Assembly (NCBI GenBank): GCA_963082975.1
Contig: OY720345.1
Location: 75,175,034-75,239,033, forward strand
Direction: 5' to 3'
DNA: 64,000 nucleotides
Source: Labia minor
Taxonomy: Eukaryota; Arthropoda; Insecta; Dermaptera; Spongiphoridae
Of the stretch, positions 1 to 64,000 are shown in pieces (the first letter of the stretch is position 1; every line of letters begins with the position of its first letter). The position numbers and the translations under genes were made by a program. Below the pieces are notes generated by a model. It was given only the letters and a program-made list of their open reading frames with translations, did not search any database and was not told where the DNA came from.

Positions 1-213
1 ATTGCTATAAATCAAAATTAGCTGCATTTATTATATTAATTTTGTACCAATTGGCAAATCATTTTATTTTCTAATATTCGGTTTTTTCTGATTTTTATTC
101 CATTGGATCAGAGATTATTGAAAATGATCATATTTCGTAAATAATCTTCAAGTCATACTTAAAATAATTCTTATAAAGTCTTAAAACATAAATGTAACTA
201 ATATAAAAAATTT
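1..213. other. AT-rich flank, no gene seen
   Basis: Low-complexity AT-rich DNA at the window edge. I see no exon-like or repeat-family sequence before the family-A repeat that follows. Confidence 0.5.
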
Positions 214-988
214 GGTGTGAAAACAGAACCGAACGACGATTTGAAATAAATTAATTTCTAAACAACATTATATATATATATAAAGTTCCAAAAAAAATAT
301 TTTTAAAACTTGAATTAAAATAACCAAATTAAATTATCTTGATTTTTATTTTTAGTTTAATTACTCAATTATTAATTACTACTCTTTAAGTGAAATATTT
401 TCCGACAATGAATATAAAATTAATACTTTGTAAACTACCACATCCGGTTTTTGGAAATACACTTAAAGTTGATAAATTCATGCTATTGATGCATTAACTA
501 AATATACCAAATTTTATCAAAATTTGTTGAGCCTTTCAAGCTAAACACTTCTATACGGACACACAATGGATAGACGGACGGACGGACAGATATGCTAAAA
601 ATACTTTTTTCTGTGAACAAATTGCATGATTCGTGGAGATATGTAAAAAATCTATATTACTTATGTGAAATTTGGTGTGAAAATAACACTTCCCTTCCTA
701 TCGTCGATCGGTAATACTACCACTTCCGGGTTCCGGATATACACCAAAAGTTGATCAATTCAGCATACTGATGCATTAAGTAAATATACCAAATTTTATC
801 AAAATCCGTTGAGCCCTTCAAACTGTACATGTCTATACGGACATACAATGGACAGACAAACAGACATTATGCTAAAAATACATTTTTTATGTTAAGAAAA
901 TGCATAATTCGTGGAGATTTGTAAAAATCTCCACATGTGAAATTTGGTGTGAAAACAATACCTCCCTTACTATCGTCGATCAGTAAAA
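214..988 (+). repeat. Repeat family A, copy with two internal modules
   Basis: Begins with a decayed version of the family terminus (GAACCGAACGACGA) followed by the family leader TTTGAAATAAATTAATTTC. It ends near TATCGTCGATCAGTAAAAAT. The core (CTTCCGG or CATCCGG, ACCAAATTTTATCAAAA, a GGAC tract, then ATGCTAAAAATAC) occurs twice in tandem, at about 440-690 and 715-985. No open reading frame of note. The 5' hairpin seen in other copies is missing. Other copies are at 1521, 4517, 12018 and 13922, with a partial one near 37120. The family name is unknown to me. Confidence 0.75.
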
Positions 989-1116
989 ATTTAATTAAAT
1001 TAAGTCTTAACAATTAATTTTTTTTTAAATTACTTTTAAAAATCTAAATTTTAACTCTTGCAGAATTAATTATTTATTTTATATTAATATCCGTTTCTAT
1101 TTTTATAAATCAACAT

Positions 1117-1151
<35 letters not shown>

Positions 1152-1520
1152 TTTTATGAATTAAATTTCCCCGTCCTTATTATAACTTTTTAATTATTAA
1201 ACTTATTTTGTATTAATTAAAATTATATATATAGATAGATAGATAGAATTCCCCAGAAGCACATAAATGATTACACTGATAAAAACCGAGCTTTTTAACT
1301 GTTTCAGTGACTTCCGAGGGAGGAATGGGGAAATATTAGAATCATTAGTTTTTAGAACACAGATTACATGTATCTTTTGGTATATAATATTATAACAGAC
1401 TAGACATACTAAAGCACATAAAAATATAAAAAATAGAATTTGCAATCAACCATCCAAACAAATTTGTAATCAGAAGTTCACTTTTTAGGATCCAAAAGGG
1501 TCAATCACTTTATAAGCAAA
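989..1520. other. AT-rich spacer with TA and GATA simple repeats
   Basis: A (TA)n run lies at about 1119-1147 and a short ATAGATAGATAG tract near 1230. The small minus-strand frame here has no recognisable family and poor coding character. No gene supported. Confidence 0.5.
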
Positions 1521-2180
1521 ATAAGTTGACCTGTGGCCAGGTCTGAACCGACCGACAGTTTGAAATAAATTAATTTCCAGCTACAGAAACAATTTCAAAT
1601 AATTTTAATATATCTATTAATGTAATAAAAAACAGATATGGATATAACATAAATATTTTTAATTTTATTTTATTTATAATATATATGTAAGACCAGGCTG
1701 TGACGTCATATAATTTTAAATTAAGAAAAATAATTTTAAATTAAGACAAATAATTTTAAATTAAGAAAAAAACTAATAAAGATGATTTTTCTCGAATATA
1801 AAACCAATACAAAGTGAATGATTCGTGATAATATGTAAAAAATCTCCTCATATGAAATTTGGTGTGAAAATAACCCTTTCCTTCCTATCGTCGATCGCTA
1901 ATACTACCACTTCCGGTTTCCGGATTTGCACCAAAAGTTGATCAATTCATCCTACTGATGCATTAAGTAAATATACCAAATTTCATCAAAATCCGTTGAG
2001 CCGTTCAGGCTGTACACATCTATACGGACGGACAGACGGACGGACGGACGGACAGACATCATGCTAAAAATACTTTTTTCTGTTTAGAAAATGCATGATT
2101 CGTGGAGATATGTAAAAATCTCCACATGTGAAATTGGGTGTAAAAACAATACCTCCCTTACTATCGTCGGTCGGTAAAAA
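1521..2180 (+). repeat. Repeat family A, near-complete copy
   Basis: The 5' end carries a perfect hairpin, GACCTG-TGGC-CAGGTC (1528-1543). Next comes ACCGACCGAC (1547-1556), which is the exact reverse complement of GTCGGTCGGT at 2166-2175 near the 3' end; an A run follows. Internal marks are a GACGTCA site, the core CCACTTCCGG (about 1910), ACCAAATTTCATCAAAA (about 1976), a GGAC/AGAC tract (about 2030-2058) and ATGCTAAAAATAC. It is non-coding. The ends behave like inverted termini or a closing RNA stem. Confidence 0.8.
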
Positions 2181-3079
2181 TATTTCCACAAACTTTTCTA
2201 AAGACCAACTTCCAAAACTATTTCTAATTTATACTTGAATAAGTCATATAAATATTATAAAAATACATACTTACTACTACTACTAAAGATGTATCTTTAA
2301 TAATTTCAAATACTTCTTCGAATAAATAAATAAAAGTTTTATATATAATAGTTTTATATAATAAAAGATACTAACATTAATTCAAGTTCTTTAATTTTAA
2401 TTTGGTATTAATTAAATTAATTGTAAAATTTTATTATAATCTGATATCATAAAATAAGTAGTGTGATGGACCAACATCAATTTATTATTATTGAAAATAT
2501 TGACGAAATAGACACATTTTTTGGCATTGGGAGCCCTCCAATAAGGTCGATACTCTCAGATTGTCCCGTTGTCCACATTTGGAACATCGCCAGGATGATT
2601 CGAGGTTAATGTCCCTCATAAGTATTTATTATCAAATAATTTCCCATATACTCATCATATTTTCATTCGCTTTTCTATTTGTATCTTCTATCTCAAGAAT
2701 TTTGTTGATGTCAAAACAAAAACTTATTTGTTTATAACTTTTCTATCTACTATAGAATCAACAAAAAAAAAACACAAAGTTTGAATTTATTTTTTGCTAC
2801 ATTAAATTATTTAAAAAATGAAAAAATAAATAAATATGACATTGATATTTTGAATTAAGATTTAAAATAATATAAATTTTATATAAAAATACATTAATGT
2901 GTGAATATTCTTATTTTAAATGAAACATATGATATCGATTTTAAAAAAAATAAGTAGAGAATTATTTATTAGCATTATTTAAATAATAAAATATTAAAAG
3001 TATTTTTGTTTTTTGGGAAAATTTATCACAGTATTAAACTAAAAAATCTGAATCAATATAGATCACATCATATTATATG

Positions 3080-3123
<44 letters not shown>

Positions 3124-3325
3124 TTATGTATATATTGTATATATTTATATATTATATATATATTATGTATATATTGTATATATTTATTTATTATCTCACG
3201 TTCAATTATGAGATTTTTAAGCGCCCCTTACGCCATTTTCAAAAGAATTTATTTAGGAGACCTCGGATTGTCGTCAGGAGCAGACGTATTTCAGTGGTAG
3301 TGTTAGTGCCAAAGATTCTTTAGAG
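2181..3325. other. AT-rich stretch with TA microsatellite
   Basis: Mostly low-complexity AT. A (TA)n run lies at about 3081-3120. The plus-strand frame beginning 3126 is a translation of TA-rich repeat and is not a gene. One short coding-like relic (2497-2619, minus) is listed separately. Confidence 0.5.
2497..2619 (-). pseudogene. Possible ISXO2-like transposase N-terminal relic
   Basis: The minus strand reads WRCSKCGQRDNLRVSTLLEG and continues to a second Cys pair (C-x3-C). This resembles the 'WRC..C...RSIR.GSFFE.S' zinc-binding segment at the start of invertebrate ISXO2-like transposases. Only about 40 residues can be read, with no recognisable catalytic part nearby. It is a fragment if the assignment is right. 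The match is from recalled family pattern only and the segment is short, so it may be chance. Confidence 0.3.
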
Positions 3326-3575
3326 CAGGGGTCGGCAACCAGGTGTCCGCGAAGCCATTTTCAAGTGCCCGCATTCAAATGTTTTGGCGATCAGGCTCTT
3401 AAACATTTTCGACTTTTTTCAATACGGTCCTAAAAAAAGGTAAAATGCTTTTGCGATCAGGCTCTTAAACATTTTCGACTTTTTTCAATACGGTCCTAAA
3501 AAAAAAAAGGTAAAATGCTTTTGCGATCAGGCTTTTTAATATGGCTCTAAGTATCACCAACTGTGCCCACCCCTG
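3326..3575 (+). mobile_element. hAT-type MITE (CAGGGG...CCCCTG ends)
   Basis: Starts CAGGGGTCGGCAACC and ends GTGCCCACCCCTG, typical hAT-like short inverted termini. Inside, a unit of about 74 bp (AGGCTCTTAAACATTTTCGA, then a T run, CAATACGGTCCTA, an A run and GGTAAAATGCTTTTG) is repeated two to three times. The same unit occurs in the MITE at 25668 and, more diverged, at 56136. No clean 8-bp target duplication could be confirmed here. No coding capacity. Confidence 0.7.
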
Positions 3576-4516
3576 TTATATTATTTCAGAAATGTGCCCG
3601 ACTATAGATCTTCGGAACACAGTATGTCCAGAATAACTCACCTAATATCCCAACACTTGGTCACTCAGACCCAAAAAAAATTCTCTCCTAAAAACTTGTC
3701 TTGAAAATAGCACCAAAATGGGCACCAAATCTAACAATTGAACGTAAAAATAACCCGGAAATATTTTTTTATAATAATAAAACCCTAAGAGAAACCTATA
3801 CCAACATATATATATATATATATATATATAATTCACTATATTTATATAGATTTTTATTTAAATTTAATATTTTATTAAATCCATATACGTTATGACACCA
3901 CTTATTTACCATATAATAGATTAATTATTAAGATTGATTACTCAATTGACTTTGTTTATTTTAACAATATAATAATAGTCAAAATAGGCATGAAAAACAA
4001 ACTCATGAGTAATGAGTTCCAAAAAGGAATTTTCATAAATAAAGATCAGAAGCTCTTAACATAACAGCCACACAAAGAATAGAAAATCACTAAGAAGACT
4101 CACTGAACTCGGAAGCGACATGGACCATTCAAAAACATCTAAAGCAAATGGATGTTGGATTTTTACAATGATGCTTGGATTTCTAGAGGAAAGGAATCTG
4201 GCCTGGCATTAGAGATGAGAGACCAATTAAATTAACTTTAGTAAAAAAAAAAAAATCGATCAAAACTTTCCCATTTAACAAGTTCTTTGATAACCATAAG
4301 TATATTTAATTTTCAATTAGAAATTAATAATTTTTAACGTTGAATAAATATTTTCCTAGATTCAAGTATCATATATAAAATATTTTAGAAATAAAATTAA
4401 ATAGCATCAAAAAAAAATCAAAAGCATTAAAAATTCTTTAATTCTCATTAAAATTAAACTAATATATATATATATATACTAATATAGAAATTATTTACTA
4501 GCTAACTATAAAACCA
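3576..4516. other. AT-rich spacer
   Basis: Contains (TA)n near 3807-3830 and 4462-4478. The two overlapping small frames across 3642-3895 run through this repeat and are not supported as genes. Nothing else recognised. Confidence 0.5.
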
Positions 4517-5008
4517 GTTGAGCTGTGGCCAGGCACAGAACCGACCGACGATTTGAAATAAATTAATTTCCAAACAACATTATATATATATAAAGTGTAA
4601 AAAAAATATTTTTAACATTTGAATTAAAATGACTAAATTATATTATCTTGGTTTTTATTTTTGGTTTAATTACTCAATTATTAATAACTACATTAAATGA
4701 AATATTTTCCGACAATGAATATAAAATTAATACTTTGTAAACTACCACTTCCGGTTTTCAGAAATACACTTAAAGTTGATAAATTCATGCTACTGATGCA
4801 TTAACTAAATATACCAAATTTTATCAAAATCTGTTGAGCCTTTCAAGCTATACACTTCTAAACGGACACACAATGGACAGACGGACGGACGGACAGATAT
4901 CATGCTAAAAATACTTTTTTCTGTGAACAAATTCGTGATGATATGTAAAAATTCTCCTCATGTGAAATTTGGTGTGAAAATAACCCTTCCCTTCGATCGG
5001 TACAAAAA
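4517..5008 (+). repeat. Repeat family A copy (single module)
   Basis: The 5' end is GAGCTGTGGCCAGGC followed by GAACCGACCGACGATTTG. The core CCACTTCCGG, ACCAAATTTTATCAAAAT and a GGAC tract follow, and the copy ends TTCGATCGGTAC. It resembles the 214-988 copy more than the 1521 copy in its leader (AACAACATTATATATATA). The 3' terminus is partly eroded. Confidence 0.7.
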
Positions 5009-5869
5009 ACATTTATAAAGATTTATTTTAAAAAATTAATTATTATTAATATTATAATATTATTATAATTATTCTAAATTTTCTATTTTCTTAAAATTAA
5101 ATCATTTATGTCAAATAAATTTAAAATAAATTTAGCAAAAGAAATTTGTGATGTTCTACTATACTACTATTACTACTACTACTCTACTATACAATCTATT
5201 ATCTAATTTCTTTCTTATATTAGGAAATAGAATCAGGAATTAATGACCAACAAGTAGCGAATCGATGTAACCGTTCGATATTTGCTGTTCACCTCAACTT
5301 AAGCGCAACAAGGCGCGAAGGGCAAGCAACTCTTCGGGTGAGGTCGATACTTGTGCTTGGTCACCCCATTTCCATACAACCCTAATTGAATTTATTAATG
5401 ACTGATTGGACACCTAAGAATAATTTAATTGAAAAATCCAACTAAATGGAATTTCATGGTTGGTTTCTTTTAAATAAATCCTGGAAAATATTATTCATTG
5501 TTAATTGAAATAACACCAATAAATAATTAAAAAAAGGGGTTTTAACAGCCCAAAGTAAATTAGAAAATTTAATATCGGGAAAAATATTAGATTTCAAATT
5601 TGAAATGAATGAATATTTTTAAGAAAAATAATTTAAATAATCATATTGTTTTAAGAATTGATAGTCATCAAAATATCAAATTTTTCCTCATATATATACG
5701 AGTATATATATTCATTATATTGTAAAACTTATTTAGATCCAGCCCCCGCTCTAGCATATACGGCGACCCGTGCAATAGAATAAATTGGCTCCTCTATATT
5801 CGTAAAATTTATTAAATTCATAACCAAATTACCGCCCATTATATTTCCAAATGCTCGCTTTGTCGCCCT
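5009..5869. other. AT-rich spacer with a less AT-rich block
   Basis: At 5245-5390 there is an island of ordinary composition (includes GCAACAAGGCGCGAAGG) with no readable family on either strand. It may be an old repeat or a regulatory element. The rest is low-complexity AT. Confidence 0.4.
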
Positions 5870-6188
5870 CTATAGTCGAGGAGGTAAGAGTTGGTGCATG
5901 AGGGGTGGTGGCCAGGAGAGGCGGGGCTACCTAGAGTGATTTCCCCTCCACTCTTCTACTCTCTCAAACGTTCCGGGTGATAAAAATGTAATTTTGACAA
6001 AGATTTTCATTTTATTTATTTTTTTTTTGAATTAGACATCTCATTAGTTGAGATTCACCCACCTCTTACAATATTTATCGATGTTAGGTTAGGTTAGTTT
6101 TTGTAGGAACTTGTAGGAGCAAGCGCAAGAACTACTTGGCCGAGGGTGGGGTCGGCTCATGCACCAACTCTTACCTCCTCGACTATAG
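5870..6188. mobile_element. MITE with 27-bp perfect terminal inverted repeats
   Basis: The left end at 5876-5902 (TCGAGGAGGTAAGAGTTGGT then GCATGAG) is the exact reverse complement of 6156-6182. Both are flanked by CTATAG (5870-5875 and 6183-6188). That hexamer is a palindrome, so it may be a target duplication or part of the terminus; a TA duplication is also possible. The interior is non-coding and includes GTTAGGTTAGGTTAG at about 6084-6098, a short telomere-like (TTAGG)n run. The superfamily cannot be fixed without a transposase. Confidence 0.8.
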
Positions 6189-6535
6189 AACGGACCCTAT
6201 TAGATCTCAACGGATTTCTTCAAGGTGGTAAAAACCAAATATCTTCTTTAGCTAAATTGTTTTATAATTTAGATTTCAAATGTTTTTCATTTGAATAAAT
6301 AAATGTTGGAGATAAAATTTAGTTTTAGAATAAAATTAAAAATAAAACAGAACACACCCCATTATGAGTTTATAATTTAAACTTTAGATATTTTCATATT
6401 GAATCAAATTTTAATAGAACTACAATTAAGTAACATATAAAAAAATTATAATTTTACTTTGTTGTCCGTAGAAATATATTTTTCAACAATTTTTACAAAA
6501 TACCTTTAAATTAATTGAAGAATTTCTCTTTTAAG
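6189..6535. other. AT-rich spacer
   Basis: Low-complexity AT-rich DNA between two transposons; no feature recognised. Confidence 0.5.
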
Positions 6536-7034
6536 TACGAGGACAGGTCAATAAGTCTGTAACTTTTTTAATTTCCTGTCTCTTAAATGAAATGGCAATA
6601 TTGCTCCTGTCAGCAGGCAACTATCAGTTGACTTTTGTCGGAATTGGAACCAGCTAGGTCTTTTAGTTTTTGTTTGTCATCCATTAAGAGAAGTGATTTG
6701 AGAAGAAAATAGAAAAAATGTGTATTTCGTGTGCTCATTAAGCATTATATTATGAGAAAAAAAAAATAAGTTTCGTAACCGCGGATGAAACGTGAATCCA
6801 CCACAACACACCAGACACCAAATAACAGTCAAATCAGTGGGTTTCTCGGGGTGAATCGGCACCAAAGATGTCCTCGACATATCTTATTTTTTGGAAGGGA
6901 TAAAATAATTGGACAATCGTTGGACGAAGTGTATAGAGCTCAAAGGAGACTAGCTTGAAAAATAAAATAATATTTTTTATTCAAAAACCTGTGTTTCATT
7001 CAAAAAGGTACGAACTTATGGACCAGTCCTTTTA
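6536..7034 (+). mobile_element. Internally deleted, decayed mariner element
   Basis: TA dinucleotides at 6536-6537 and 7033-7034 flank imperfect inverted termini (GGACAGGTCAATAAGT on the left; ACTTATGGACCAGTCC on the right). The plus strand retains scattered mariner transposase pieces. One reads like an N-terminal 'FRVLIKHY' segment with a stop. Another reads IHHNTPDTK-stop-QSNQWVS and GESAPK, corresponding to the segment around the first catalytic Asp. A third reads WTKCIELKGD near the C-terminus, followed by stops. The centre of the transposase, including the later catalytic residues, is missing, so the copy cannot encode transposase. Confidence 0.85.
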
Positions 7035-7230
7035 ATATATACAATATAAAGAGAAATTCTTATCTATTTAAATGATTTATTTTAATTTATTATACTTATT
7101 ATACTTAATTATATATTTATATATAAATTAATGAAGAAAATTATCTGACCATTTAATTAATTTATATATATATAGAAAAGTAGTAGTTGATTATAAAAAA
7201 AACTTATTTTATATTTTATATTTATAAGTA
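7035..7230. other. AT-rich flank of the LINE
   Basis: TA-rich DNA. It includes AAATTATCTGACCATTTAAT (about 7139), which recurs downstream of the LINE near 11681. Confidence 0.4.
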
Positions 7231-7246
7231 ATTATGTACTATATAT
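7231..7246. repeat. Target-site duplication, left copy
   Basis: ATTATGTACTATATAT is repeated exactly at 11429-11444 on the other side of the LINE. The first bases of the right copy merge with the ATT tail, so the true duplication is 14-16 bp. Confidence 0.9.
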
Positions 7247-7381
7247 GGAGTCGAGTGCGAGAGTCCAAGCTGAACGGACGCATTTCGAGAGAGCTGCCGA
7301 AACTTATAGTGGGGACATCTGCTTATCTTTTCTCACTTTGTCAGGTAGGAGACTCATTTATATAATATTTTGAGGAAAATA

Positions 7382-8161
7382 ATGGAAAAAACCGAATTAT
7401 TGAATTTCTTAAGAGAGTGGAAGGATGATATTAAAAATATAATAAAAAAGAATAATGAACATCTTGAAACTAAGTTATTCTCTTTGGTAGAACAAAAATT
7501 CGAAACGTTTGAAAAAAGATTAGTCGAACTTGAACAAAGAATGAGGAAAATGGAACATGAAAATAAATTAAAAAACATTATATTACATGGGCTGGATGAA
7601 GACGAGGAACATCCTGGCGAACTGGAGGATAAGGTGATATCAATCGTTAAAGAAAAAACCAATAATGAGATTAATATTGAACATATTAATATTATAAAGC
7701 GCATAGGACGCCCCTCAGAAAATAAAACAAGACCAGTTCTAATATCCATGCTGTCTTTGAGAAATAAAAAAATTATCCTCAGAAATAATAAAAAATTTAA
7801 AAATTCGAAGTATTACATTACTGATGATTTTCCCAAAGATGTATTGGCTAGAAGGAAAGAATTAATTCCTAAATTAATAAAGGCAAGGAAGGAAGGCAAA
7901 TTTGCCATATTAAAATACGATCAACTTATTATAGAAAAATTTGATAATGAATCGAATAAAAATAGAAATATTAAAAAAAGAGCATTAAGAAATTCTCCTG
8001 AAAATTCTAAAAATAGTTCAACTTATGATAAATTGAATGATAAAATAGAGAATAAAGAAAAAAGAATTAGACTAAATGAAGGCAAAATAACATCATTTTA
8101 TAATAAAATAGAGAAATGTGATGGGTCCCAAAAGCCTGACGAGAGTGATGACGATGAATAG
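7382..8161 (+). CDS. LINE ORF1 protein (coiled coil, RNA-binding-like)
   Basis: A 259-aa protein from the ATG at 7382; an upstream in-frame TTG at 7370 is not a credible start. Residues of about 15-70 are heptad-rich and acidic/basic (EQKFETFEKRLVELEQRM), a probable trimerising coiled coil. The next segment (IILHGLDEDE..., IKRIGRP, RPVLISM) resembles the RRM-like and C-terminal domains of L1-type ORF1 proteins, which bind element RNA and act as nucleic-acid chaperones. The tail is Lys/Asn-rich and ends in Asp/Glu. Codon use is AT-rich like the surroundings. The TAG stop is in the same frame as ORF2, with only GAA between TAG and the ORF2 ATG. Confidence 0.85.
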   Translation: MEKTELLNFLREWKDDIKNIIKKNNEHLETKLFSLVEQKFETFEKRLVELEQRMRKMEHENKLKNIILHGLDEDEEHPGELEDKVISIVKEKTNNEINIEHINIIKRIGRPSENKTRPVLISMLSLRNKKIILRNNKKFKNSKYYITDDFPKDVLARRKELIPKLIKARKEGKFAILKYDQLIIEKFDNESNKNRNIKKRALRNSPENSKNSSTYDKLNDKIENKEKRIRLNEGKITSFYNKIEKCDGSQKPDESDDDE

Positions 8162-8164
8162 GAA

Positions 8165-11100
8165 ATGATCATAGGAGCTAGGTCTTTAGAACATCTGAAA
8201 GAAAAAAATACTCAAAATCTCGACTCCTGCCCAGTAAGTCTGGTCAACTCGGGCATAACCGACCAAAACCTCCCAATTCATAATATTTTCGACCATACTA
8301 ACCTTAATAGAATTAATGATAATACTGAAAATAATAAATTAAAACAAAAGATTTCATTTAAAAAGAAAGATATAAATAGAAACTTAAATAAAAATAATTC
8401 AAAGGAAAAAAATAATAAAAATAAATATGAAAAAATAATACTAGCAACATTAAACGTTCGTAGCCTGAAAGACGAGGAAAAATTAATCGAACTTGAAAAT
8501 GCTCTTGAGGGTGTTCAAATTGATATTTTGGGGCTGTCAGAAGTAAAGAGAATAGGTGAAAAAATATTACAAAGAAAATCTGGCTATATTTTTTATTACA
8601 TTGGTCAGATAAGAGGAAGACGGGGAGTCGGTTTCATGGTAAAAAATAGCATGAAAAAATATATTGTGGAGTTTAGGGGTTTTTCGGATAGAATAGCACT
8701 TTTGAAACTTGCCTATAAAAACAATTGTACTATAACAATCGTACAAGTATATGCACCAACAGCGGAGGCTGATGAACAAACAACCGAGGACTTCTATATT
8801 TTGCTTGCCAATGTTGTAGACGAATACCGTAATAATATTAAAAATAAATTAATTCTAATTGGAGACTTCAACAGCCAAGTAGGAAAGAGAATAGAAGAAG
8901 AAAAGATGATCATCGGACCTTATGGCTATGGAAAAAGAAATGGAAATGGAGTTAGATTGGTACACTTCTGTCAAACAAACAATTTAAAAATTGTAAATAC
9001 ATTTTATAAGAAGAGAGCAGGTAGAAAGTGGACTTGGATGGCTCCAAATGGAATTTATAAAAACGAAATTGACTACATTCTATCTCCTCATATGAATTTG
9101 ATACGTAAATTTGAAATTGATAACAAATTTGCATTTTTCACCGACCATCGTTTAATAAAGGTAGAATTATCTTCGAGTGTAATTTTAGGAAGACCAAATC
9201 CAAAATGCAATAAACAAATCATGAAAATAATAAATATTCAAAATGTAACAACAGAAATTATTTTAAAAGTAGAAAATGAACTTAAAAATATCAATTTCTT
9301 CAATATTCAACAAACACAGGATCAATACGATATTTTTGAAAAAAATATAAAAATGTTGCAAGATAAATCCGAAGAATTATATAAAAAAAATCACAAGTTA
9401 TCTGAAAATACAAAAAAACTAATAAAACAAAGAAATGAATTAAAAATAAAAAGAAACACAATAAATGGTAAAATCGAACATAATATTCTTTGTAAATTGG
9501 TTAAATATCACATAAAAAAAGATTTAAAAGATTATAATGATAACATAATAAAAAATTATATAGAACCATATAATTCTATTAAAAAAATAAAAAAAGAACT
9601 ATCCATGGGAATTACATTAATTCCAAGTCTCAATGATGAAAATAAAAATCAAAAATTTAATAGAACCCAAATAAAAATTATAGCAACCAAATTTTATAAA
9701 AAACTATACAGTAATCCTAATATATTAAGGGAACATAACAACAACTTAATCCATCCAAATGAAAATATAAATATACCTCTATTTATTGAAAGTGAAATTG
9801 AATTCGTTATTAATAATTTAAAATCAGGAAAAACCCCAGGAATAGACGGTGTAAAAAATGAAATATTGAGACTCTCAATCAAACTAATTAAAAAGCCACT
9901 TACATCTATTTTTAATAATATAATTAAAAGTCAAATTATACCAAAACAATGGAAAACTTCCAATATAATGATCTTATTTAAAAAAGGTGATCCAAAGAAT
10001 ATTAAAAATTACAGACCGATAACAATTACTTCGAATATCGGAAAAATATTTATGAAACTAATTAATAATCGATTGGAAAATATCCTTACAAATTCGCAGT
10101 CAGTAGAACAAGCCGGATTCAGAAAAAACTATTCAACATGCGACCATCTGCACACATTAAATCAAATAATTGAAAAATCAATTGAATATAAAATAGAAAT
10201 TTACCTAGCGTTCATAGACTACGAGAAAGCCTTCGACTCGGTTTATCAAGAGAGTGTCTTTCACGCTATGATATCTCAAGGTGTGGACACTGGATATACC
10301 AACCTAATCAAAAAAATATACGAGGATTCGCAGGCAAGAGTTATTATTGATGATCCTGGACCTTTCTTTACTGTAGAGAGAGGCGTTAGACAAGGGGATC
10401 CATTGTCACCATTGTTATTTAACTGTGCTCTAGAAGAAGTGTTCCGTCAACTAAAATGGGAAAAGAGGGGCCTAAGAGTGAACGGACGATATTTAAGTAA
10501 TCTAAGATTCGCTGACGATGTGGTCGTTATAGGGACCTCAAAAAAGGAAATAAAAAGTATGATTAGAGAATTAAATCAAGAAAGCAAAAAAATAGGCCTC
10601 AAAATCAACAACAAAAAAACAGTGATAATTACAAATTGCGACGAAAGAGATATTTCTTATGGAAAAAATGAACCGCCCATCATATGTAAAAAAGAAATAA
10701 TTTACCTGGGTCAAAAACTAAATTTTAATAAATCAAGAACATATGAAGAATTAACAAGAAGAATAGGAATATCTTGGGGTAAGTTTTGGGGCTTGAAATT
10801 TATCTTAAAAAACAAAGAACTAGACATATCGTCTAAAATAAAAGTTTTTAAAAAGTGTATCTTACCAACACTTACTTATGGCTCACAAACATGGACGATG
10901 ATAGAAAAAATATCGACAAAATTGGAAACCACTCAGAGAAGTATGATAAGAAGTATACTTGGTGTGAGAAGGATGGATAAGCAACGAATAACCGATATTT
11001 ACAAGAAAACAAAGGTGGAAAATATCAACATAGCTGTAAGGAAGTTGAAATGGAGATGGGCAGGACATGTGGCGAGGATGAACAACGATAGGTGGACAAA

Positions 11101-11284
11101 AATCACTACCGAATGGTGTCCATTGGATAAAACCAGAAATCGAGGAAGACCGCCAAATAGATGGTCTAAAGAGTTCATTAGAGAAGTCGGAATAGACTGG
11201 ATGAAGATTGCAAGAGATAGGCCAAAATGGAAAAGACTGGGAGAGGCCTATGCCCTAAAAGGGCCTAGTTCCATACAAAAATAA
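8165..11284 (+). CDS. LINE ORF2: APE endonuclease and reverse transcriptase
   Basis: A 1039-aa polyprotein. An apurinic-like endonuclease domain spans about residues 92-335, with TLNVRSL near 95, LIGDFNSQVG near 233 and the terminal SDH-like TDHRLI near 325. A Lys/Asn-rich linker follows. The reverse transcriptase spans about 560-840, with YRPITITS near 615, FIDYEKAFDSV near 683, GVRQGDPLSP near 740 and the catalytic FADDVV near 781. The C-terminal part has KWRWAGHVARM near 960 and RGRPPNRWSKEF, a tail common in insect LINEs. The protein nicks target DNA and primes cDNA synthesis on it. All visible catalytic motifs are intact. The start ATG is 4 nt after the ORF1 stop and in the same frame. 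Confidence 0.95.
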   Translation: MIIGARSLEHLKEKNTQNLDSCPVSLVNSGITDQNLPIHNIFDHTNLNRINDNTENNKLKQKISFKKKDINRNLNKNNSKEKNNKNKYEKIILATLNVRSLKDEEKLIELENALEGVQIDILGLSEVKRIGEKILQRKSGYIFYYIGQIRGRRGVGFMVKNSMKKYIVEFRGFSDRIALLKLAYKNNCTITIVQVYAPTAEADEQTTEDFYILLANVVDEYRNNIKNKLILIGDFNSQVGKRIEEEKMIIGPYGYGKRNGNGVRLVHFCQTNNLKIVNTFYKKRAGRKWTWMAPNGIYKNEIDYILSPHMNLIRKFEIDNKFAFFTDHRLIKVELSSSVILGRPNPKCNKQIMKIINIQNVTTEIILKVENELKNINFFNIQQTQDQYDIFEKNIKMLQDKSEELYKKNHKLSENTKKLIKQRNELKIKRNTINGKIEHNILCKLVKYHIKKDLKDYNDNIIKNYIEPYNSIKKIKKELSMGITLIPSLNDENKNQKFNRTQIKIIATKFYKKLYSNPNILREHNNNLIHPNENINIPLFIESEIEFVINNLKSGKTPGIDGVKNEILRLSIKLIKKPLTSIFNNIIKSQIIPKQWKTSNIMILFKKGDPKNIKNYRPITITSNIGKIFMKLINNRLENILTNSQSVEQAGFRKNYSTCDHLHTLNQIIEKSIEYKIEIYLAFIDYEKAFDSVYQESVFHAMISQGVDTGYTNLIKKIYEDSQARVIIDDPGPFFTVERGVRQGDPLSPLLFNCALEEVFRQLKWEKRGLRVNGRYLSNLRFADDVVVIGTSKKEIKSMIRELNQESKKIGLKINNKKTVIITNCDERDISYGKNEPPIICKKEIIYLGQKLNFNKSRTYEELTRRIGISWGKFWGLKFILKNKELDISSKIKVFKKCILPTLTYGSQTWTMIEKISTKLETTQRSMIRSILGVRRMDKQRITDIYKKTKVENINIAVRKLKWRWAGHVARMNNDRWTKITTEWCPLDKTRNRGRPPNRWSKEFIREVGIDWMKIARDRPKWKRLGEAYALKGPSSIQK

Positions 11285-11289
11285 AAAAA

Positions 11290-11327
<38 letters not shown>

Positions 11328-11444
11328 TATATAAATTTGTAAATATTATTATTGTATTTATATTACTATTTAATATGATTTTGTACATGTAAGAACTAAT
11401 AAAGGCTATTATTATTATTATTATTATTATTATGTACTATATAT

Positions 11445-12017
11445 ATTTAATTTTACACAAATTTTAATAATGAATTTAGAAAATGGTGAAAGAAAATTTA
11501 ATTTTCTATATCTCTTTTGCAATTGTATTATGCATTAAATATATTTATCATTTATCTTTTTATTGATATTTCTTTTGATATCATAATTTATTATTTTCTG
11601 TTTGAATAGGAAAGGAATGAAAACCCGTTAAGATAACACCACGGAAAGGAAATGAGAGGTGAATGATAAATTAACGAAGGAAATTATCTGACCATTTAAT
11701 TAATTTAAAATATTTTTGTTTAATGATTAATTATAGCCACATTTTACTAGAAATACAATCTTTTTTTTATCTTATATATCGTATATAGTGTATATATAAA
11801 TATTAATATAGTATGACATGGAATTAATGAAATTTTGAAAGGATTGGTGGAGGGTGCGGATTAAGATAATGAAAACTCTCAAAATATTAAAATATGTTTT
11901 ATTATTATTATTATTATGTAAATTTATTACAATTAATAGGAAGTTTTTTAAATGTAAAATCGCTTCCTAAAAATTTCCTATTTGAAATTTAGGTATATAA
12001 TAAAGATTTCATTTTAA
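11445..12017. other. AT-rich spacer
   Basis: No gene. Contains a block near 11610-11690 of less extreme composition and the second copy of AAATTATCTGACCATTTAAT (about 11681). Confidence 0.4.
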
Positions 12018-12658
12018 ATTCAAATAAGTTGACCTGTGGCCAGGTCCGAACCGACCGACGGTTTGAAATAAATTAATTTCCAGCTACAGAAACAATTTCA
12101 AATAATTTTCATATATCTATTAATGTAATAAAAAACAGATATGGATACATAAATAATAAATATAAACATTTTTAATTTTATTTTATTTATAATATATATG
12201 CAAGACCAGGCTGTGACGTCATGAATGACTGGATGACGTCATATAATTTTAAATCAAGAAAAAACTAATAAATATGATTTTCCCGAGGATAAAACCAATA
12301 CAAAGTGCATGATTCGTGGTGATATATAAAAAAATCTCCTTTGGTGTGAAAATAACTCTTTCCTTCCTATCGTCGATCGCTAATACTACCACTTCCGGTT
12401 TCCGGAATTGCACCAAAAGTTGATCAATTCATCCCACTGATGCATTAAGTAAATATACCAAATTTCATCAAAATCCGATGAGCCGTTCAGGCTGTACACA
12501 TCTATACGGACGGACGGACAGACGGACGGACAGACATCATGCTAAAAATACTTTTTTCTGTTTAGAAAATGCATGATTCGTGGAGATATGTAAAAATCTC
12601 CACATGTGAAATTTGGTGTGAAAACAATACCTCCCTTACTATCGTCGGTCGGTAAAAA
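12018..12658 (+). repeat. Repeat family A, near-complete copy
   Basis: Hairpin GACCTG-TGGC-CAGGTC at 12031-12046, then ACCGACCGAC at 12050-12059. This is exactly complementary to GTCGGTCGGT at 12644-12653, followed by AAAAATA. It is very similar along its length to the 1521-2180 copy, including ACAGATATGGATA, GACGTCA (twice), CCACTTCCGG and a GGAC/AGAC tract (12508-12535). The similarity of the two copies suggests recent mobility. Confidence 0.82.
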
Positions 12659-13921
12659 TATATGCAATATATTATGAATCTATATTTTAATAATTTTTTT
12701 TGGGATAGAGTTAGGTATAATTAATATGAAAATTTAATTAAAGTATATCATTTGTTACAATTAAGTATCTTCTTAAATATATTCGTATATTTTTTTTTAA
12801 TGAATTTTTTCAATGTAACTTTTTTAATTAATGGTGTGCGTTCGCCAGAATCGACAATGCTATTTCTATCGTTAAATAGAAGAAAGAAACCTTTTTTTTA
12901 AGGGAGCGTGGGGGAGGGGGGGGGGATGGAAGGAAGGAAAGAAAGTCTTGCCAAGTTCATTCCCCACCTTTCCTGTCCCGATTTGGATTGTCCGCAGTTG
13001 GGCGTTCAATTATTTATTTCGAATTCAGAGATTTTTTATATATATATATATTAAAATTAAATTATATTTATTTACTCTATTTGTAATCAAAAATAATAAA
13101 TAGTATAATAATATATAGGTATATTATTTTTCATTGAAGTTAATTTAACAAAAAAAAAAAAATGAAAATGACATCTGTTTCTGACAAGTATTTCTATATA
13201 ATAGAATCAATTGGTATGACATAAGTACTTCAATAAATTGAATCTACAATATTTTTATAAATATAATTTAATGATATCAATAATTTATAAAAATATTATA
13301 AAAACAACGTTTGCACACCTTTGAAATTATATAGGTATTTAATTAGAAATATAAATTGAATTTATATAATAAATGGAAAAAATAGTTAAATTTAAAATTC
13401 ATAGTAGTATTAAATAAAGTAATAAGGCGAATGAAGTTGGTGTGAAACGTAAACTACGATAAATTTTCATTACTTGTAGCTTTTTCTTGAATGCAATTTT
13501 AATTTTATTCCAAAGGTAATTTATTATTGCCTCCCCTGTCATTTAATTTTTTTTTTTTTTTTTTTTTGATAAAGGATCGAACAAATTAATCTTGTTTACG
13601 CTTGTTGATGGTTTGAATTTATGATTATTTGAGTTCACAATAAATAGAAGAAATGTGGAGGAAAAAAAAAATTATGAGATTTATCTTTTATTACAAATGA
13701 AAGGATAGGTTGCTATTCTTTTTATTGTCCATCAAAATTTGTTACGTAGAATATAAATTGAGAAATCTATTAATATACAGAGTGTGTCACGTAATTTATA
13801 CATCAAAAATTTTATAAAAACAACTTAGTAGAATATTTTCAACTTTCGATTTTTTTTATTCCAATTTAGACTGATCATACAAACATTTTTGTTTTTGTAA
13901 GGTGTAAGGTGAATGCGTTTT
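12659..13921. other. AT-rich spacer with a G-rich/GC-rich island
   Basis: An island at about 12835-13020 stands out: GTGTGCGTTCGCCAGAATCG, a G-run (GGGGGAGGGGGGGGG), GGAAGGAAGG, and TGTCCGCAGTTGGGCGTTC. I see no open frame or splice structure in it. It could be a regulatory element of the downstream GTPase gene or an old repeat. Poly-T runs lie near 13550. Otherwise AT-rich. Confidence 0.4.
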
Positions 13922-14700
13922 TTACCGACGATAGGAAGGGAGGTATTGTTTTCACACCAAATTTCACATGTGGAGATTTTTACTTATCTCCACGAATCAT
14001 GCATTTTCTTAAAAGAAAAAAGTATTTTTTAGCATGATGTCTGTTTGTCTGTCCATTGTGTGTCTGTATAGACATGTACAGTTTGAACGTCTCAACAGAT
14101 TTTGATAAAATTTGGAATATTTACTTAATGCATCAATAGCATGAAGTTATCAACTTTAAGTGTATTTCCAAAAACTGGAAGTGGTAGTATTACCGATCGA
14201 CGATAGGAAGGGAAGGGTTATTTTCACACCAAATTTCACATGTGGAGATTTTTTACATATTTCCACGAATCATGCAATTTGTTCACAGAAAAAAGTATTT
14301 TTAGCATGATATCTGTCTGTCCGTCCGTCCGTCCATTGTGTGTCCTTATAGAAGTGTATAGCTTGAAAGGCTCAAAAGATTTTGATAAAATTTGGTATAT
14401 TTAGTTAATGCATCAGTAGCATGAATTTATCAACTTTAAGTGTATTTCCAAAAACCGGAAGTGGTAATTTACAAAGTATTAATTTTATATTCATTGAGGG
14501 AAAATATTTCACTTAAAATATAGTAGAAATTAATAATTGAATAATTAAACTAAAAGAGTAAAAACCAAGATAATAAAATTTAGTCATTTTAATTTAAATG
14601 TTAAAAATATTTTTTTTTACACTTTATATATATATAATGTTGTTTGGAAATTAATTTATTTCAAATCGTCGGTCGGTTCTGTGCTTGGCCACTAAACTCT
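13922..14700 (-). repeat. Repeat family A copy with two internal modules
   Basis: Minus-strand copy. Its 5' end (plus 14700 down) reads GTGGCCAAGCACAGAACCGACCGACG and its 3' end at 13926 reads ATCGTCGGTAAAAAA. Two tandem core modules are present (CACTTCC or CCAGTTTTTGG versions, GGAC tracts near 14310-14340 and 14040-14070), as in the copy at 214-988. Only about nine terminal bases still match their 3' complement. Confidence 0.75.
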
Positions 14701-14940
14701 AAACTGGCTGCAAAGACTACCACCACCGCTACATAGTACATTATTTTGTTGAAAACATGTAATTGCTTTCTATTTATCAGTACAATCAAACAAACCTACA
14801 TTTTCTATTTCTTTTCTTAATTATTTATTAATTTAAACCATAAATTATTTATATATTATATTGTATATGATATAATGCATTACATAAAACACACCTTATG
14901 GTTAATTTTATTATACTATATATCCATATTTACATAATTC

Positions 14941-15012
14941 TGTGGCTGAAACTTCTCGGCCGCAGCAACCACATTCCTCCAAGTATCCCTATCCTGAGCT
15001 ACACCTACCTAA
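14941..15012 (-). pseudogene. LINE ORF2 C-terminal fragment
   Basis: The minus strand reads VGVAQDRDTWRNVVAAAEKF, the typical extreme C-terminus of insect LINE polyproteins (AQDR..WR...). It is a 5'-truncated remnant with no upstream domains. A related fragment lies 200 bp away. Confidence 0.7.
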
Positions 15013-15204
15013 ATCCTATTTTCTCTAATTTTATTATACTATAAATTTACAAATGGTATACGATCGTATAATGAAATGTAAGGAAATCTGGAGAAAGAGA
15101 TTATTATTATTTAAAAGTGTCGTGTTGTTTGTTCTCTTCACAATTCACTTTTACGAATGTCAAGAGTTTAACTCCTTCTTAGAAGAAACTCTTTTTTCTC
15201 TCTG

Positions 15205-15302
15205 TGGTGCTATGGAACTTGACTGCAGCAACCAAATTCATCCAAACTTCCATATCCTATTGTCTGCGTACCGCTATCCAATTGGTCTCCCCTCAAGCAA
15301 GT
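15205..15302 (-). pseudogene. Second decayed LINE C-terminal fragment
   Basis: The minus strand reads NWIAVRRQ-stop-DMEVWMNLVAAVKFH, aligning with the fragment at 14941-15012 and with LINE C-termini, but carrying a stop. The plus-strand frames over this region (15053-15328, 15204-15401) are shadows and not genes. Confidence 0.6.
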
Positions 15303-15686
15303 TTCTCCCTAGTCTTCATCCATTCTAGACACGTACATATTTTAATAATTAATATTTTTAAATTCATTGTCAAGCATACATTGAACTATATTTACAAGTA
15401 GGCATAGAATTAATCATGTTCTGCCCCGTTCAACCTCAACCTTCCCTTACCTCATTTATTACATTCAAGGCAAATTGGAATATATATTCCTCTCTATTAT
15501 AATTAAACATTAAAAAACTTTTTCTCCGCTCTATTGAGTCTTGCTCAAAAGTTGAATAATTAATTTAAATTAAAATATAAATGTTGTCAAATTAAATTAT
15601 ATAAAAAAATTAATATTACATTTTAAAAGAAGCCATGGTTGAGCTTTAGTATATGGAATCACAAATATTCAGTTGTTGAAGGGAGG

Positions 15687-15687
<1 letters not shown>

Positions 15688-15723
<36 letters not shown>
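15688..15723. repeat. (TG)n microsatellite
   Basis: About 17 uninterrupted GT/TG units; otherwise ordinary flank. Confidence 0.95.
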
Positions 15724-15725
<2 letters not shown>

Positions 15726-16139
15726 GAAGAAAAATAATTATTATAATTATATATATAATTCTAGTTCTAACGTCTCTCCACCTGTCAAAAAAAATGTAAT
15801 TTTACTTCTGGATCAGATATTAAAGCTTTCCATCTAATAGTAAGTGATATTAAAATAAAACATAATAATACATTTTTTGAAATAAATTCACAACTTTAAA
15901 GACATACAAATTATTAAAATATAAAATGAAATCCAAATAAATCATATTAATAAATAATTTAAAAAAATATATTAAAACATTATTTAGAAGTGGAATAATA
16001 TCCTATTGTATATGTTTTAATATTTTTATTATTATTATTATTATTTTAATAAATTCATATTTGAATAAATCCCCATTTTATCCAGCTTTCCAGTCAGAAT
16101 TATTGTGGTTTATTATTATTTATTCTTAAATCTAAATGA

Positions 16140-16184
16140 GCTTGGCGAGGTTCGATCCCTAGACGGCAGTCCAAGACTATAACC
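16140..16184 (+). repeat. tRNA-like B-box fragment (possible SINE remnant)
   Basis: GCGAGGTTCGATCCCTAGAC resembles a tRNA T-arm (B box GGTTCGATCCC). No matching A box or acceptor stem lies upstream, so this is not a tRNA gene; it may be the end of a tRNA-derived SINE. Confidence 0.35.
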
Positions 16185-18692
16185 GAATATTAATTTAATT
16201 TATATATAAATAATTTTGAGACATTTCTTCATTTAATTTATACTCATTGAAGCATAGAGCAGATAAAAACCCCGCGTTATATTTGTATATAGATTTCAAA
16301 TTGGTAAAAATAAAAATCAATTTTTTTTTTAACTAGTCATTTCATTCAAATCTTTTGTTCAAATTATAGTATAAGTTTAGCCCTTCTTATTTCAATATTA
16401 ATTAATATTTATTTTTCTTTAAAACCTAACATTTTTTGTATCAATTAGTGATTGATTAATAAAATGATTTCATTGTTTAATTAGAATTGAATTAGAATCT
16501 AATAGGAGATTTCAGACTGATAAAAAGACCTCTGAAAAATAAACAATCACAGACACTCGACTTTATTTTTCTGCTGTTGAATTCCTCTCAATGGCCTCGT
16601 AAATTGATTCGCAAATCTTAATATAAATTTCTCGATTGCTTTATTTACAAGTAGAACTTAAATGTAACTGTATGAATATTGGCCAAGGTTACTTTCCTAG
16701 ATAGAAACCAGCCATCTGAAGTGACTTAGGAAGAGTATGCTTATCAAAAAAAGAAATTATCCTCCCGTTATTTCTATTTTAATTATATTCATTGAATTTT
16801 CCAGTGTTTTTATTATTTTATATTTTGAGTTTAATTTTTGGTAATATAAATAGTTAATTATTTAATTATTATTCGAAGAATGAATGAATTGTCAACTAAA
16901 AATACCAACAACAAAATTTTGTATAATGTTGTTTTGAAATAAGAGCAAGTTTTATTTTATTTTTTATTTTTTATTTATATAAAAATTTCTAATATTTTTA
17001 CATTCTTTATATATAATCATTTAAAATAGGGTTTCCCAAACCTTTGCTTCCTTAATATATCTCAGAGCATACTTTATGTTACTAATTCCGAAGTCAGATA
17101 CGCATTGATCTCATGTTTTTATGATAATTTTAATTTAAATACAAATAAAACTAATAATTTAATTCGAATATTTTTATTTTCATATATTTTTTTTTTCAAT
17201 TTTTATTTATTTTATTAAAGTTACTATTTGATTAATAGTAATAATTTATAAGGTTTGGTATAATAAAATAGTTGGTATAAATAATAATATAATAGAAAAA
17301 ATAAAATCTATCTATTTTAGATAGAAATTAAAAATGAAATAAAATGTGTCAAGATTCAACATTCCAATTCATTCCTTTTCAATCGAAGTCAAAATGCTTC
17401 TTCATCTTGGTTTAAAGAATTCTGTTTTAACTAAAATTTCTACAGTTGTGTAACTTTCATTTTAAAAATCAAATCACTACTACATAATTAATTATATTAA
17501 TTTAATATTAATTTAATTATAAAAAAAGATTTTATTTAGTATAGAAGAATTTTCACGACGCCTCATTACACACAATTTGGGAAAAGTATATTTATTGAAA
17601 AAATATTTGCAATTTTCGATTAGTGTTTTATTGAAAATTTTAAAATAATTTTTAAATTTAAATTAATAATATATATATATATATGTTATATTATATAATT
17701 TAAAAATATATTATAAATATTTTTTTTTTTGGTTAATACCGTAAAGAATCCGCTGATCATTTATAATGTATTTAATATCTTTTTTAATTCATTAAATTCA
17801 AACTATTACTTAATAGAAGAAAATGATTGTTTTACATTATATTTCATAATTTATTTTAATATCTTAATTAATTATTGTAGTATAAATTATTTAGAAAAAA
17901 GTAAAAGTTAAAATCAATTTAAACTTAATATTTAACTACATATAATTAATAAATTAATAATATAATCTCAAAAATCGCATTTTTGTTTAGAATTTTTATT
18001 TTAAAAAAATGACAATTTTAGAAAATCTATATTTTTTATATTTATAAAAAAATATTTCCGAAAGGAGACAAATGTATTATAATATAAGTTACCAGAGAGA
18101 TGGCATGAATGTAATCATTACGTTATTTTAATTAATATTTTGTATAAAACAAAATTAAAACTATTATTTTTCAAAGTGTTTTATAATTGGGCTATTATTT
18201 CATTTTAAATATGATCCATTAATTGATTTATTTATATTTATTTGGTTAAAAAGCATATTATCATATCCTCATATTCATGTTTGAAACAGAGTATAAATGT
18301 AGTTTTAGGGTTCAATTTCATTGATTTTGCATCACAAATCAGAATGTGCGTTATAGAGTTTGTCATGGATGAGGATTTTAAATAGGAAGATAATGGGATA
18401 GCATATTATATCAAGGGTCAGTATGTATTCGATAGGAGCATTGGCAAATAGAGCTATAACGCGATAGATTCAACCAATATCATTAAGTTTTATCTAGTTA
18501 TACCTCCCAGTTTAGGATACATAGCATAGATATGTTTAATTTATATTGCAAAGTAAAACAATTTTTTTTATATACCTAAATTTCCGAATGTAATTGAGTT
18601 AAAAATATATTTGAAAAAAAATCAAATTAAATAAACATTAAAAATATTAGAAATTAAACTATGATATATTCATGATATGTTTGTAATTGCAG

Positions 18693-21600
18693 ATTTACCG
18701 AGCGAGCAATCGGTGTGTATCATGTTAAATGGGGAAGAGTCTGAACTTTGGTTCATCAATATTAATAATACAAAGGTAAGCATTGTTTGTAGAATTGTAT
18801 TATAAAATTCATTCAATATAGAATTAATAATAATATTTTCTTTAGTTATTTAATTTATTATATAATTATAAACATATTTACTTGTTAGAAGAGGAGGTAT
18901 TATAAAACATTTTTAAAACATAAACAAATCAATATTTTCTTAATGATAAAGATTAAAGAATAATATTTATCTATTGAAAAACTTACTACATTTTTTAAAT
19001 TAATAAATAGAAAGTTTAATATGAAAAATTAGTGACTTTTAATAATTTATTTTGTATATATATATATATGTATGTGTTACAGTTAAAGTATAAATTGCAG
19101 TGAGTGAATACACCCACTAGCTAAAGCATACTTTGACTAAATAATCAGAAAAAGTATAGTCAAATAAATTTATGAATACTTACACCAGTAGGTATAATTT
19201 TATATAAACATCCATATCACACCATACGCATTGCTGACAATTAATACAAAAAAAAAATTAGCTGGAATGTCTCCACTCGACTATCTCGTAATTTGAATTG
19301 GATTAAATAACATAATATATTATATTTAAATTAAATTTAATTAATTATAAATTATAAATAATAAATATTAAACCAGCGCATCTTTGCTTTTTATTGATGG
19401 CACCATGGCACGTGTTGGCGCGTGAGATTTGCAGTGCTAAAAAATTAATTCTGGTACTTTCAGCGATTCAATCAAACTGAAATTCTATATATAGCAGTTT
19501 TATACAATTATTAATCATGTGAAAAATTATCAAACATATATCTTTATTTTTACGGTCACTTTAGAGGAAAAAAAATCAAATCGTTGTAGGTAATGACCCT
19601 CTTCCGGTTGAGCTACATTTCTCAAAAGTTGATAGAAAACTATGAATTTTGAATAATGTCCATGTACCAAATTTCATCATTCTAGCTCCAACCGTTTTTG
19701 CGCAATCTTGTCTACATACATACACACACACATACACACACAGACATTTTTCTCAACCTTAGTGAAAATGATTCAGGAACCTTCAAAACGTATAAAAACA
19801 TCAAATTCTCAACATCGAAAATTTTCGTGATCGCAATACTATCTCTTACGAGATAGTAATAATACATATATAAGCCAAGAATCTTTATTATCCTACAAAT
19901 ATTGAAGGGTGGTAGTGATGTTGACAATTATTCTCTTAATTCTGTATGAATGCATTGACTAGATATAGTAAATAACATTTGAAATAATGTATACTTTCAC
20001 TAAAACAAATGAAATCATGAATCAATTAGTTAGTGATTTCACTCACTACAATTTATGCTTTAATTGTAACATACATATTTTAACATATATATTTTATTAC
20101 TTCCTTGAAACAAAAAACAAAAAAAAAAAGAATCTTATCTTATTATGCTAGCTAAAATTGTATATATCTATCTATCTATATATCATGGTTCTCAAAAACC
20201 GCTCTAACGATTTTTTTCAAATTCACACTAGATATAGTATTTATAAAGAAAAATTAAGTTTTATTGATGATATCTCTTGAAACATTCAGCTTCATTATTA
20301 ATTTCTTAATTGAAAATTATATATGGAAAACGTCAAAATTGGCCTCCATTTTTATTTGTATTAATATTTTTTTTTATTTAAAATATTTTAAAATTTATTA
20401 TTTAATTTCGAAATAAAATTAAAAATATTTATTTTTAATAAAATATATATAGATATTTATTAATCTCTCTCAAAAAAAAAAAAATAAAATAAAAAACATC
20501 AAATCTGCCTGCTAAGACAGTAAAAAAATGACAATTTTTTATCTAAATACATATAGTCCAGCGGTTGGACTGATGTTTTAACGATTGGATTTCGTCGGTT
20601 CGAAACTCTCCGGGTGAATCGTTATTTAAAAATGAAAATAATGAATTTGTTATTTTTTTTCTTTTTATCTATTGTTTACATTTTAATAAATTACTATTTT
20701 ATATTTATTTATTCATTGTTCTTTTATTAAATTTAATATTTATTAATATTATTTATTATTAATTTATATATTGATGACATCACAAATGACATTTATATTG
20801 AAATTTGACTCCCGCCTTTTTTTAAAGAATATTGTATTAATATTTTTTTTATATTTAAAATATTTTAAAATTTTTTATTTAATTTCGAAATAAAATTAAA
20901 AATATATATTTTTTTTATATTTAAAATATTTTAAAATTTTTTATTTAATTTCGAAATAAAATTAAAAATATATATTTTAATAATATTTTATAATTATAAA
21001 TTACGATATATATTTATCAATAATAATGAATTTTTTTTTTTTAACTTAATTACAGAGCCGAGGCTCGGGGTCCCGGTATGATCTTAATATATTGTGAGAA
21101 TTAGATAAATAATGTAGAGAGAAAAAAATATTTAAAAATAGATATTTATTTAAATGAAATAAAATTATTTAATTTACAGAATGAAAATGTCTATAATAAT
21201 GTCTAAACATTTTTTCTTTATAATTTTACATTATAATAATACTAATTACAGTAGTTATAATATATGGGGAATTTTCAACTTTGACTGCCGATTTGACCAT
21301 GTTCCCAAACGAATTTTAAAAAAACCAAGACCACTTTACATTTATTTACACATTTTAAGCTCTAATCGAATCCAAAATCAAAATTTAAAAAATCGAAAAA
21401 CAAACTCACAGATATATAGATTTTATAAATGAACATTTATACAATTTATTTTAATTAATTTGAAACATTTTAGGAAACAAATTTTTAATGGGTCATTTTT
21501 AGAAATCCCATTTAACAATTATAATAAATAATTAAAAAATTGTAAAATTTTTAAAGTATATAAAAATAAATTGTATAAATTGGTTAAAGGGTCGAGTGAT

Positions 21601-24600
21601 AGTTCGGTGTCCCAGGTATATATTTTATATTAACACGCCTACTTTTCTGTATAATAAAGATATAAAGAATCATATTTTAATTTTTATATAACCAAGAAAT
21701 CATTTTTTCACTTAAAATATAGTTGTAAAGCCCAAATCTCCGATCCATATAACATCATCGACTGGGCCGCTACCAAAAGGAGTCTTCTCTTGCTCTGACT
21801 AGGGCCACCGGTATTTGCCATTAGTCTCGAAAAAATAATATTAAATTTTATATAAATTTATAAATTAGAATATTTGAATTTGTTTAAATTTTAACACATG
21901 TAATCAATCATATGCATAAAGAATAGAAAATTTTGAAAATCAACTTGGTATTAAATTCAGAAAAAAAAAATACTCATATATAGAATATATAGACTATTCG
22001 AATATAATTGAAACTCTTTCTCTCCCTCTATTTTAAATTTGAAAAAACGGAGTGTTAAGAAATTAAGATTCCTTATACAACATGGATGGTTAAATGAATT
22101 GGGCTCCCTACCTCCCTGAGAAATTCACATTAAAAATGTTTATAATATTTTAGTTTATTAAATCAAACTATTATTTTTTTATTTCAATATTTTTAATGTT
22201 AATACAATAATTTTTATTTTATAATCTATAAAATAATTTAATTATTTTTAAAAACAACGGTCTTCAATTACAATTTTTTTACTCTCTACTGACTGTTCAT
22301 TTCATAACTGAAAATAGTGTCGAATAGAAATAGACGATATTACTTGGATTAATCTTATTATGCTAGCTAAAATTGTTTGTTTGTATTATTGAGGACCCCA
22401 GTTCAATTCATTTTAATCAGATTGATGCAATGATGCAACATTTAATAATTGTAATAAATAATTAATTGTAGATTAATATTTTTTAAAGGGTCGAGCGACA
22501 GCTCGGTGTCCCAGGTATTAATATTACCAGCCAAACCCAATAATAATGAATCATTTTTTTTAACTTAAGTACCGAGCCGAGGCTCGGGGTCCCGGTACTT
22601 TTCATTAAATTAAAAATCAACAAATTCTATTATTATTATATTAAATAAATTAATATGATTTTAAACATAATTCACTTAAAAATATTTCAAAAACAAAAAT
22701 TAAATTAAAAATTTATTTGTATTTTTCTATTTACAATTTTAGGAGGACCTCGATCGAAACGCGCCTCCTGACGCTTTTGTAGTACTATATTCGGTTATCG
22801 ATAAGGCCTCATTTCAAAGAGCAGAAGGCGAACTTGCTCGTCTTCAAGATTGGGATCTTCTTCGAACAAGACCAGCCCTTTTAGTAGGAAATAAAGTAGA
22901 TCTGGTCCGAAGTAGAGCAGTATCAGCACAAGGTATACAATAAATAAAAACCATTTATTTGTATCTCTAATTTTTTACTAAATTTGTTCGTGTATAATAA
23001 TTTGAATAAATAACTTAAAGAATGGAACACATTAACAATAAAAAAAAATGAGGAAATCAGTTGAATTTATACGTTCAACAGAAATTATTGATAAATAATT
23101 AATATTAATTGGAAAAGGATATGTCAAGAATCCAGAATTCATTTCAATCTATTATAATTAATTAATATATATATTTATATATATTGAAAATCATGTCGAA
23201 TTAATATTTAAAATATCAAAATAATTATTAAATGTTTTCTCAGTTCAATATTCAAATATCTTTCACATTTAAAAATTATACTAAATTATTTATTGATGTC
23301 AAATTCTGATATTTTACTTAACAAAATAAAAAAAAAATATGGTAATTATACAGGAGACTGGCGAAAGGAGGTAGGTGGTTGAAACTTACTTGGAGGTGTT
23401 CCTTGAATGATTCTGAACAACTTTATATGCAACTTTTTTATGATCTCTTTTAGTTTAATTAATAAAAAGTAATTAATTAAACTGTGTATTTGTCCTATAA
23501 GAATGCTTAGTTATTTTAGAAAATATAAACTACGAAAAAGCGTTTAAATAACTTTGGTATGAATAAAACTATTTCTAAAATAAAATAAACCGAATTTAAA
23601 AAACCGAAAAAGTCTTTAAATAACTTTAGTATGAATAAAACTATTTCTAAAATAAAATAAACCGAATTTAAAAAACCGAAAAAGTCTTTAAATAACTTTA
23701 GTATGTCAGCCACTGAGCATTCTTATAGGACAAATACACAGCTTAATTAATTACTTTTTATTAATTAAACTAAAAGAGATCATAAAAAAGTTGCATATAA
23801 AGTTGTTCAGAATCATTCAAGGAACACCTCAAAGTAAGTTTCAACCACCTACCTCCTTTCGCCAGTCTCCTGTATAATTACCAAAAATATTATTAAATAA
23901 ATATATAAAAATACATTTGTCTAGAGAATATAAGTAAATTAAAAACTTTATGAAAAAATGTAAATTTGCCAATAATATGGTTAGTGTGATTACTTAATTG
24001 ATGGAGAACCCAAAGAGAAAGGGTTTCTGTTTGATTATTAAATTAAACTTTAATATAGGTATATATAATTTGATTTATCTTATTTTATAATTATATTTTT
24101 TAGTTAATATTAATATTTTTATTTTTATATTATCATTTCTGATCTGATAAATCGATAATTTAGATTTAGACAGTTTCAGTTTTTGCAATAAATAAAATCT
24201 GATTTGAAAATAATACGATTTTTAGAACTACACTATATAATTAAAAAAAAAACTTAAGAAACAAAAAAATTATAACTTTTTTTTATTATTTTTATAAAAA
24301 TAAATATAAATAAGAAATCAATTTTATTAAATAATATATAAAATTCATTTTAGAAGATTTCTCTCCCTCCCTCCTCATATTCCTTATTCAACTTTCACCA
24401 ATTCGTAATATAATTTTAAACAAATACTAATTCAATAATTAAATTTTAATTTTTCTGATTTCCTACCGATTATTTATTATTGATGATGAAAGATCAGATT
24501 AATAAATGTAGTATTTAAGAAACAATAATTTATAAATTATTAAAAAGAGTATAAATAATAAATAAATAATAAAGTAAAAAACAAATAAATCATCACTAAA

Positions 24601-26557
24601 AATGATTTGATATTGTATTTAGTACACCTAGGTATATCTGAAAATTTCTTCCAATTATTTCATTTGAAATTAGACGATTTCTCAGGTACGTGGGTGTTAT
24701 TTTTCCAAAAAATATCAATGTTTAGTAGAATATTTTATGTATTTTGTAAAACCTTTATATATAAAATGACTATTTGATTAATTTAAGAATTTATTGAAAA
24801 ATTAAATGAATTCAATTTATTTCTAAAACCTATACTTATTAATGTAAAAAGAACAAAAACAGAGTGCAATATTTATTTACCATATTTAATCAAAATCAAT
24901 AAAAAAAAATTAATTTAATTTTTCAAAGGCATTAAGTATTTAATTTTCCATCCAATATACCTAATAGATTTATCAATTAAAATTCTTGACTTTATTAGTC
25001 AACGATATTTTACAAAAAAATTATATATTTTTTAAAGTTATTAATAGTATTTTACAACTGTTTTAATTATACCCTAAATTAAATTTTATTTTATTATTTT
25101 TTAATTTAATTTTTATTTAATTCCAATCCTAATAGCTTTTAGAACTATATGGTACATATGTATGTATATGTAGAAATCTCGATTAGATTAAAAAATTTTA
25201 ATTTTTTCATTAAACATTCTAATTTATTTTGTAATTTTCTAAAATTATATTTCATTTTACAATTTCTTTTATTAAAAATTAATAATATATACAATCAATA
25301 GGTAAACAAAATCCATTCAATTTTATATCCTCTGTCAATCTATCATATCCTTGTTTAACCATGCCAGTCGTTACCAAATGGATTGATTATGAAGTTACTT
25401 GTTATACAATTCCCTAAAAATCTCATTTTTTTTTTACGAAGAATATTTTAATTTTTTCTTATTTTGTGTGTTCCCCTTAGAGATTGATCGTTATGATCAT
25501 GTAAAACGGATGTAAATATACACTTTAATAATAATAAGTTGTTGTATAAGTTCGCGCGGAACTGAAATGAAATGAAATGAAGAAACCAACCCATTTTGCA
25601 CATAGTTTTTGGAAACCCAAATTAACACTCAAAATATTGCTCACTGTGCCCATTAAAATGCCTAAATCAGTGATTCTCAACCACTGTGCCGCGAGATTTG
25701 CAAAATATGCCGCCAAATTCTACAAATATAAAGAGGCTCTTAAACATTTCCGACTTTTTTTTAATATGGTTTTTTTTAAAAAAGGTAAAATGTTTTTGGT
25801 ATCAGGCTCTTAAACATTTTCGACTTTTTTTTCAATATGGTTCTAAAAAAAAGATAAAATGTTTTTGGGACCAGTCTCTTAAACAATTTCGATTTTTTTC
25901 AATTTCTTCAATATCGTAAATAAGTAAATAACTTTTACACTTATCTTTTTCTTTGTGTTCCTTCAAATTTTTAATCCGTTAAAAGTGTGCCCCGGTAAAA
26001 AAAAAAGGTTGGGAATCACTGGCCTAAAGCCTCTGTTAAATCTCTTTCAGTCAATCGATGGTCTTCCAATACCATATCTTATCGCTCCGCGAACTTATTG
26101 AACAACTCTAGTAGTTATACTATATCATCTATTCCTCAAATTATTTTTTTTTGTCCTTTCTTTTATTTTATAAAAAAATAAGAAATATATTAGGGCAAAG
26201 CTCTAATATTAAAACAATTTCTAAAACATATTTATATATGTTGTTTTTAAATTTTTTTTTTAATTATTAATCTGTTTTCGATTTTAATTTTCAGATGGTA
26301 AATGCTTGGCATGCACTTATCGAGCGAAATTTATAGAAATCTCCGTTGGAATAAGTCATAACGTCGACGAACTTCTAGTAGGAATTTTAACACAGATACG
26401 TCTTAAAATATCGAATTCTGACACATCGACCAGCACTGGTTGGTATAAAAGTCGAGGAATGGTGCGAGCAACAATGAAAGCTCGACAAATGTTCACATGG
26501 ATTTTTGGAAAAGAGGACTCCAAGTTTAAAAATTGCGAAAATTTACATGTAGTTTAA
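18693..26557 (+). CDS. Rgk: RGK-family small GTPase, C-terminal three exons (partial)
   Basis: Exons 18693-18775, 22743-22932 and 26295-26557, joined by GT-AG introns in consistent phase, give the last 177 residues. The first exon continues an upstream one (2 nt complete a codon). Readable features are SEQSVCIMLNGEESEL, YSVIDKASF, the guanine-specificity motif VGNKVDLV, then RSRAVSAQDGK and KFIEISVGISHN. The C-terminus KFKNCENLHVV carries the RGK signature Cys seven residues from the end and no CAAX box. The classical DxxG switch-II motif is absent, as expected for RGK proteins (Rad/Gem/Rem), which inhibit voltage-gated calcium channels and remodel the cytoskeleton at the membrane. The P-loop exon is not in this window. 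Introns are 3.97 and 3.36 kb and full of repeats. Confidence 0.93.
19260..19859 (+). repeat. Repeat family B, copy 1 (in GTPase intron)
   Basis: Starts GCTGGAATGTCTCCACTCG, containing the hairpin-like GGAATGTCTCC, followed by ACTATCTCGTAA (19280-19291). This is the exact reverse complement of TTACGAGATAGT at 19846-19857. The 3' end also folds locally (ACTATCTC-TTAC-GAGATAGT). The core is CTTCCGGTTGAGCT, AAAAGTTGATAGAAA and ACCAAATTTCATCATT. A CATACACACACA tract precedes CAGACATTTTTCTCAACC. The copy at 47050-47661 is nearly identical. The minus-strand frame at 19712-19927 is a translation of this repeat. Confidence 0.82.
19860..20552. other. AT-rich intron sequence
   Basis: Holds TTATTATGCTAGCTAAAATT (about 20139), repeated at about 22348, and one unit (about 20361-20445) related to the tandem repeat at 20840. 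Nothing coding. Confidence 0.45.
20553..20628 (+). repeat. tRNA-derived SINE head or tRNA pseudogene
   Basis: TAGTCCAGCGGTTGGACT fits a pol III A box, and TCGGTTCGAAACTCTCC, about 43 bp later, fits a B box. The spacing is right for a tRNA-derived promoter. A full cloverleaf with paired acceptor arms is not evident, and a T-rich AT tail follows. I favour a SINE head over a functional tRNA. Confidence 0.5.
20840..20976. repeat. Two tandem ~66-bp AT-rich units
   Basis: ATATTTAAAATATTTTAAAA followed by ATTTAATTTCGAAATAAAAT is repeated twice in tandem here and once more at about 20370-20445. Each unit is internally palindromic. Confidence 0.75.
21051..21078 (+). repeat. GC-rich hairpin motif, variant 1
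   Basis: GAGCC-GA-GGCTC with the tail GGGGTCCCGGTA. It is matched by variant 1 at 22570-22597 and resembles variant 2 at 21589 and 22488. It is strongly GC-rich inside AT-rich intron DNA. Confidence 0.7.
21589..21618 (+). repeat. GC-rich hairpin motif, variant 2
   Basis: GGGTCGAGTGATAGTTCGG then TGTCCCAGGTA. Relative to the 22488 copy, both arms of the stem carry one transition (C to T), so pairing is only partly kept through G-T. Confidence 0.7.
21723..21828 (-). pseudogene. LINE reverse-transcriptase thumb fragment
   Basis: The minus strand reads LMANTGGPSQSKRRLLLVAA, then QSMMLYGSEIWAL. This is the 'NxxGPR..KRRLL..V..S.LLYG..IW' segment after the RT domain of R1/Jockey-type LINEs, a different group from the intact LINE at 7247. 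Only about 35 codons remain. Confidence 0.75.
22488..22517 (+). repeat. GC-rich hairpin motif, variant 2
   Basis: GGGTCGAGCGACAGCTCGG then TGTCCCAGGTA; a perfect CGAGC-GACA-GCTCG stem bracketed by GGG and CCC. Confidence 0.75.
22570..22597 (+). repeat. GC-rich hairpin motif, variant 1
   Basis: TACCGAGCC-GA-GGCTCGG then GGTCCCGGTA; the outer TACCG can also pair with the final CGGTA. It lies 53 bp after the variant-2 copy. Confidence 0.75.
23341..23882. mobile_element. Foldback element with ~168-bp inverted arms
   Basis: The left arm 23341-23508 and right arm 23715-23882 are inverted copies with only a few mismatches (ends GGTAATTATACAGGAGACTG and its complement). An 8-bp direct duplication, AAAAATAT, flanks it (23333-23340 and 23883-23890). 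The loop holds about 2.3 tandem copies of a 72-bp unit (TAACTTTRGTATGAATAAAA..., starts near 23549, 23621 and 23693). It sits in the second intron of the GTPase shown here, so the primary transcript would contain a long hairpin. The minus-strand frame 23516-23713 is just the loop repeat. Confidence 0.92.
23891..25560. other. AT-rich intron sequence
   Basis: Low-complexity AT-rich DNA with no recognised exon or repeat family. Small TATG repeats near 25153. Confidence 0.5.
25565..26110 (-). pseudogene. Mariner transposase relic split by a hAT MITE
   Basis: On the minus strand, the part upstream of the MITE (26110 to 26022) reads MVLEDHRLTERDLTEALG. The part beyond it (25667 to about 25585) resumes with ILMGTVSNILSVNLGFQK then LCAKWV. 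Together these are the second helix-turn-helix of a mariner-type transposase. There is an upstream stop, and no catalytic region was recognised. The plus-strand and minus-strand frames called over 25525-25919 are shadows of this relic and the inserted MITE. Confidence 0.75.
25668..26021. mobile_element. hAT-type MITE with 8-bp target duplication
   Basis: Ends CAGTGATTCTCAACC and GGTTGGGAATCACTG are inverted. They are flanked by GCCTAAAT (25660-25667) and GCCTAAAG (26022-26029), an 8-bp duplication with one mismatch, as hAT elements make. The interior repeats the AGGCTCTTAAACATTT unit (CGACTTTTTTT, AATATGG, then GGTAAAATGTTTTTGG) about three times, the same unit as in the MITE at 3326. Confidence 0.93.
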
Positions 26558-27004
26558 CAAATAAATATAATAATAATAAAATACAAAAATAAAAAAAAAA
26601 ATAATCAATCATAAGTGACTCATATATCTTCCGAATGTAAATGATTCATGATTTGAAATATAAATAATATTTAATCAAATATATACGTATTGTATTGTAA
26701 ATCAAAAAAAAAGGAAAAATATAAAAAAAGAATTTATATCTTTTATTAATAATAATAAGATTTATATATTAAAAATGACATTAAATATGACATTTCACAT
26801 CAAAACATAATTCATATGATAGTGTCCATATTTTCTAATTAATTCTAATCAATTTATAAAAATAAGAAATTAAAAAATTAATGAGAATAGCTAATCTAAA
26901 GAAATCAATTTTTTTTTAAGGATTATAACTTAATTATATAAAATTGAAAATTAAGATATTTTTTGAATTTGTTAAAAATTTTAAATGAAACCAAGAAATA
27001 GAAT

Positions 27005-27042
<38 letters not shown>

Positions 27043-27045
27043 TAA
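26558..27045. other. 3' flank of the GTPase gene
   Basis: Probable 3' UTR and downstream DNA. AATAAA-type signals follow the stop closely (about 26560-26590). A (TA)n run lies at about 27010-27038. Confidence 0.45.
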
Positions 27046-27310
27046 TTAGTCTTGGCTGCTAGACACCATTCGATAGGTTATTTTGGGACTAGAGTTCGGG
27101 ATAGATTAAACCTCGTATTTGAGTGCATGGCACTTAAATTGCTTTATTTCTAGTACTTCTAATCTATCCCGAGAAGAGGTGCACTTATCTTTGGTAAGTT
27201 AATCAATCTGTGCTTTATCATCACCTGAATGCTTTGTTTAACAAAATGATTCGGACCAAGAATGTTGATACTGTTAACTATTCTCTGATGGAAAAGAGCC
27301 TATGACTAAA
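27046..27310. other. Non-AT-rich block with an inverted repeat
   Basis: TTCGGGATAGATTA (about 27106) and TAATCTATCCCGA (about 27160) are inverted copies about 40 bp apart; less AT-rich sequence runs to about 27300. No frame or RNA family is recognised. It may be a transposon remnant, part of the GTPase 3' UTR, or an RNA structure. Confidence 0.4.
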
Positions 27311-27932
27311 TCTACAGAAATATATGTATTATATGTTAAATACATATATAAAATATCTATATGTATAATGAAAATGAAATTATTTAATTTTCACTTTTTG
27401 TAATTATATTGTACTTGTAAAGCAGATAATTTTACAAAAGAATAAATCAAAAAAAGAAATTATAACTATTTATTATATCTTATAAATAAAACTATACTAT
27501 ATAAGTTTAAATGACAATAATGAATATAAAAATAAATTTTATACCCCCCCCCCTTCCCAAATAAAATTATTTTTATTAAAACATAAATATCAAAGGTGAA
27601 AATAAAATTTCTTATTTTATTACATCCCATGGTGAATTAAAAAATCGCTTGAGTTCTTAGTAAAGAAATATATGTATAGTGACGAAAAAATGTATACGCC
27701 ATGAGGATGCTGTTGTCGAGCAAGAGAGTTGACAATAGCTCTCCCCTGGCATTTACTTTTTTCCGATACTGTTCCAAAATAAATAACATATAATTACTTA
27801 ATTAAACATGTAATTAAAAATATGTAATATAGAAATCAATCAATTATTTTTGATTATAAATACTTTATAGGGAATCAAAAAAATCATTAATAATCAAAAA
27901 AATATGTAATAAAATAAATATAATTACAATAC
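27311..27932. other. AT-rich spacer
   Basis: Contains a C10 homopolymer (about 27545) and a short less AT-rich block at 27700-27770 with GAGAG...CTCTC pairing. No gene supported. Confidence 0.4.
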
Positions 27933-27940
27933 TATATAAT

Positions 27941-28209
27941 CAGTGGTGTATTGGGAGGGGAACGCGGGGAAACGACGTTCCCTTACCTTTTTTCAGGACC
28001 GAAACGCGTTCCAGTACTTTTTCATGTCCCGACAACTCCGACTTAAATTTACTGTTAGAATTTCTTTTTTTGGCGTTCGTAAATATTTTGTATAGTGAGA
28101 ATAAGAAAAAATAAAAACTTATATGGAAAAAAATAGTTTGCTGAAAATAGGACTTTTTTTTGCTCACATTATGCGTACCCTTACTTTTTATTTTACCAAT
28201 ACATCACTG
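27941..28209. mobile_element. hAT-type MITE with perfect 8-bp duplication
   Basis: Ends CAGTGGTGTATTGGG and ACCAATACATCACTG are inverted. They are flanked by exact TATATAAT copies at 27933-27940 and 28210-28217. Its interior differs from the other hAT MITEs here, so it is a separate family. The 75-aa minus-strand frame across it (27940-28167) is non-genic. Confidence 0.92.
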
Positions 28210-28217
28210 TATATAAT

Positions 28218-30667
28218 TGTTAGATATTATTATTTTTTATTATTCTTTATAGTTTATTATTCATTCAATTGTCATATATTATTTAAGTATAAAAATAATT
28301 AGATTTTTATCTAAATATATTTTAAAAATAAAATTATTTTTTTTTTAATTTATATCTTTTATTAGAATATATTTGAAAAAAAAACATTAGAATTCAAATT
28401 GAAAAAAATAAAGTTTATGTTTATCGAAAAAGTAAATATGGACACTAGCTAATATTACTAATACAAATTGCTTAGAACTAATATAAAATATAAGTAGATA
28501 TACCTAAATATTGCGTTCAAGAATTACAAATTTCTTCAAAAAGGTGGTCCAGGAAATATTACTATTTCATGCCCAATCTATAGTAAATAAGAGAATTTTT
28601 GTAAGTTCTTTTTGATAAACCTTTTAAACGTACAAATACAAATTATTTTTTCTTAGTTTATTTTATTAAGAAATCATCCATTAATATTATTTACTATTTC
28701 ATAAAGATTTATAAAGGGTGGATTTTTATTAAAATTCAAAATTATCCATAAGACAAATATTTTTTAATCAATTCAATATAATTAATTGTATTAAGAATGT
28801 TTATTTTTTATTTTATGATAAGTTATTATTATAGTTTAAACTTTTAATATATATATATATATATTATATTTATTGATATATAGTAATATAAATTAATATA
28901 AACAAAGTTAACGGTTCTATTAAAATTATCCTAATATATATTTATACTATAAGATTTAAGATAATAAAAATAGTTTTAGATATTATTATTTTTTTAATAT
29001 TGCCATTAAAAAAAAAAGATATTTATAAATTGATACCCGAATTTTGGAAACGTTTGGTTGTTTGAACTACTTAAAAATCATTCAAAAAGTTTAATTGAAA
29101 CGTTCTCCTGCTCTATGAACAATTAAAAAGTGGTTTGACTAATTTCGAAATGGTGATTTTATTTTAGAAGATTGACTCTGTTTTTTGGATAGTAATTATA
29201 TATTAAATGCAATGCTAGCGTGAATTGTGACAAAATTTATATAAATAAACACAAGATATCGAATAAAATTAAAAAAATCAAAGAAATAAACTAATGCTAT
29301 TGTATATTTTTTTTAAAAATAAAAAAAATTTTATATGGTATTTAACGTATTGACCAATAATGTTAGTCAAAGAAGATATATATATATCTATTGTAGCATA
29401 GATCAGAATTGATTGTATAATTTATTTTGATGTCATTATCATTAGGGTAAAAATTTATACATTATAATTAAAATTTTATCAATTGTGGGCTTATAATTAA
29501 ATTATTTCATATTAAGCTCTGTACATTGTATGTATTACGTTCAAGAAAAAATAGCCTCACCAGATGCATCATAGTAAAAATAAAATCATATCAGATGGCT
29601 ATAAAATATAATTAAGCCAAGGCCAAAAGCATAATTGATTATGTTAATAAATTTAAAACTATTTAAAACATATATATTTCAAATAAAATTCAGACAATAT
29701 ATTGAAATGCCCTAGTAATAATCCTGAGCTCAATATTTTATTTAATATATATATTAAAATTATATAAAAAATAGAAAATTATAAAATTAAGAAAGCTAAT
29801 CCTTAATTAAATTAAAAAGTTAACCCTCACAGCATCAAAAAATTTTGAAAGAATGCAATAAGATTAATGAATTATATATTATTCTCAAATACTATATTAT
29901 TAATAGGGTATAATGTAGAATAATTATATGAAAACAATATTTTTTATTACTTCCATAATTCTATGTTGAATATTGAAAATTTAATGTCTTGAAGAGAAAA
30001 ATATTGTAATTTAATTCCTAATTAAAAAAAAAATAAATAAAATCATAACTTTTTTGATATCATTTTAACATTTAATGTTATCTAATTATTTTTAGATTCT
30101 AATTGGATCAAATCAAAAAAAATATTGTATTTGAAAATATGTCAGTTACACTTGTTGCATCAATAACACATATTGTAAGAAATTTTATTAAAAAAACTTT
30201 CATATATATATATGCCTGTACATTTTATTGTTTTCTAAATCAAGACCCTCAAGATGAATTGTTGTTCATATGATTGACATTATAAGAATAATCCATCCAT
30301 TGTGCAATTTGTATCCCATAAATAAACGATTTATTAAAATATTAAAAATACTATTTATGTATAACAATAGAATTACAAAAAGAAATATGATATAGGTATT
30401 TAGTTTAAGAGAAATAATAATTTAAGTAATAGGCTAATTTAATAAATATTAAATATTTCTTTTTTTAATTAAACAATATAAGTATTATTTTTTTAATAGT
30501 AGGAAAGTGGTTAAAGAGGTCAAGAACTTTTGATTAAATTTCTGTCAGAAAGATAAATTAAAATTATTATTATTACATAAAAAGAAATATAAATATTATA
30601 CTATGTTTAACATTTTCTTTATTAAATTCATATAGTAAATCTAAATTAAATATGAATTAACTTAATC
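28218..30667. other. AT-rich intergenic DNA
   Basis: About 2.4 kb between the GTPase gene and mRpL52. I see no exon, repeat family or structured RNA. The last part before 30668 is the expected 3' flank of mRpL52. Confidence 0.5.
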
Positions 30668-32285
30668 TTAGTTAAGTTTTTTTTGTCCCTTTTCTTTTAA
30701 TTTATTTGCCAGAATATTTTCTTTTTCTTGTACTTTTATTAGTTTAGCTTGTTTACATCTATCAACAGCAAAATTTATTTCTTCTAAATATTGAATAGCT
30801 TTTTGCTAAAATTGTAAAATTGAGAGAATTAATATAAATACGTTCAATAGAAATTTAATTTCAAATTTACAGTAAATTGTTTTTGTTGATTTAAACGTTT
30901 CTTTTGCCCAATGGTTAATGGTGCTGGACGCCCATCCTTGTAACTAAAATCTGGTGCATTTGTTAATTTTCCATATTGATTTGGATTTTCTTCAAGATTA
31001 TTTCTGTATGGGCAAATAATAAAAAAATTGATAAATTAAAGTTGCTAAAATATTATTATGGTATAATTCTAATAAACCTTTTGAAAATATTAATAAATCA
31101 TAATTATTAGAGTAATAATTTAATAAAGAATGAGGTGAAATTCTACTGGGGTATTGATTTCTTAAATATATATATATATATTGATTTACCATATATTTTA
31201 TATGTCTTCATCATTTTTACTCGTTACTATTTTAATTTTTGATAATATTTTAAGAATAGAAATAAAAATTTCTAATTATGCAAACTACAATAATTTAATA
31301 AAAAAAAAGTTTCAATTATGACACACATTCACAGCACTACTTATCTTGTTTATCTTGTTAATTTTTACAACAATAATTTTTACTAATATGAAAAATTACC
31401 AAAGTTTAAATTTCATTTCTGTAAAATATTATTGCGAAAAGATTAGCTAATATTTTATACTTTTGGAATAAAGTTATTAATTTATTAATTAACATTAAAT
31501 ATTTATAGATTAAAATAGTTTATTCCTTTTGTCAGTCAAAGACATCCCGAAAATGATTTTATTCAACAAATAATTTAATTTTATGAATTTTATATTTTAA
31601 TACTTATATGATGTAAGTATGTATATGAATATTAACAACTTGATAATAAGTCATAAAATGAACCAAATTGATATTTTTGTTCTTTAGAAAGTTAATAAAC
31701 CAAAATAATTCTAATGATTTCATAATTATTTTTGAAAATTGCTCATCAAAATTTTGAAAATGTTTTAACCCTTAACTGACATTTTAATTATAAAAAGATA
31801 CACATTATGAATATTTATTCATAAACTTAAAATTAAATATTTTTACTCGATGAAAAATAGTAAAAAATATAAATGACATCTGATTTGATTATATTGAAAA
31901 ATAATAAACATTGACACCTCTTTATAATTATTATAACAGAAACATATAAAATAAAGTTAAAAAAGTTAACAATTTAAAGATTTATTTTCTATTTTTAACT
32001 TTTACAATCTTTATTTAATTTAAGACAAGCAGTATAAATAAAATCGAATTTTTCCCTGAAGATAAATAAGAATCAAACATTATTTTTTTAAAAAATCTTA
32101 AAGAAAACTTACTCTAATCTCCAAAATCCTATTAAATTTATACTACTTGTGTGAATTTGTGTGAGATATTTAGGATATCCTAAAATAAAACATAAAAATT
32201 AACATTTGATAATGAATTTAAATAATTTTAAATTATTACCATAATAAAAATGTGATTTAGTAGTTGTTTGTAAAATTTTCAACAT
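30668..32285 (-). CDS. mRpL52: Mitochondrial ribosomal protein L52 (mL52)
   Basis: Four coding exons on the minus strand, in order: 32285-32240, 32179-32113, 31003-30871 and 30805-30668. All have GT-AG junctions and consistent phases, totalling 384 nt (127 aa). The N-terminus (MLKILQTTTKSHF...) is basic and hydroxylated, suiting a mitochondrial targeting peptide. The family core reads NPNQYGKLTNAPDFSYKDGR then PAPLTIGQKKR, the bL52m signature. The Lys/Glu-rich helical C-terminus includes EEINFAVDRCKQAK. The protein is a metazoan-specific subunit of the mitochondrial large ribosomal subunit. The exons are too short to show as one open frame. It is divergent from Integrator subunit 7, with start codons 314 bp apart. 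Confidence 0.92.
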
Positions 32286-32599
32286 CTTTTTAAAGTGAAT
32301 TTAATAAAATCTTCTTAACTTATGGTCTGTGCTAATAAACGTAATAAACAAATTTGGAATTCACTTTTTTTAAAAAACATAACCTTACGTTCATATCGGT
32401 TCATATAACAGCATTAAGTGGTGTGAAGATAGCAAAGCTTATTTAACTCTCTACGACAGAAAAGACTAATTTTAAAAATGTTTTTCTAAATGTCAAAATA
32501 AAACTTTCAGTGAATAATTACATTAATTTATTAATGATTCACATAGTTATATTGCCTAAAACCATTACAAATAAAAGAACATTTTAAAATTTATTTAAA
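32286..32599. promoter_or_regulatory. Divergent promoter between mRpL52 and IntS7
   Basis: A 314-bp interval between the two start codons holds both 5' UTRs and presumably a shared bidirectional promoter. The central part (about 32385-32460: AACCTTACGTTCATATCGG ...) is its least AT-rich section. No TATA-box placement or known motif can be assigned with confidence. Confidence 0.6.
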
Positions 32600-35500
32600 A
32601 TGACCACTCTTAGTGGAAGAGTTGTTTATAACGAAGGAGAATCAGATCATGATGCAAATTCTGCTTTTTCTGAATTAGATAAAGGTAATATTTTGTTTGA
32701 AAAATTAATATATAATTATACTAATCTACTCTGTCTGATTATTTCAGGACTACGTTCTAACTTATTAGGAGAACAATGTGAAGCCATAGTTAGATTTCCA
32801 AAATTATTTGAAAAATTTCCTTTCCCAATTTTAATCAACTCTGCCTGTCTAAAGCTAGGTGAATTGTTTCGAACAGGGTAAGATCATTTCAATTGTATAT
32901 TTAATTTTAAAGATATTATAAAAAAAAATAATTTCATTACGAATTTGATATCTATTATTTTAATGTATTAAAAAATTTTTGCATTTTTAGGACAAATTTT
33001 AATAGACTATGGATTGTTCGAATATTTCAATTAACTGAAAGACATATGGACAAAGTATTTAATGTAGAAGAATTTATAAGAAAAATATTTTGTGTAAGCC
33101 ATTCAAATGATCCTGTAAGTATTTTTTCTATAAAATTTCTAAAGTATCATTTAGTGCCATATCAATATCCATTATCATTTCTAGGTTGCCAGGGCTCTTA
33201 CTTTAAGAGCTTTGGGTGCAATAGCAGGCATAATTCCAGAAAATCAACAAGTTCATCATTCGATTAGAGAAGCCTTTAACTCTCATGAATCAATAGAAGT
33301 TGAAGCTGCAATTTATGCTGCTATCCGTTTTTCAGCATTATCTAGGTAATGTTGGATAAATTAATATCAAGTTATCAGTTATACAAAATTAGTATTTAAT
33401 AAGACAATTTAATTAATATAAAACATATATAAGGAAAATAACTATGTACAAATTTTGAATTTTAATAAATTAGTATTGGCAACAATTTATATTGAATATT
33501 TAAAAATTATTATATACAAATATCATGTATCAAATATTAAAATATTTAAGAGATTTAACATTTATATTTGATGTTTCAATGAAAAACAACGATAAGAGAG
33601 ATGAAGACCAATTTATATGAATAATCTTATGATCTTAAATCTCATTCCTTAGTATTCTATTTTATAATTTAAACTTAAATATAGTAATATAAATAATAAT
33701 AGTAATAATAAATATTTTATATATTTTCAGACCTTTTGCTTTGAGTATGTGTAATAAAATTTCTAATATGATTCAAGGATTATCTACTCCAGCTCATATA
33801 AAGCTTCAACTTTTATCCATATTAGAAAACACTCATCCCGATGCTGCTACTGCTTCTATGGTATTTTAATTTTAATTTAATTATTATTTTCAGCGATTAA
33901 TATATAGGTATTTTATTTAATTAATCTTCATTAAATTAAATATTATTTTATTAAAGGTTCGAAAATTATGTACTGATATTTTGCCAATTTATCCAGCCAA
34001 AGATTTTGTAAAAGCAACTCTACATTCTTTAACATCGCTTTCTTTATCTACCATTGTAGATATTCCTGCTCAGGTATTATTTTATAATATATAATTTTAT
34101 AATTTATTAACATAAAAGATAATTTAAATTTTACATGTATAACAAAAAGAACTTATCTTAGAATAAATTGAAGAAAAAAAAATATAAAATTCAAGCATTC
34201 AAGCATTAAACTTTGTTCCCGTATTGTATATAAAAATACATCATCTAGATTAAATGCAACTTATTAACATAATTTTCCAATTAACATGTTTATTAACATA
34301 AATATTAGGCAGTAGCAGTTCAATAAATAATTATTAATTTTTTTAAGGTTACTTTGGCTTTGAGTTTTCTTAATAATGATCCTCGAAGAGAAATTCAATA
34401 TGATGCTTTAAAGAGTTTAATTATTCTTTCTGAACAAGGTGCTACCTTGTGGCCCCCTCACGCATTAAATAATATTGTGCGTTATGGATTACAGTCATCC
34501 GATGGAAAAATTCTTAATTTAGTTTTAGATGTGGCTGTAATGCTTGTAAAAAATATTGCAACAGCTCAAGAACAAATGGATTTAGGTAACTTCTGATTAA
34601 TATATTTATATATTATTCTGATAAAAACTTATAAAACAAAACAGAATATTGATAATAATAAATTTATATTTTTTAACTTAAAATATATAGATTCTCCTCT
34701 CTCAAGGTTGTGCAATCAATGTTGTTATTCAACAAATTTAGAAGTTTCGACTAAAGCTGTATATTGCCACACTGTTTTAACTTGTTTAAGGTATTTTAAA
34801 ATAATTATATTTAAAGATTGGACTGTGATAACTCATACTGAACCAGTGTATCTATTTTTAAATTCAACCTGAAAACTTTTCTTTTATGACATTTTTAATT
34901 TCCATTTATAGATTGAATTTCCAAATATTTTACAATAATTAAAACTTTTCCCTTTATTTATGTTCTTATTATTTAAGATAATGATTGATTAAACTTTGAT
35001 CAATTTTAACTTTATATATTTGTTTATTTATAATTTATCATCTATATTAGAGTAGTATTATCTCTTTTTAACAATTTATTCTTGATTTCTTTTCTTTTTT
35101 TTTAATTTCAATAATTGCTCATATTATGACAATTTAAATTATTTCAGACATACTTTCGATACAAATCAAACTGAATTAGATAAAATTGTCGAACCAATTG
35201 AATCTATTCTTTTATTAAGTTGCCCATTGACTTCATCTCCTCGTCTTCTATGGCAAGCTTTAAAGGCAGCCATTCGGCTTTGTCAAACTTTTCCTGCTCA
35301 AGCTTCAGATTTTATTCTTTTACTTTCATCTTCATTTTCAAATACGAAAGGTATTATAAAATATAAAAAATATTATTGAAGTTTCCTTTTAATGAATTAA
35401 TGAATTTCATTTTAGGTAAAAATAGTTTACTTATTGCTGAGGCAATGAGTGCCATGGCAGAATTCTCCCCAAATTGTTTACAACCTGCACTTAACATATT

Positions 35501-38500
35501 TCTTAGTAAATTAGAAGAATTAACCCATTCTAGAAATAAAAATATTGGAAATGAAGTGGTAATTATTATTTTAACAAATATTTTATTTAAATTTCTATAG
35601 CTTATTCTTCATTTTTTTATTATTAGTTAATGCTCACAAGACTAATCTTTCAAATCCATGTTGGATATGAATGGACACCAGAATCTCGACAAATTATTGA
35701 AGCAGTTGTTCGTAAAATTAACCCTTGGTCGATGTATCGTGTGGCAAGAAATGCAGCTCGATATGGCCAACATTCGATTGCTATTGATCTCTGGGATCAA
35801 TTGCTAAGTCAGGTGTCAAGTGAGCATTATCACTTTTGGTTTGTTGGATTAGAGGAATTAAGTCGTGCCGAAGCAATATTGCATGATGAAGTATCTAAAC
35901 CAGCTGTTCTTACTCGGATTACACTAGCTTGTGCTCATTATCATAAAGCCTATGCCGCAATTAAAGTAAGTTAGCTTTCATTTTAAATTTAGGCACATAA
36001 ATAGAAATTAAAATGAATTTGTTCAAAACAATTTAATTAATAAATAAATTTATCTAAAATTTTAATCTCAATATTGTTGTAGGCCGCCACCCTCTCATCC
36101 ACATGCACTATTCCATTTCATACAGAATATTTACGACTACGTACTGAAATGCTCCAATGTCTTGGTCAGTTAGTAGCTGCATGTCAAAGTGTTTGTACTA
36201 GTCCTCCAGCAGCAATTGCAAGTACTGTTGCAGACACTCAACGAGATTCAATGTTGAGAAGTGGACATGTCATTTATCAGGTTTTTTTCAAATTATATAA
36301 TACTATCATAATCAAAATTAAAATTTATTTAAAATAAATTAGAAGAAAATCTTACATTAACTCCATTTTCAAAAATGCATCTAATTAATAAATATTAATA
36401 TTATTTATTTAAAATACATTTGAATAAGGTGTTTTTATATTTTATTTCAGTTGCGGAAAAGTTCAAAAGATTTAAAAAATTGTAGTGAACAATTATGGAA
36501 ACTTTATCAATGCTCATTTGATGCTGATCCTTCCACATTATATAATATTCATATGTATCCTTTTTCATCATGAATTTGAAAATAATTCTTTTAGAAAATA
36601 TCTTAAATTAAAATTATCTATTAGAATTAATTTTAAGACACAATTCATTTTTTTTTAAATGGATTGAAAAAATTCTTCAATACTTTTATTCATTAAATCT
36701 TTTGTGGTATACTCATTTGCTTTAGCAAATAACGTTATTTAGTTTTTTAGAAATTGTAATTAGTTTTGAAAATTTTAGTAAATTTTTCTTAATGTGTCTT
36801 TAAATTAATATAGATTACAACAAATGTGTGTTTTATTGGCATACTCCATCGACAAGGTTGCTAACTTAAATAATACTGATGAACCACCTCCAATAGATCT
36901 TGGGTAAGTAGTTATAATAAGCGGGAGTGTCCTCCCCTAGACTTTCCCGCATATAAATAGGTATAAAGAGTTGTGAATGCATATTTAGAATGTGTAAACT
37001 TGGTATTGATAAAGAGCCAGTTCGTTAGTTTATTGGTGTCAAATTTGATATTTGGTAACATTTATATATATATATATATAGAATAAAGTGCTACTTCCGG
37101 TTAACTGATATTTTAAATGTAAAAAAAAACAGATATGGATATAATATAAATATTTTTAATTTTATTTTATTTATAATATATAAGGGCTGGCTGTGACGTC
37201 ATGAAGTGCTGGGTGACGTCATATAATTTTAAATTAAGAAAAAACTAATGAAGATGATTTTTCTCGAGGATAAAACCAATACAAAGTGCATAACACGTGG
37301 AGATATGTCCTGACGTGAAATTTGATATGAAAATAACCCTTCACTTCCTCTCTTCGATCGGCAATACGAGCACTTCCGGTTTCCGGATTTGCACCAAAAG
37401 TTGATCAATTCATCATACTGATGGATTAAGTAAATATACCAAATTTCATCAAAATTCGTTGAGCCGTTCAAGCTGTACACATCTATACGGACGGACGGAC
37501 GGACAGACATCATGCTAAAAATACTTTTTTCTGTTAAGAAAATGCATGATTCGTGGAGATATGTACCTAAAAATATCCACAGGTGAAATTTGGCGTGAAA
37601 ACAATACCTCCCTTACTATCGTCGGTCGGTAAAAAGGAAACGCTACTTGTATAGGTAAAATGTCACTTCCGGTAGTCAGATCATGATGAAATTTGGTATC
37701 TGAATTTTTTTCATATTTTTAAATCTATATACAAAATATGAAGCAAATATCTCGAAGCAAACTGGTACTTTACTTGAAAGGTAAGCGCAACCAGTGTAGG
37801 TAAAGTACCACTTCCGGTTAACCGATTTTGACCAAATTTTGATAGAAATCTACAAACTGTGAATAATATCGGTGTACCAAATTTCGAAGTCCTAGCTTGA
37901 TTAGTTTTTGAGTAAATTTGCTTACAGACATTACATACATACATACACACACACAGACATAATTCGAAAAATGGTATTTTCCGACTCAGGGAGGTCTATC
38001 GAAATCTCGAAGTCGAAATTTTTGACGATTCCAATACTTCCCTTATACGAAGTATGCGGGAAAGTAAAAATATAAAAAAACAATTCATGATGATTGAATT
38101 ATTTAAATAAAGAAATTATAAATAATTTAAATATCTAATCTTTCTAAAAACCTCAAATATGATAGTGTAAAAATTCAGTAGATTATTTTTATTCACAAAT
38201 TAATATTTTATGATATTTAAATATTTACATAAAAATTAAAAAAATACATATCCAAAGTGAATGAAGTAAGTTTTTAATTCTCATATTATGCGGTAAAAGA
38301 GTTATTTCATCAAAAGTATTATTAAAAATATCCAAATTAAAATCTAAAAAACTACAATTTTGCCGGTTGTATGAATATGAAACGAGAATAGTTAGAAGGT
38401 ATATGAAAGGAGAATTCTCTTCATAGAATTTATGGAATGAAAAATTCGCACGGGATAGTTCAGATTACACGATGAGGAATCAATTGATTAATTTAAATAA

Positions 38501-40178
38501 TTTTACTTCTTTTTATAAAAGTCATTTGTTTCAATTAAATTACTATATATGTACTAATGGCTAAAACCTTTAAAATTTTTCTAATCCATTTGTACATTAT
38601 ATTCTGAAATTTATTTAGTATAATAAAATAATAGTAAATTATTATTTTCAGTGCTGAATATCCTGGACTTGAAGCAATATCTATGCATGAAGCATGCAAA
38701 CAAATAAGTGCTATTTCAAAACAATTTAAAACATCAACAAGAAACATCACTCATCATGTAAGTCGTTTTTATATATATATATATTTTCTACATTCGCAAC
38801 AACAGCCCCTATCAAGTCGGCTATATTAATTTAGCGTCCTTTGATCAGTAGATCGGGTCCTATCAACCTTTACCTTGATTTTCTTGATCGGAGGCGCTAC
38901 TTTTCATCAAGTAGCTTCCCAATTTTGATCCCGGAGGATGGGTTGACTCCGTCCCATAGACCCCAGCTAGACGTCTTTTAAATAAACATATATTTATTTA
39001 AAACATGTGTAGATAGAGGGGTATTAATTCTAAGAAATATTATGATTTAAATAATTTTATTATATACTCAGCATCGTATAAATAATACAAAGTTTTGAAA
39101 GATGTAGAAAGTAAGATATACAGTTAGTTCATTTTAAATTTAAAATTAATTGATAATAAATTTTTGTAATCATATGTAATGTTTAAAATTTTACCAATGA
39201 TTTGTTTCAGGACATTGATTGTTTATTCGCACAAGTTGAAATTATTGCTCGAACCCCATTGTGTATTCCTCGCTATTTTTTTCAAGTTCGTCAATCAACA
39301 AATATTAAGGTAAAATTGAAATATTTTTTAAATTGTATTTTGATTATTATTATATTACTAATATAAATGTCTTTATGTAGATTGCATTAACACCTCAGCC
39401 ACGAGTATCAGGTGAACCAATAAGTGTTCCAAGTGGAACACATCTTGGCCTACGTTTGGAAGGGGTTATTGTGCATGGACCTAAACCTGGTCTTTTCCGA
39501 CAAATAAAAAATCTTATAATTCAATTTCATGTTCTGCCACAGGACAGACATAAAAATCTCGATTTTAAGGTAATATATATATTAATTAATAAATCATTCA
39601 TATATAAACATTTTTTAATACATATAATAATTAAAAACTAAAAGTCTTTCTTATTCCTTTAAAGTTACTTTGTTACTCGTTGTCAGATTAAATTGAAACA
39701 ATACATAAAGTTTATAACCCTTCTTCATAAATAAATCGTCTAAGCATTTATATCAAATATTATTTTTAGCCTGTGGATACTTCACCTTCGTTAACTGAGC
39801 TTATAACTCCACATAAAGATTTCTTCACTTCTCAAGTTTCTCTAGGATTTCCAATTTGTGGCCTTTACTCAATTTCACTTGAGATCTCTATTGTAGATAA
39901 CATGGTAAGTTATTATTTATATTATTTATTTGTTAATTTTTTAAAGAACTTCATAAAATTACACTTTTTTATTCCAAACCGAAACTAACTCATAATTCTT
40001 TCTTCTTAATCACTTCTTAAAGTTAATAATAATTTTATTAAATAAATTCTGTTATTCAATATTTTTTTAGGGAATACAATGGCGAGGCGGACAGAAAGCG
40101 AATTTTATTGTAAAAAGTATGGACGACCCAAAAAGTACATATCGTATTCGATTAATGCATGAACTTCAAAATCATTAA
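32600..40178 (+). CDS. IntS7: Integrator complex subunit 7
   Basis: Nineteen exons: 32600-32684, 32748-32877, 32991-33114, 33185-33345, 33731-33860, 33957-34073, 34348-34585, 34691-34790, 35148-35350, 35416-35558, 35627-35965, 36083-36280, 36451-36554, 36814-36903, 38652-38757, 39211-39309, 39381-39569, 39770-39904, 40071-40178. They sum to 2799 nt (932 aa) with every junction GT-AG and in phase, close to the usual 950-1000 aa. Diagnostic N-terminal sequence: DANSAFSELDKGLRSNLLGE, FPKLFEKFPFPILINSACLK and HSNDPVARALTLRALG. The N-terminal two-thirds is helical-repeat (ARM/HEAT-like) and the last third is a conserved C-terminal domain. The protein is a nuclear scaffold of Integrator, which cleaves snRNA 3' ends and nascent RNA at paused polymerase II. 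Intron 14 is expanded by repeats. Confidence 0.96.
36921..38070 (+). repeat. Repeat family C (in IntS7 intron 14), host of a nested A copy
   Basis: Starts GCGGGAGTGTCCTCCC, a GGGAG/CTCCC hairpin. ACTTTCCCGCATA (36941-36953) follows, exactly complementary to TATGCGGGAAAGT at 38053-38065, which is followed by AAAAA. The core modules are CTACTTCCGGTTAACTGAT (about 37090), then CCACTTCCGGTTAACCGAT, TTTTGATAGAAA and ACCAAATTTCGAAGT. A CATACATACACACACACA tract precedes CAGACATAATTCG. The 3' end is CCAATACTTCCCTTATACG. The architecture matches families A and B although the terminal bases differ. Confidence 0.8.
37120..37634 (+). repeat. Partial repeat family A copy nested in family C
   Basis: From ACAGATATGGATATAA (the middle of the A leader) to CGTCGGTCGGTAAAAA. 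It includes GACGTCA (twice), CACTTCCGGTTTCCGG and GGACGGACGGACGGACAGAC. The A 5' hairpin and 5' terminal repeat are absent. Family-C sequence resumes at about 37637. The minus-strand frames at 37229-37513 and 37711-37950 are translations of these repeats. Confidence 0.72.
38800..38985. repeat. Unclassified repeat-like block in IntS7 intron 15
   Basis: A block of balanced composition (CAACAACAGCCCCTATCAAG ... CCCAGCTAGACGTC) inside the AT-rich intron. No frame or terminal structure identifies it. A transposon fragment is most likely. Confidence 0.35.
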
Positions 40179-43100
40179 TCAAATTAATATTTTTGAATAA
40201 TTTATATTCTAACATTTAATCTATTGTTTTATATTTATTATTAAGAATAATGATATACTTTGTGTTAATTTTTTATATCTTAGATGACTATAAAATAAAA
40301 TATTTTAGAAAATATTAATTTTTAATTTTTAGAAATTTTATTTCAAAATAGAAATTATTTTAAACATCTTTTCCTTATTGTTCAACAATATATAATAATA
40401 TAGATAACTAATAAAAGAAGAAAAAATATAAAGAATAAAAGAAGGAGTTGTTATTTAAAAATAAAACAAATTTTAATTTTTAAAAATATTTTCTATAAAA
40501 TCAATAAAATAATTTACCTTTTAATCAGTATATTTAAATTATGTGAGAATTCCATAAAATTATATAACCAAGAGTTTTATTTTTGTAAGAAAATTTTGTT
40601 TTTTATTTTGCAATAATTTTTTTATTTAATTATCAAATTAATTAATACTTTTGATATGTCAATTAATATAAATTTGATTATTTTTTTTATTTTCGGATAT
40701 TGCACTTATATAATGTTGTGGCACTAACTTATAATTTTAATATAAACATTCTATTGTGTATGTAAATTAATTTATTAAATAACTTAAATTGCAAATAAGG
40801 CAACAACTTAGTCATAATCAATAAAATTTAAAACTAATAACCATCTATTTTTTAATTTAATTTTAAATTACAAGATGGTACGGTCGATTCGTTGATTCAA
40901 CTGTGCTATCAACTCCCGAGATTCAATCCTGGATACAAACTAATAATTTTTCGACTAATTTTTACCACTTGTAATTTTATTCGTTATTAAATTTGTGTGT
41001 GTATAGGCTAAAAATGGCATTCATTTTATAAAAAATACTTGCTTATTATTCCAATATTAAGACTTTTATTTAATACTCATTTATAAATTTATAAATTTAA
41101 AAAAAAAATATTATATAAAACAATTTTTAAATATAATTAAATTTTTCCGATTAAATTCATTAAGAAATTCTTCTCTGAATATGAAATTATTTTAGAATGG
41201 AGTTGTGTGGCATACGAATCGGTCGATAAGGTCAAGACCCAACTGGGCACGAACCTTTGGACACGATTCACTAATTCATCCACCTTTACAATTGGTCCAG
41301 CAGATATTATAGTATATACAATAGGTTATTAATAACCCGAAATTCACTCAAGTGATTTACGAGACATAACTTATAGAATAGTTCAACAATTAACTCGGGA
41401 ATAATATTTATCGATCTAATCTGTTCTCTCATATCAAATATTTTATAATGCTCACTCGTATAATTGATTCAAATTACAGACCAAGTTAAAAATATGATAT
41501 TTTTTAAATTGACTTATTTCTATAAATAGCTATATTTATTTAAAAATTGAACTAAATATTTATGGTATTATAAAAGTAATGAATTTAAGAATCGTGAGAA
41601 GTTTCCATTGAATCAAGTTCTAACTATAATAATTCATAACTCAGTTATACTTAAGCAGCAATGATTTATACGTTTATTAAATTAGATTACCAGCTTTTTG
41701 TTCAAAGAAAAAAAATTACATTTATCAAATTGTTCATTTAAGATAATATTAAAAAAAAAATAAACACATACTTAATTATTTTAATTTAAATTTATTTTTT
41801 CTCATATAACAATTGCATATTTTTATAATATTCAACTAATTTAATTATATATTTTTCTATTTAATAACGAATAGTTACTGACTACGTTTAATCACTCTCA
41901 TTAAATAATAAATATTATAATACAAAACATTCTAGTTTAGATTTGAAAAAAAATTAAGTTTATATATTTGATAAATAACATTTTCCAAAATATAAAATTG
42001 TCTATTCTTTAATATTATTCAGAAGAATAAAATTTATAAAAATTTTAATTGACATAATTCAATTAACAAATGATGAATGCCATTATTTTTTCTCTTAATC
42101 TTAATTTTTTAAATTAAAAATTAACTAATTTAAAAAAAAAAATTGAAAAATTTAAAATATTACTAAAAAAAAAAACACTTGAAAATTTAAAAGGAATTAT
42201 TTTATTTATATTAAATTAACATATTTGTGTGTGTTGACTTGAAATATTTTTGATTTTCAGATTTTAATCTTATATCTAAAGAAGACTACATACATGGACG
42301 GAAATAGAATGTAGAAAATATTTACAAAATATGCAAAGTGTGATATATAATCAATACAATAAAATACATTTTCAAAAATAGTTTTGAATTTCTTTAAATA
42401 TGATGTGATTATGTGAAATATTTTTTTTTATACATAAATACAGAAGAGTAACAATAAAAACAAGTTTTGAGGGTGAAGATATTAAAACATTTTCTATATT
42501 TCTTAAATATAAAAACTTTTTTATACTTTTCATTAAAATTTGAAAAAAATTTCTACTGAGAGGGGGAGAGACTGAAGAATATTTAAGAAGATTCAATTTT
42601 ACACTTATTTCTTCAGGCAAGTTATTCTATAGTTTTAAAAATCTGTAATGGTTGATTTAATTTTTAAAGTAAACTATTTTGTACAAACCAAGAATCTAGA
42701 AAAATTAAAATTTAGATTAAATGAATGAATCTCCCCCACTAATAAATAAGATACCTTTATTTTAACATAAACAGCGTCCATATAGGCAATTCAAAACAAC
42801 TATTAATTATATATTTATATATATTTTTATATATATAGATATATAGATATATATATACAACAAATTAAAAAAAAGAATAATAAGTATAAGATAAACATAA
42901 TCAATTAACATACAATAAATAATAACAAGAACATATAGAGATACCCAAATACTGGCCATTGTTAACATATACAAGGTATCTGAAATATACAAAGATTTAA
43001 AAATTTGTATATATTTTCAAGTCTTGAATAATAAGTGACCACTTAAATTAAAAGTATATTTACATAATATTTTGGTAACTAGATAATTAAATGAGAAGTA

Positions 43101-43341
43101 TTGAATATCTTTGAATCTGCTAGATAACAATAACAATAAATAATACCATTATTATTATAATAATATAAATAATACCATTATACAATTATTTCACCCTCTC
43201 ATTTGATATGAAATGAAATTTCAATAGTATTTATTATTTATTCTCAATAATTTTTTTTATTTTATTATTATTTTTTTTTTAATTACACTTCTTTTAATTG
43301 TTTTTAATATGTGGACTAAATAAAAATTGATTAACTACATT
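40179..43341. other. Convergent intergenic region
   Basis: Holds the 3' UTR of IntS7 (AATAAA-like signals from about 40290), AT-rich spacer, a tRNA-like block (listed separately), an unclassified block at about 41200-41330, TA runs near 42820-42860 and, at the right end, the presumed 3' UTR of the knirps-family gene. Small frames at 42372-42620 and 42807-42992 look non-coding. Confidence 0.45.
40868..40945 (+). repeat. tRNA-like block, possible SINE head
   Basis: GATGGTACGGTCGATTCG ... TCCCGAGATTCAATCCTGG resembles the A-box/B-box layout of tRNA-derived SINEs (B-box-like GATTCAATCC). Pairing is too poor for a functional tRNA. Confidence 0.35.
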
Positions 43342-46300
43342 TTATGCTCTTGTTGTTAAATCAATAGGAGTTGTCCTAACTTTGGGAACTTGAACACAAC
43401 CCTCATCAGCTGAAGAAATATCTTCATCAACTGTTATGTCTTCATCTAAATCTTCATCTCTGTCTGTGCCTTCATCGCCACTCATATTTTGTATTTTTTT
43501 ACAGGATTCTTCAGAGGATATATTTGTCTGTGATGTTCTTTTCATTGATAAATCAATCGGATTATCTTGAATAATCTCAGGTGAAGGTGTTCGACTTGTA
43601 CAGGAAACATCGTCTCGTTCTTCCTGACTTGTAGAAGGTGATCTTTGAGATTGAAGGATTGCATCGAGATAAAATCGTTTATTGAACATATCTGCAGGAT
43701 CTCTTGGAGAGTTATTTTTGTTGTTATTGATATTGTTAATATTGGTAGGATATCGGGGTTGTTTGAGAAAAGTGGGAGACACGGTAGGCTTTGTGGGAGG
43801 TGGAGGATAAAGATAACCAGTGGGGAATAGGAACGAATTAGGCATCTGCGCATGCTGTGGGAATGCAGCCAATGCTGGAAATCCCTGTGGAAACATTGGG
43901 AAATGTGAAAAAGGAATTGGAAAAGTAATATCTCTTGGTGGCTGTGGTTCACTGGAGGAGACGGTCTTAAATAATCCTCGACTCGCCAATCTTGCATCAC
44001 TCACTTCAACCGATGAATCGGAATTATGTGATTCAGGAGATGAAATTGAAGGAGAGGTGGAATTTTTATAATCATCTAATCCTAGCATCATGAGATCCTC
44101 TTTGGTTGTTCTGCCAAGTGCTTGCTGTTGAGAAAATGCGACGGCCAATTGCAATGAAGCATGATGGTGGTTAAGTCCCGTAAGGGCTGGTTGTGTTGGC
44201 GGTGGTGTCTTCTGTCTTTGCATTTGTTGATGTTGATTAGCAGCAGCAGCAGCTTGCTGTTGCTGTTCCTGAAGGAGACAATGAATTTTGAACCAGTTGC
44301 TGCGCCGTCCATATCGCGATCCACTTTTAGACATCCCCACGAGGAGGCACTTGCGAAGTCGACATGCTTTACAAGATGTCCGGTTCTTCTTGTTAATAAC
44401 GCACTCCCCGTTGTTCTTGCACTCAGAAATTGAACTTAAGTTGTTGTACGATCTTCCAAAAAACGACTGAAAAAGAAAAAAAAAAAGTAAAATTAATAAA
44501 CAAATTTGAATATTCATACTATCTATCATGTTTTATAATAAAGTGATGAAAAAAATCAGACACCCCCTCCCCAAGATATTTTAAACTGATATTTCCATTA
44601 TAATAGTGTCTTCCGAAAATTAAAATGCATAAAAACGGAGTGGTTAATTAGCATAACTTAGATTAAGTGAGGTCGGTCGTTTGATGTTTCTCAACTGTAG
44701 AGGATGCGTCGCAGGTTGCGCGTAGAATGGTGTTTGAGCGATGGTGTAACTTCGTCATTGCATTGTTTTCTAATTTACCTTTAAATCGGCCACTGGTTCA
44801 GGGTTAAATAACCATTAAGATTAATAGACCGGAAGCTTTACACATCGACCGCCCTCTTAGCATCGCGTGCTGTAATCATTTCCCTTTGTTTTATAAGAGA
44901 TCTGATAATTGAAAATTTTAATTTCCACTTTCCCTCTCAAGATTTTAAACCTCCCTTGAAATAAATAAAATATCTGATCTTATATACTTTTAAAATTTAA
45001 AAAAAAAAAATAATTATCTTACTTTATAATTAGAAAAAAAATGTATTTACGAATTTTGAATCAACAATTCTTTTTGAGTTAATTACAAAAAAATATTTAA
45101 TCGAAAAAGACCATTGAGGTGTCCAGAGTCCAGAAGTTCTGAGCAAGGAGGGATTTGTACTCTAATTTTTCAAGAAAAGCTTTGAATTTTAAAACTAAAT
45201 AATCTCAACAACTATAAACTCCATTTTATCACTTTATTAATTAAAATTAAACATAGTATTAAATATAAAATGGATTAATTATATAAAGTTATAGCTAAAT
45301 AAAAATTTAATAGATTTAATTAATTAATCTTAACTTTAGTTTACATCATAATTGATTTATTTCATCACCATCCAAAAGAAGTAAATAAATAAAAAAAAAG
45401 ATAATTATAAGTTTCAATTTTTAATTCTTAAGTGAATTTTATACCTCTATAGTTATGAAATAAATCTTCATTTATAGTAGAAATATACCAATGAACAAAT
45501 GATTGCAAAATATTCACAAATCATAACAATTTAATCATTACATGTCTAAATACGAGTAATATGTTATCTATATATATATATAATTAATTATTTTAATTTA
45601 AAATTATAATAATTATAAATTGATATTTAAATGTTATTCATTATTTTTTTTTATATCCTTTTTTAAATAATTATATTAAAAAATAAATTTAATAAATGTT
45701 TAATATTTAAAATATAAATTATCTTATTTCTCAATGATTGATAAAGTGCGATTCTTTTGATTTATTTATTTTTAATTTTACAGGTTCAATGGTATTAGCT
45801 AATTGATCTTGTAAGTATGGAATATTAGCGTTCCGCCCCAATAAATGGTTTCCATATATCAAATTTTATAATAGGATAGTTTGAAAATAAAATAAATAAA
45901 CCAACTCTAATTTTTAGTTTAATTTTAGATATAAATTAATTATAAATAAATAATAAATATAACACGATTGATTTGTAATATTTATAAAAACTTTAAAGAA
46001 AAATTTGTTCAGCAAAATGAACCAATTTTGAAATTATATTCAAATAAAGATCATAATTTATATTTTGTATTTCAAGTTACAATTGAAGGTTTAAATTAAA
46101 TAGAATAAGTAACTATATTTATTAGTAAAATATAAAATTTTCCTTGTGAAATGATAAAGAAAAAAACAATAAAAAAATAAAAAGTAGACTTTGTTGAGCA
46201 AGCCAACTATTGTCTTTATCTATTTCATGTCAGTGACCAAGGTCTTAGGGTGGACATGAATTTCGATCAGGTACTTGGTACGCGAAACGAATGTTTCTGA

Positions 46301-49300
46301 TATGTGCTAATATAAGTAGATGCGTAACCCACCGCATCGAGAACACCACTCTATTGAACATTTAATATTCATAATTTTTATTCATTTTAAAAAAATGAAA
46401 CATGAAATAACAATTTTTTTTATTAAATATGTGGTTTATACTTAATACAAATAATTAAGAAACTAAACTTGAATTTGCAAATTTTTTTTTTAAACAAATT
46501 GAATATTAAAATCTTCGCAAAATGATCAACATTACCGAAAAATCTTTTGCTTTTTTTTTTTATTCTCTTTATATTGATTTTCAATTGTCTTCAAATTAAA
46601 GATGTTTATAAGTGACAGGTAATAAAAAACTCTTTGAAAAAGAAAAGGGAAAAAAAGCAAGAGGTATTTTTTAAGAAACTTGGTGGAAACATCAATTCGT
46701 CTCACCTGAATAGACAAAATGAAATATTTTCTTTGTCCATTCGCGAAGCTCATACATTTAATTTTGGCATTTTTTAAAGTGATGAGGGTGTGTAATGTAA
46801 TGGACAGGTGTAAGAGTTAATAAAAAACAAAAAAAAACCTATTAAGGTAATTTATTTGGAAATTATTTAAAATTACCTTAAAAAACCCTTTAAAATTAAT
46901 ATTTATTACAATATTTTTACTGGTATAGAAATTAAGATGATTTATGTCATAGCAAAATTATCATATTTACAAATGCCTTAGAAAATGGACAAAATAAAAT
47001 ACATGATTTGTCAACAAATTAGGATACAAATTGGTCTAATTTAAAAAATAAGCTGGAGTGTCTCCACTCGACTATCTCGCAATTTGAATTGAATTAAATA
47101 ACATAATATATTATATTTAAATTAAATTTAATTAATTATAAATTATAAATAATAAATATTAAACCAGCGCATGTTTGGCTTTTTATTGATGGCACCATCG
47201 CACGTGTTGGCGCGTGAGATTTTCAGTGTTAAAAAATTAATTCTGGTACTTTCAACGATTCAATCAAGCTGAAATTCTATATATAGCAGTTTTATACAAT
47301 TATTAATCATGTGAAAAATTATCAAACATATATCTTTATTTTTACGGTCACTTTAGAGGAAAAAAAATCAAAACGTTGTAAGTAATGACCCTCTTCCGGA
47401 TGAGCTACATTTCTCAAAAGTTGATAGAAAACTATGAATTTTGAATAATGTCCATGTACCAAATTTCATCATTCTAGCTCAAACCGTTTTTGCGCAATCT
47501 TGTCTACATTTATACACACACACATACACACACACACACACACAGACATTTTTCTCAACCTTAGTGAAAATGATTCAGGAACCTTCAAAACGTATAAAAA
47601 CATCAAAATCTAAACATCGAAAATTTTCGTGATCGCAATACTATCTCTTACGAGATAGTAAAAAACGAATAAATAAAGTTTTTTAAAAAGTAAATAAATT
47701 ATCAATTAAAAAATAAATAAAATTCTTTAATGATATTTAATAATAATTAGAAGAAAATATAAAAACCGAAAAAAAAATATTGTAATGATTTGGCTAAATC
47801 TTCTATTCTATTGAATATAATTTTGATGAAGAAATTTTGAATTTGATATTATGATTAAATTAAATTGATGTAAGCGTTTAATTTTATTAAATACAATTAT
47901 TATTATTATTACATTATTATAATATTATTCTAAATAGTTATAAATAAATATTTTAATATTTTATAATATAATTGTTTTCTTAATCATATTATATTTATAT
48001 GTTCAAAAGTTTAGATACATTTTATATTTTAAATATTTATCAAAAATAATTATATTATATATAAAAAAATTTATGGTTTAAAATTTTGAATTTATAAAAA
48101 ATTTTCTTAATAATTATAAACGATACCTCAAAACTATTTAAGTAGTTAAAAAAATATCAAAACGTTTAAATTCATAAATTTGTACTTAAATGTGTTTATG
48201 TTGTAAATCAATTAATAATGTCAATATTTAATTAAAAATTCATACACATAAATTATAAAATATGTTCTGATGGTTAGCCAAAATGGAAATTGAAAAAATA
48301 AATACTAAGCAATCAAATATAAAAATGTCTTCTTTGTAATGTTTTTTTTTTAAAATTAAATAAAATTTCTAAGATGAACGTGCATGATATATAATGCAGA
48401 TAAAATAAATATACTAAGGTAAAAAAAAAAACATTTGACTTTACTATAAATAATAATTAATTGTCATTCTATTTATTTTTTTAAGATATAAAACAAATTA
48501 ACAAAAAAAAAAAATCTAATGATTTTAACTTTCTCAATTGTATTGTATATACATTTATCATTAAATAATCATAGTTTTTCTTCATCATACTCCATCCATA
48601 TTTATTTATATTCTACCTTACTGAATCGAAATGGTTATTATTTGTTTTTATTTATAATTTATTTTAGATTCAAGAATTAATCATAGAATTATATGAAATA
48701 TAACATTTTTATTATAAATAAAAATCAAAATATTCATTAAATTTTGAAATATTATATATTTTGTTTGAATAAATTCTAAATATCAGATGGATTAATTAAG
48801 ATTAAGGAAAATTTATTTTTATATTATTATTACTATTATTATTATAGATACATATTTATAAATAAGATCTGAATTGTAGAGGTTAAATCATTTTAAGGGT
48901 TACTAAGAAGATTAAATCTTTTTAACCTTTTAACCTGAGAATGATAACCTGTTCTGTTTTATGAATATTTTTCAAACCAATTATTATTTGCTCAGGAAAT
49001 CCATGACCTATTGAAGCAAAATCCATTATTTGATATAGAGAAGGGAATAAGATAGTCAGGTAAAAGAATCAATAGAACAATTAGATTAAAAAAAATTGTT
49101 GAATGAGTGTTTTTATAGGAGAGACTTTAATGCACGATAATAATTTTTTCATATTATCATTAGGGATACAACTAATTCGTTTTTCTCAATTTTTTATTAC
49201 ATTTTAATTGCTTTGTTTTAATTTATTTTTCTAATAGGAAATTCAATTTCAATTAAAATCTGATTGATTTCAAGCCATCTCATTTAAACCTGCCAATGAC

Positions 49301-52300
49301 ACAAATATAACGGTTCTTAAGCACGCAAGTTAATTGACCGAATATGGCTGAAAAAATATAAACACTACAAGTACAAAGTTGCTCAAGGCAAAATTACAAA
49401 TTGAATCAAACTAGACGACCCGTAACGATGCATTTCTCAAGGGGAGTGAATCAAATGATCACACGAGACTATCTTCGATCCATACGGATTATTTATTTAT
49501 TTTTATTTTTTTGGGCATATAAACCACTTCCAAGATACAGGAAAGGACATATTTGATAGTTGAATAATACTAAAAGTGAAATTCCTGTTACGTTTTTATT
49601 TAATAAGAAATAAAAAAAAATAGTTTCAAGATTTTGAAAACCCATTGAACTATATTAAAACTCTGGTAGATTCACGGTTGGCGAACTATTTGTGGTCGCG
49701 CGCGCGAACGGGTGTCGCAAAAATAATAAACTCATTGCATAATACTTCGCCTTTGTTATTGTCCATTTTCCTTTTGGAAGCATTCTTGCGTGCAATACGA
49801 GGTCCACTTATCGTAGGGCCATCCATAAATTAAACCATTTCCTTAGAAAAGGAAAAAAACAAAAATTGAAATTGAATGAAAAAATTATTTTTTTTTCTTT
49901 ATTATCACAGACATCTTTGTGAAATAAACGACCTTAAACTATATATAATTAGTAATTTTTGTTAAAGTAAACATGTTCTAATTTTTTTTTTTCTTTTAGA
50001 TCAAAAAATAATTAATATTCCAAAAGAAATTCAATCTATGTAAAATGGATCTAGAGTATTTTTTTTTTAAAGAAATTATAAAAATCAATTTTAAAATTAT
50101 TCTATAATCGACAAAAATTTAATAATTTATCATTAGAATTTTAATAATTTTATTGTTGTTAATTATTAACATTATTTTTTCAGTTGAAATGAACAAATTA
50201 AAAATAATTGAAATGAATCGAAATCATAGAACTTTCCAGGAAAAGTATTTGTGAAAAATTTTATAATAGACAATTCAGCATGGAAATTATCGAAATTTTT
50301 AATATCTTTAAAAAAAAAGAAAGTAAAAGAAAAATTTCAATCAAGTTTTTATTTTATCTTCATCTTCGTAGGTAAATACATTTTTTTTAAATATACCTAT
50401 AATTATCAAAATAAAAGAAAATCGTGAAATTTTGTGTATATGATATTCGAGAGTTTTATTTATTTAACAATGAAGATTTGGAATTAAGAGATTTATTTAA
50501 GAATATGTTTAATTTAAAATATAAAAAAAAACAAAAAATGAAAATTAATTTATATATTTTATTAAATGCGTTTTAACTAAATCGATTGAAATTTCAATTG
50601 AGATTTAACAAATAAAATAATTATATTATTTAAATATAAAATTATAAAGAGGAAGAAAAATTGCTTATCTCAAGATGATGAGAAGTAGATATTTATTAAT
50701 TGAAGGTTTAATTTATTCTATTAAATAATGAAATGAAATTATATTTCAATGAAATAGCTTAAGAAACTTACTCTAAAATTATATATAAAATGTGAAAGAG
50801 TAAAAAGAAACTAAAATGATAAAAAATTATAATAAAAAATATAATTTCTCTTTATTAAATATTAAAATGCAAAAAAAAAAAAAATATAAATATTTTATAG
50901 TAAAATTTTTGTAAATATCTATTTTTAGTCAAATTTACATATTCTTCAAATATAATATATACTTGTTGAAATATAATAAATAATTTGATTTCTCTGTAAA
51001 ATGTTATCGTGTTTTATTTTTTTTATAATATTTAATATATATTTTTATTAAACATCTTTTTTAATTTAAACTTTTTACTTATTTTATAATATATATAAGT
51101 TATGACGTTAAAATGTGAATAACTTTTAGGAAGAGAGATATGAGATATGAGAGATGTGTATGGTTATTATTGGTGTAAACTATAATATAATATATGATTT
51201 ATTGAATTTGTATATTATTGAGTTATTTATAAGGACAAATAATATACAATTCTTTCAATTTCGGCGAATTTTTATTTCATGGTAGTTAAGCTCCATTTTT
51301 ACTAAATATATAATATGCATTATGTAATATGCAATTTGTCAAAAATATCCTTTGACAACGTAGCTTCTTTATATCAACATATTTAATACAATAAAATTAT
51401 TAAAAATGAATATTTATTATTATTATTATTATTATTATTAAAAAATAAATGTCTATTGATTTATTGTTCAAAAAATAAATAAATCATTTTTATTTATATA
51501 ATTTTTAATTCATTTTAATATAAATTGATTATCAAAAGTAAAAGGTGAATGAAAAGTGTATGGGAATCTTATTCGAGTTGGCGCCCGTTGCGCTTGAATT
51601 CTCGCGAGCGGTGCAGCCGCAATTGCCGCCTGCCAATCCTGGCTGCAGGCGCACCCGCTCGGCCGTTGCATTAAAGTCTCTCCCGTTCTAACCATTGGGT
51701 TCATTTCTACCAGAATCAAATTCATTGCTTGTTCGCAATGTGTTATATACTATTCAAGTATATAACACTTATAATGATTAAATAGCTGAATCTTTTTATT
51801 TTACATCACATCATTTTTAAATCAGTCATTTATTTTTATAACAACCTTGAAAATTTAACAAAAAATATTTACAATAATATACATTCATACTTATTAGGTG
51901 GGTTAAATATACTATTCATTTGTTCTTTATTTTTAATCATTATTATTAAATGAAAATTATTTCAGTCATCTTTTTCACCACTGTTTAATGAATTTTTTAA
52001 ATTTTATAAAGAATATTAATATATTCAACATATATATATATATAAATATATGACTATATTATAAAATAATTAATTATAACCGGTATTATATGAGATAATA
52101 TAATTTTTATTTATTAATTCTAAATATTAATATGTTTTGTTTACAAACCAATCTACTTTTCGCATACGAATGAATTCATTAATGAAAATCCAATAAAATG
52201 TAAATAAATATATAAATATAATAGGTATAAATTATAAACTAGATCACAAAATATAGAAATAAATAAAATAAATAATTTTTAATGCAAAGTATAATTTATT

Positions 52301-53145
52301 GAAAGGAATACGATTATATATATTTATTTTTTTGTTCTTTATTTTGTTTGCGAAATCACTCTAAACATGTTTAATTTATGCCGTATTTTATTAAATCAAT
52401 TTTATTTTATCATTGGATATGGTAGAAAATAATAATCTAGACTAAAGATGATAATGACAAAAATAACCAGGAAATTTTTTTTTCACGGACTTCTTTGGCG
52501 GCCGTTGAATTAATTGAATTAAATTAAATATCTCTCAATTGCATTTTCGATTTATTTGTTTTTAATTAAAAATATGTGGTATTTAATTTCCAACTTTACG
52601 ATAATATGTTTACTACATTGCACAATATTAATAAAAATATATTCTTCAATCAAAAATAAAAAATTAAAGATTAGATATACTCTTAAAACTTTCATTCTAG
52701 GCGAGTTAAATAAATATAATAAATAAAGAAACAATAAATATGAACTTTTGTTTTGATTTGTTTTGTTGTTTAATTAATTAAAAATGTTTTGAATTATAAT
52801 AAATAAATAATAAACAATATTAATATTTCTTTTTTTTTCTAAATATATAATATATATAATATAATATAATATTGATATTAGATAAAAAAAAAATGTATCA
52901 TCTATTTTCATATATTTGAAAATTCATAGAGATAAATATTAATTTAATAAAAATAATTGTTTACTTCATTTTGAAATTTTATTTTTTATTATTAAATTGA
53001 AATCAAAAATCAATATAAAAAAAAAAATAGGTTTTATTTTATAGAAAAAATTTATAAAAATACATACTTTGCATCCTTCACAGGTAAATGCTCCAAAATG
53101 AAAACCAGCAGCAGGTTCACCACAGACTTTACACTGTTGATTCAT
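43342..53145 (-). CDS. kni: Knirps-family nuclear receptor (NR0A)
   Basis: Coding exons 53145-53068 (26 codons) and 44466-43342 (374 codons plus stop), joined in phase 0 across an 8.6-kb intron; 400 aa. The DNA-binding domain starts [18 protein letters not shown]. Finger 1 uses Cys 5, 8, 22 and 25, the intron falls after EGCK, and finger 2 uses Cys 42, 48, 58 and 61. The knirps-type extension follows ([20 protein letters not shown], about 69-88), then Gln/Ala/His-rich and Pro-rich sequence. There is no ligand-binding domain, as in Knirps, Knirps-related and Eagle. PIDLSMK at 329-335 is a CtBP-recruiting motif, and a second PIDLT sits at the C-terminus. It is expected to be a nuclear, short-range transcriptional repressor in patterning. 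Which paralog is uncertain. Confidence 0.95.
44530..47049. other. First part of the knirps-family intron
   Basis: Mostly AT-rich. Two less AT-rich blocks stand out: about 44640-44890, with GGATGCGTCGCAGGTTGCGC, close upstream of exon 2; and about 46190-46360. Neither shows a frame or repeat ends. They could be enhancers or old repeats. The minus-strand frame at 46532-46753 is not supported. Confidence 0.4.
47050..47661 (+). repeat. Repeat family B, copy 2 (in knirps-family intron)
   Basis: AGCTGGAGTGTCTCCACTCG gives a perfect GGAG-TGT-CTCC hairpin. ACTATCTCGCAA (47071-47082) matches the complement of TTACGAGATAGT (47648-47659) at 11 of 12 positions. An A run follows. It is nearly identical to the copy at 19260-19859 over about 600 bp, differing by scattered substitutions and CA-tract length. 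The plus-strand frame at 47441-47632 lies inside the repeat. Confidence 0.85.
47662..49260. other. AT-rich intron sequence
   Basis: Low-complexity AT; no feature recognised. Confidence 0.5.
49261..49835. promoter_or_regulatory. Candidate intronic enhancer block
   Basis: From about 49270 to 49480 and again at 49660-49830 the sequence leaves the AT background (GTGGTCGCGCGCGCGAACGG; ATTCTTGCGTGCAATACGAG). It is non-coding in the knirps-family intron, with no repeat ends or duplicates in the window. AATAAACTCATTGCATAATA contains homeodomain/Caudal-like AT-rich sites. Enhancer function is an inference from position and composition only. Confidence 0.4.
49836..51550. other. AT-rich intron sequence
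   Basis: Low-complexity AT with homopolymer runs and an (ATT)n tract near 51416-51440. Nothing recognised. Confidence 0.5.
51555..51715. promoter_or_regulatory. GC-rich island in the knirps-family intron
   Basis: About 150 bp at roughly 60% GC in AT-rich DNA: GTTGGCGCCCGTTGCGCTTG, the palindrome CTCGCGAG, GCAGCCGCAATTGCCGCC and GGCTGCAGGCGCACCCGC. It is single copy here and lacks transposon ends. The minus-strand 71-aa frame over it has no recognisable family or splice support. An enhancer or conserved non-coding element is most likely. Confidence 0.45.
51716..53067. other. AT-rich intron sequence next to exon 1
   Basis: Low-complexity AT; TA runs near 52030 and 52845. The frame at 52552-52734 is unsupported. 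Confidence 0.5.
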
Positions 53146-56135
53146 CTAAAAGAAAATTAATTAAGAATTAATTCATTTAGATAATAAAAAAACAAAATAA
53201 AAAATAGAATTAATATTTTTATCTATAGTATCCAAATGTTATTTTTGTTTTTTTTTTCATTAAATATATTAATAATTGGTTGTTGATTAAAAATGATTAT
53301 AAGATTAATATATGTTGTTGTTACTAAACATGTGTATTATTCTAATCATTTTTTAATCAATAATTTAATATATATATACATTTATATTATATTATATATC
53401 TATTTATGATTCGTTGTGAGTGAAAAGATGGCGCTTATATATCGAGTTAAACTTAATGAAAAATATATAATAATAAATAAAAAAACATAATAATAATAAT
53501 TAAATCATATTCCATAAATAAAATTTCAATTGAAATTTTTCATTTTCCTTATAAAGACTTAAATTCTAATTAATTTTACAATTTTTATAATTTTTCTTTT
53601 CTTTTTTTTAAAAAAAGAAAAATAATGAAACATTTTAATTAATTCAAGTTCTTTAAAACCACTTTGAAGCTCGATGATGACAAAATAGGTAAATTCAACC
53701 AGATATGCCTAATAAGTGAAACAATGAACGGAAGATTTAAGAGCTTCGCCTGATTAATCTTCTCTTTCTTCTGTCATTGCAGAGTAACTAGAAACTACTC
53801 AGCCGCATGCTTTGATCTTGTGGTATTTGGATCGAATTTGTTGATATTAAATACCTCAAAAAATCTTTTCACTTAATTATTTGACATGATTTTGAATTAA
53901 ATTTGATTAATCTGATTAGTTTGACAAATGGTTATTTAGGTATTTATTATTTATCTACCTAAATATATATATATATTTGGTATTTCAAATTGTACGCTCC
54001 ATTGATTAACTGAAAACACGGAACCAATTAAATAAAATAGGAATAAATTATGATCATAATGAGAATTAAAATAAAATGATTAACAAATAAATTTTTAATA
54101 AGTATGTATAAAATATATTTATAATTTTTTTTTTTTCTTTTTGATGAAAGGGGGAGTCGGTTGAAATTGCGATTCAAACTATTAAAATAAAGTATGAATC
54201 ATGTCCAATGGCAATTACTAATTTTATTTGTTAAAGAGCACGAAGGAAAAATATTCTTTCCTTATTACTTCAAGCACAACCCTGACTGGATCACAAAAGT
54301 AACAGCTAATTAATTAAATCGAAAGAGATAAAAATCAAAAAACAAAAATTATCCAACGGGCGTGATAAAAAAAAAGGGTCATAAATCATCACACACATGG
54401 ACACATATCGACTCGAATGTTGCTTGATGCTGCTGCTAATTAATACCCATTAATTTAGTCTGGCTCTAGTTGAAGTTCTAAACTGCATTATTTTTTTTTT
54501 TATTTCTTTCAATGAAGGGGAACAATAGCGACCAAATTCTCCTCCAGCCCTTATTTTGCAAATGTTTTTTTTTTAACAATAACTATCATTGAAAAAAAAA
54601 TGGCAAATATCAGCTAATTAATAATCTTAAATAAATTAAAAATTATAATATTAAATTTCATAAATAAAAAAAAATAAAATAAATAACATTGAAATTATTT
54701 TTAAATTAGAAAAACATTATCTTAAAAGAATTAATATTTCTTGAAAAAATATTAGTCTTTATTTTAAAAGTATATTTTATATTAAAATTGTTTTATTTTT
54801 TAATGAAATTGTAAAAATCTGATTTTTATTATCATAAAAAATGAAGAATATGAATAACTACATATAATAATTTTGGTTGAAGTTTATTTTATTGTTTAAA
54901 TTTTAACTTTATATGTATAATTGTGAAATTTTAATCAACATTTTTTCGATTTCTATTCCATCCAAAATCAAATCACCTCATTCTTCTTAACGAATTTTTA
55001 AAAATATCATAAATCTCAATGAAATTCTGGATATATAATCTGCAACAACAACAAAAAAAATCTCTTTTTATTCGATTAAATCAATTCTCTTCTTTAAAAC
55101 TTTTATGTTTTAAAGAATAGACAAAATTAAAAATAAATAAATAAAATTAATAGAAATAATTAAATCCAAAATTTTATTAACTATTAAAAAATCTTTTATA
55201 ATATAAAATTATTAAATTTTCTTGATATTGCTAATAACACAATTGATTTCCGTCTTTTTCCGTCGATTAATTAAAATTTCAAATAATAAGAAAATGGCAT
55301 TATTTATTCAATTAATATTTCGATATTAATCGTAAAATATTTGCAATTTTATATTATAAGATTTTTTAATATGATATTTCATCATTTCATATTAAAAAAA
55401 AAAAAAAAAAAAACAAGTTCAGTTGATTTCTTCACAATAAATATATAGTAAGTATAATATTTTATTTTTTTAAATGAAAATATAAACTATTACATAATAT
55501 ATTTATCTGGAAAAGTCAAATAAAAGCAGATAAATCTATTTAATCGATTCTTTATTAATAAAGATGACCTGAGACAGAGATTGATGGCGTTGATTGCGCA
55601 AAAAAAAGGTTACTACAAGAAGTGAATCGCCAAGACTTTAGAATCATATCTCTTTTCTTTTTTTTTTATTTATTTAAAAAAAACAATTCACTAATTTTCA
55701 ATAAGAAATTAACTATAATTAAAAAAAACTATATTAAGGGTATTATTCTACAACAAACAAGAAAAATAAAATAAAATAGTTGTATATCTATATAAAAATG
55801 TTTAAAATTTATTATCGGATTTTACATTAATTTAAGTAATATTTCATGTATTCCGTTAAAATACAAATGAATCAACAAAATTTAAGTTTAACTAAAAATA
55901 AAAATATTTAATACACATTTAGATGGGTGTCACAAAAAAAAAATATCTATTTATTTATTGAAAGATGTACAAGAAAAATTAATATTTTTTCCATTTCACA
56001 TTTAAATTCTCATTAGATATATACTCGCATCCATATATTATTAGATATTTTAGAAAAATACATTTATTTTTTTATATTAAAAACTAAAATTCATATAATA
56101 TAACTAAAGTATTACAACCATTAATATATCTAAAA
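53146..56135. other. Upstream flank or 5'-UTR intron of the knirps-family gene
   Basis: The start codon is directly preceded on the minus strand by a pyrimidine tract and TAG (TTTTCTTTTAG-ATG), a good splice acceptor. The region beyond is therefore probably a 5'-UTR intron. Less AT-rich blocks occur at about 53680-53860, 54160-54480 and 55560-55650. They have no repeat ends or frames and are candidate regulatory DNA. Confidence 0.45.
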
Positions 56136-56322
56136 TTAGGGTGACCAAACGACCTGTTTTTAGGTGCTCTGTCCCGACGTCCCGAAAAAAGTCTTCGGGA
56201 CAGCCTATTGTCCCGTTTTTTAAATATTTACGACATTTCGTACTTTTTTCAAAATTTAATTTGGTTCTAAAAAAAAAAGGTAAAACGTTTGTCCCGGTTT
56301 GGTGTTTTCTAAATATGGTCAT
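56136..56322. mobile_element. hAT-like MITE (TAGGGTGACC end)
   Basis: Starts TAGGGTGACCAAACG and ends AAATATGGTCAT, roughly inverted, like hAT MITEs with GGGTGACCA ends. It contains a hairpin (GTCCCGA ... TTCGGGAC) and a diverged copy of the T-run/GGTTCTA/A-run/GGTAAAACG unit found in the MITEs at 3326 and 25668. No clean target duplication was found. The two opposing 64-72-aa frames are shadows. Confidence 0.6.
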
Positions 56323-56920
56323 ACATTATAATTAATTTTTAATTGGATTTGTAAATATTAAATCAATATGTTTAAGATTAATACCCGTAAATAAATACAG
56401 ATTTAATATAATATATTTGAGAAAAACAATTCAAAATATTTATTTAATTAAGAATAATAATAACTTTTATAATAGTGGAATAGTAATCGAAAATAATATT
56501 GGTTTTATATTAATACAAATATTTAAAATATTAATATTTATTTTAATTAAATTAACAAAGTTATATTTGTATGTGTTTTTAAATTTTTCTTATTTTATTC
56601 TCAAATTATATTTTTTCTTCTTTAGATATTTTGTACATTTAATGAAATTTATAAAGATTTTCTGAATATAAAATTTTTATAATTAATAAATTAATAGATA
56701 TTGATTGGATTAAAATAGAATGGATTTAATTTTTATGTATTGGTACTTTGTGAAGAATTCAAGAGAAGAATTCAATTCTAAAGAAATTCTTATTTTAACG
56801 GATATGTACGTTTAAAAAAAAAAAAAAAAAACAAGATCGTAATGTTTTCAATCAGACCATGGTACAACTTGCATATTTTCGTGGTCAATTAATTAGACAA
56901 AAGTTTTAATTAAATGGGAA
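56323..56920. other. AT-rich spacer
   Basis: No feature recognised. The plus-strand 82-aa frame 56417-56665 is Ile/Leu/Phe/Asn-rich AT translation and not supported as a gene. Confidence 0.45.
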
Positions 56921-56924
56921 AAGA

Positions 56925-57180
56925 GAGCTGTCGATTCTCGGCGGGCGTAAGGGCGGAGCAGCTCACGGCCCGGACACCTCGGAACCCTCCGATAAAGTAG
57001 ATGAACCACGAGGATCGTCCGTTCCATATATCGCCAGATGATGGGTGCGTGATTAGCCTTCGGCTCTCGGGCCGGACTAATGCGCCAACCCTAATGGTGA
57101 TATGGCTAATTAGTCCGAGGGCCATTTGAACCGATGCCGCATTTGAAATCACTTCGTGCACCGCCGCTCCACTATATAAC
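56925..57180. promoter_or_regulatory. GC-rich island upstream of the knirps-family gene
   Basis: About 250 bp of GC-rich sequence (GGCGGGCGTAAGGGCGGAGC; GATCGTCCGTTCCATATATC; TCGGGCCGGACTAATGCGCC) abruptly bounded by AT-rich DNA. It contains GGTGATATGGCTAATTAGTC, with a TAATTA homeodomain core, and GTGATTAGCC. The 83-aa minus-strand frame lacks any recognised family. A developmental enhancer is the best reading, by inference. Confidence 0.45.
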
Positions 57181-58020
57181 TTTTTATTTATGCACCACGT
57201 ACTTTTTTTTTTAATACCTTATAGGTAGGTAGTGATTATTAATAACTTTGCTAATGGACGAGATTTTTATTGCCATGATATTCATTTATTAATTGATGTT
57301 TTACTAATAGCTACAAACCAATTGGATTAAGAATCTTTCCTTTATAAATATTTAATTTTTTTTTTTTTTTAATTATGGAAATAGAATGTAAATAATTATT
57401 TACACTCTATAAGTATAATATTATATTATATTATATATTTATCTAACATAAACATTTATAAAACAAGATTAATTTGGATTTTATTAAAAAAGAAATTTGA
57501 AAAATTTAATTCCAATCAAATTATCTACCTTAATTTTTCATTTAAAATTAACTAATTAATTTTTTAGTTTGTTTGTTATCTTTTAATATAAAAATTCTTT
57601 ATCTCATTACTGATATTTATCATCAAAAATTGATTAAATTAGAGTATTTATGTTTGATCAAATTTTTTTAATAGGATAAAAAAATTTTATTTAATTATTA
57701 TCAAAAATTAAATAAATTTTATTTTATTATTTATTTATTTTATTTTATTTAATTTTTGATAATAATTAAATAAAATTTATTTTTTTAAAAAAAAAAAAAA
57801 AAATTTTTATATCTTTAGCTAGGAACTATTTTTATAATTAATATTTTCTCTTATAAATATATATATATATAAAATTGTATTAATATAAAACTACGATCTT
57901 TAGTTTAGAGACTTAAATTACTTAGCTTATTAATTATAATTACTAATTTACTTATTTTTATTTTACTAATCAGTCGCTTTCCTTTTTACAGATAATTAAA
58001 AAAAATGGATAAAGATAAAA
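57181..58020. other. AT-rich spacer with a palindrome
   Basis: AAATTTTATTTAATTATTATC plus flank at about 57684-57720 is inverted at about 57744-57781, forming an AT-only stem of about 35 bp. TA run near 57860. Otherwise featureless. Confidence 0.5.
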
Positions 58021-58690
58021 ATTTAAGTTTAAAATATATCATGGTGGCGAAATAAAAAAAAAATCAAGTGGTTCACTGAAGCTGGTGAATTTCTGGTGAC
58101 TTGTTTTTTTGTTTTTTTTTTGTTTTTCCAACTCACGCTTTACAATTGCCGTATTAAGTAGATTGTTTACCCGAAATACCGCAGCGCCTAATAGTTTAAT
58201 CAAATTATCGAAAAGTTTTTTTTTTTCTTTCATCCATTTATAATCTAATAACAAAATATGGGCCAACCGGGTGTCTATAAATTGAATATCTTATTAGCTT
58301 TTTAAAGAAGAGAAGTGAATAAAACAAAATTGTTATTTTCTTTTATTTCTTTCTTTTTTTTTCATATGCCAATCTTTATTTAATAAATTCTTCCTCGTTT
58401 AAAGAATATAATAATATTAATAATAATAATAATAATAAAGATAAAATATAAAAAAATAACATAAAAAATAAAGCAAATAAAAGAGATGACTAGGAATTTT
58501 TTTGCCAAGTAAAACAAGTGCCATCCGTGAGATTGAATATGGAAATTGCCTCAGCACATCATTATTATTTATCTCGCTTGCCTGAGGCGCAAGAAGATCT
58601 CACTGCTTAAAGGATATATGGCATACTAGTAGACCTTGGGCAGAAAAAATGTCTGGTTGAAAAGGAAAAAAAAAAAAAACAATCTGTAAT
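58021..58690. promoter_or_regulatory. Two less AT-rich non-coding blocks
   Basis: 58060-58270 (AATACCGCAGCGCCTAATAG; ATATGGGCCAACCGGGTGTC) and 58505-58690 (AGTGCCATCCGTGAGATTG; GCTTGCCTGAGGCGCAAG). No repeat ends. The minus-strand 75-aa frame at 58039-58266 is Lys-rich without family resemblance. Candidate regulatory DNA of the knirps-family gene. Confidence 0.3.
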
Positions 58691-60311
58691 GTCGCCACCC
58701 AGAAGAATTTGATTAAAATTAAAAAAAAATAGACCTAATTCTTTGATGTAATCGAAGATAAGCTTCATAAATAAAATTTATATATTTTTCTATATTTAAA
58801 TAATATTTTTATTGTTATTTTGTAAACGTGTAACGAATTAACATTCAACATGAAACATCGGGTCAAAAGGTTGAAAACTTATTGACCAATATAAATGCAA
58901 GTTATTTTGGTTTTTATTGTGTAGCTTGATAGTCTAAAAAACGATTATCTTTAATTCTCTGATTTACCTTTTTAAAAAAATAAATCATTTTGAAAATGGA
59001 AGAGAGTGAGAGGTTCATCGAATCGTTCTTTTCATTCCCCTACACTACAAATACTTAACAGGTGGTCCACTAAGTTATATCTGTCAAAATTAGTTATATT
59101 TTTCATAATTTTTTAATATTTATTTAAAAACCTAGAAAGAGCCATTCTCGAATTTCTATCTACTTTGAATATACAATCTTTTCTAATATTCTCTTCTCAT
59201 ATTGCCTACAACATTAACAAGAATTATTTAATACTCAGAATACCCTCATCATTAAATAATGTTTTAAAAATTGGAATTGAAAAGGAAAGAAAACAAACAT
59301 AATTTAAAACAAAAATGACATCTATCTACTAAACCAAGAGGTCGGTAAATGGGCAGCAGCTATTTACAAATTTTCATTTCATCTCTCAAACCATAAAAAT
59401 GATAATAAAATTCTTTTAAATTCTTCCGTGATAAATTATTAGAAACTATTATTTAAAATCATAGCATATTAAAAAAATTTGAAGAAAAATATTTTGGAAC
59501 ATTAAAAAATATAGCTATATATATAAAGAAACTAATTTAAAAGAAAAGGAAAATTTGAGAATCAACCATAGTCTTTTTTGTTAAGTATTCTATAATTTAT
59601 TAAATTGGTGATTAGTATAATTATAATAAATATAATCTTAAATTATATATATATATATATATCATTATAAAAATATTATTATATAATCAAATAAATAAAT
59701 ATTCCTTTAACTGTTATCAAATCACCACTTTTAATTTTTGAAATAAAATATTTATTTCAATTTTATACCATATAATGTTATATATAAACGTTAACCATCA
59801 TTAACAATATTATAAAAATTTAAATAATTTTAAATATCTATAAAATACAAGTGATATATTCTTTTTAATACAATTTTATTTCTATTTTTTAAATATAATT
59901 TAGCTTTCTTTTTCTTATAAGAAAATTTTACTTCCATTATGATTTATTTTTATAAAAATTATATAAAAAAAAAAAAAATTAATTTATCAATCTTCTTGTA
60001 TAATTTTGTCCAAGTCATTTTCATTTAAGTATAACTTTTTTATGAGTCAATGCAAATAAATAAGAACATCACATTATTGTTCCTGCGTTTAACAAGCAAT
60101 TCGCCGAACTTTTAAAAACTTGAAAATCATCTCTAGTCATTTATTTATGAATCACCTTATTCACACTGATTACAAATAAATGGTATAAAATAAATCTCTT
60201 CTCAATTAATTATTTAAAGAATTAAAGCATTAAATCATAATGATAATTTAATATTTTTTTTAAAAAAACATTAGCACAAAAGATTAAATATAAAGATTTA
60301 AGATAATCATT
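58691..60311. other. AT-rich spacer
   Basis: No exon or repeat family recognised; TA run near 59647-59662. Confidence 0.5.
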
Positions 60312-60366
60312 AGAAAAATGGATTTTGTTCGGTGATTTCAATGCGGGAGTAGGCTACGTTCGACAA
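60312..60366 (+). pseudogene. LINE endonuclease motif fragment
   Basis: The plus strand reads LEKWILFGDFNAGVGYVR, the GDFNAxVG catalytic-region motif of APE-type LINE endonucleases. Fewer than 20 codons are readable, so it is a relic. Confidence 0.55.
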
Positions 60367-60499
60367 ATCTTTATCGAAATATTAATAATTTATTTATTTA
60401 TAAAAATTTTTAAGTTTACTTATTCAATATTTTTTATATATTTTTAATTATTATTGTGAATAGAATATTTTAAGATACTAAATTATTTATAAAAATTTT

Positions 60500-60743
60500 A
60501 ATTTCCACATTTAAGGATAAAATGTAGTTCTAAATCTTTTCATGAATTAATTTTACTTCTATATTTTTTTATTTCACTATAATTTTACAAAGTTTGCTTT
60601 TCTAATGGGTAGGTTTAAAACATTTTTAATTTCCACATTTAAGGATAAATTGTATTTATAAATCATTTCATGAATTAATTTTACTTCTATATATTTTTTA
60701 TTTCACTATAATTTTACAAAGTTTGCTTTTCTGATGGGTAGGT
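60500..60743. repeat. Tandem duplication, 128-bp period
   Basis: AATTTCCACATTTAAGGATA through TTTGCTTTTCTRATGGGTAG occurs at 60500-60616 and again from 60628, with small changes. Confidence 0.85.
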
Positions 60744-60837
60744 TATATATTCTTGTTTTGCACTTAAGAAATGTCTTATTAGAAATAGTATTTATGTAAG
60801 TGTCATCGAAAGTTTATAGATATCTTTTTGAAACCCT

Positions 60838-61010
60838 ATTTTTGATGCTCTGACCGCACACCTTGGGCTCAGAGGCAACCTCCTACGTTGGTTCACACGC
60901 CTCCGCCCTCGCCCTGCGCCCCCGCCAAAGTCATGACCACACGTACGCCCCTTAATAGCCAGATGGACGGGATCGCGGTCCATCATTGACATATAGGGTC
61001 TTATGGAAAA
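60838..61010. promoter_or_regulatory. GC-rich island near the presumed promoter
   Basis: Contains CTCTGACCGCACACCTTGGG, CTCCGCCCTCGCCCTGCGCC and GCCAGATGGACGGGATCGCG (CAGATG is an E-box core). Non-coding by appearance; the 80-aa minus-strand frame is Arg-rich and has no recognised family. It lies about 0.6 kb from the putative 5' exon, so it may be a promoter-proximal enhancer. Confidence 0.4.
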
Positions 61011-61259
61011 GAAATCGAGCATATTAGATTTCATACTATAAATGGAAAACTTAATTTATGTTACCGATATAAAAAATATAAAATAATAATCAATAAAGAA
61101 AAATTTCCCTCTTGGCTTAAATTAATAGATAAATTAATTAAAATTGCATTTTATATCACATATAATAAATAACAAGACATATATGATGGACCATTAGAAT
61201 GATGAAGCACGAACTCATAACGTGAGATAAGTGGAGTTATAAGAATCAATAATAATAAT

Positions 61260-61570
61260 AATACACTGGGACCTCCCGCGCGTTGATATCACTTCCTATT
61301 TCACTTATTTTTTTAACAAAATTAATCAACAATAATATGTCAGAAGTTTGGAAACGTGAATTTCTGACAATTGTAATAGAAGCGCGGCGCGTGTCGACTG
61401 CGACCTTGCTCTCAACATAAAAACAGATTTTTTTTTTCTATGAGCCGTGAGAAAATTCTTCATTATTAGAAAAGATTGACTAGTGGCGTTTTAGAATGTA
61501 TCTCTATTTACAAAACATTGTTACTGATAAAATTAGAATAAAAATAAAATAAAATAAATAAATACTTACG
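61260..61570. other. Sequence just downstream of the putative 5' exon
   Basis: Mixed AT with CpG-containing patches (CCTCCCGCGCGTTGATATC; AAGCGCGGCGCGTGTCGAC). Probably the beginning of the 5'-UTR intron. Confidence 0.35.
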
Positions 61571-61960
61571 GTGAAAATAAAGAGTTGAATATAAATGCTC
61601 CGAAGATAAAGAACAACACGTTATCACGGAACTAGGGCACTACACGCATGTCTCAATAGGGTGTTCCGGGGTCACAGGGCACTGGTCACACTAGAAGTTA
61701 CACTCAGAGTACACTGCGGATGACCACCACGTCGGACGAGGTCCACCACGGGAATGAGTGGAGTGTTGGAGAGCGGTGCTCGTGGAGAGGGCCCCTGAAG
61801 AGGGGGCACCGCCCCAGACCTCTGGCGGGAGGTGGAGGACCTGCCGGGGCCGCTCGTTGCGTTCGCCCCTCCCAGACCCCGGCGCCTCCCGGCTCAGAAA
61901 CTCTGCTTCAGGAACATTATTGGTGGATGATTGCCCAAGAAATCGCTTCCCCCACTATCG
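61571..61960 (-). promoter_or_regulatory. Putative promoter and 5' noncoding exon of the knirps-family gene
   Basis: On the minus strand, TTTATTTTCACC-GTAAGTATT at about 61571/61570 is an excellent splice donor. It pairs in principle with the acceptor just before the ATG at 53145. Upstream of it, 61620-61930 is the most CpG-rich DNA of the window (GGCGGGAGGTGGAGGACC and similar). The two plus-strand frames here (61720-61992, 61758-62093) overlap in different frames and look like by-products of GC content. The start site is not defined. Confidence rests on splice logic and composition. Confidence 0.45.
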
Positions 61961-63299
61961 AGTACAGCCGCCTCCACGGACAATTCGGATAAGTCCCCAA
62001 GAACATCAAATCCTCACTAGAAATCTTTCACTTGGACAACCTGCATTATCATTCGCTTATCCTCATACATCACAACTTTCATTAATTAATTAACTTTCAC
62101 TGCTTCTATCAATAAATAAGCAAAGTTCAACTCAGGACTTAAAAAATTCAAAAAACGATTTTAAATTTTTATTAATAAATAATTTCAAGTAATTATAAGA
62201 TTATAAATTAAAAAGAATCTATTGAATTTTACATTTAGATTTTCATTAAATTTCAATAAAAATAAAATTCATATTATAGTGATTGTCATTTAATATTTAC
62301 TAGTATTGTCTGGAACTATTATATGTTTATTTATTATTCTTAATTAAAATATTAATTGCTTTAAGTTATTTTTGTAGTTTTTTAAATAAATAAATTAATT
62401 AGAATATAGTAAAAGAAAAGAGACTTTAATGATAGAATGGAAATATTTTTATTTATTTAGACGAATTAAATATTCGTTGTACCTAAATACCTATATATAA
62501 CAAATTTTGCTCTAAGTACATGGTATTTAATGAACATTATTTTATTTAAAAAGTTTTATTACATAATCTAGTAATAATATTTGAATTTATAAAATAATAT
62601 TTATTTTCTTCTAAATAATATTTTTTATAAAATTCTCGAATTTTTCAAAAAATAAATATTCATCATTTATAAAATAAATTGTCTTCTTGAAAGTAATTAA
62701 GCACAGAGTAAAAGGTAAGAAAAAAAATTTTTTGTTTAATGTAGAGACCGCTAGATGGCCGGAACGTCGACTTTCTAAAATTTTCCAAAACTTAGAGTTA
62801 TATTCTACCCTTACTAGATAAATGGATTTTAACCCGATGTCATCAACAAAGATCTAATATTTCGATCTTTAAAAATCCTTGATAAATACATGTTTTATAA
62901 ATATTTTAAATTTGTCTTTAGAGAATTTTTATAATAAAATTTTTAAATAAAGAAAGTATTATGAAAATAATTTATATAAAAAAAGAATGAATACCCATTA
63001 AATAAAAAGCGAGTTAGTATTTTTTAAAAGGGATGTTTTTGATGACATTAAAAAAATAAAATAATATTTTTTTTATTACTTTACTTATTAAAAATTAAAC
63101 AGAATTAATATATATATTTTTTCTCTTTATTAGATTATTAACTAATAATAATAATAATAATTATTATTATTATTAATATTTTATAATAACAATGGGCTCT
63201 TATAATAATAGATCCATTCTGCCTGATATTCCTGAATTAAGAGAAGAAAATTTATCCAAACAATAAAATTGCCCATTAATTAATTTTCAAATTTTTTAA
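61961..63299. other. AT-rich upstream flank
   Basis: No gene seen. A short block near 62740-62830 (GAGACCGCTAGATGGCCGG) is less AT-rich and unidentified. Mirror-like (AAT)n/(ATT)n near 63143-63175. Confidence 0.45.
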
Positions 63300-63307
63300 T
63301 ATCAACT

Positions 63308-63534
63308 CAGCGCCGGATAAAGGAGCAGGCAAAGCGGGTGACTGTCCGGGACGCCAGATTTTGAGGGGATATAAAAATAAAATATTTTTTTACATTCATT
63401 ATTTTTGTGTAATTTTGATTCTTTGCTTTTTTTTAACTATTTTTTAATTTGACGTAAATTAGTGTGGTATTCTTGTATAAAAGGGCGCCAAATCTTTTTT
63501 GACTCTGACGCTCAAAATCCGCGAACTGGCCCTG
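63308..63534. mobile_element. hAT-type MITE with 8-bp target duplication
   Basis: Ends CAGCGCCGG and CTGGCCCTG are imperfectly inverted; further in, GGACGCCAGATTTTGA and its approximate complement CAAAATC/GGCGCC continue the resemblance. TATCAACT (63300-63307) and TATCAATT (63535-63542) form an 8-bp duplication with one mismatch. No coding capacity. Confidence 0.75.
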
Positions 63535-63542
63535 TATCAATT

Positions 63543-64000
63543 ATAATATTAATTATTGGATTAAGTTTAAATATTTAATCATTTAATCATAAATTTGAAA
63601 CTGTAGTATTATATTATATCAATTTATCCTTTATTATCTATTTTAATTATTTAAAAAACATTTTCTTTTTTTAATTTATTATATTTATTAATTACTAAAA
63701 AAAAAAATAATTTTAGCTTTTCTATAAATCAACTGAAGTTATGATCCTTTTTAAAAGAGAAAAGAAATGAAATGAATATTTTTCTATTTTAACCAAGTAT
63801 GTCTGATCTTTCAAGTACTTAAATGTTTACTTTGCTCTTTTCTATATTAAGCATACAAATGTTTTAAATATATATGTATATATATATATATATACATATA
63901 TATGAAAAAATAAAAAAAAAAATTAAAATTGCGCACCTGCTCAGCAACCAAGTGGCACTCCAGCTCCAATAATATACATTAAGTTTTAAAGGTAACTTTT
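63543..64000. other. AT-rich right edge
   Basis: Includes a perfect TA/TATG palindrome near 63868-63903. CAGGTGCGC on the minus strand at about 63942 is donor-like but has no exon support. Confidence 0.4.

Follow-up and report, generated by a model that had tools for sequence, protein, structure and literature searches.

The window, that is, the whole 64,000-nucleotide stretch of Labia minor DNA analyzed here, has an A+T content of 75.7% and carries a LINE at 7349-11284 whose two long open frames span 270 and 1040 aa, the latter including endonuclease and reverse transcriptase domains. Integrator subunit 7 is represented by matching exons, and an ORF with a C4 zinc finger of the nuclear-receptor type, which we take to resemble knirps, lies at 43345-44532. 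Short tandem units (AGGCTCTTAAACATTTTCGACTTTTTT and relatives), spaced about 66-70 nt, lie at 3377-3504 and 25734-25918. The initial annotation of the window had described three dispersed repeat families (A, B, and C) with a common architecture; these families are real, and the sequences and positions of all five named copies were as described. Repeat finding and blastn within the window revealed three extra related copies (D1, E1, and E2). The copies and their main parts, including the subterminal inverted repeats (subTIRs), are as follows.

1522..2177, reverse strand: A1, family A copy, TTAC...CTTA; same boundaries in 28/28 fetched genome copies, A1 included
1528-1533 and 1538-1543, reverse strand: arms of the A1 3' hairpin
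1547-1556 and 2166-2175, reverse strand: A1 subTIRs
About 1910 to 2059, reverse strand: A1 core, GGAC tract included
12025..12655, reverse strand: A2, family A copy
19258..19859, reverse strand: B1, family B copy, with the palindromic 5' subTIR ACTATCTCGTAAGAGATAGT (as read on that strand) and a CA/CATA tract
47049..47661, reverse strand: B2, family B copy
36918..38067, reverse strand: C, composite element; C 5' block at about 37636-38067, C 3' part at 36918-37115
37116..37635, reverse strand: 520-nt A piece inserted in C, which keeps an intact A 5' end but lacks the hairpin and 3' subTIR of the A 3' end
4514..5003, reverse strand: D1, A-related, with ends in decay, the hairpin and one of the two subTIRs being degraded
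223..986, reverse strand: E1, A/D composite containing a tandem pair of cores; 3' end replaced by a short 5'-block piece at about 207-224
13924..14692, forward strand: E2, two-core composite like E1 in opposite orientation, 89.9% identical to E1 over 776 aligned columns

Judged from sequence, families A, B, and C match the published DINE-1/HINE plan when read on the reverse strand, and we assign them, with a probability of about 0.94, to the nonautonomous Helentrons (DINE-1-like elements, or HINEs). In all three, the reverse strand shows a T-run, TTAC, the 5' subTIR, an inverted arm (imperfect in A), a microsatellite, the conserved core, a matching 3' subTIR, the 3' hairpin, CTWA, and another T-run. 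Family A reads TTTTT-ACCGACCGACG-...-AAGGGAGGTATTG-...-(GTCC)n-...-GATTTTGATGAAATTTGGTA-...-CCGGAAG-...-(C)GTCGGTCGGT-TTCAGACCTG-GCCA-CAGGTC-AACTTA-TTT, and the same module order is repeated in B and C. The view of the initial annotation that the families, being nonautonomous and mobile, belong to one superfamily built from a shared core and modular ends is supported; the published name for such elements is DINE-1-like HINEs. The small hairpin that it had placed at the 5' end does exist, but the functional orientation is the reverse strand, so that it is the 3' hairpin; the terminal A run, which had been counted as part of the element, is mostly T-rich target instead. No match was obtained in Rfam at gathering thresholds. 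The elements are noncoding to judge from Pfam, in which the three ORFs of at least 70 aa that they contain matched no Rep/helicase family, and Rep/helicase domains were absent from the 50 of 59 window ORFs of at least 70 aa searched against that database.

To define the element ends, copies were fetched as numbered loci (L015 and so on) from the 604-Mb, 71-contig assembly. The family A sample comprised 28 copies (best 40 of 4847 candidates scored) and the family B sample 30 (best 40 of 4749 candidates scored), each including a window copy; one B copy with a 5' deletion was left out, leaving 29 parsed. Both samples consist of best-scoring copies and are uninformative on the truncated fraction. 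All 28 A copies start with TTACC (read by eye) and finish with CTTA, preceded by TT in 27 and TA in one, and followed by TT in 25. Likewise, all 30 B copies start with TTAC (by eye), while the 29 parsed ones finish with CTAA (17), CTTA (11), or CTTT (1), with TT (21) or TA (8) in front and TT behind in 28. The frequency of trailing TT (25/28 in A and 28/29 in B) compares with 0.153 in the window. Thus, in the genome copies of A and B the ends coincide with the paired segments, so that the outcome which the initial annotation had named as counting against its reading did not arise; the ends of family C were read letter by letter from the window copy, together with the search coordinates of its genome matches.

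Five copies lying within other repeats were compared with the uninterrupted repeat after removal of TTAC...CTWA, the target T's being kept. Four of these sites rejoin without a change in length, and no target duplication longer than 2 nt is present there: L016, L040, and L068 restore the uninterrupted length with at most one substitution close to the joint (across the joint, L040 equals the variant that L018 and L027 carry), and L018 has the same length as the empty form with two substitutions. L015, which is 4 T's longer than its single paralogue, is a counter-case to clean rejoining. A 2-nt TT duplication fits L016, L018, L040, and L068 equally as well as a TT owned by the element. The flanks of the window copies share words no longer than 7 nt (in B1, away from the element ends), with AAAAAA shared at the ends of B2; of 2000 random flank pairs, 482 shared at least 6 nt.

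The two ends of A1, A2, B1, B2, and C are complementary to a degree (information weighted) that was equaled by 14, 10, 37, 171, and 11, respectively, of 20,000 random window pairs of similar spacing, and the pairing is not significant at the ends of D1, E1, and E2 (7718, 693, and 1513 of 20,000 random pairs). Over 11 columns, own-family pairing is 11/11 and cross-family pairing 3, 5, and 8 of 11. Eight of the 11 subTIR columns vary between families A, B, and C, and the probability that all pairs would be kept under independent re-dealing of the letters of these three families, descent being ignored, is 7.6e-5. The subTIRs, for which HINEs have about 11-15 bp, measure 10-11 nt in A, 9 nt (exact) or 11/12 in B, and 13 nt in C. 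The B pair originally proposed, TTACGAGATAG, does pair but is a minority form found in 3/29 parsed copies, versus 24/29 for TTGCGAGATAG and 2/29 for others; the usual pair matches at 11 of 12 positions, its 3' subTIR being one short of full pairing in those 24 of 29 copies. In addition, the supposedly common CAATACYWYCYCTTA is exact in B but one base shorter in A and C. The idea of a selected, closed terminal stem stands as to the pairing that is kept but not as to closure, because the 3' hairpin lies outside the subTIR pair.

In these covarying ends, both subTIRs of a family, and in B also the inner arm, appear to remain one word. Such a common word could reflect either the pairing of single strands or a double set of sites for a single protein domain, and covarying ends alone do not prove a nucleic-acid stem, because inverted protein-binding words that change with the Rep give an identical pattern. 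Covarying ends are a known property of the DINE-1/HINE class, since the available text on DINE-1 reports subTIRs that differ by species (D. willistoni has three types) and hairpins whose stems vary without loss of pairing (PMC2374699). The inverted arm beside the 5' subTIR, or the palindromic subTIR itself, folds strongly in B (0 and 1 of 300 shuffles as good), with 18/300 in C; the imperfect inner arm of A folds no better than shuffles (169/300 for both A1 and A2), and the value for D1 is 276/300. The single 3' hairpins are weak against mononucleotide shuffles (11/300 each for A1 and A2, 22/300 for C, 32/300 for B1, 45/300 for B2, and 100/300 for D1). A hairpin after the 3' subTIR is nevertheless present in A, B, and C, kept in the genome copies of A and B, and lost in D1, so that its support comes from conservation, not from single-copy folding statistics. 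A structural scan of 359,874 bases, which is not a census since most of this DNA came from loci chosen for A or B, some of them overlapping, gave 67 hits, all of the A, B, or C end classes, and none in the control.

The shared core was borne out by a ladder of motifs, with TTCCGG at 0, GTTGAT at +24 or +25, CCAAATTT at +65, and CAGAYAT at +137 to +149, that has the same spacing in 8 of the 10 cores compared (A1, A2, B1, B2, C, D1, E1b, and E2a); E1a and E2b have lost TTCCGG, and hence no offset was computed. Local alignment supported these relationships, with z values of 5.4 for A1-B1 (1 of 500 shuffles as good), 5.9 for A2-B2, 10.3 for A1-C, and 30.3 for B1-C (0 of 500 shuffles each). The microsatellite by the core is GTCY rich in A (GGAC on the forward strand), with CA/CATA at the same place in B and C. 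The core patterns had no matches in viral contigs, and four forms of the core string were absent from the literature text searched. A two-motif version of the pattern occurred at 13 places in viral contigs, which were judged to be chance, none having the remaining ladder (by eye).

Exact 5' ends number 21,212 for A, 2,184 for B, and 2,874 for C genome-wide, with 0 for the reversed controls. Those of A are equal on the two strands (10,606 each), which is taken as a coincidence, and the density of the listed places agrees with the count. If each 5' end marked a full copy, A would make up ∼2% of the 604 Mb, ends inside C composites being counted too. The best non-self identity to the window copies is 94% for A, 99% for B, and 98% for C, and the latter two values suggest that B and C probably moved recently. 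Head-to-tail neighbors were also observed: L072 holds two B copies with 1 nt between them, L073 a B copy plus B fragments, L074 an A joined directly to a following B, and L075 a D-type element followed by A, while an exact C-C junction occurs twice in the genome, CTTA and TTAC being separated by 0 nt in one case and 1 nt in the other. In the available text of the published work, tandem Helitron arrays are ascribed to a bypassed terminator (PMC4067079), and Helraiser is described with a bypassable 3' hairpin terminator and circular intermediates (PMC4778049).

The family C element at 36921 was confirmed as to family, but it is not a single element, 520 nt of it (37116-37635) being family A. The A 5' end lies about 435 nt into C in the same orientation, and the A 3' end is missing. 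Of the 10 C 5' ends listed for the first 3.57 Mb of contig C1, 6 are followed 449-478 nt downstream by an A 5' end in the same orientation, and 4 are not (by eye). Among the best 40 of 2690 candidates in a DNA search with the whole composite, the A block was spanned by 40/40, and 26 matches (the window copy included) run over 1-1154, with non-self identities of 92-98%; best scores favor full composites, and the proportion of C copies without A is not given by this search. Because all 40 of these best-scoring matches carry the A piece, the sequences clearly point to C as a composite of two elements amplified as a unit. E1 and E2 likewise share one two-core arrangement (89.9%). As further observations, E1 and E2 have a second core and 5' block stacked upon an A/D element, the 3' end of E1 (207-224) is fused to a 5'-block stretch, TTTTCACACCAAATTT on the reverse strand, resembling a head-to-tail joint with a small deletion, and family A itself contains a remnant 5' block at 1808-1900.

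A search of the genome with PF14214 gave 104 matches (126 candidates, all scored), and the 30 Rep loci fetched carry RGLPH (23), RGSPH (4), or neither (3). The S between G and P is a Helentron mark according to the available text of PMC4067079, and by this mark the genome encodes a Helentron-type Rep/helicase (RGSPH). Loci L101-L104 form a family of near-identical Helentron-type copies; L104 contains Helitron_like_N, PIF1, and DUF6570 domains, its upstream region is 98% identical to that of L102 over 2 kb, and this Rep family looks recent by that similarity. Eight RGLPH loci (L082-L088 and L090) share an identical motif stretch and have open frames of 1537-1655 aa, a sign of what may be a recently spread canonical Helitron. 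An autonomous partner with A, B, or C ends, which the initial annotation had envisaged, was not found among the loci examined: blastn of A-D against the 30 Rep loci gave hits in three (L099, one weak hit of 47 nt; L100; and L105), none bracketing the Rep as element ends, and the flanks of L104/L102, the one Helentron family examined beyond its ORF, contain no A, B, or C ends.

These Rep loci also bear on a very unlikely alternative, that the families derive from canonical Helitrons rather than Helentrons. The long open RGLPH frames and the prevalence of RGLPH (23 of 30 fetched Rep loci) would suit it, as would the CTRR-type ends of B (CTAA in 17/29) and D1 (CTGG) and, according to the available text of PMC4344730, the similarly planned insect Hel-2 elements, described with CTRR ends. 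However, the canonical features (5' TC, 3' CTRR, and insertion between A and T) were not those found: the 5' end is TTAC, not TC, A finishes with CTTA in 28/28, CTAA occurs in part of B, the targets are T rich, and canonical Helitrons as defined in the available text of PMC4067079 have no subTIRs. Slightly less probable still are MITEs of the cut-and-paste type, which would have inverted ends and duplicate a 2-nt TT target. The subTIRs are inverted, and the numbers of T's at the empty sites would be explained equally well by a TT duplication and by an element-owned TT, but the repeats are offset at one end with the hairpin outside, head-to-tail tandems exist, TT is found on the 5' side in 58/58 fetched and on the 3' side in 53/57 parsed copies (a small difference), and the published partners of such a plan are Helentrons in the available text of PMC4067079. 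The slenderest chance belongs to SINE-like retroposons with the forward-strand A run as a poly(A) tail, for which the A run at the forward-strand end of A1, A2, B2, and C, the nearby LINE (7349-11284) with its reverse transcriptase and endonuclease domains, and the A piece in C, lacking its forward-strand 5' end like a truncated retroposon, might speak, but T's occur at the opposite end as well, apart from the ambiguous TT no duplication is seen where four empty sites rejoin, ARAGORN found no tRNA in the window, and the covarying inverted ends and 3' hairpin are left unexplained. The full length of the best 40 of 4847 A matches carries no weight against SINEs, because best scorers are full length by selection.

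As nonautonomous Helentrons, the three families can be compared with several known systems, each in the terms of the available text. The DINE-1 plan consists of a 5' subTIR at or near the end, a partial inverted arm, a GTCY tract, a conserved core, an internal 3' subTIR, a 3' hairpin, and a TT target (PMC2374699). Like DINE-1/INE-1 of Drosophila, the families here have a 5' subTIR that is terminal or lies 1-2 nt in, a 3' subTIR in an internal position, a partial inverted arm (clearest in B), a conserved core, a GTCY-rich tract (family A only), a 3' hairpin with a changing but pairing stem, a TT target, and several end types per genome; unlike in DINE-1, CA/CATA takes the place of GTCY in B and C, and the A, B, and C subTIR sequences differ from those of DINE-1 (PMC2374699). 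The HINEs of mite, Culex, and other animals share the 3' palindrome, the terminal T's, the lack of any target modification found, and a Helentron protein in the genome, with a palindromic subTIR in mite and Culex as in B, but differ in that a partner with matching ends was not found here among the loci examined (PMC4067079). Similarly, Cg_HINE of the Pacific oyster has an 11-12-bp subTIR, a 7-12-bp complementary arm, a GTCY/GTCC tract, and a 3' palindrome after the 3' subTIR, although its modules are separated by satellite arrays (PMC7492417). The insect Hel-2 Helitron-like elements, reported from several insect orders, Hymenoptera included, resemble the present families in having an inverted repeat at the 5' end followed by a (CTGT)n tract, subterminal repeats that pair, and a 3' hairpin, and differ from family A, which ends with CTTA, in their 3' CTRR ends (PMC4344730).

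From these features we infer a series of rolling-circle steps and the action of a Helentron-type Rep on the A, B, and C ends. A Helentron Rep/helicase/endonuclease supplied from elsewhere would recognize the family-specific 5' subTIR and its inverted arm and nick beside TTAC; a single strand would then be peeled toward the 3' subTIR and 3' hairpin, which may serve as partner site and terminator, and the copy would be joined into a T-rich target. The 5' and 3' subTIRs (and the inner arm) would change together, because they have to fit one protein and/or base-pair with each other in single-stranded form, while the internal core would be kept. Head-to-tail tandems and composites such as C could arise by read-through or when a new copy inserts at the T's next to a resident element.

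What is new here are further members of an already known class; the kind is ordinary and the support good, and a large set of the repeats of this genome is thereby placed in a named class. Moreover, the amplified composite C has an outer C and an inner A 5' end but a single 3' end, that of C, and it might have reached high copy number via its matched C-C ends. Taken with the three end classes, which cross-pair poorly yet have one conserved core in common, it could represent a natural experiment indicating that end matching, not the core, decides mobilization and that the core has a separate function, a proposal that we regard as tentative and rather doubtful. The three end classes and the amplified composite coexist in this genome, with copies reaching 98-99% identity, and thus offer material on the functions of the subTIR pair and of the core.
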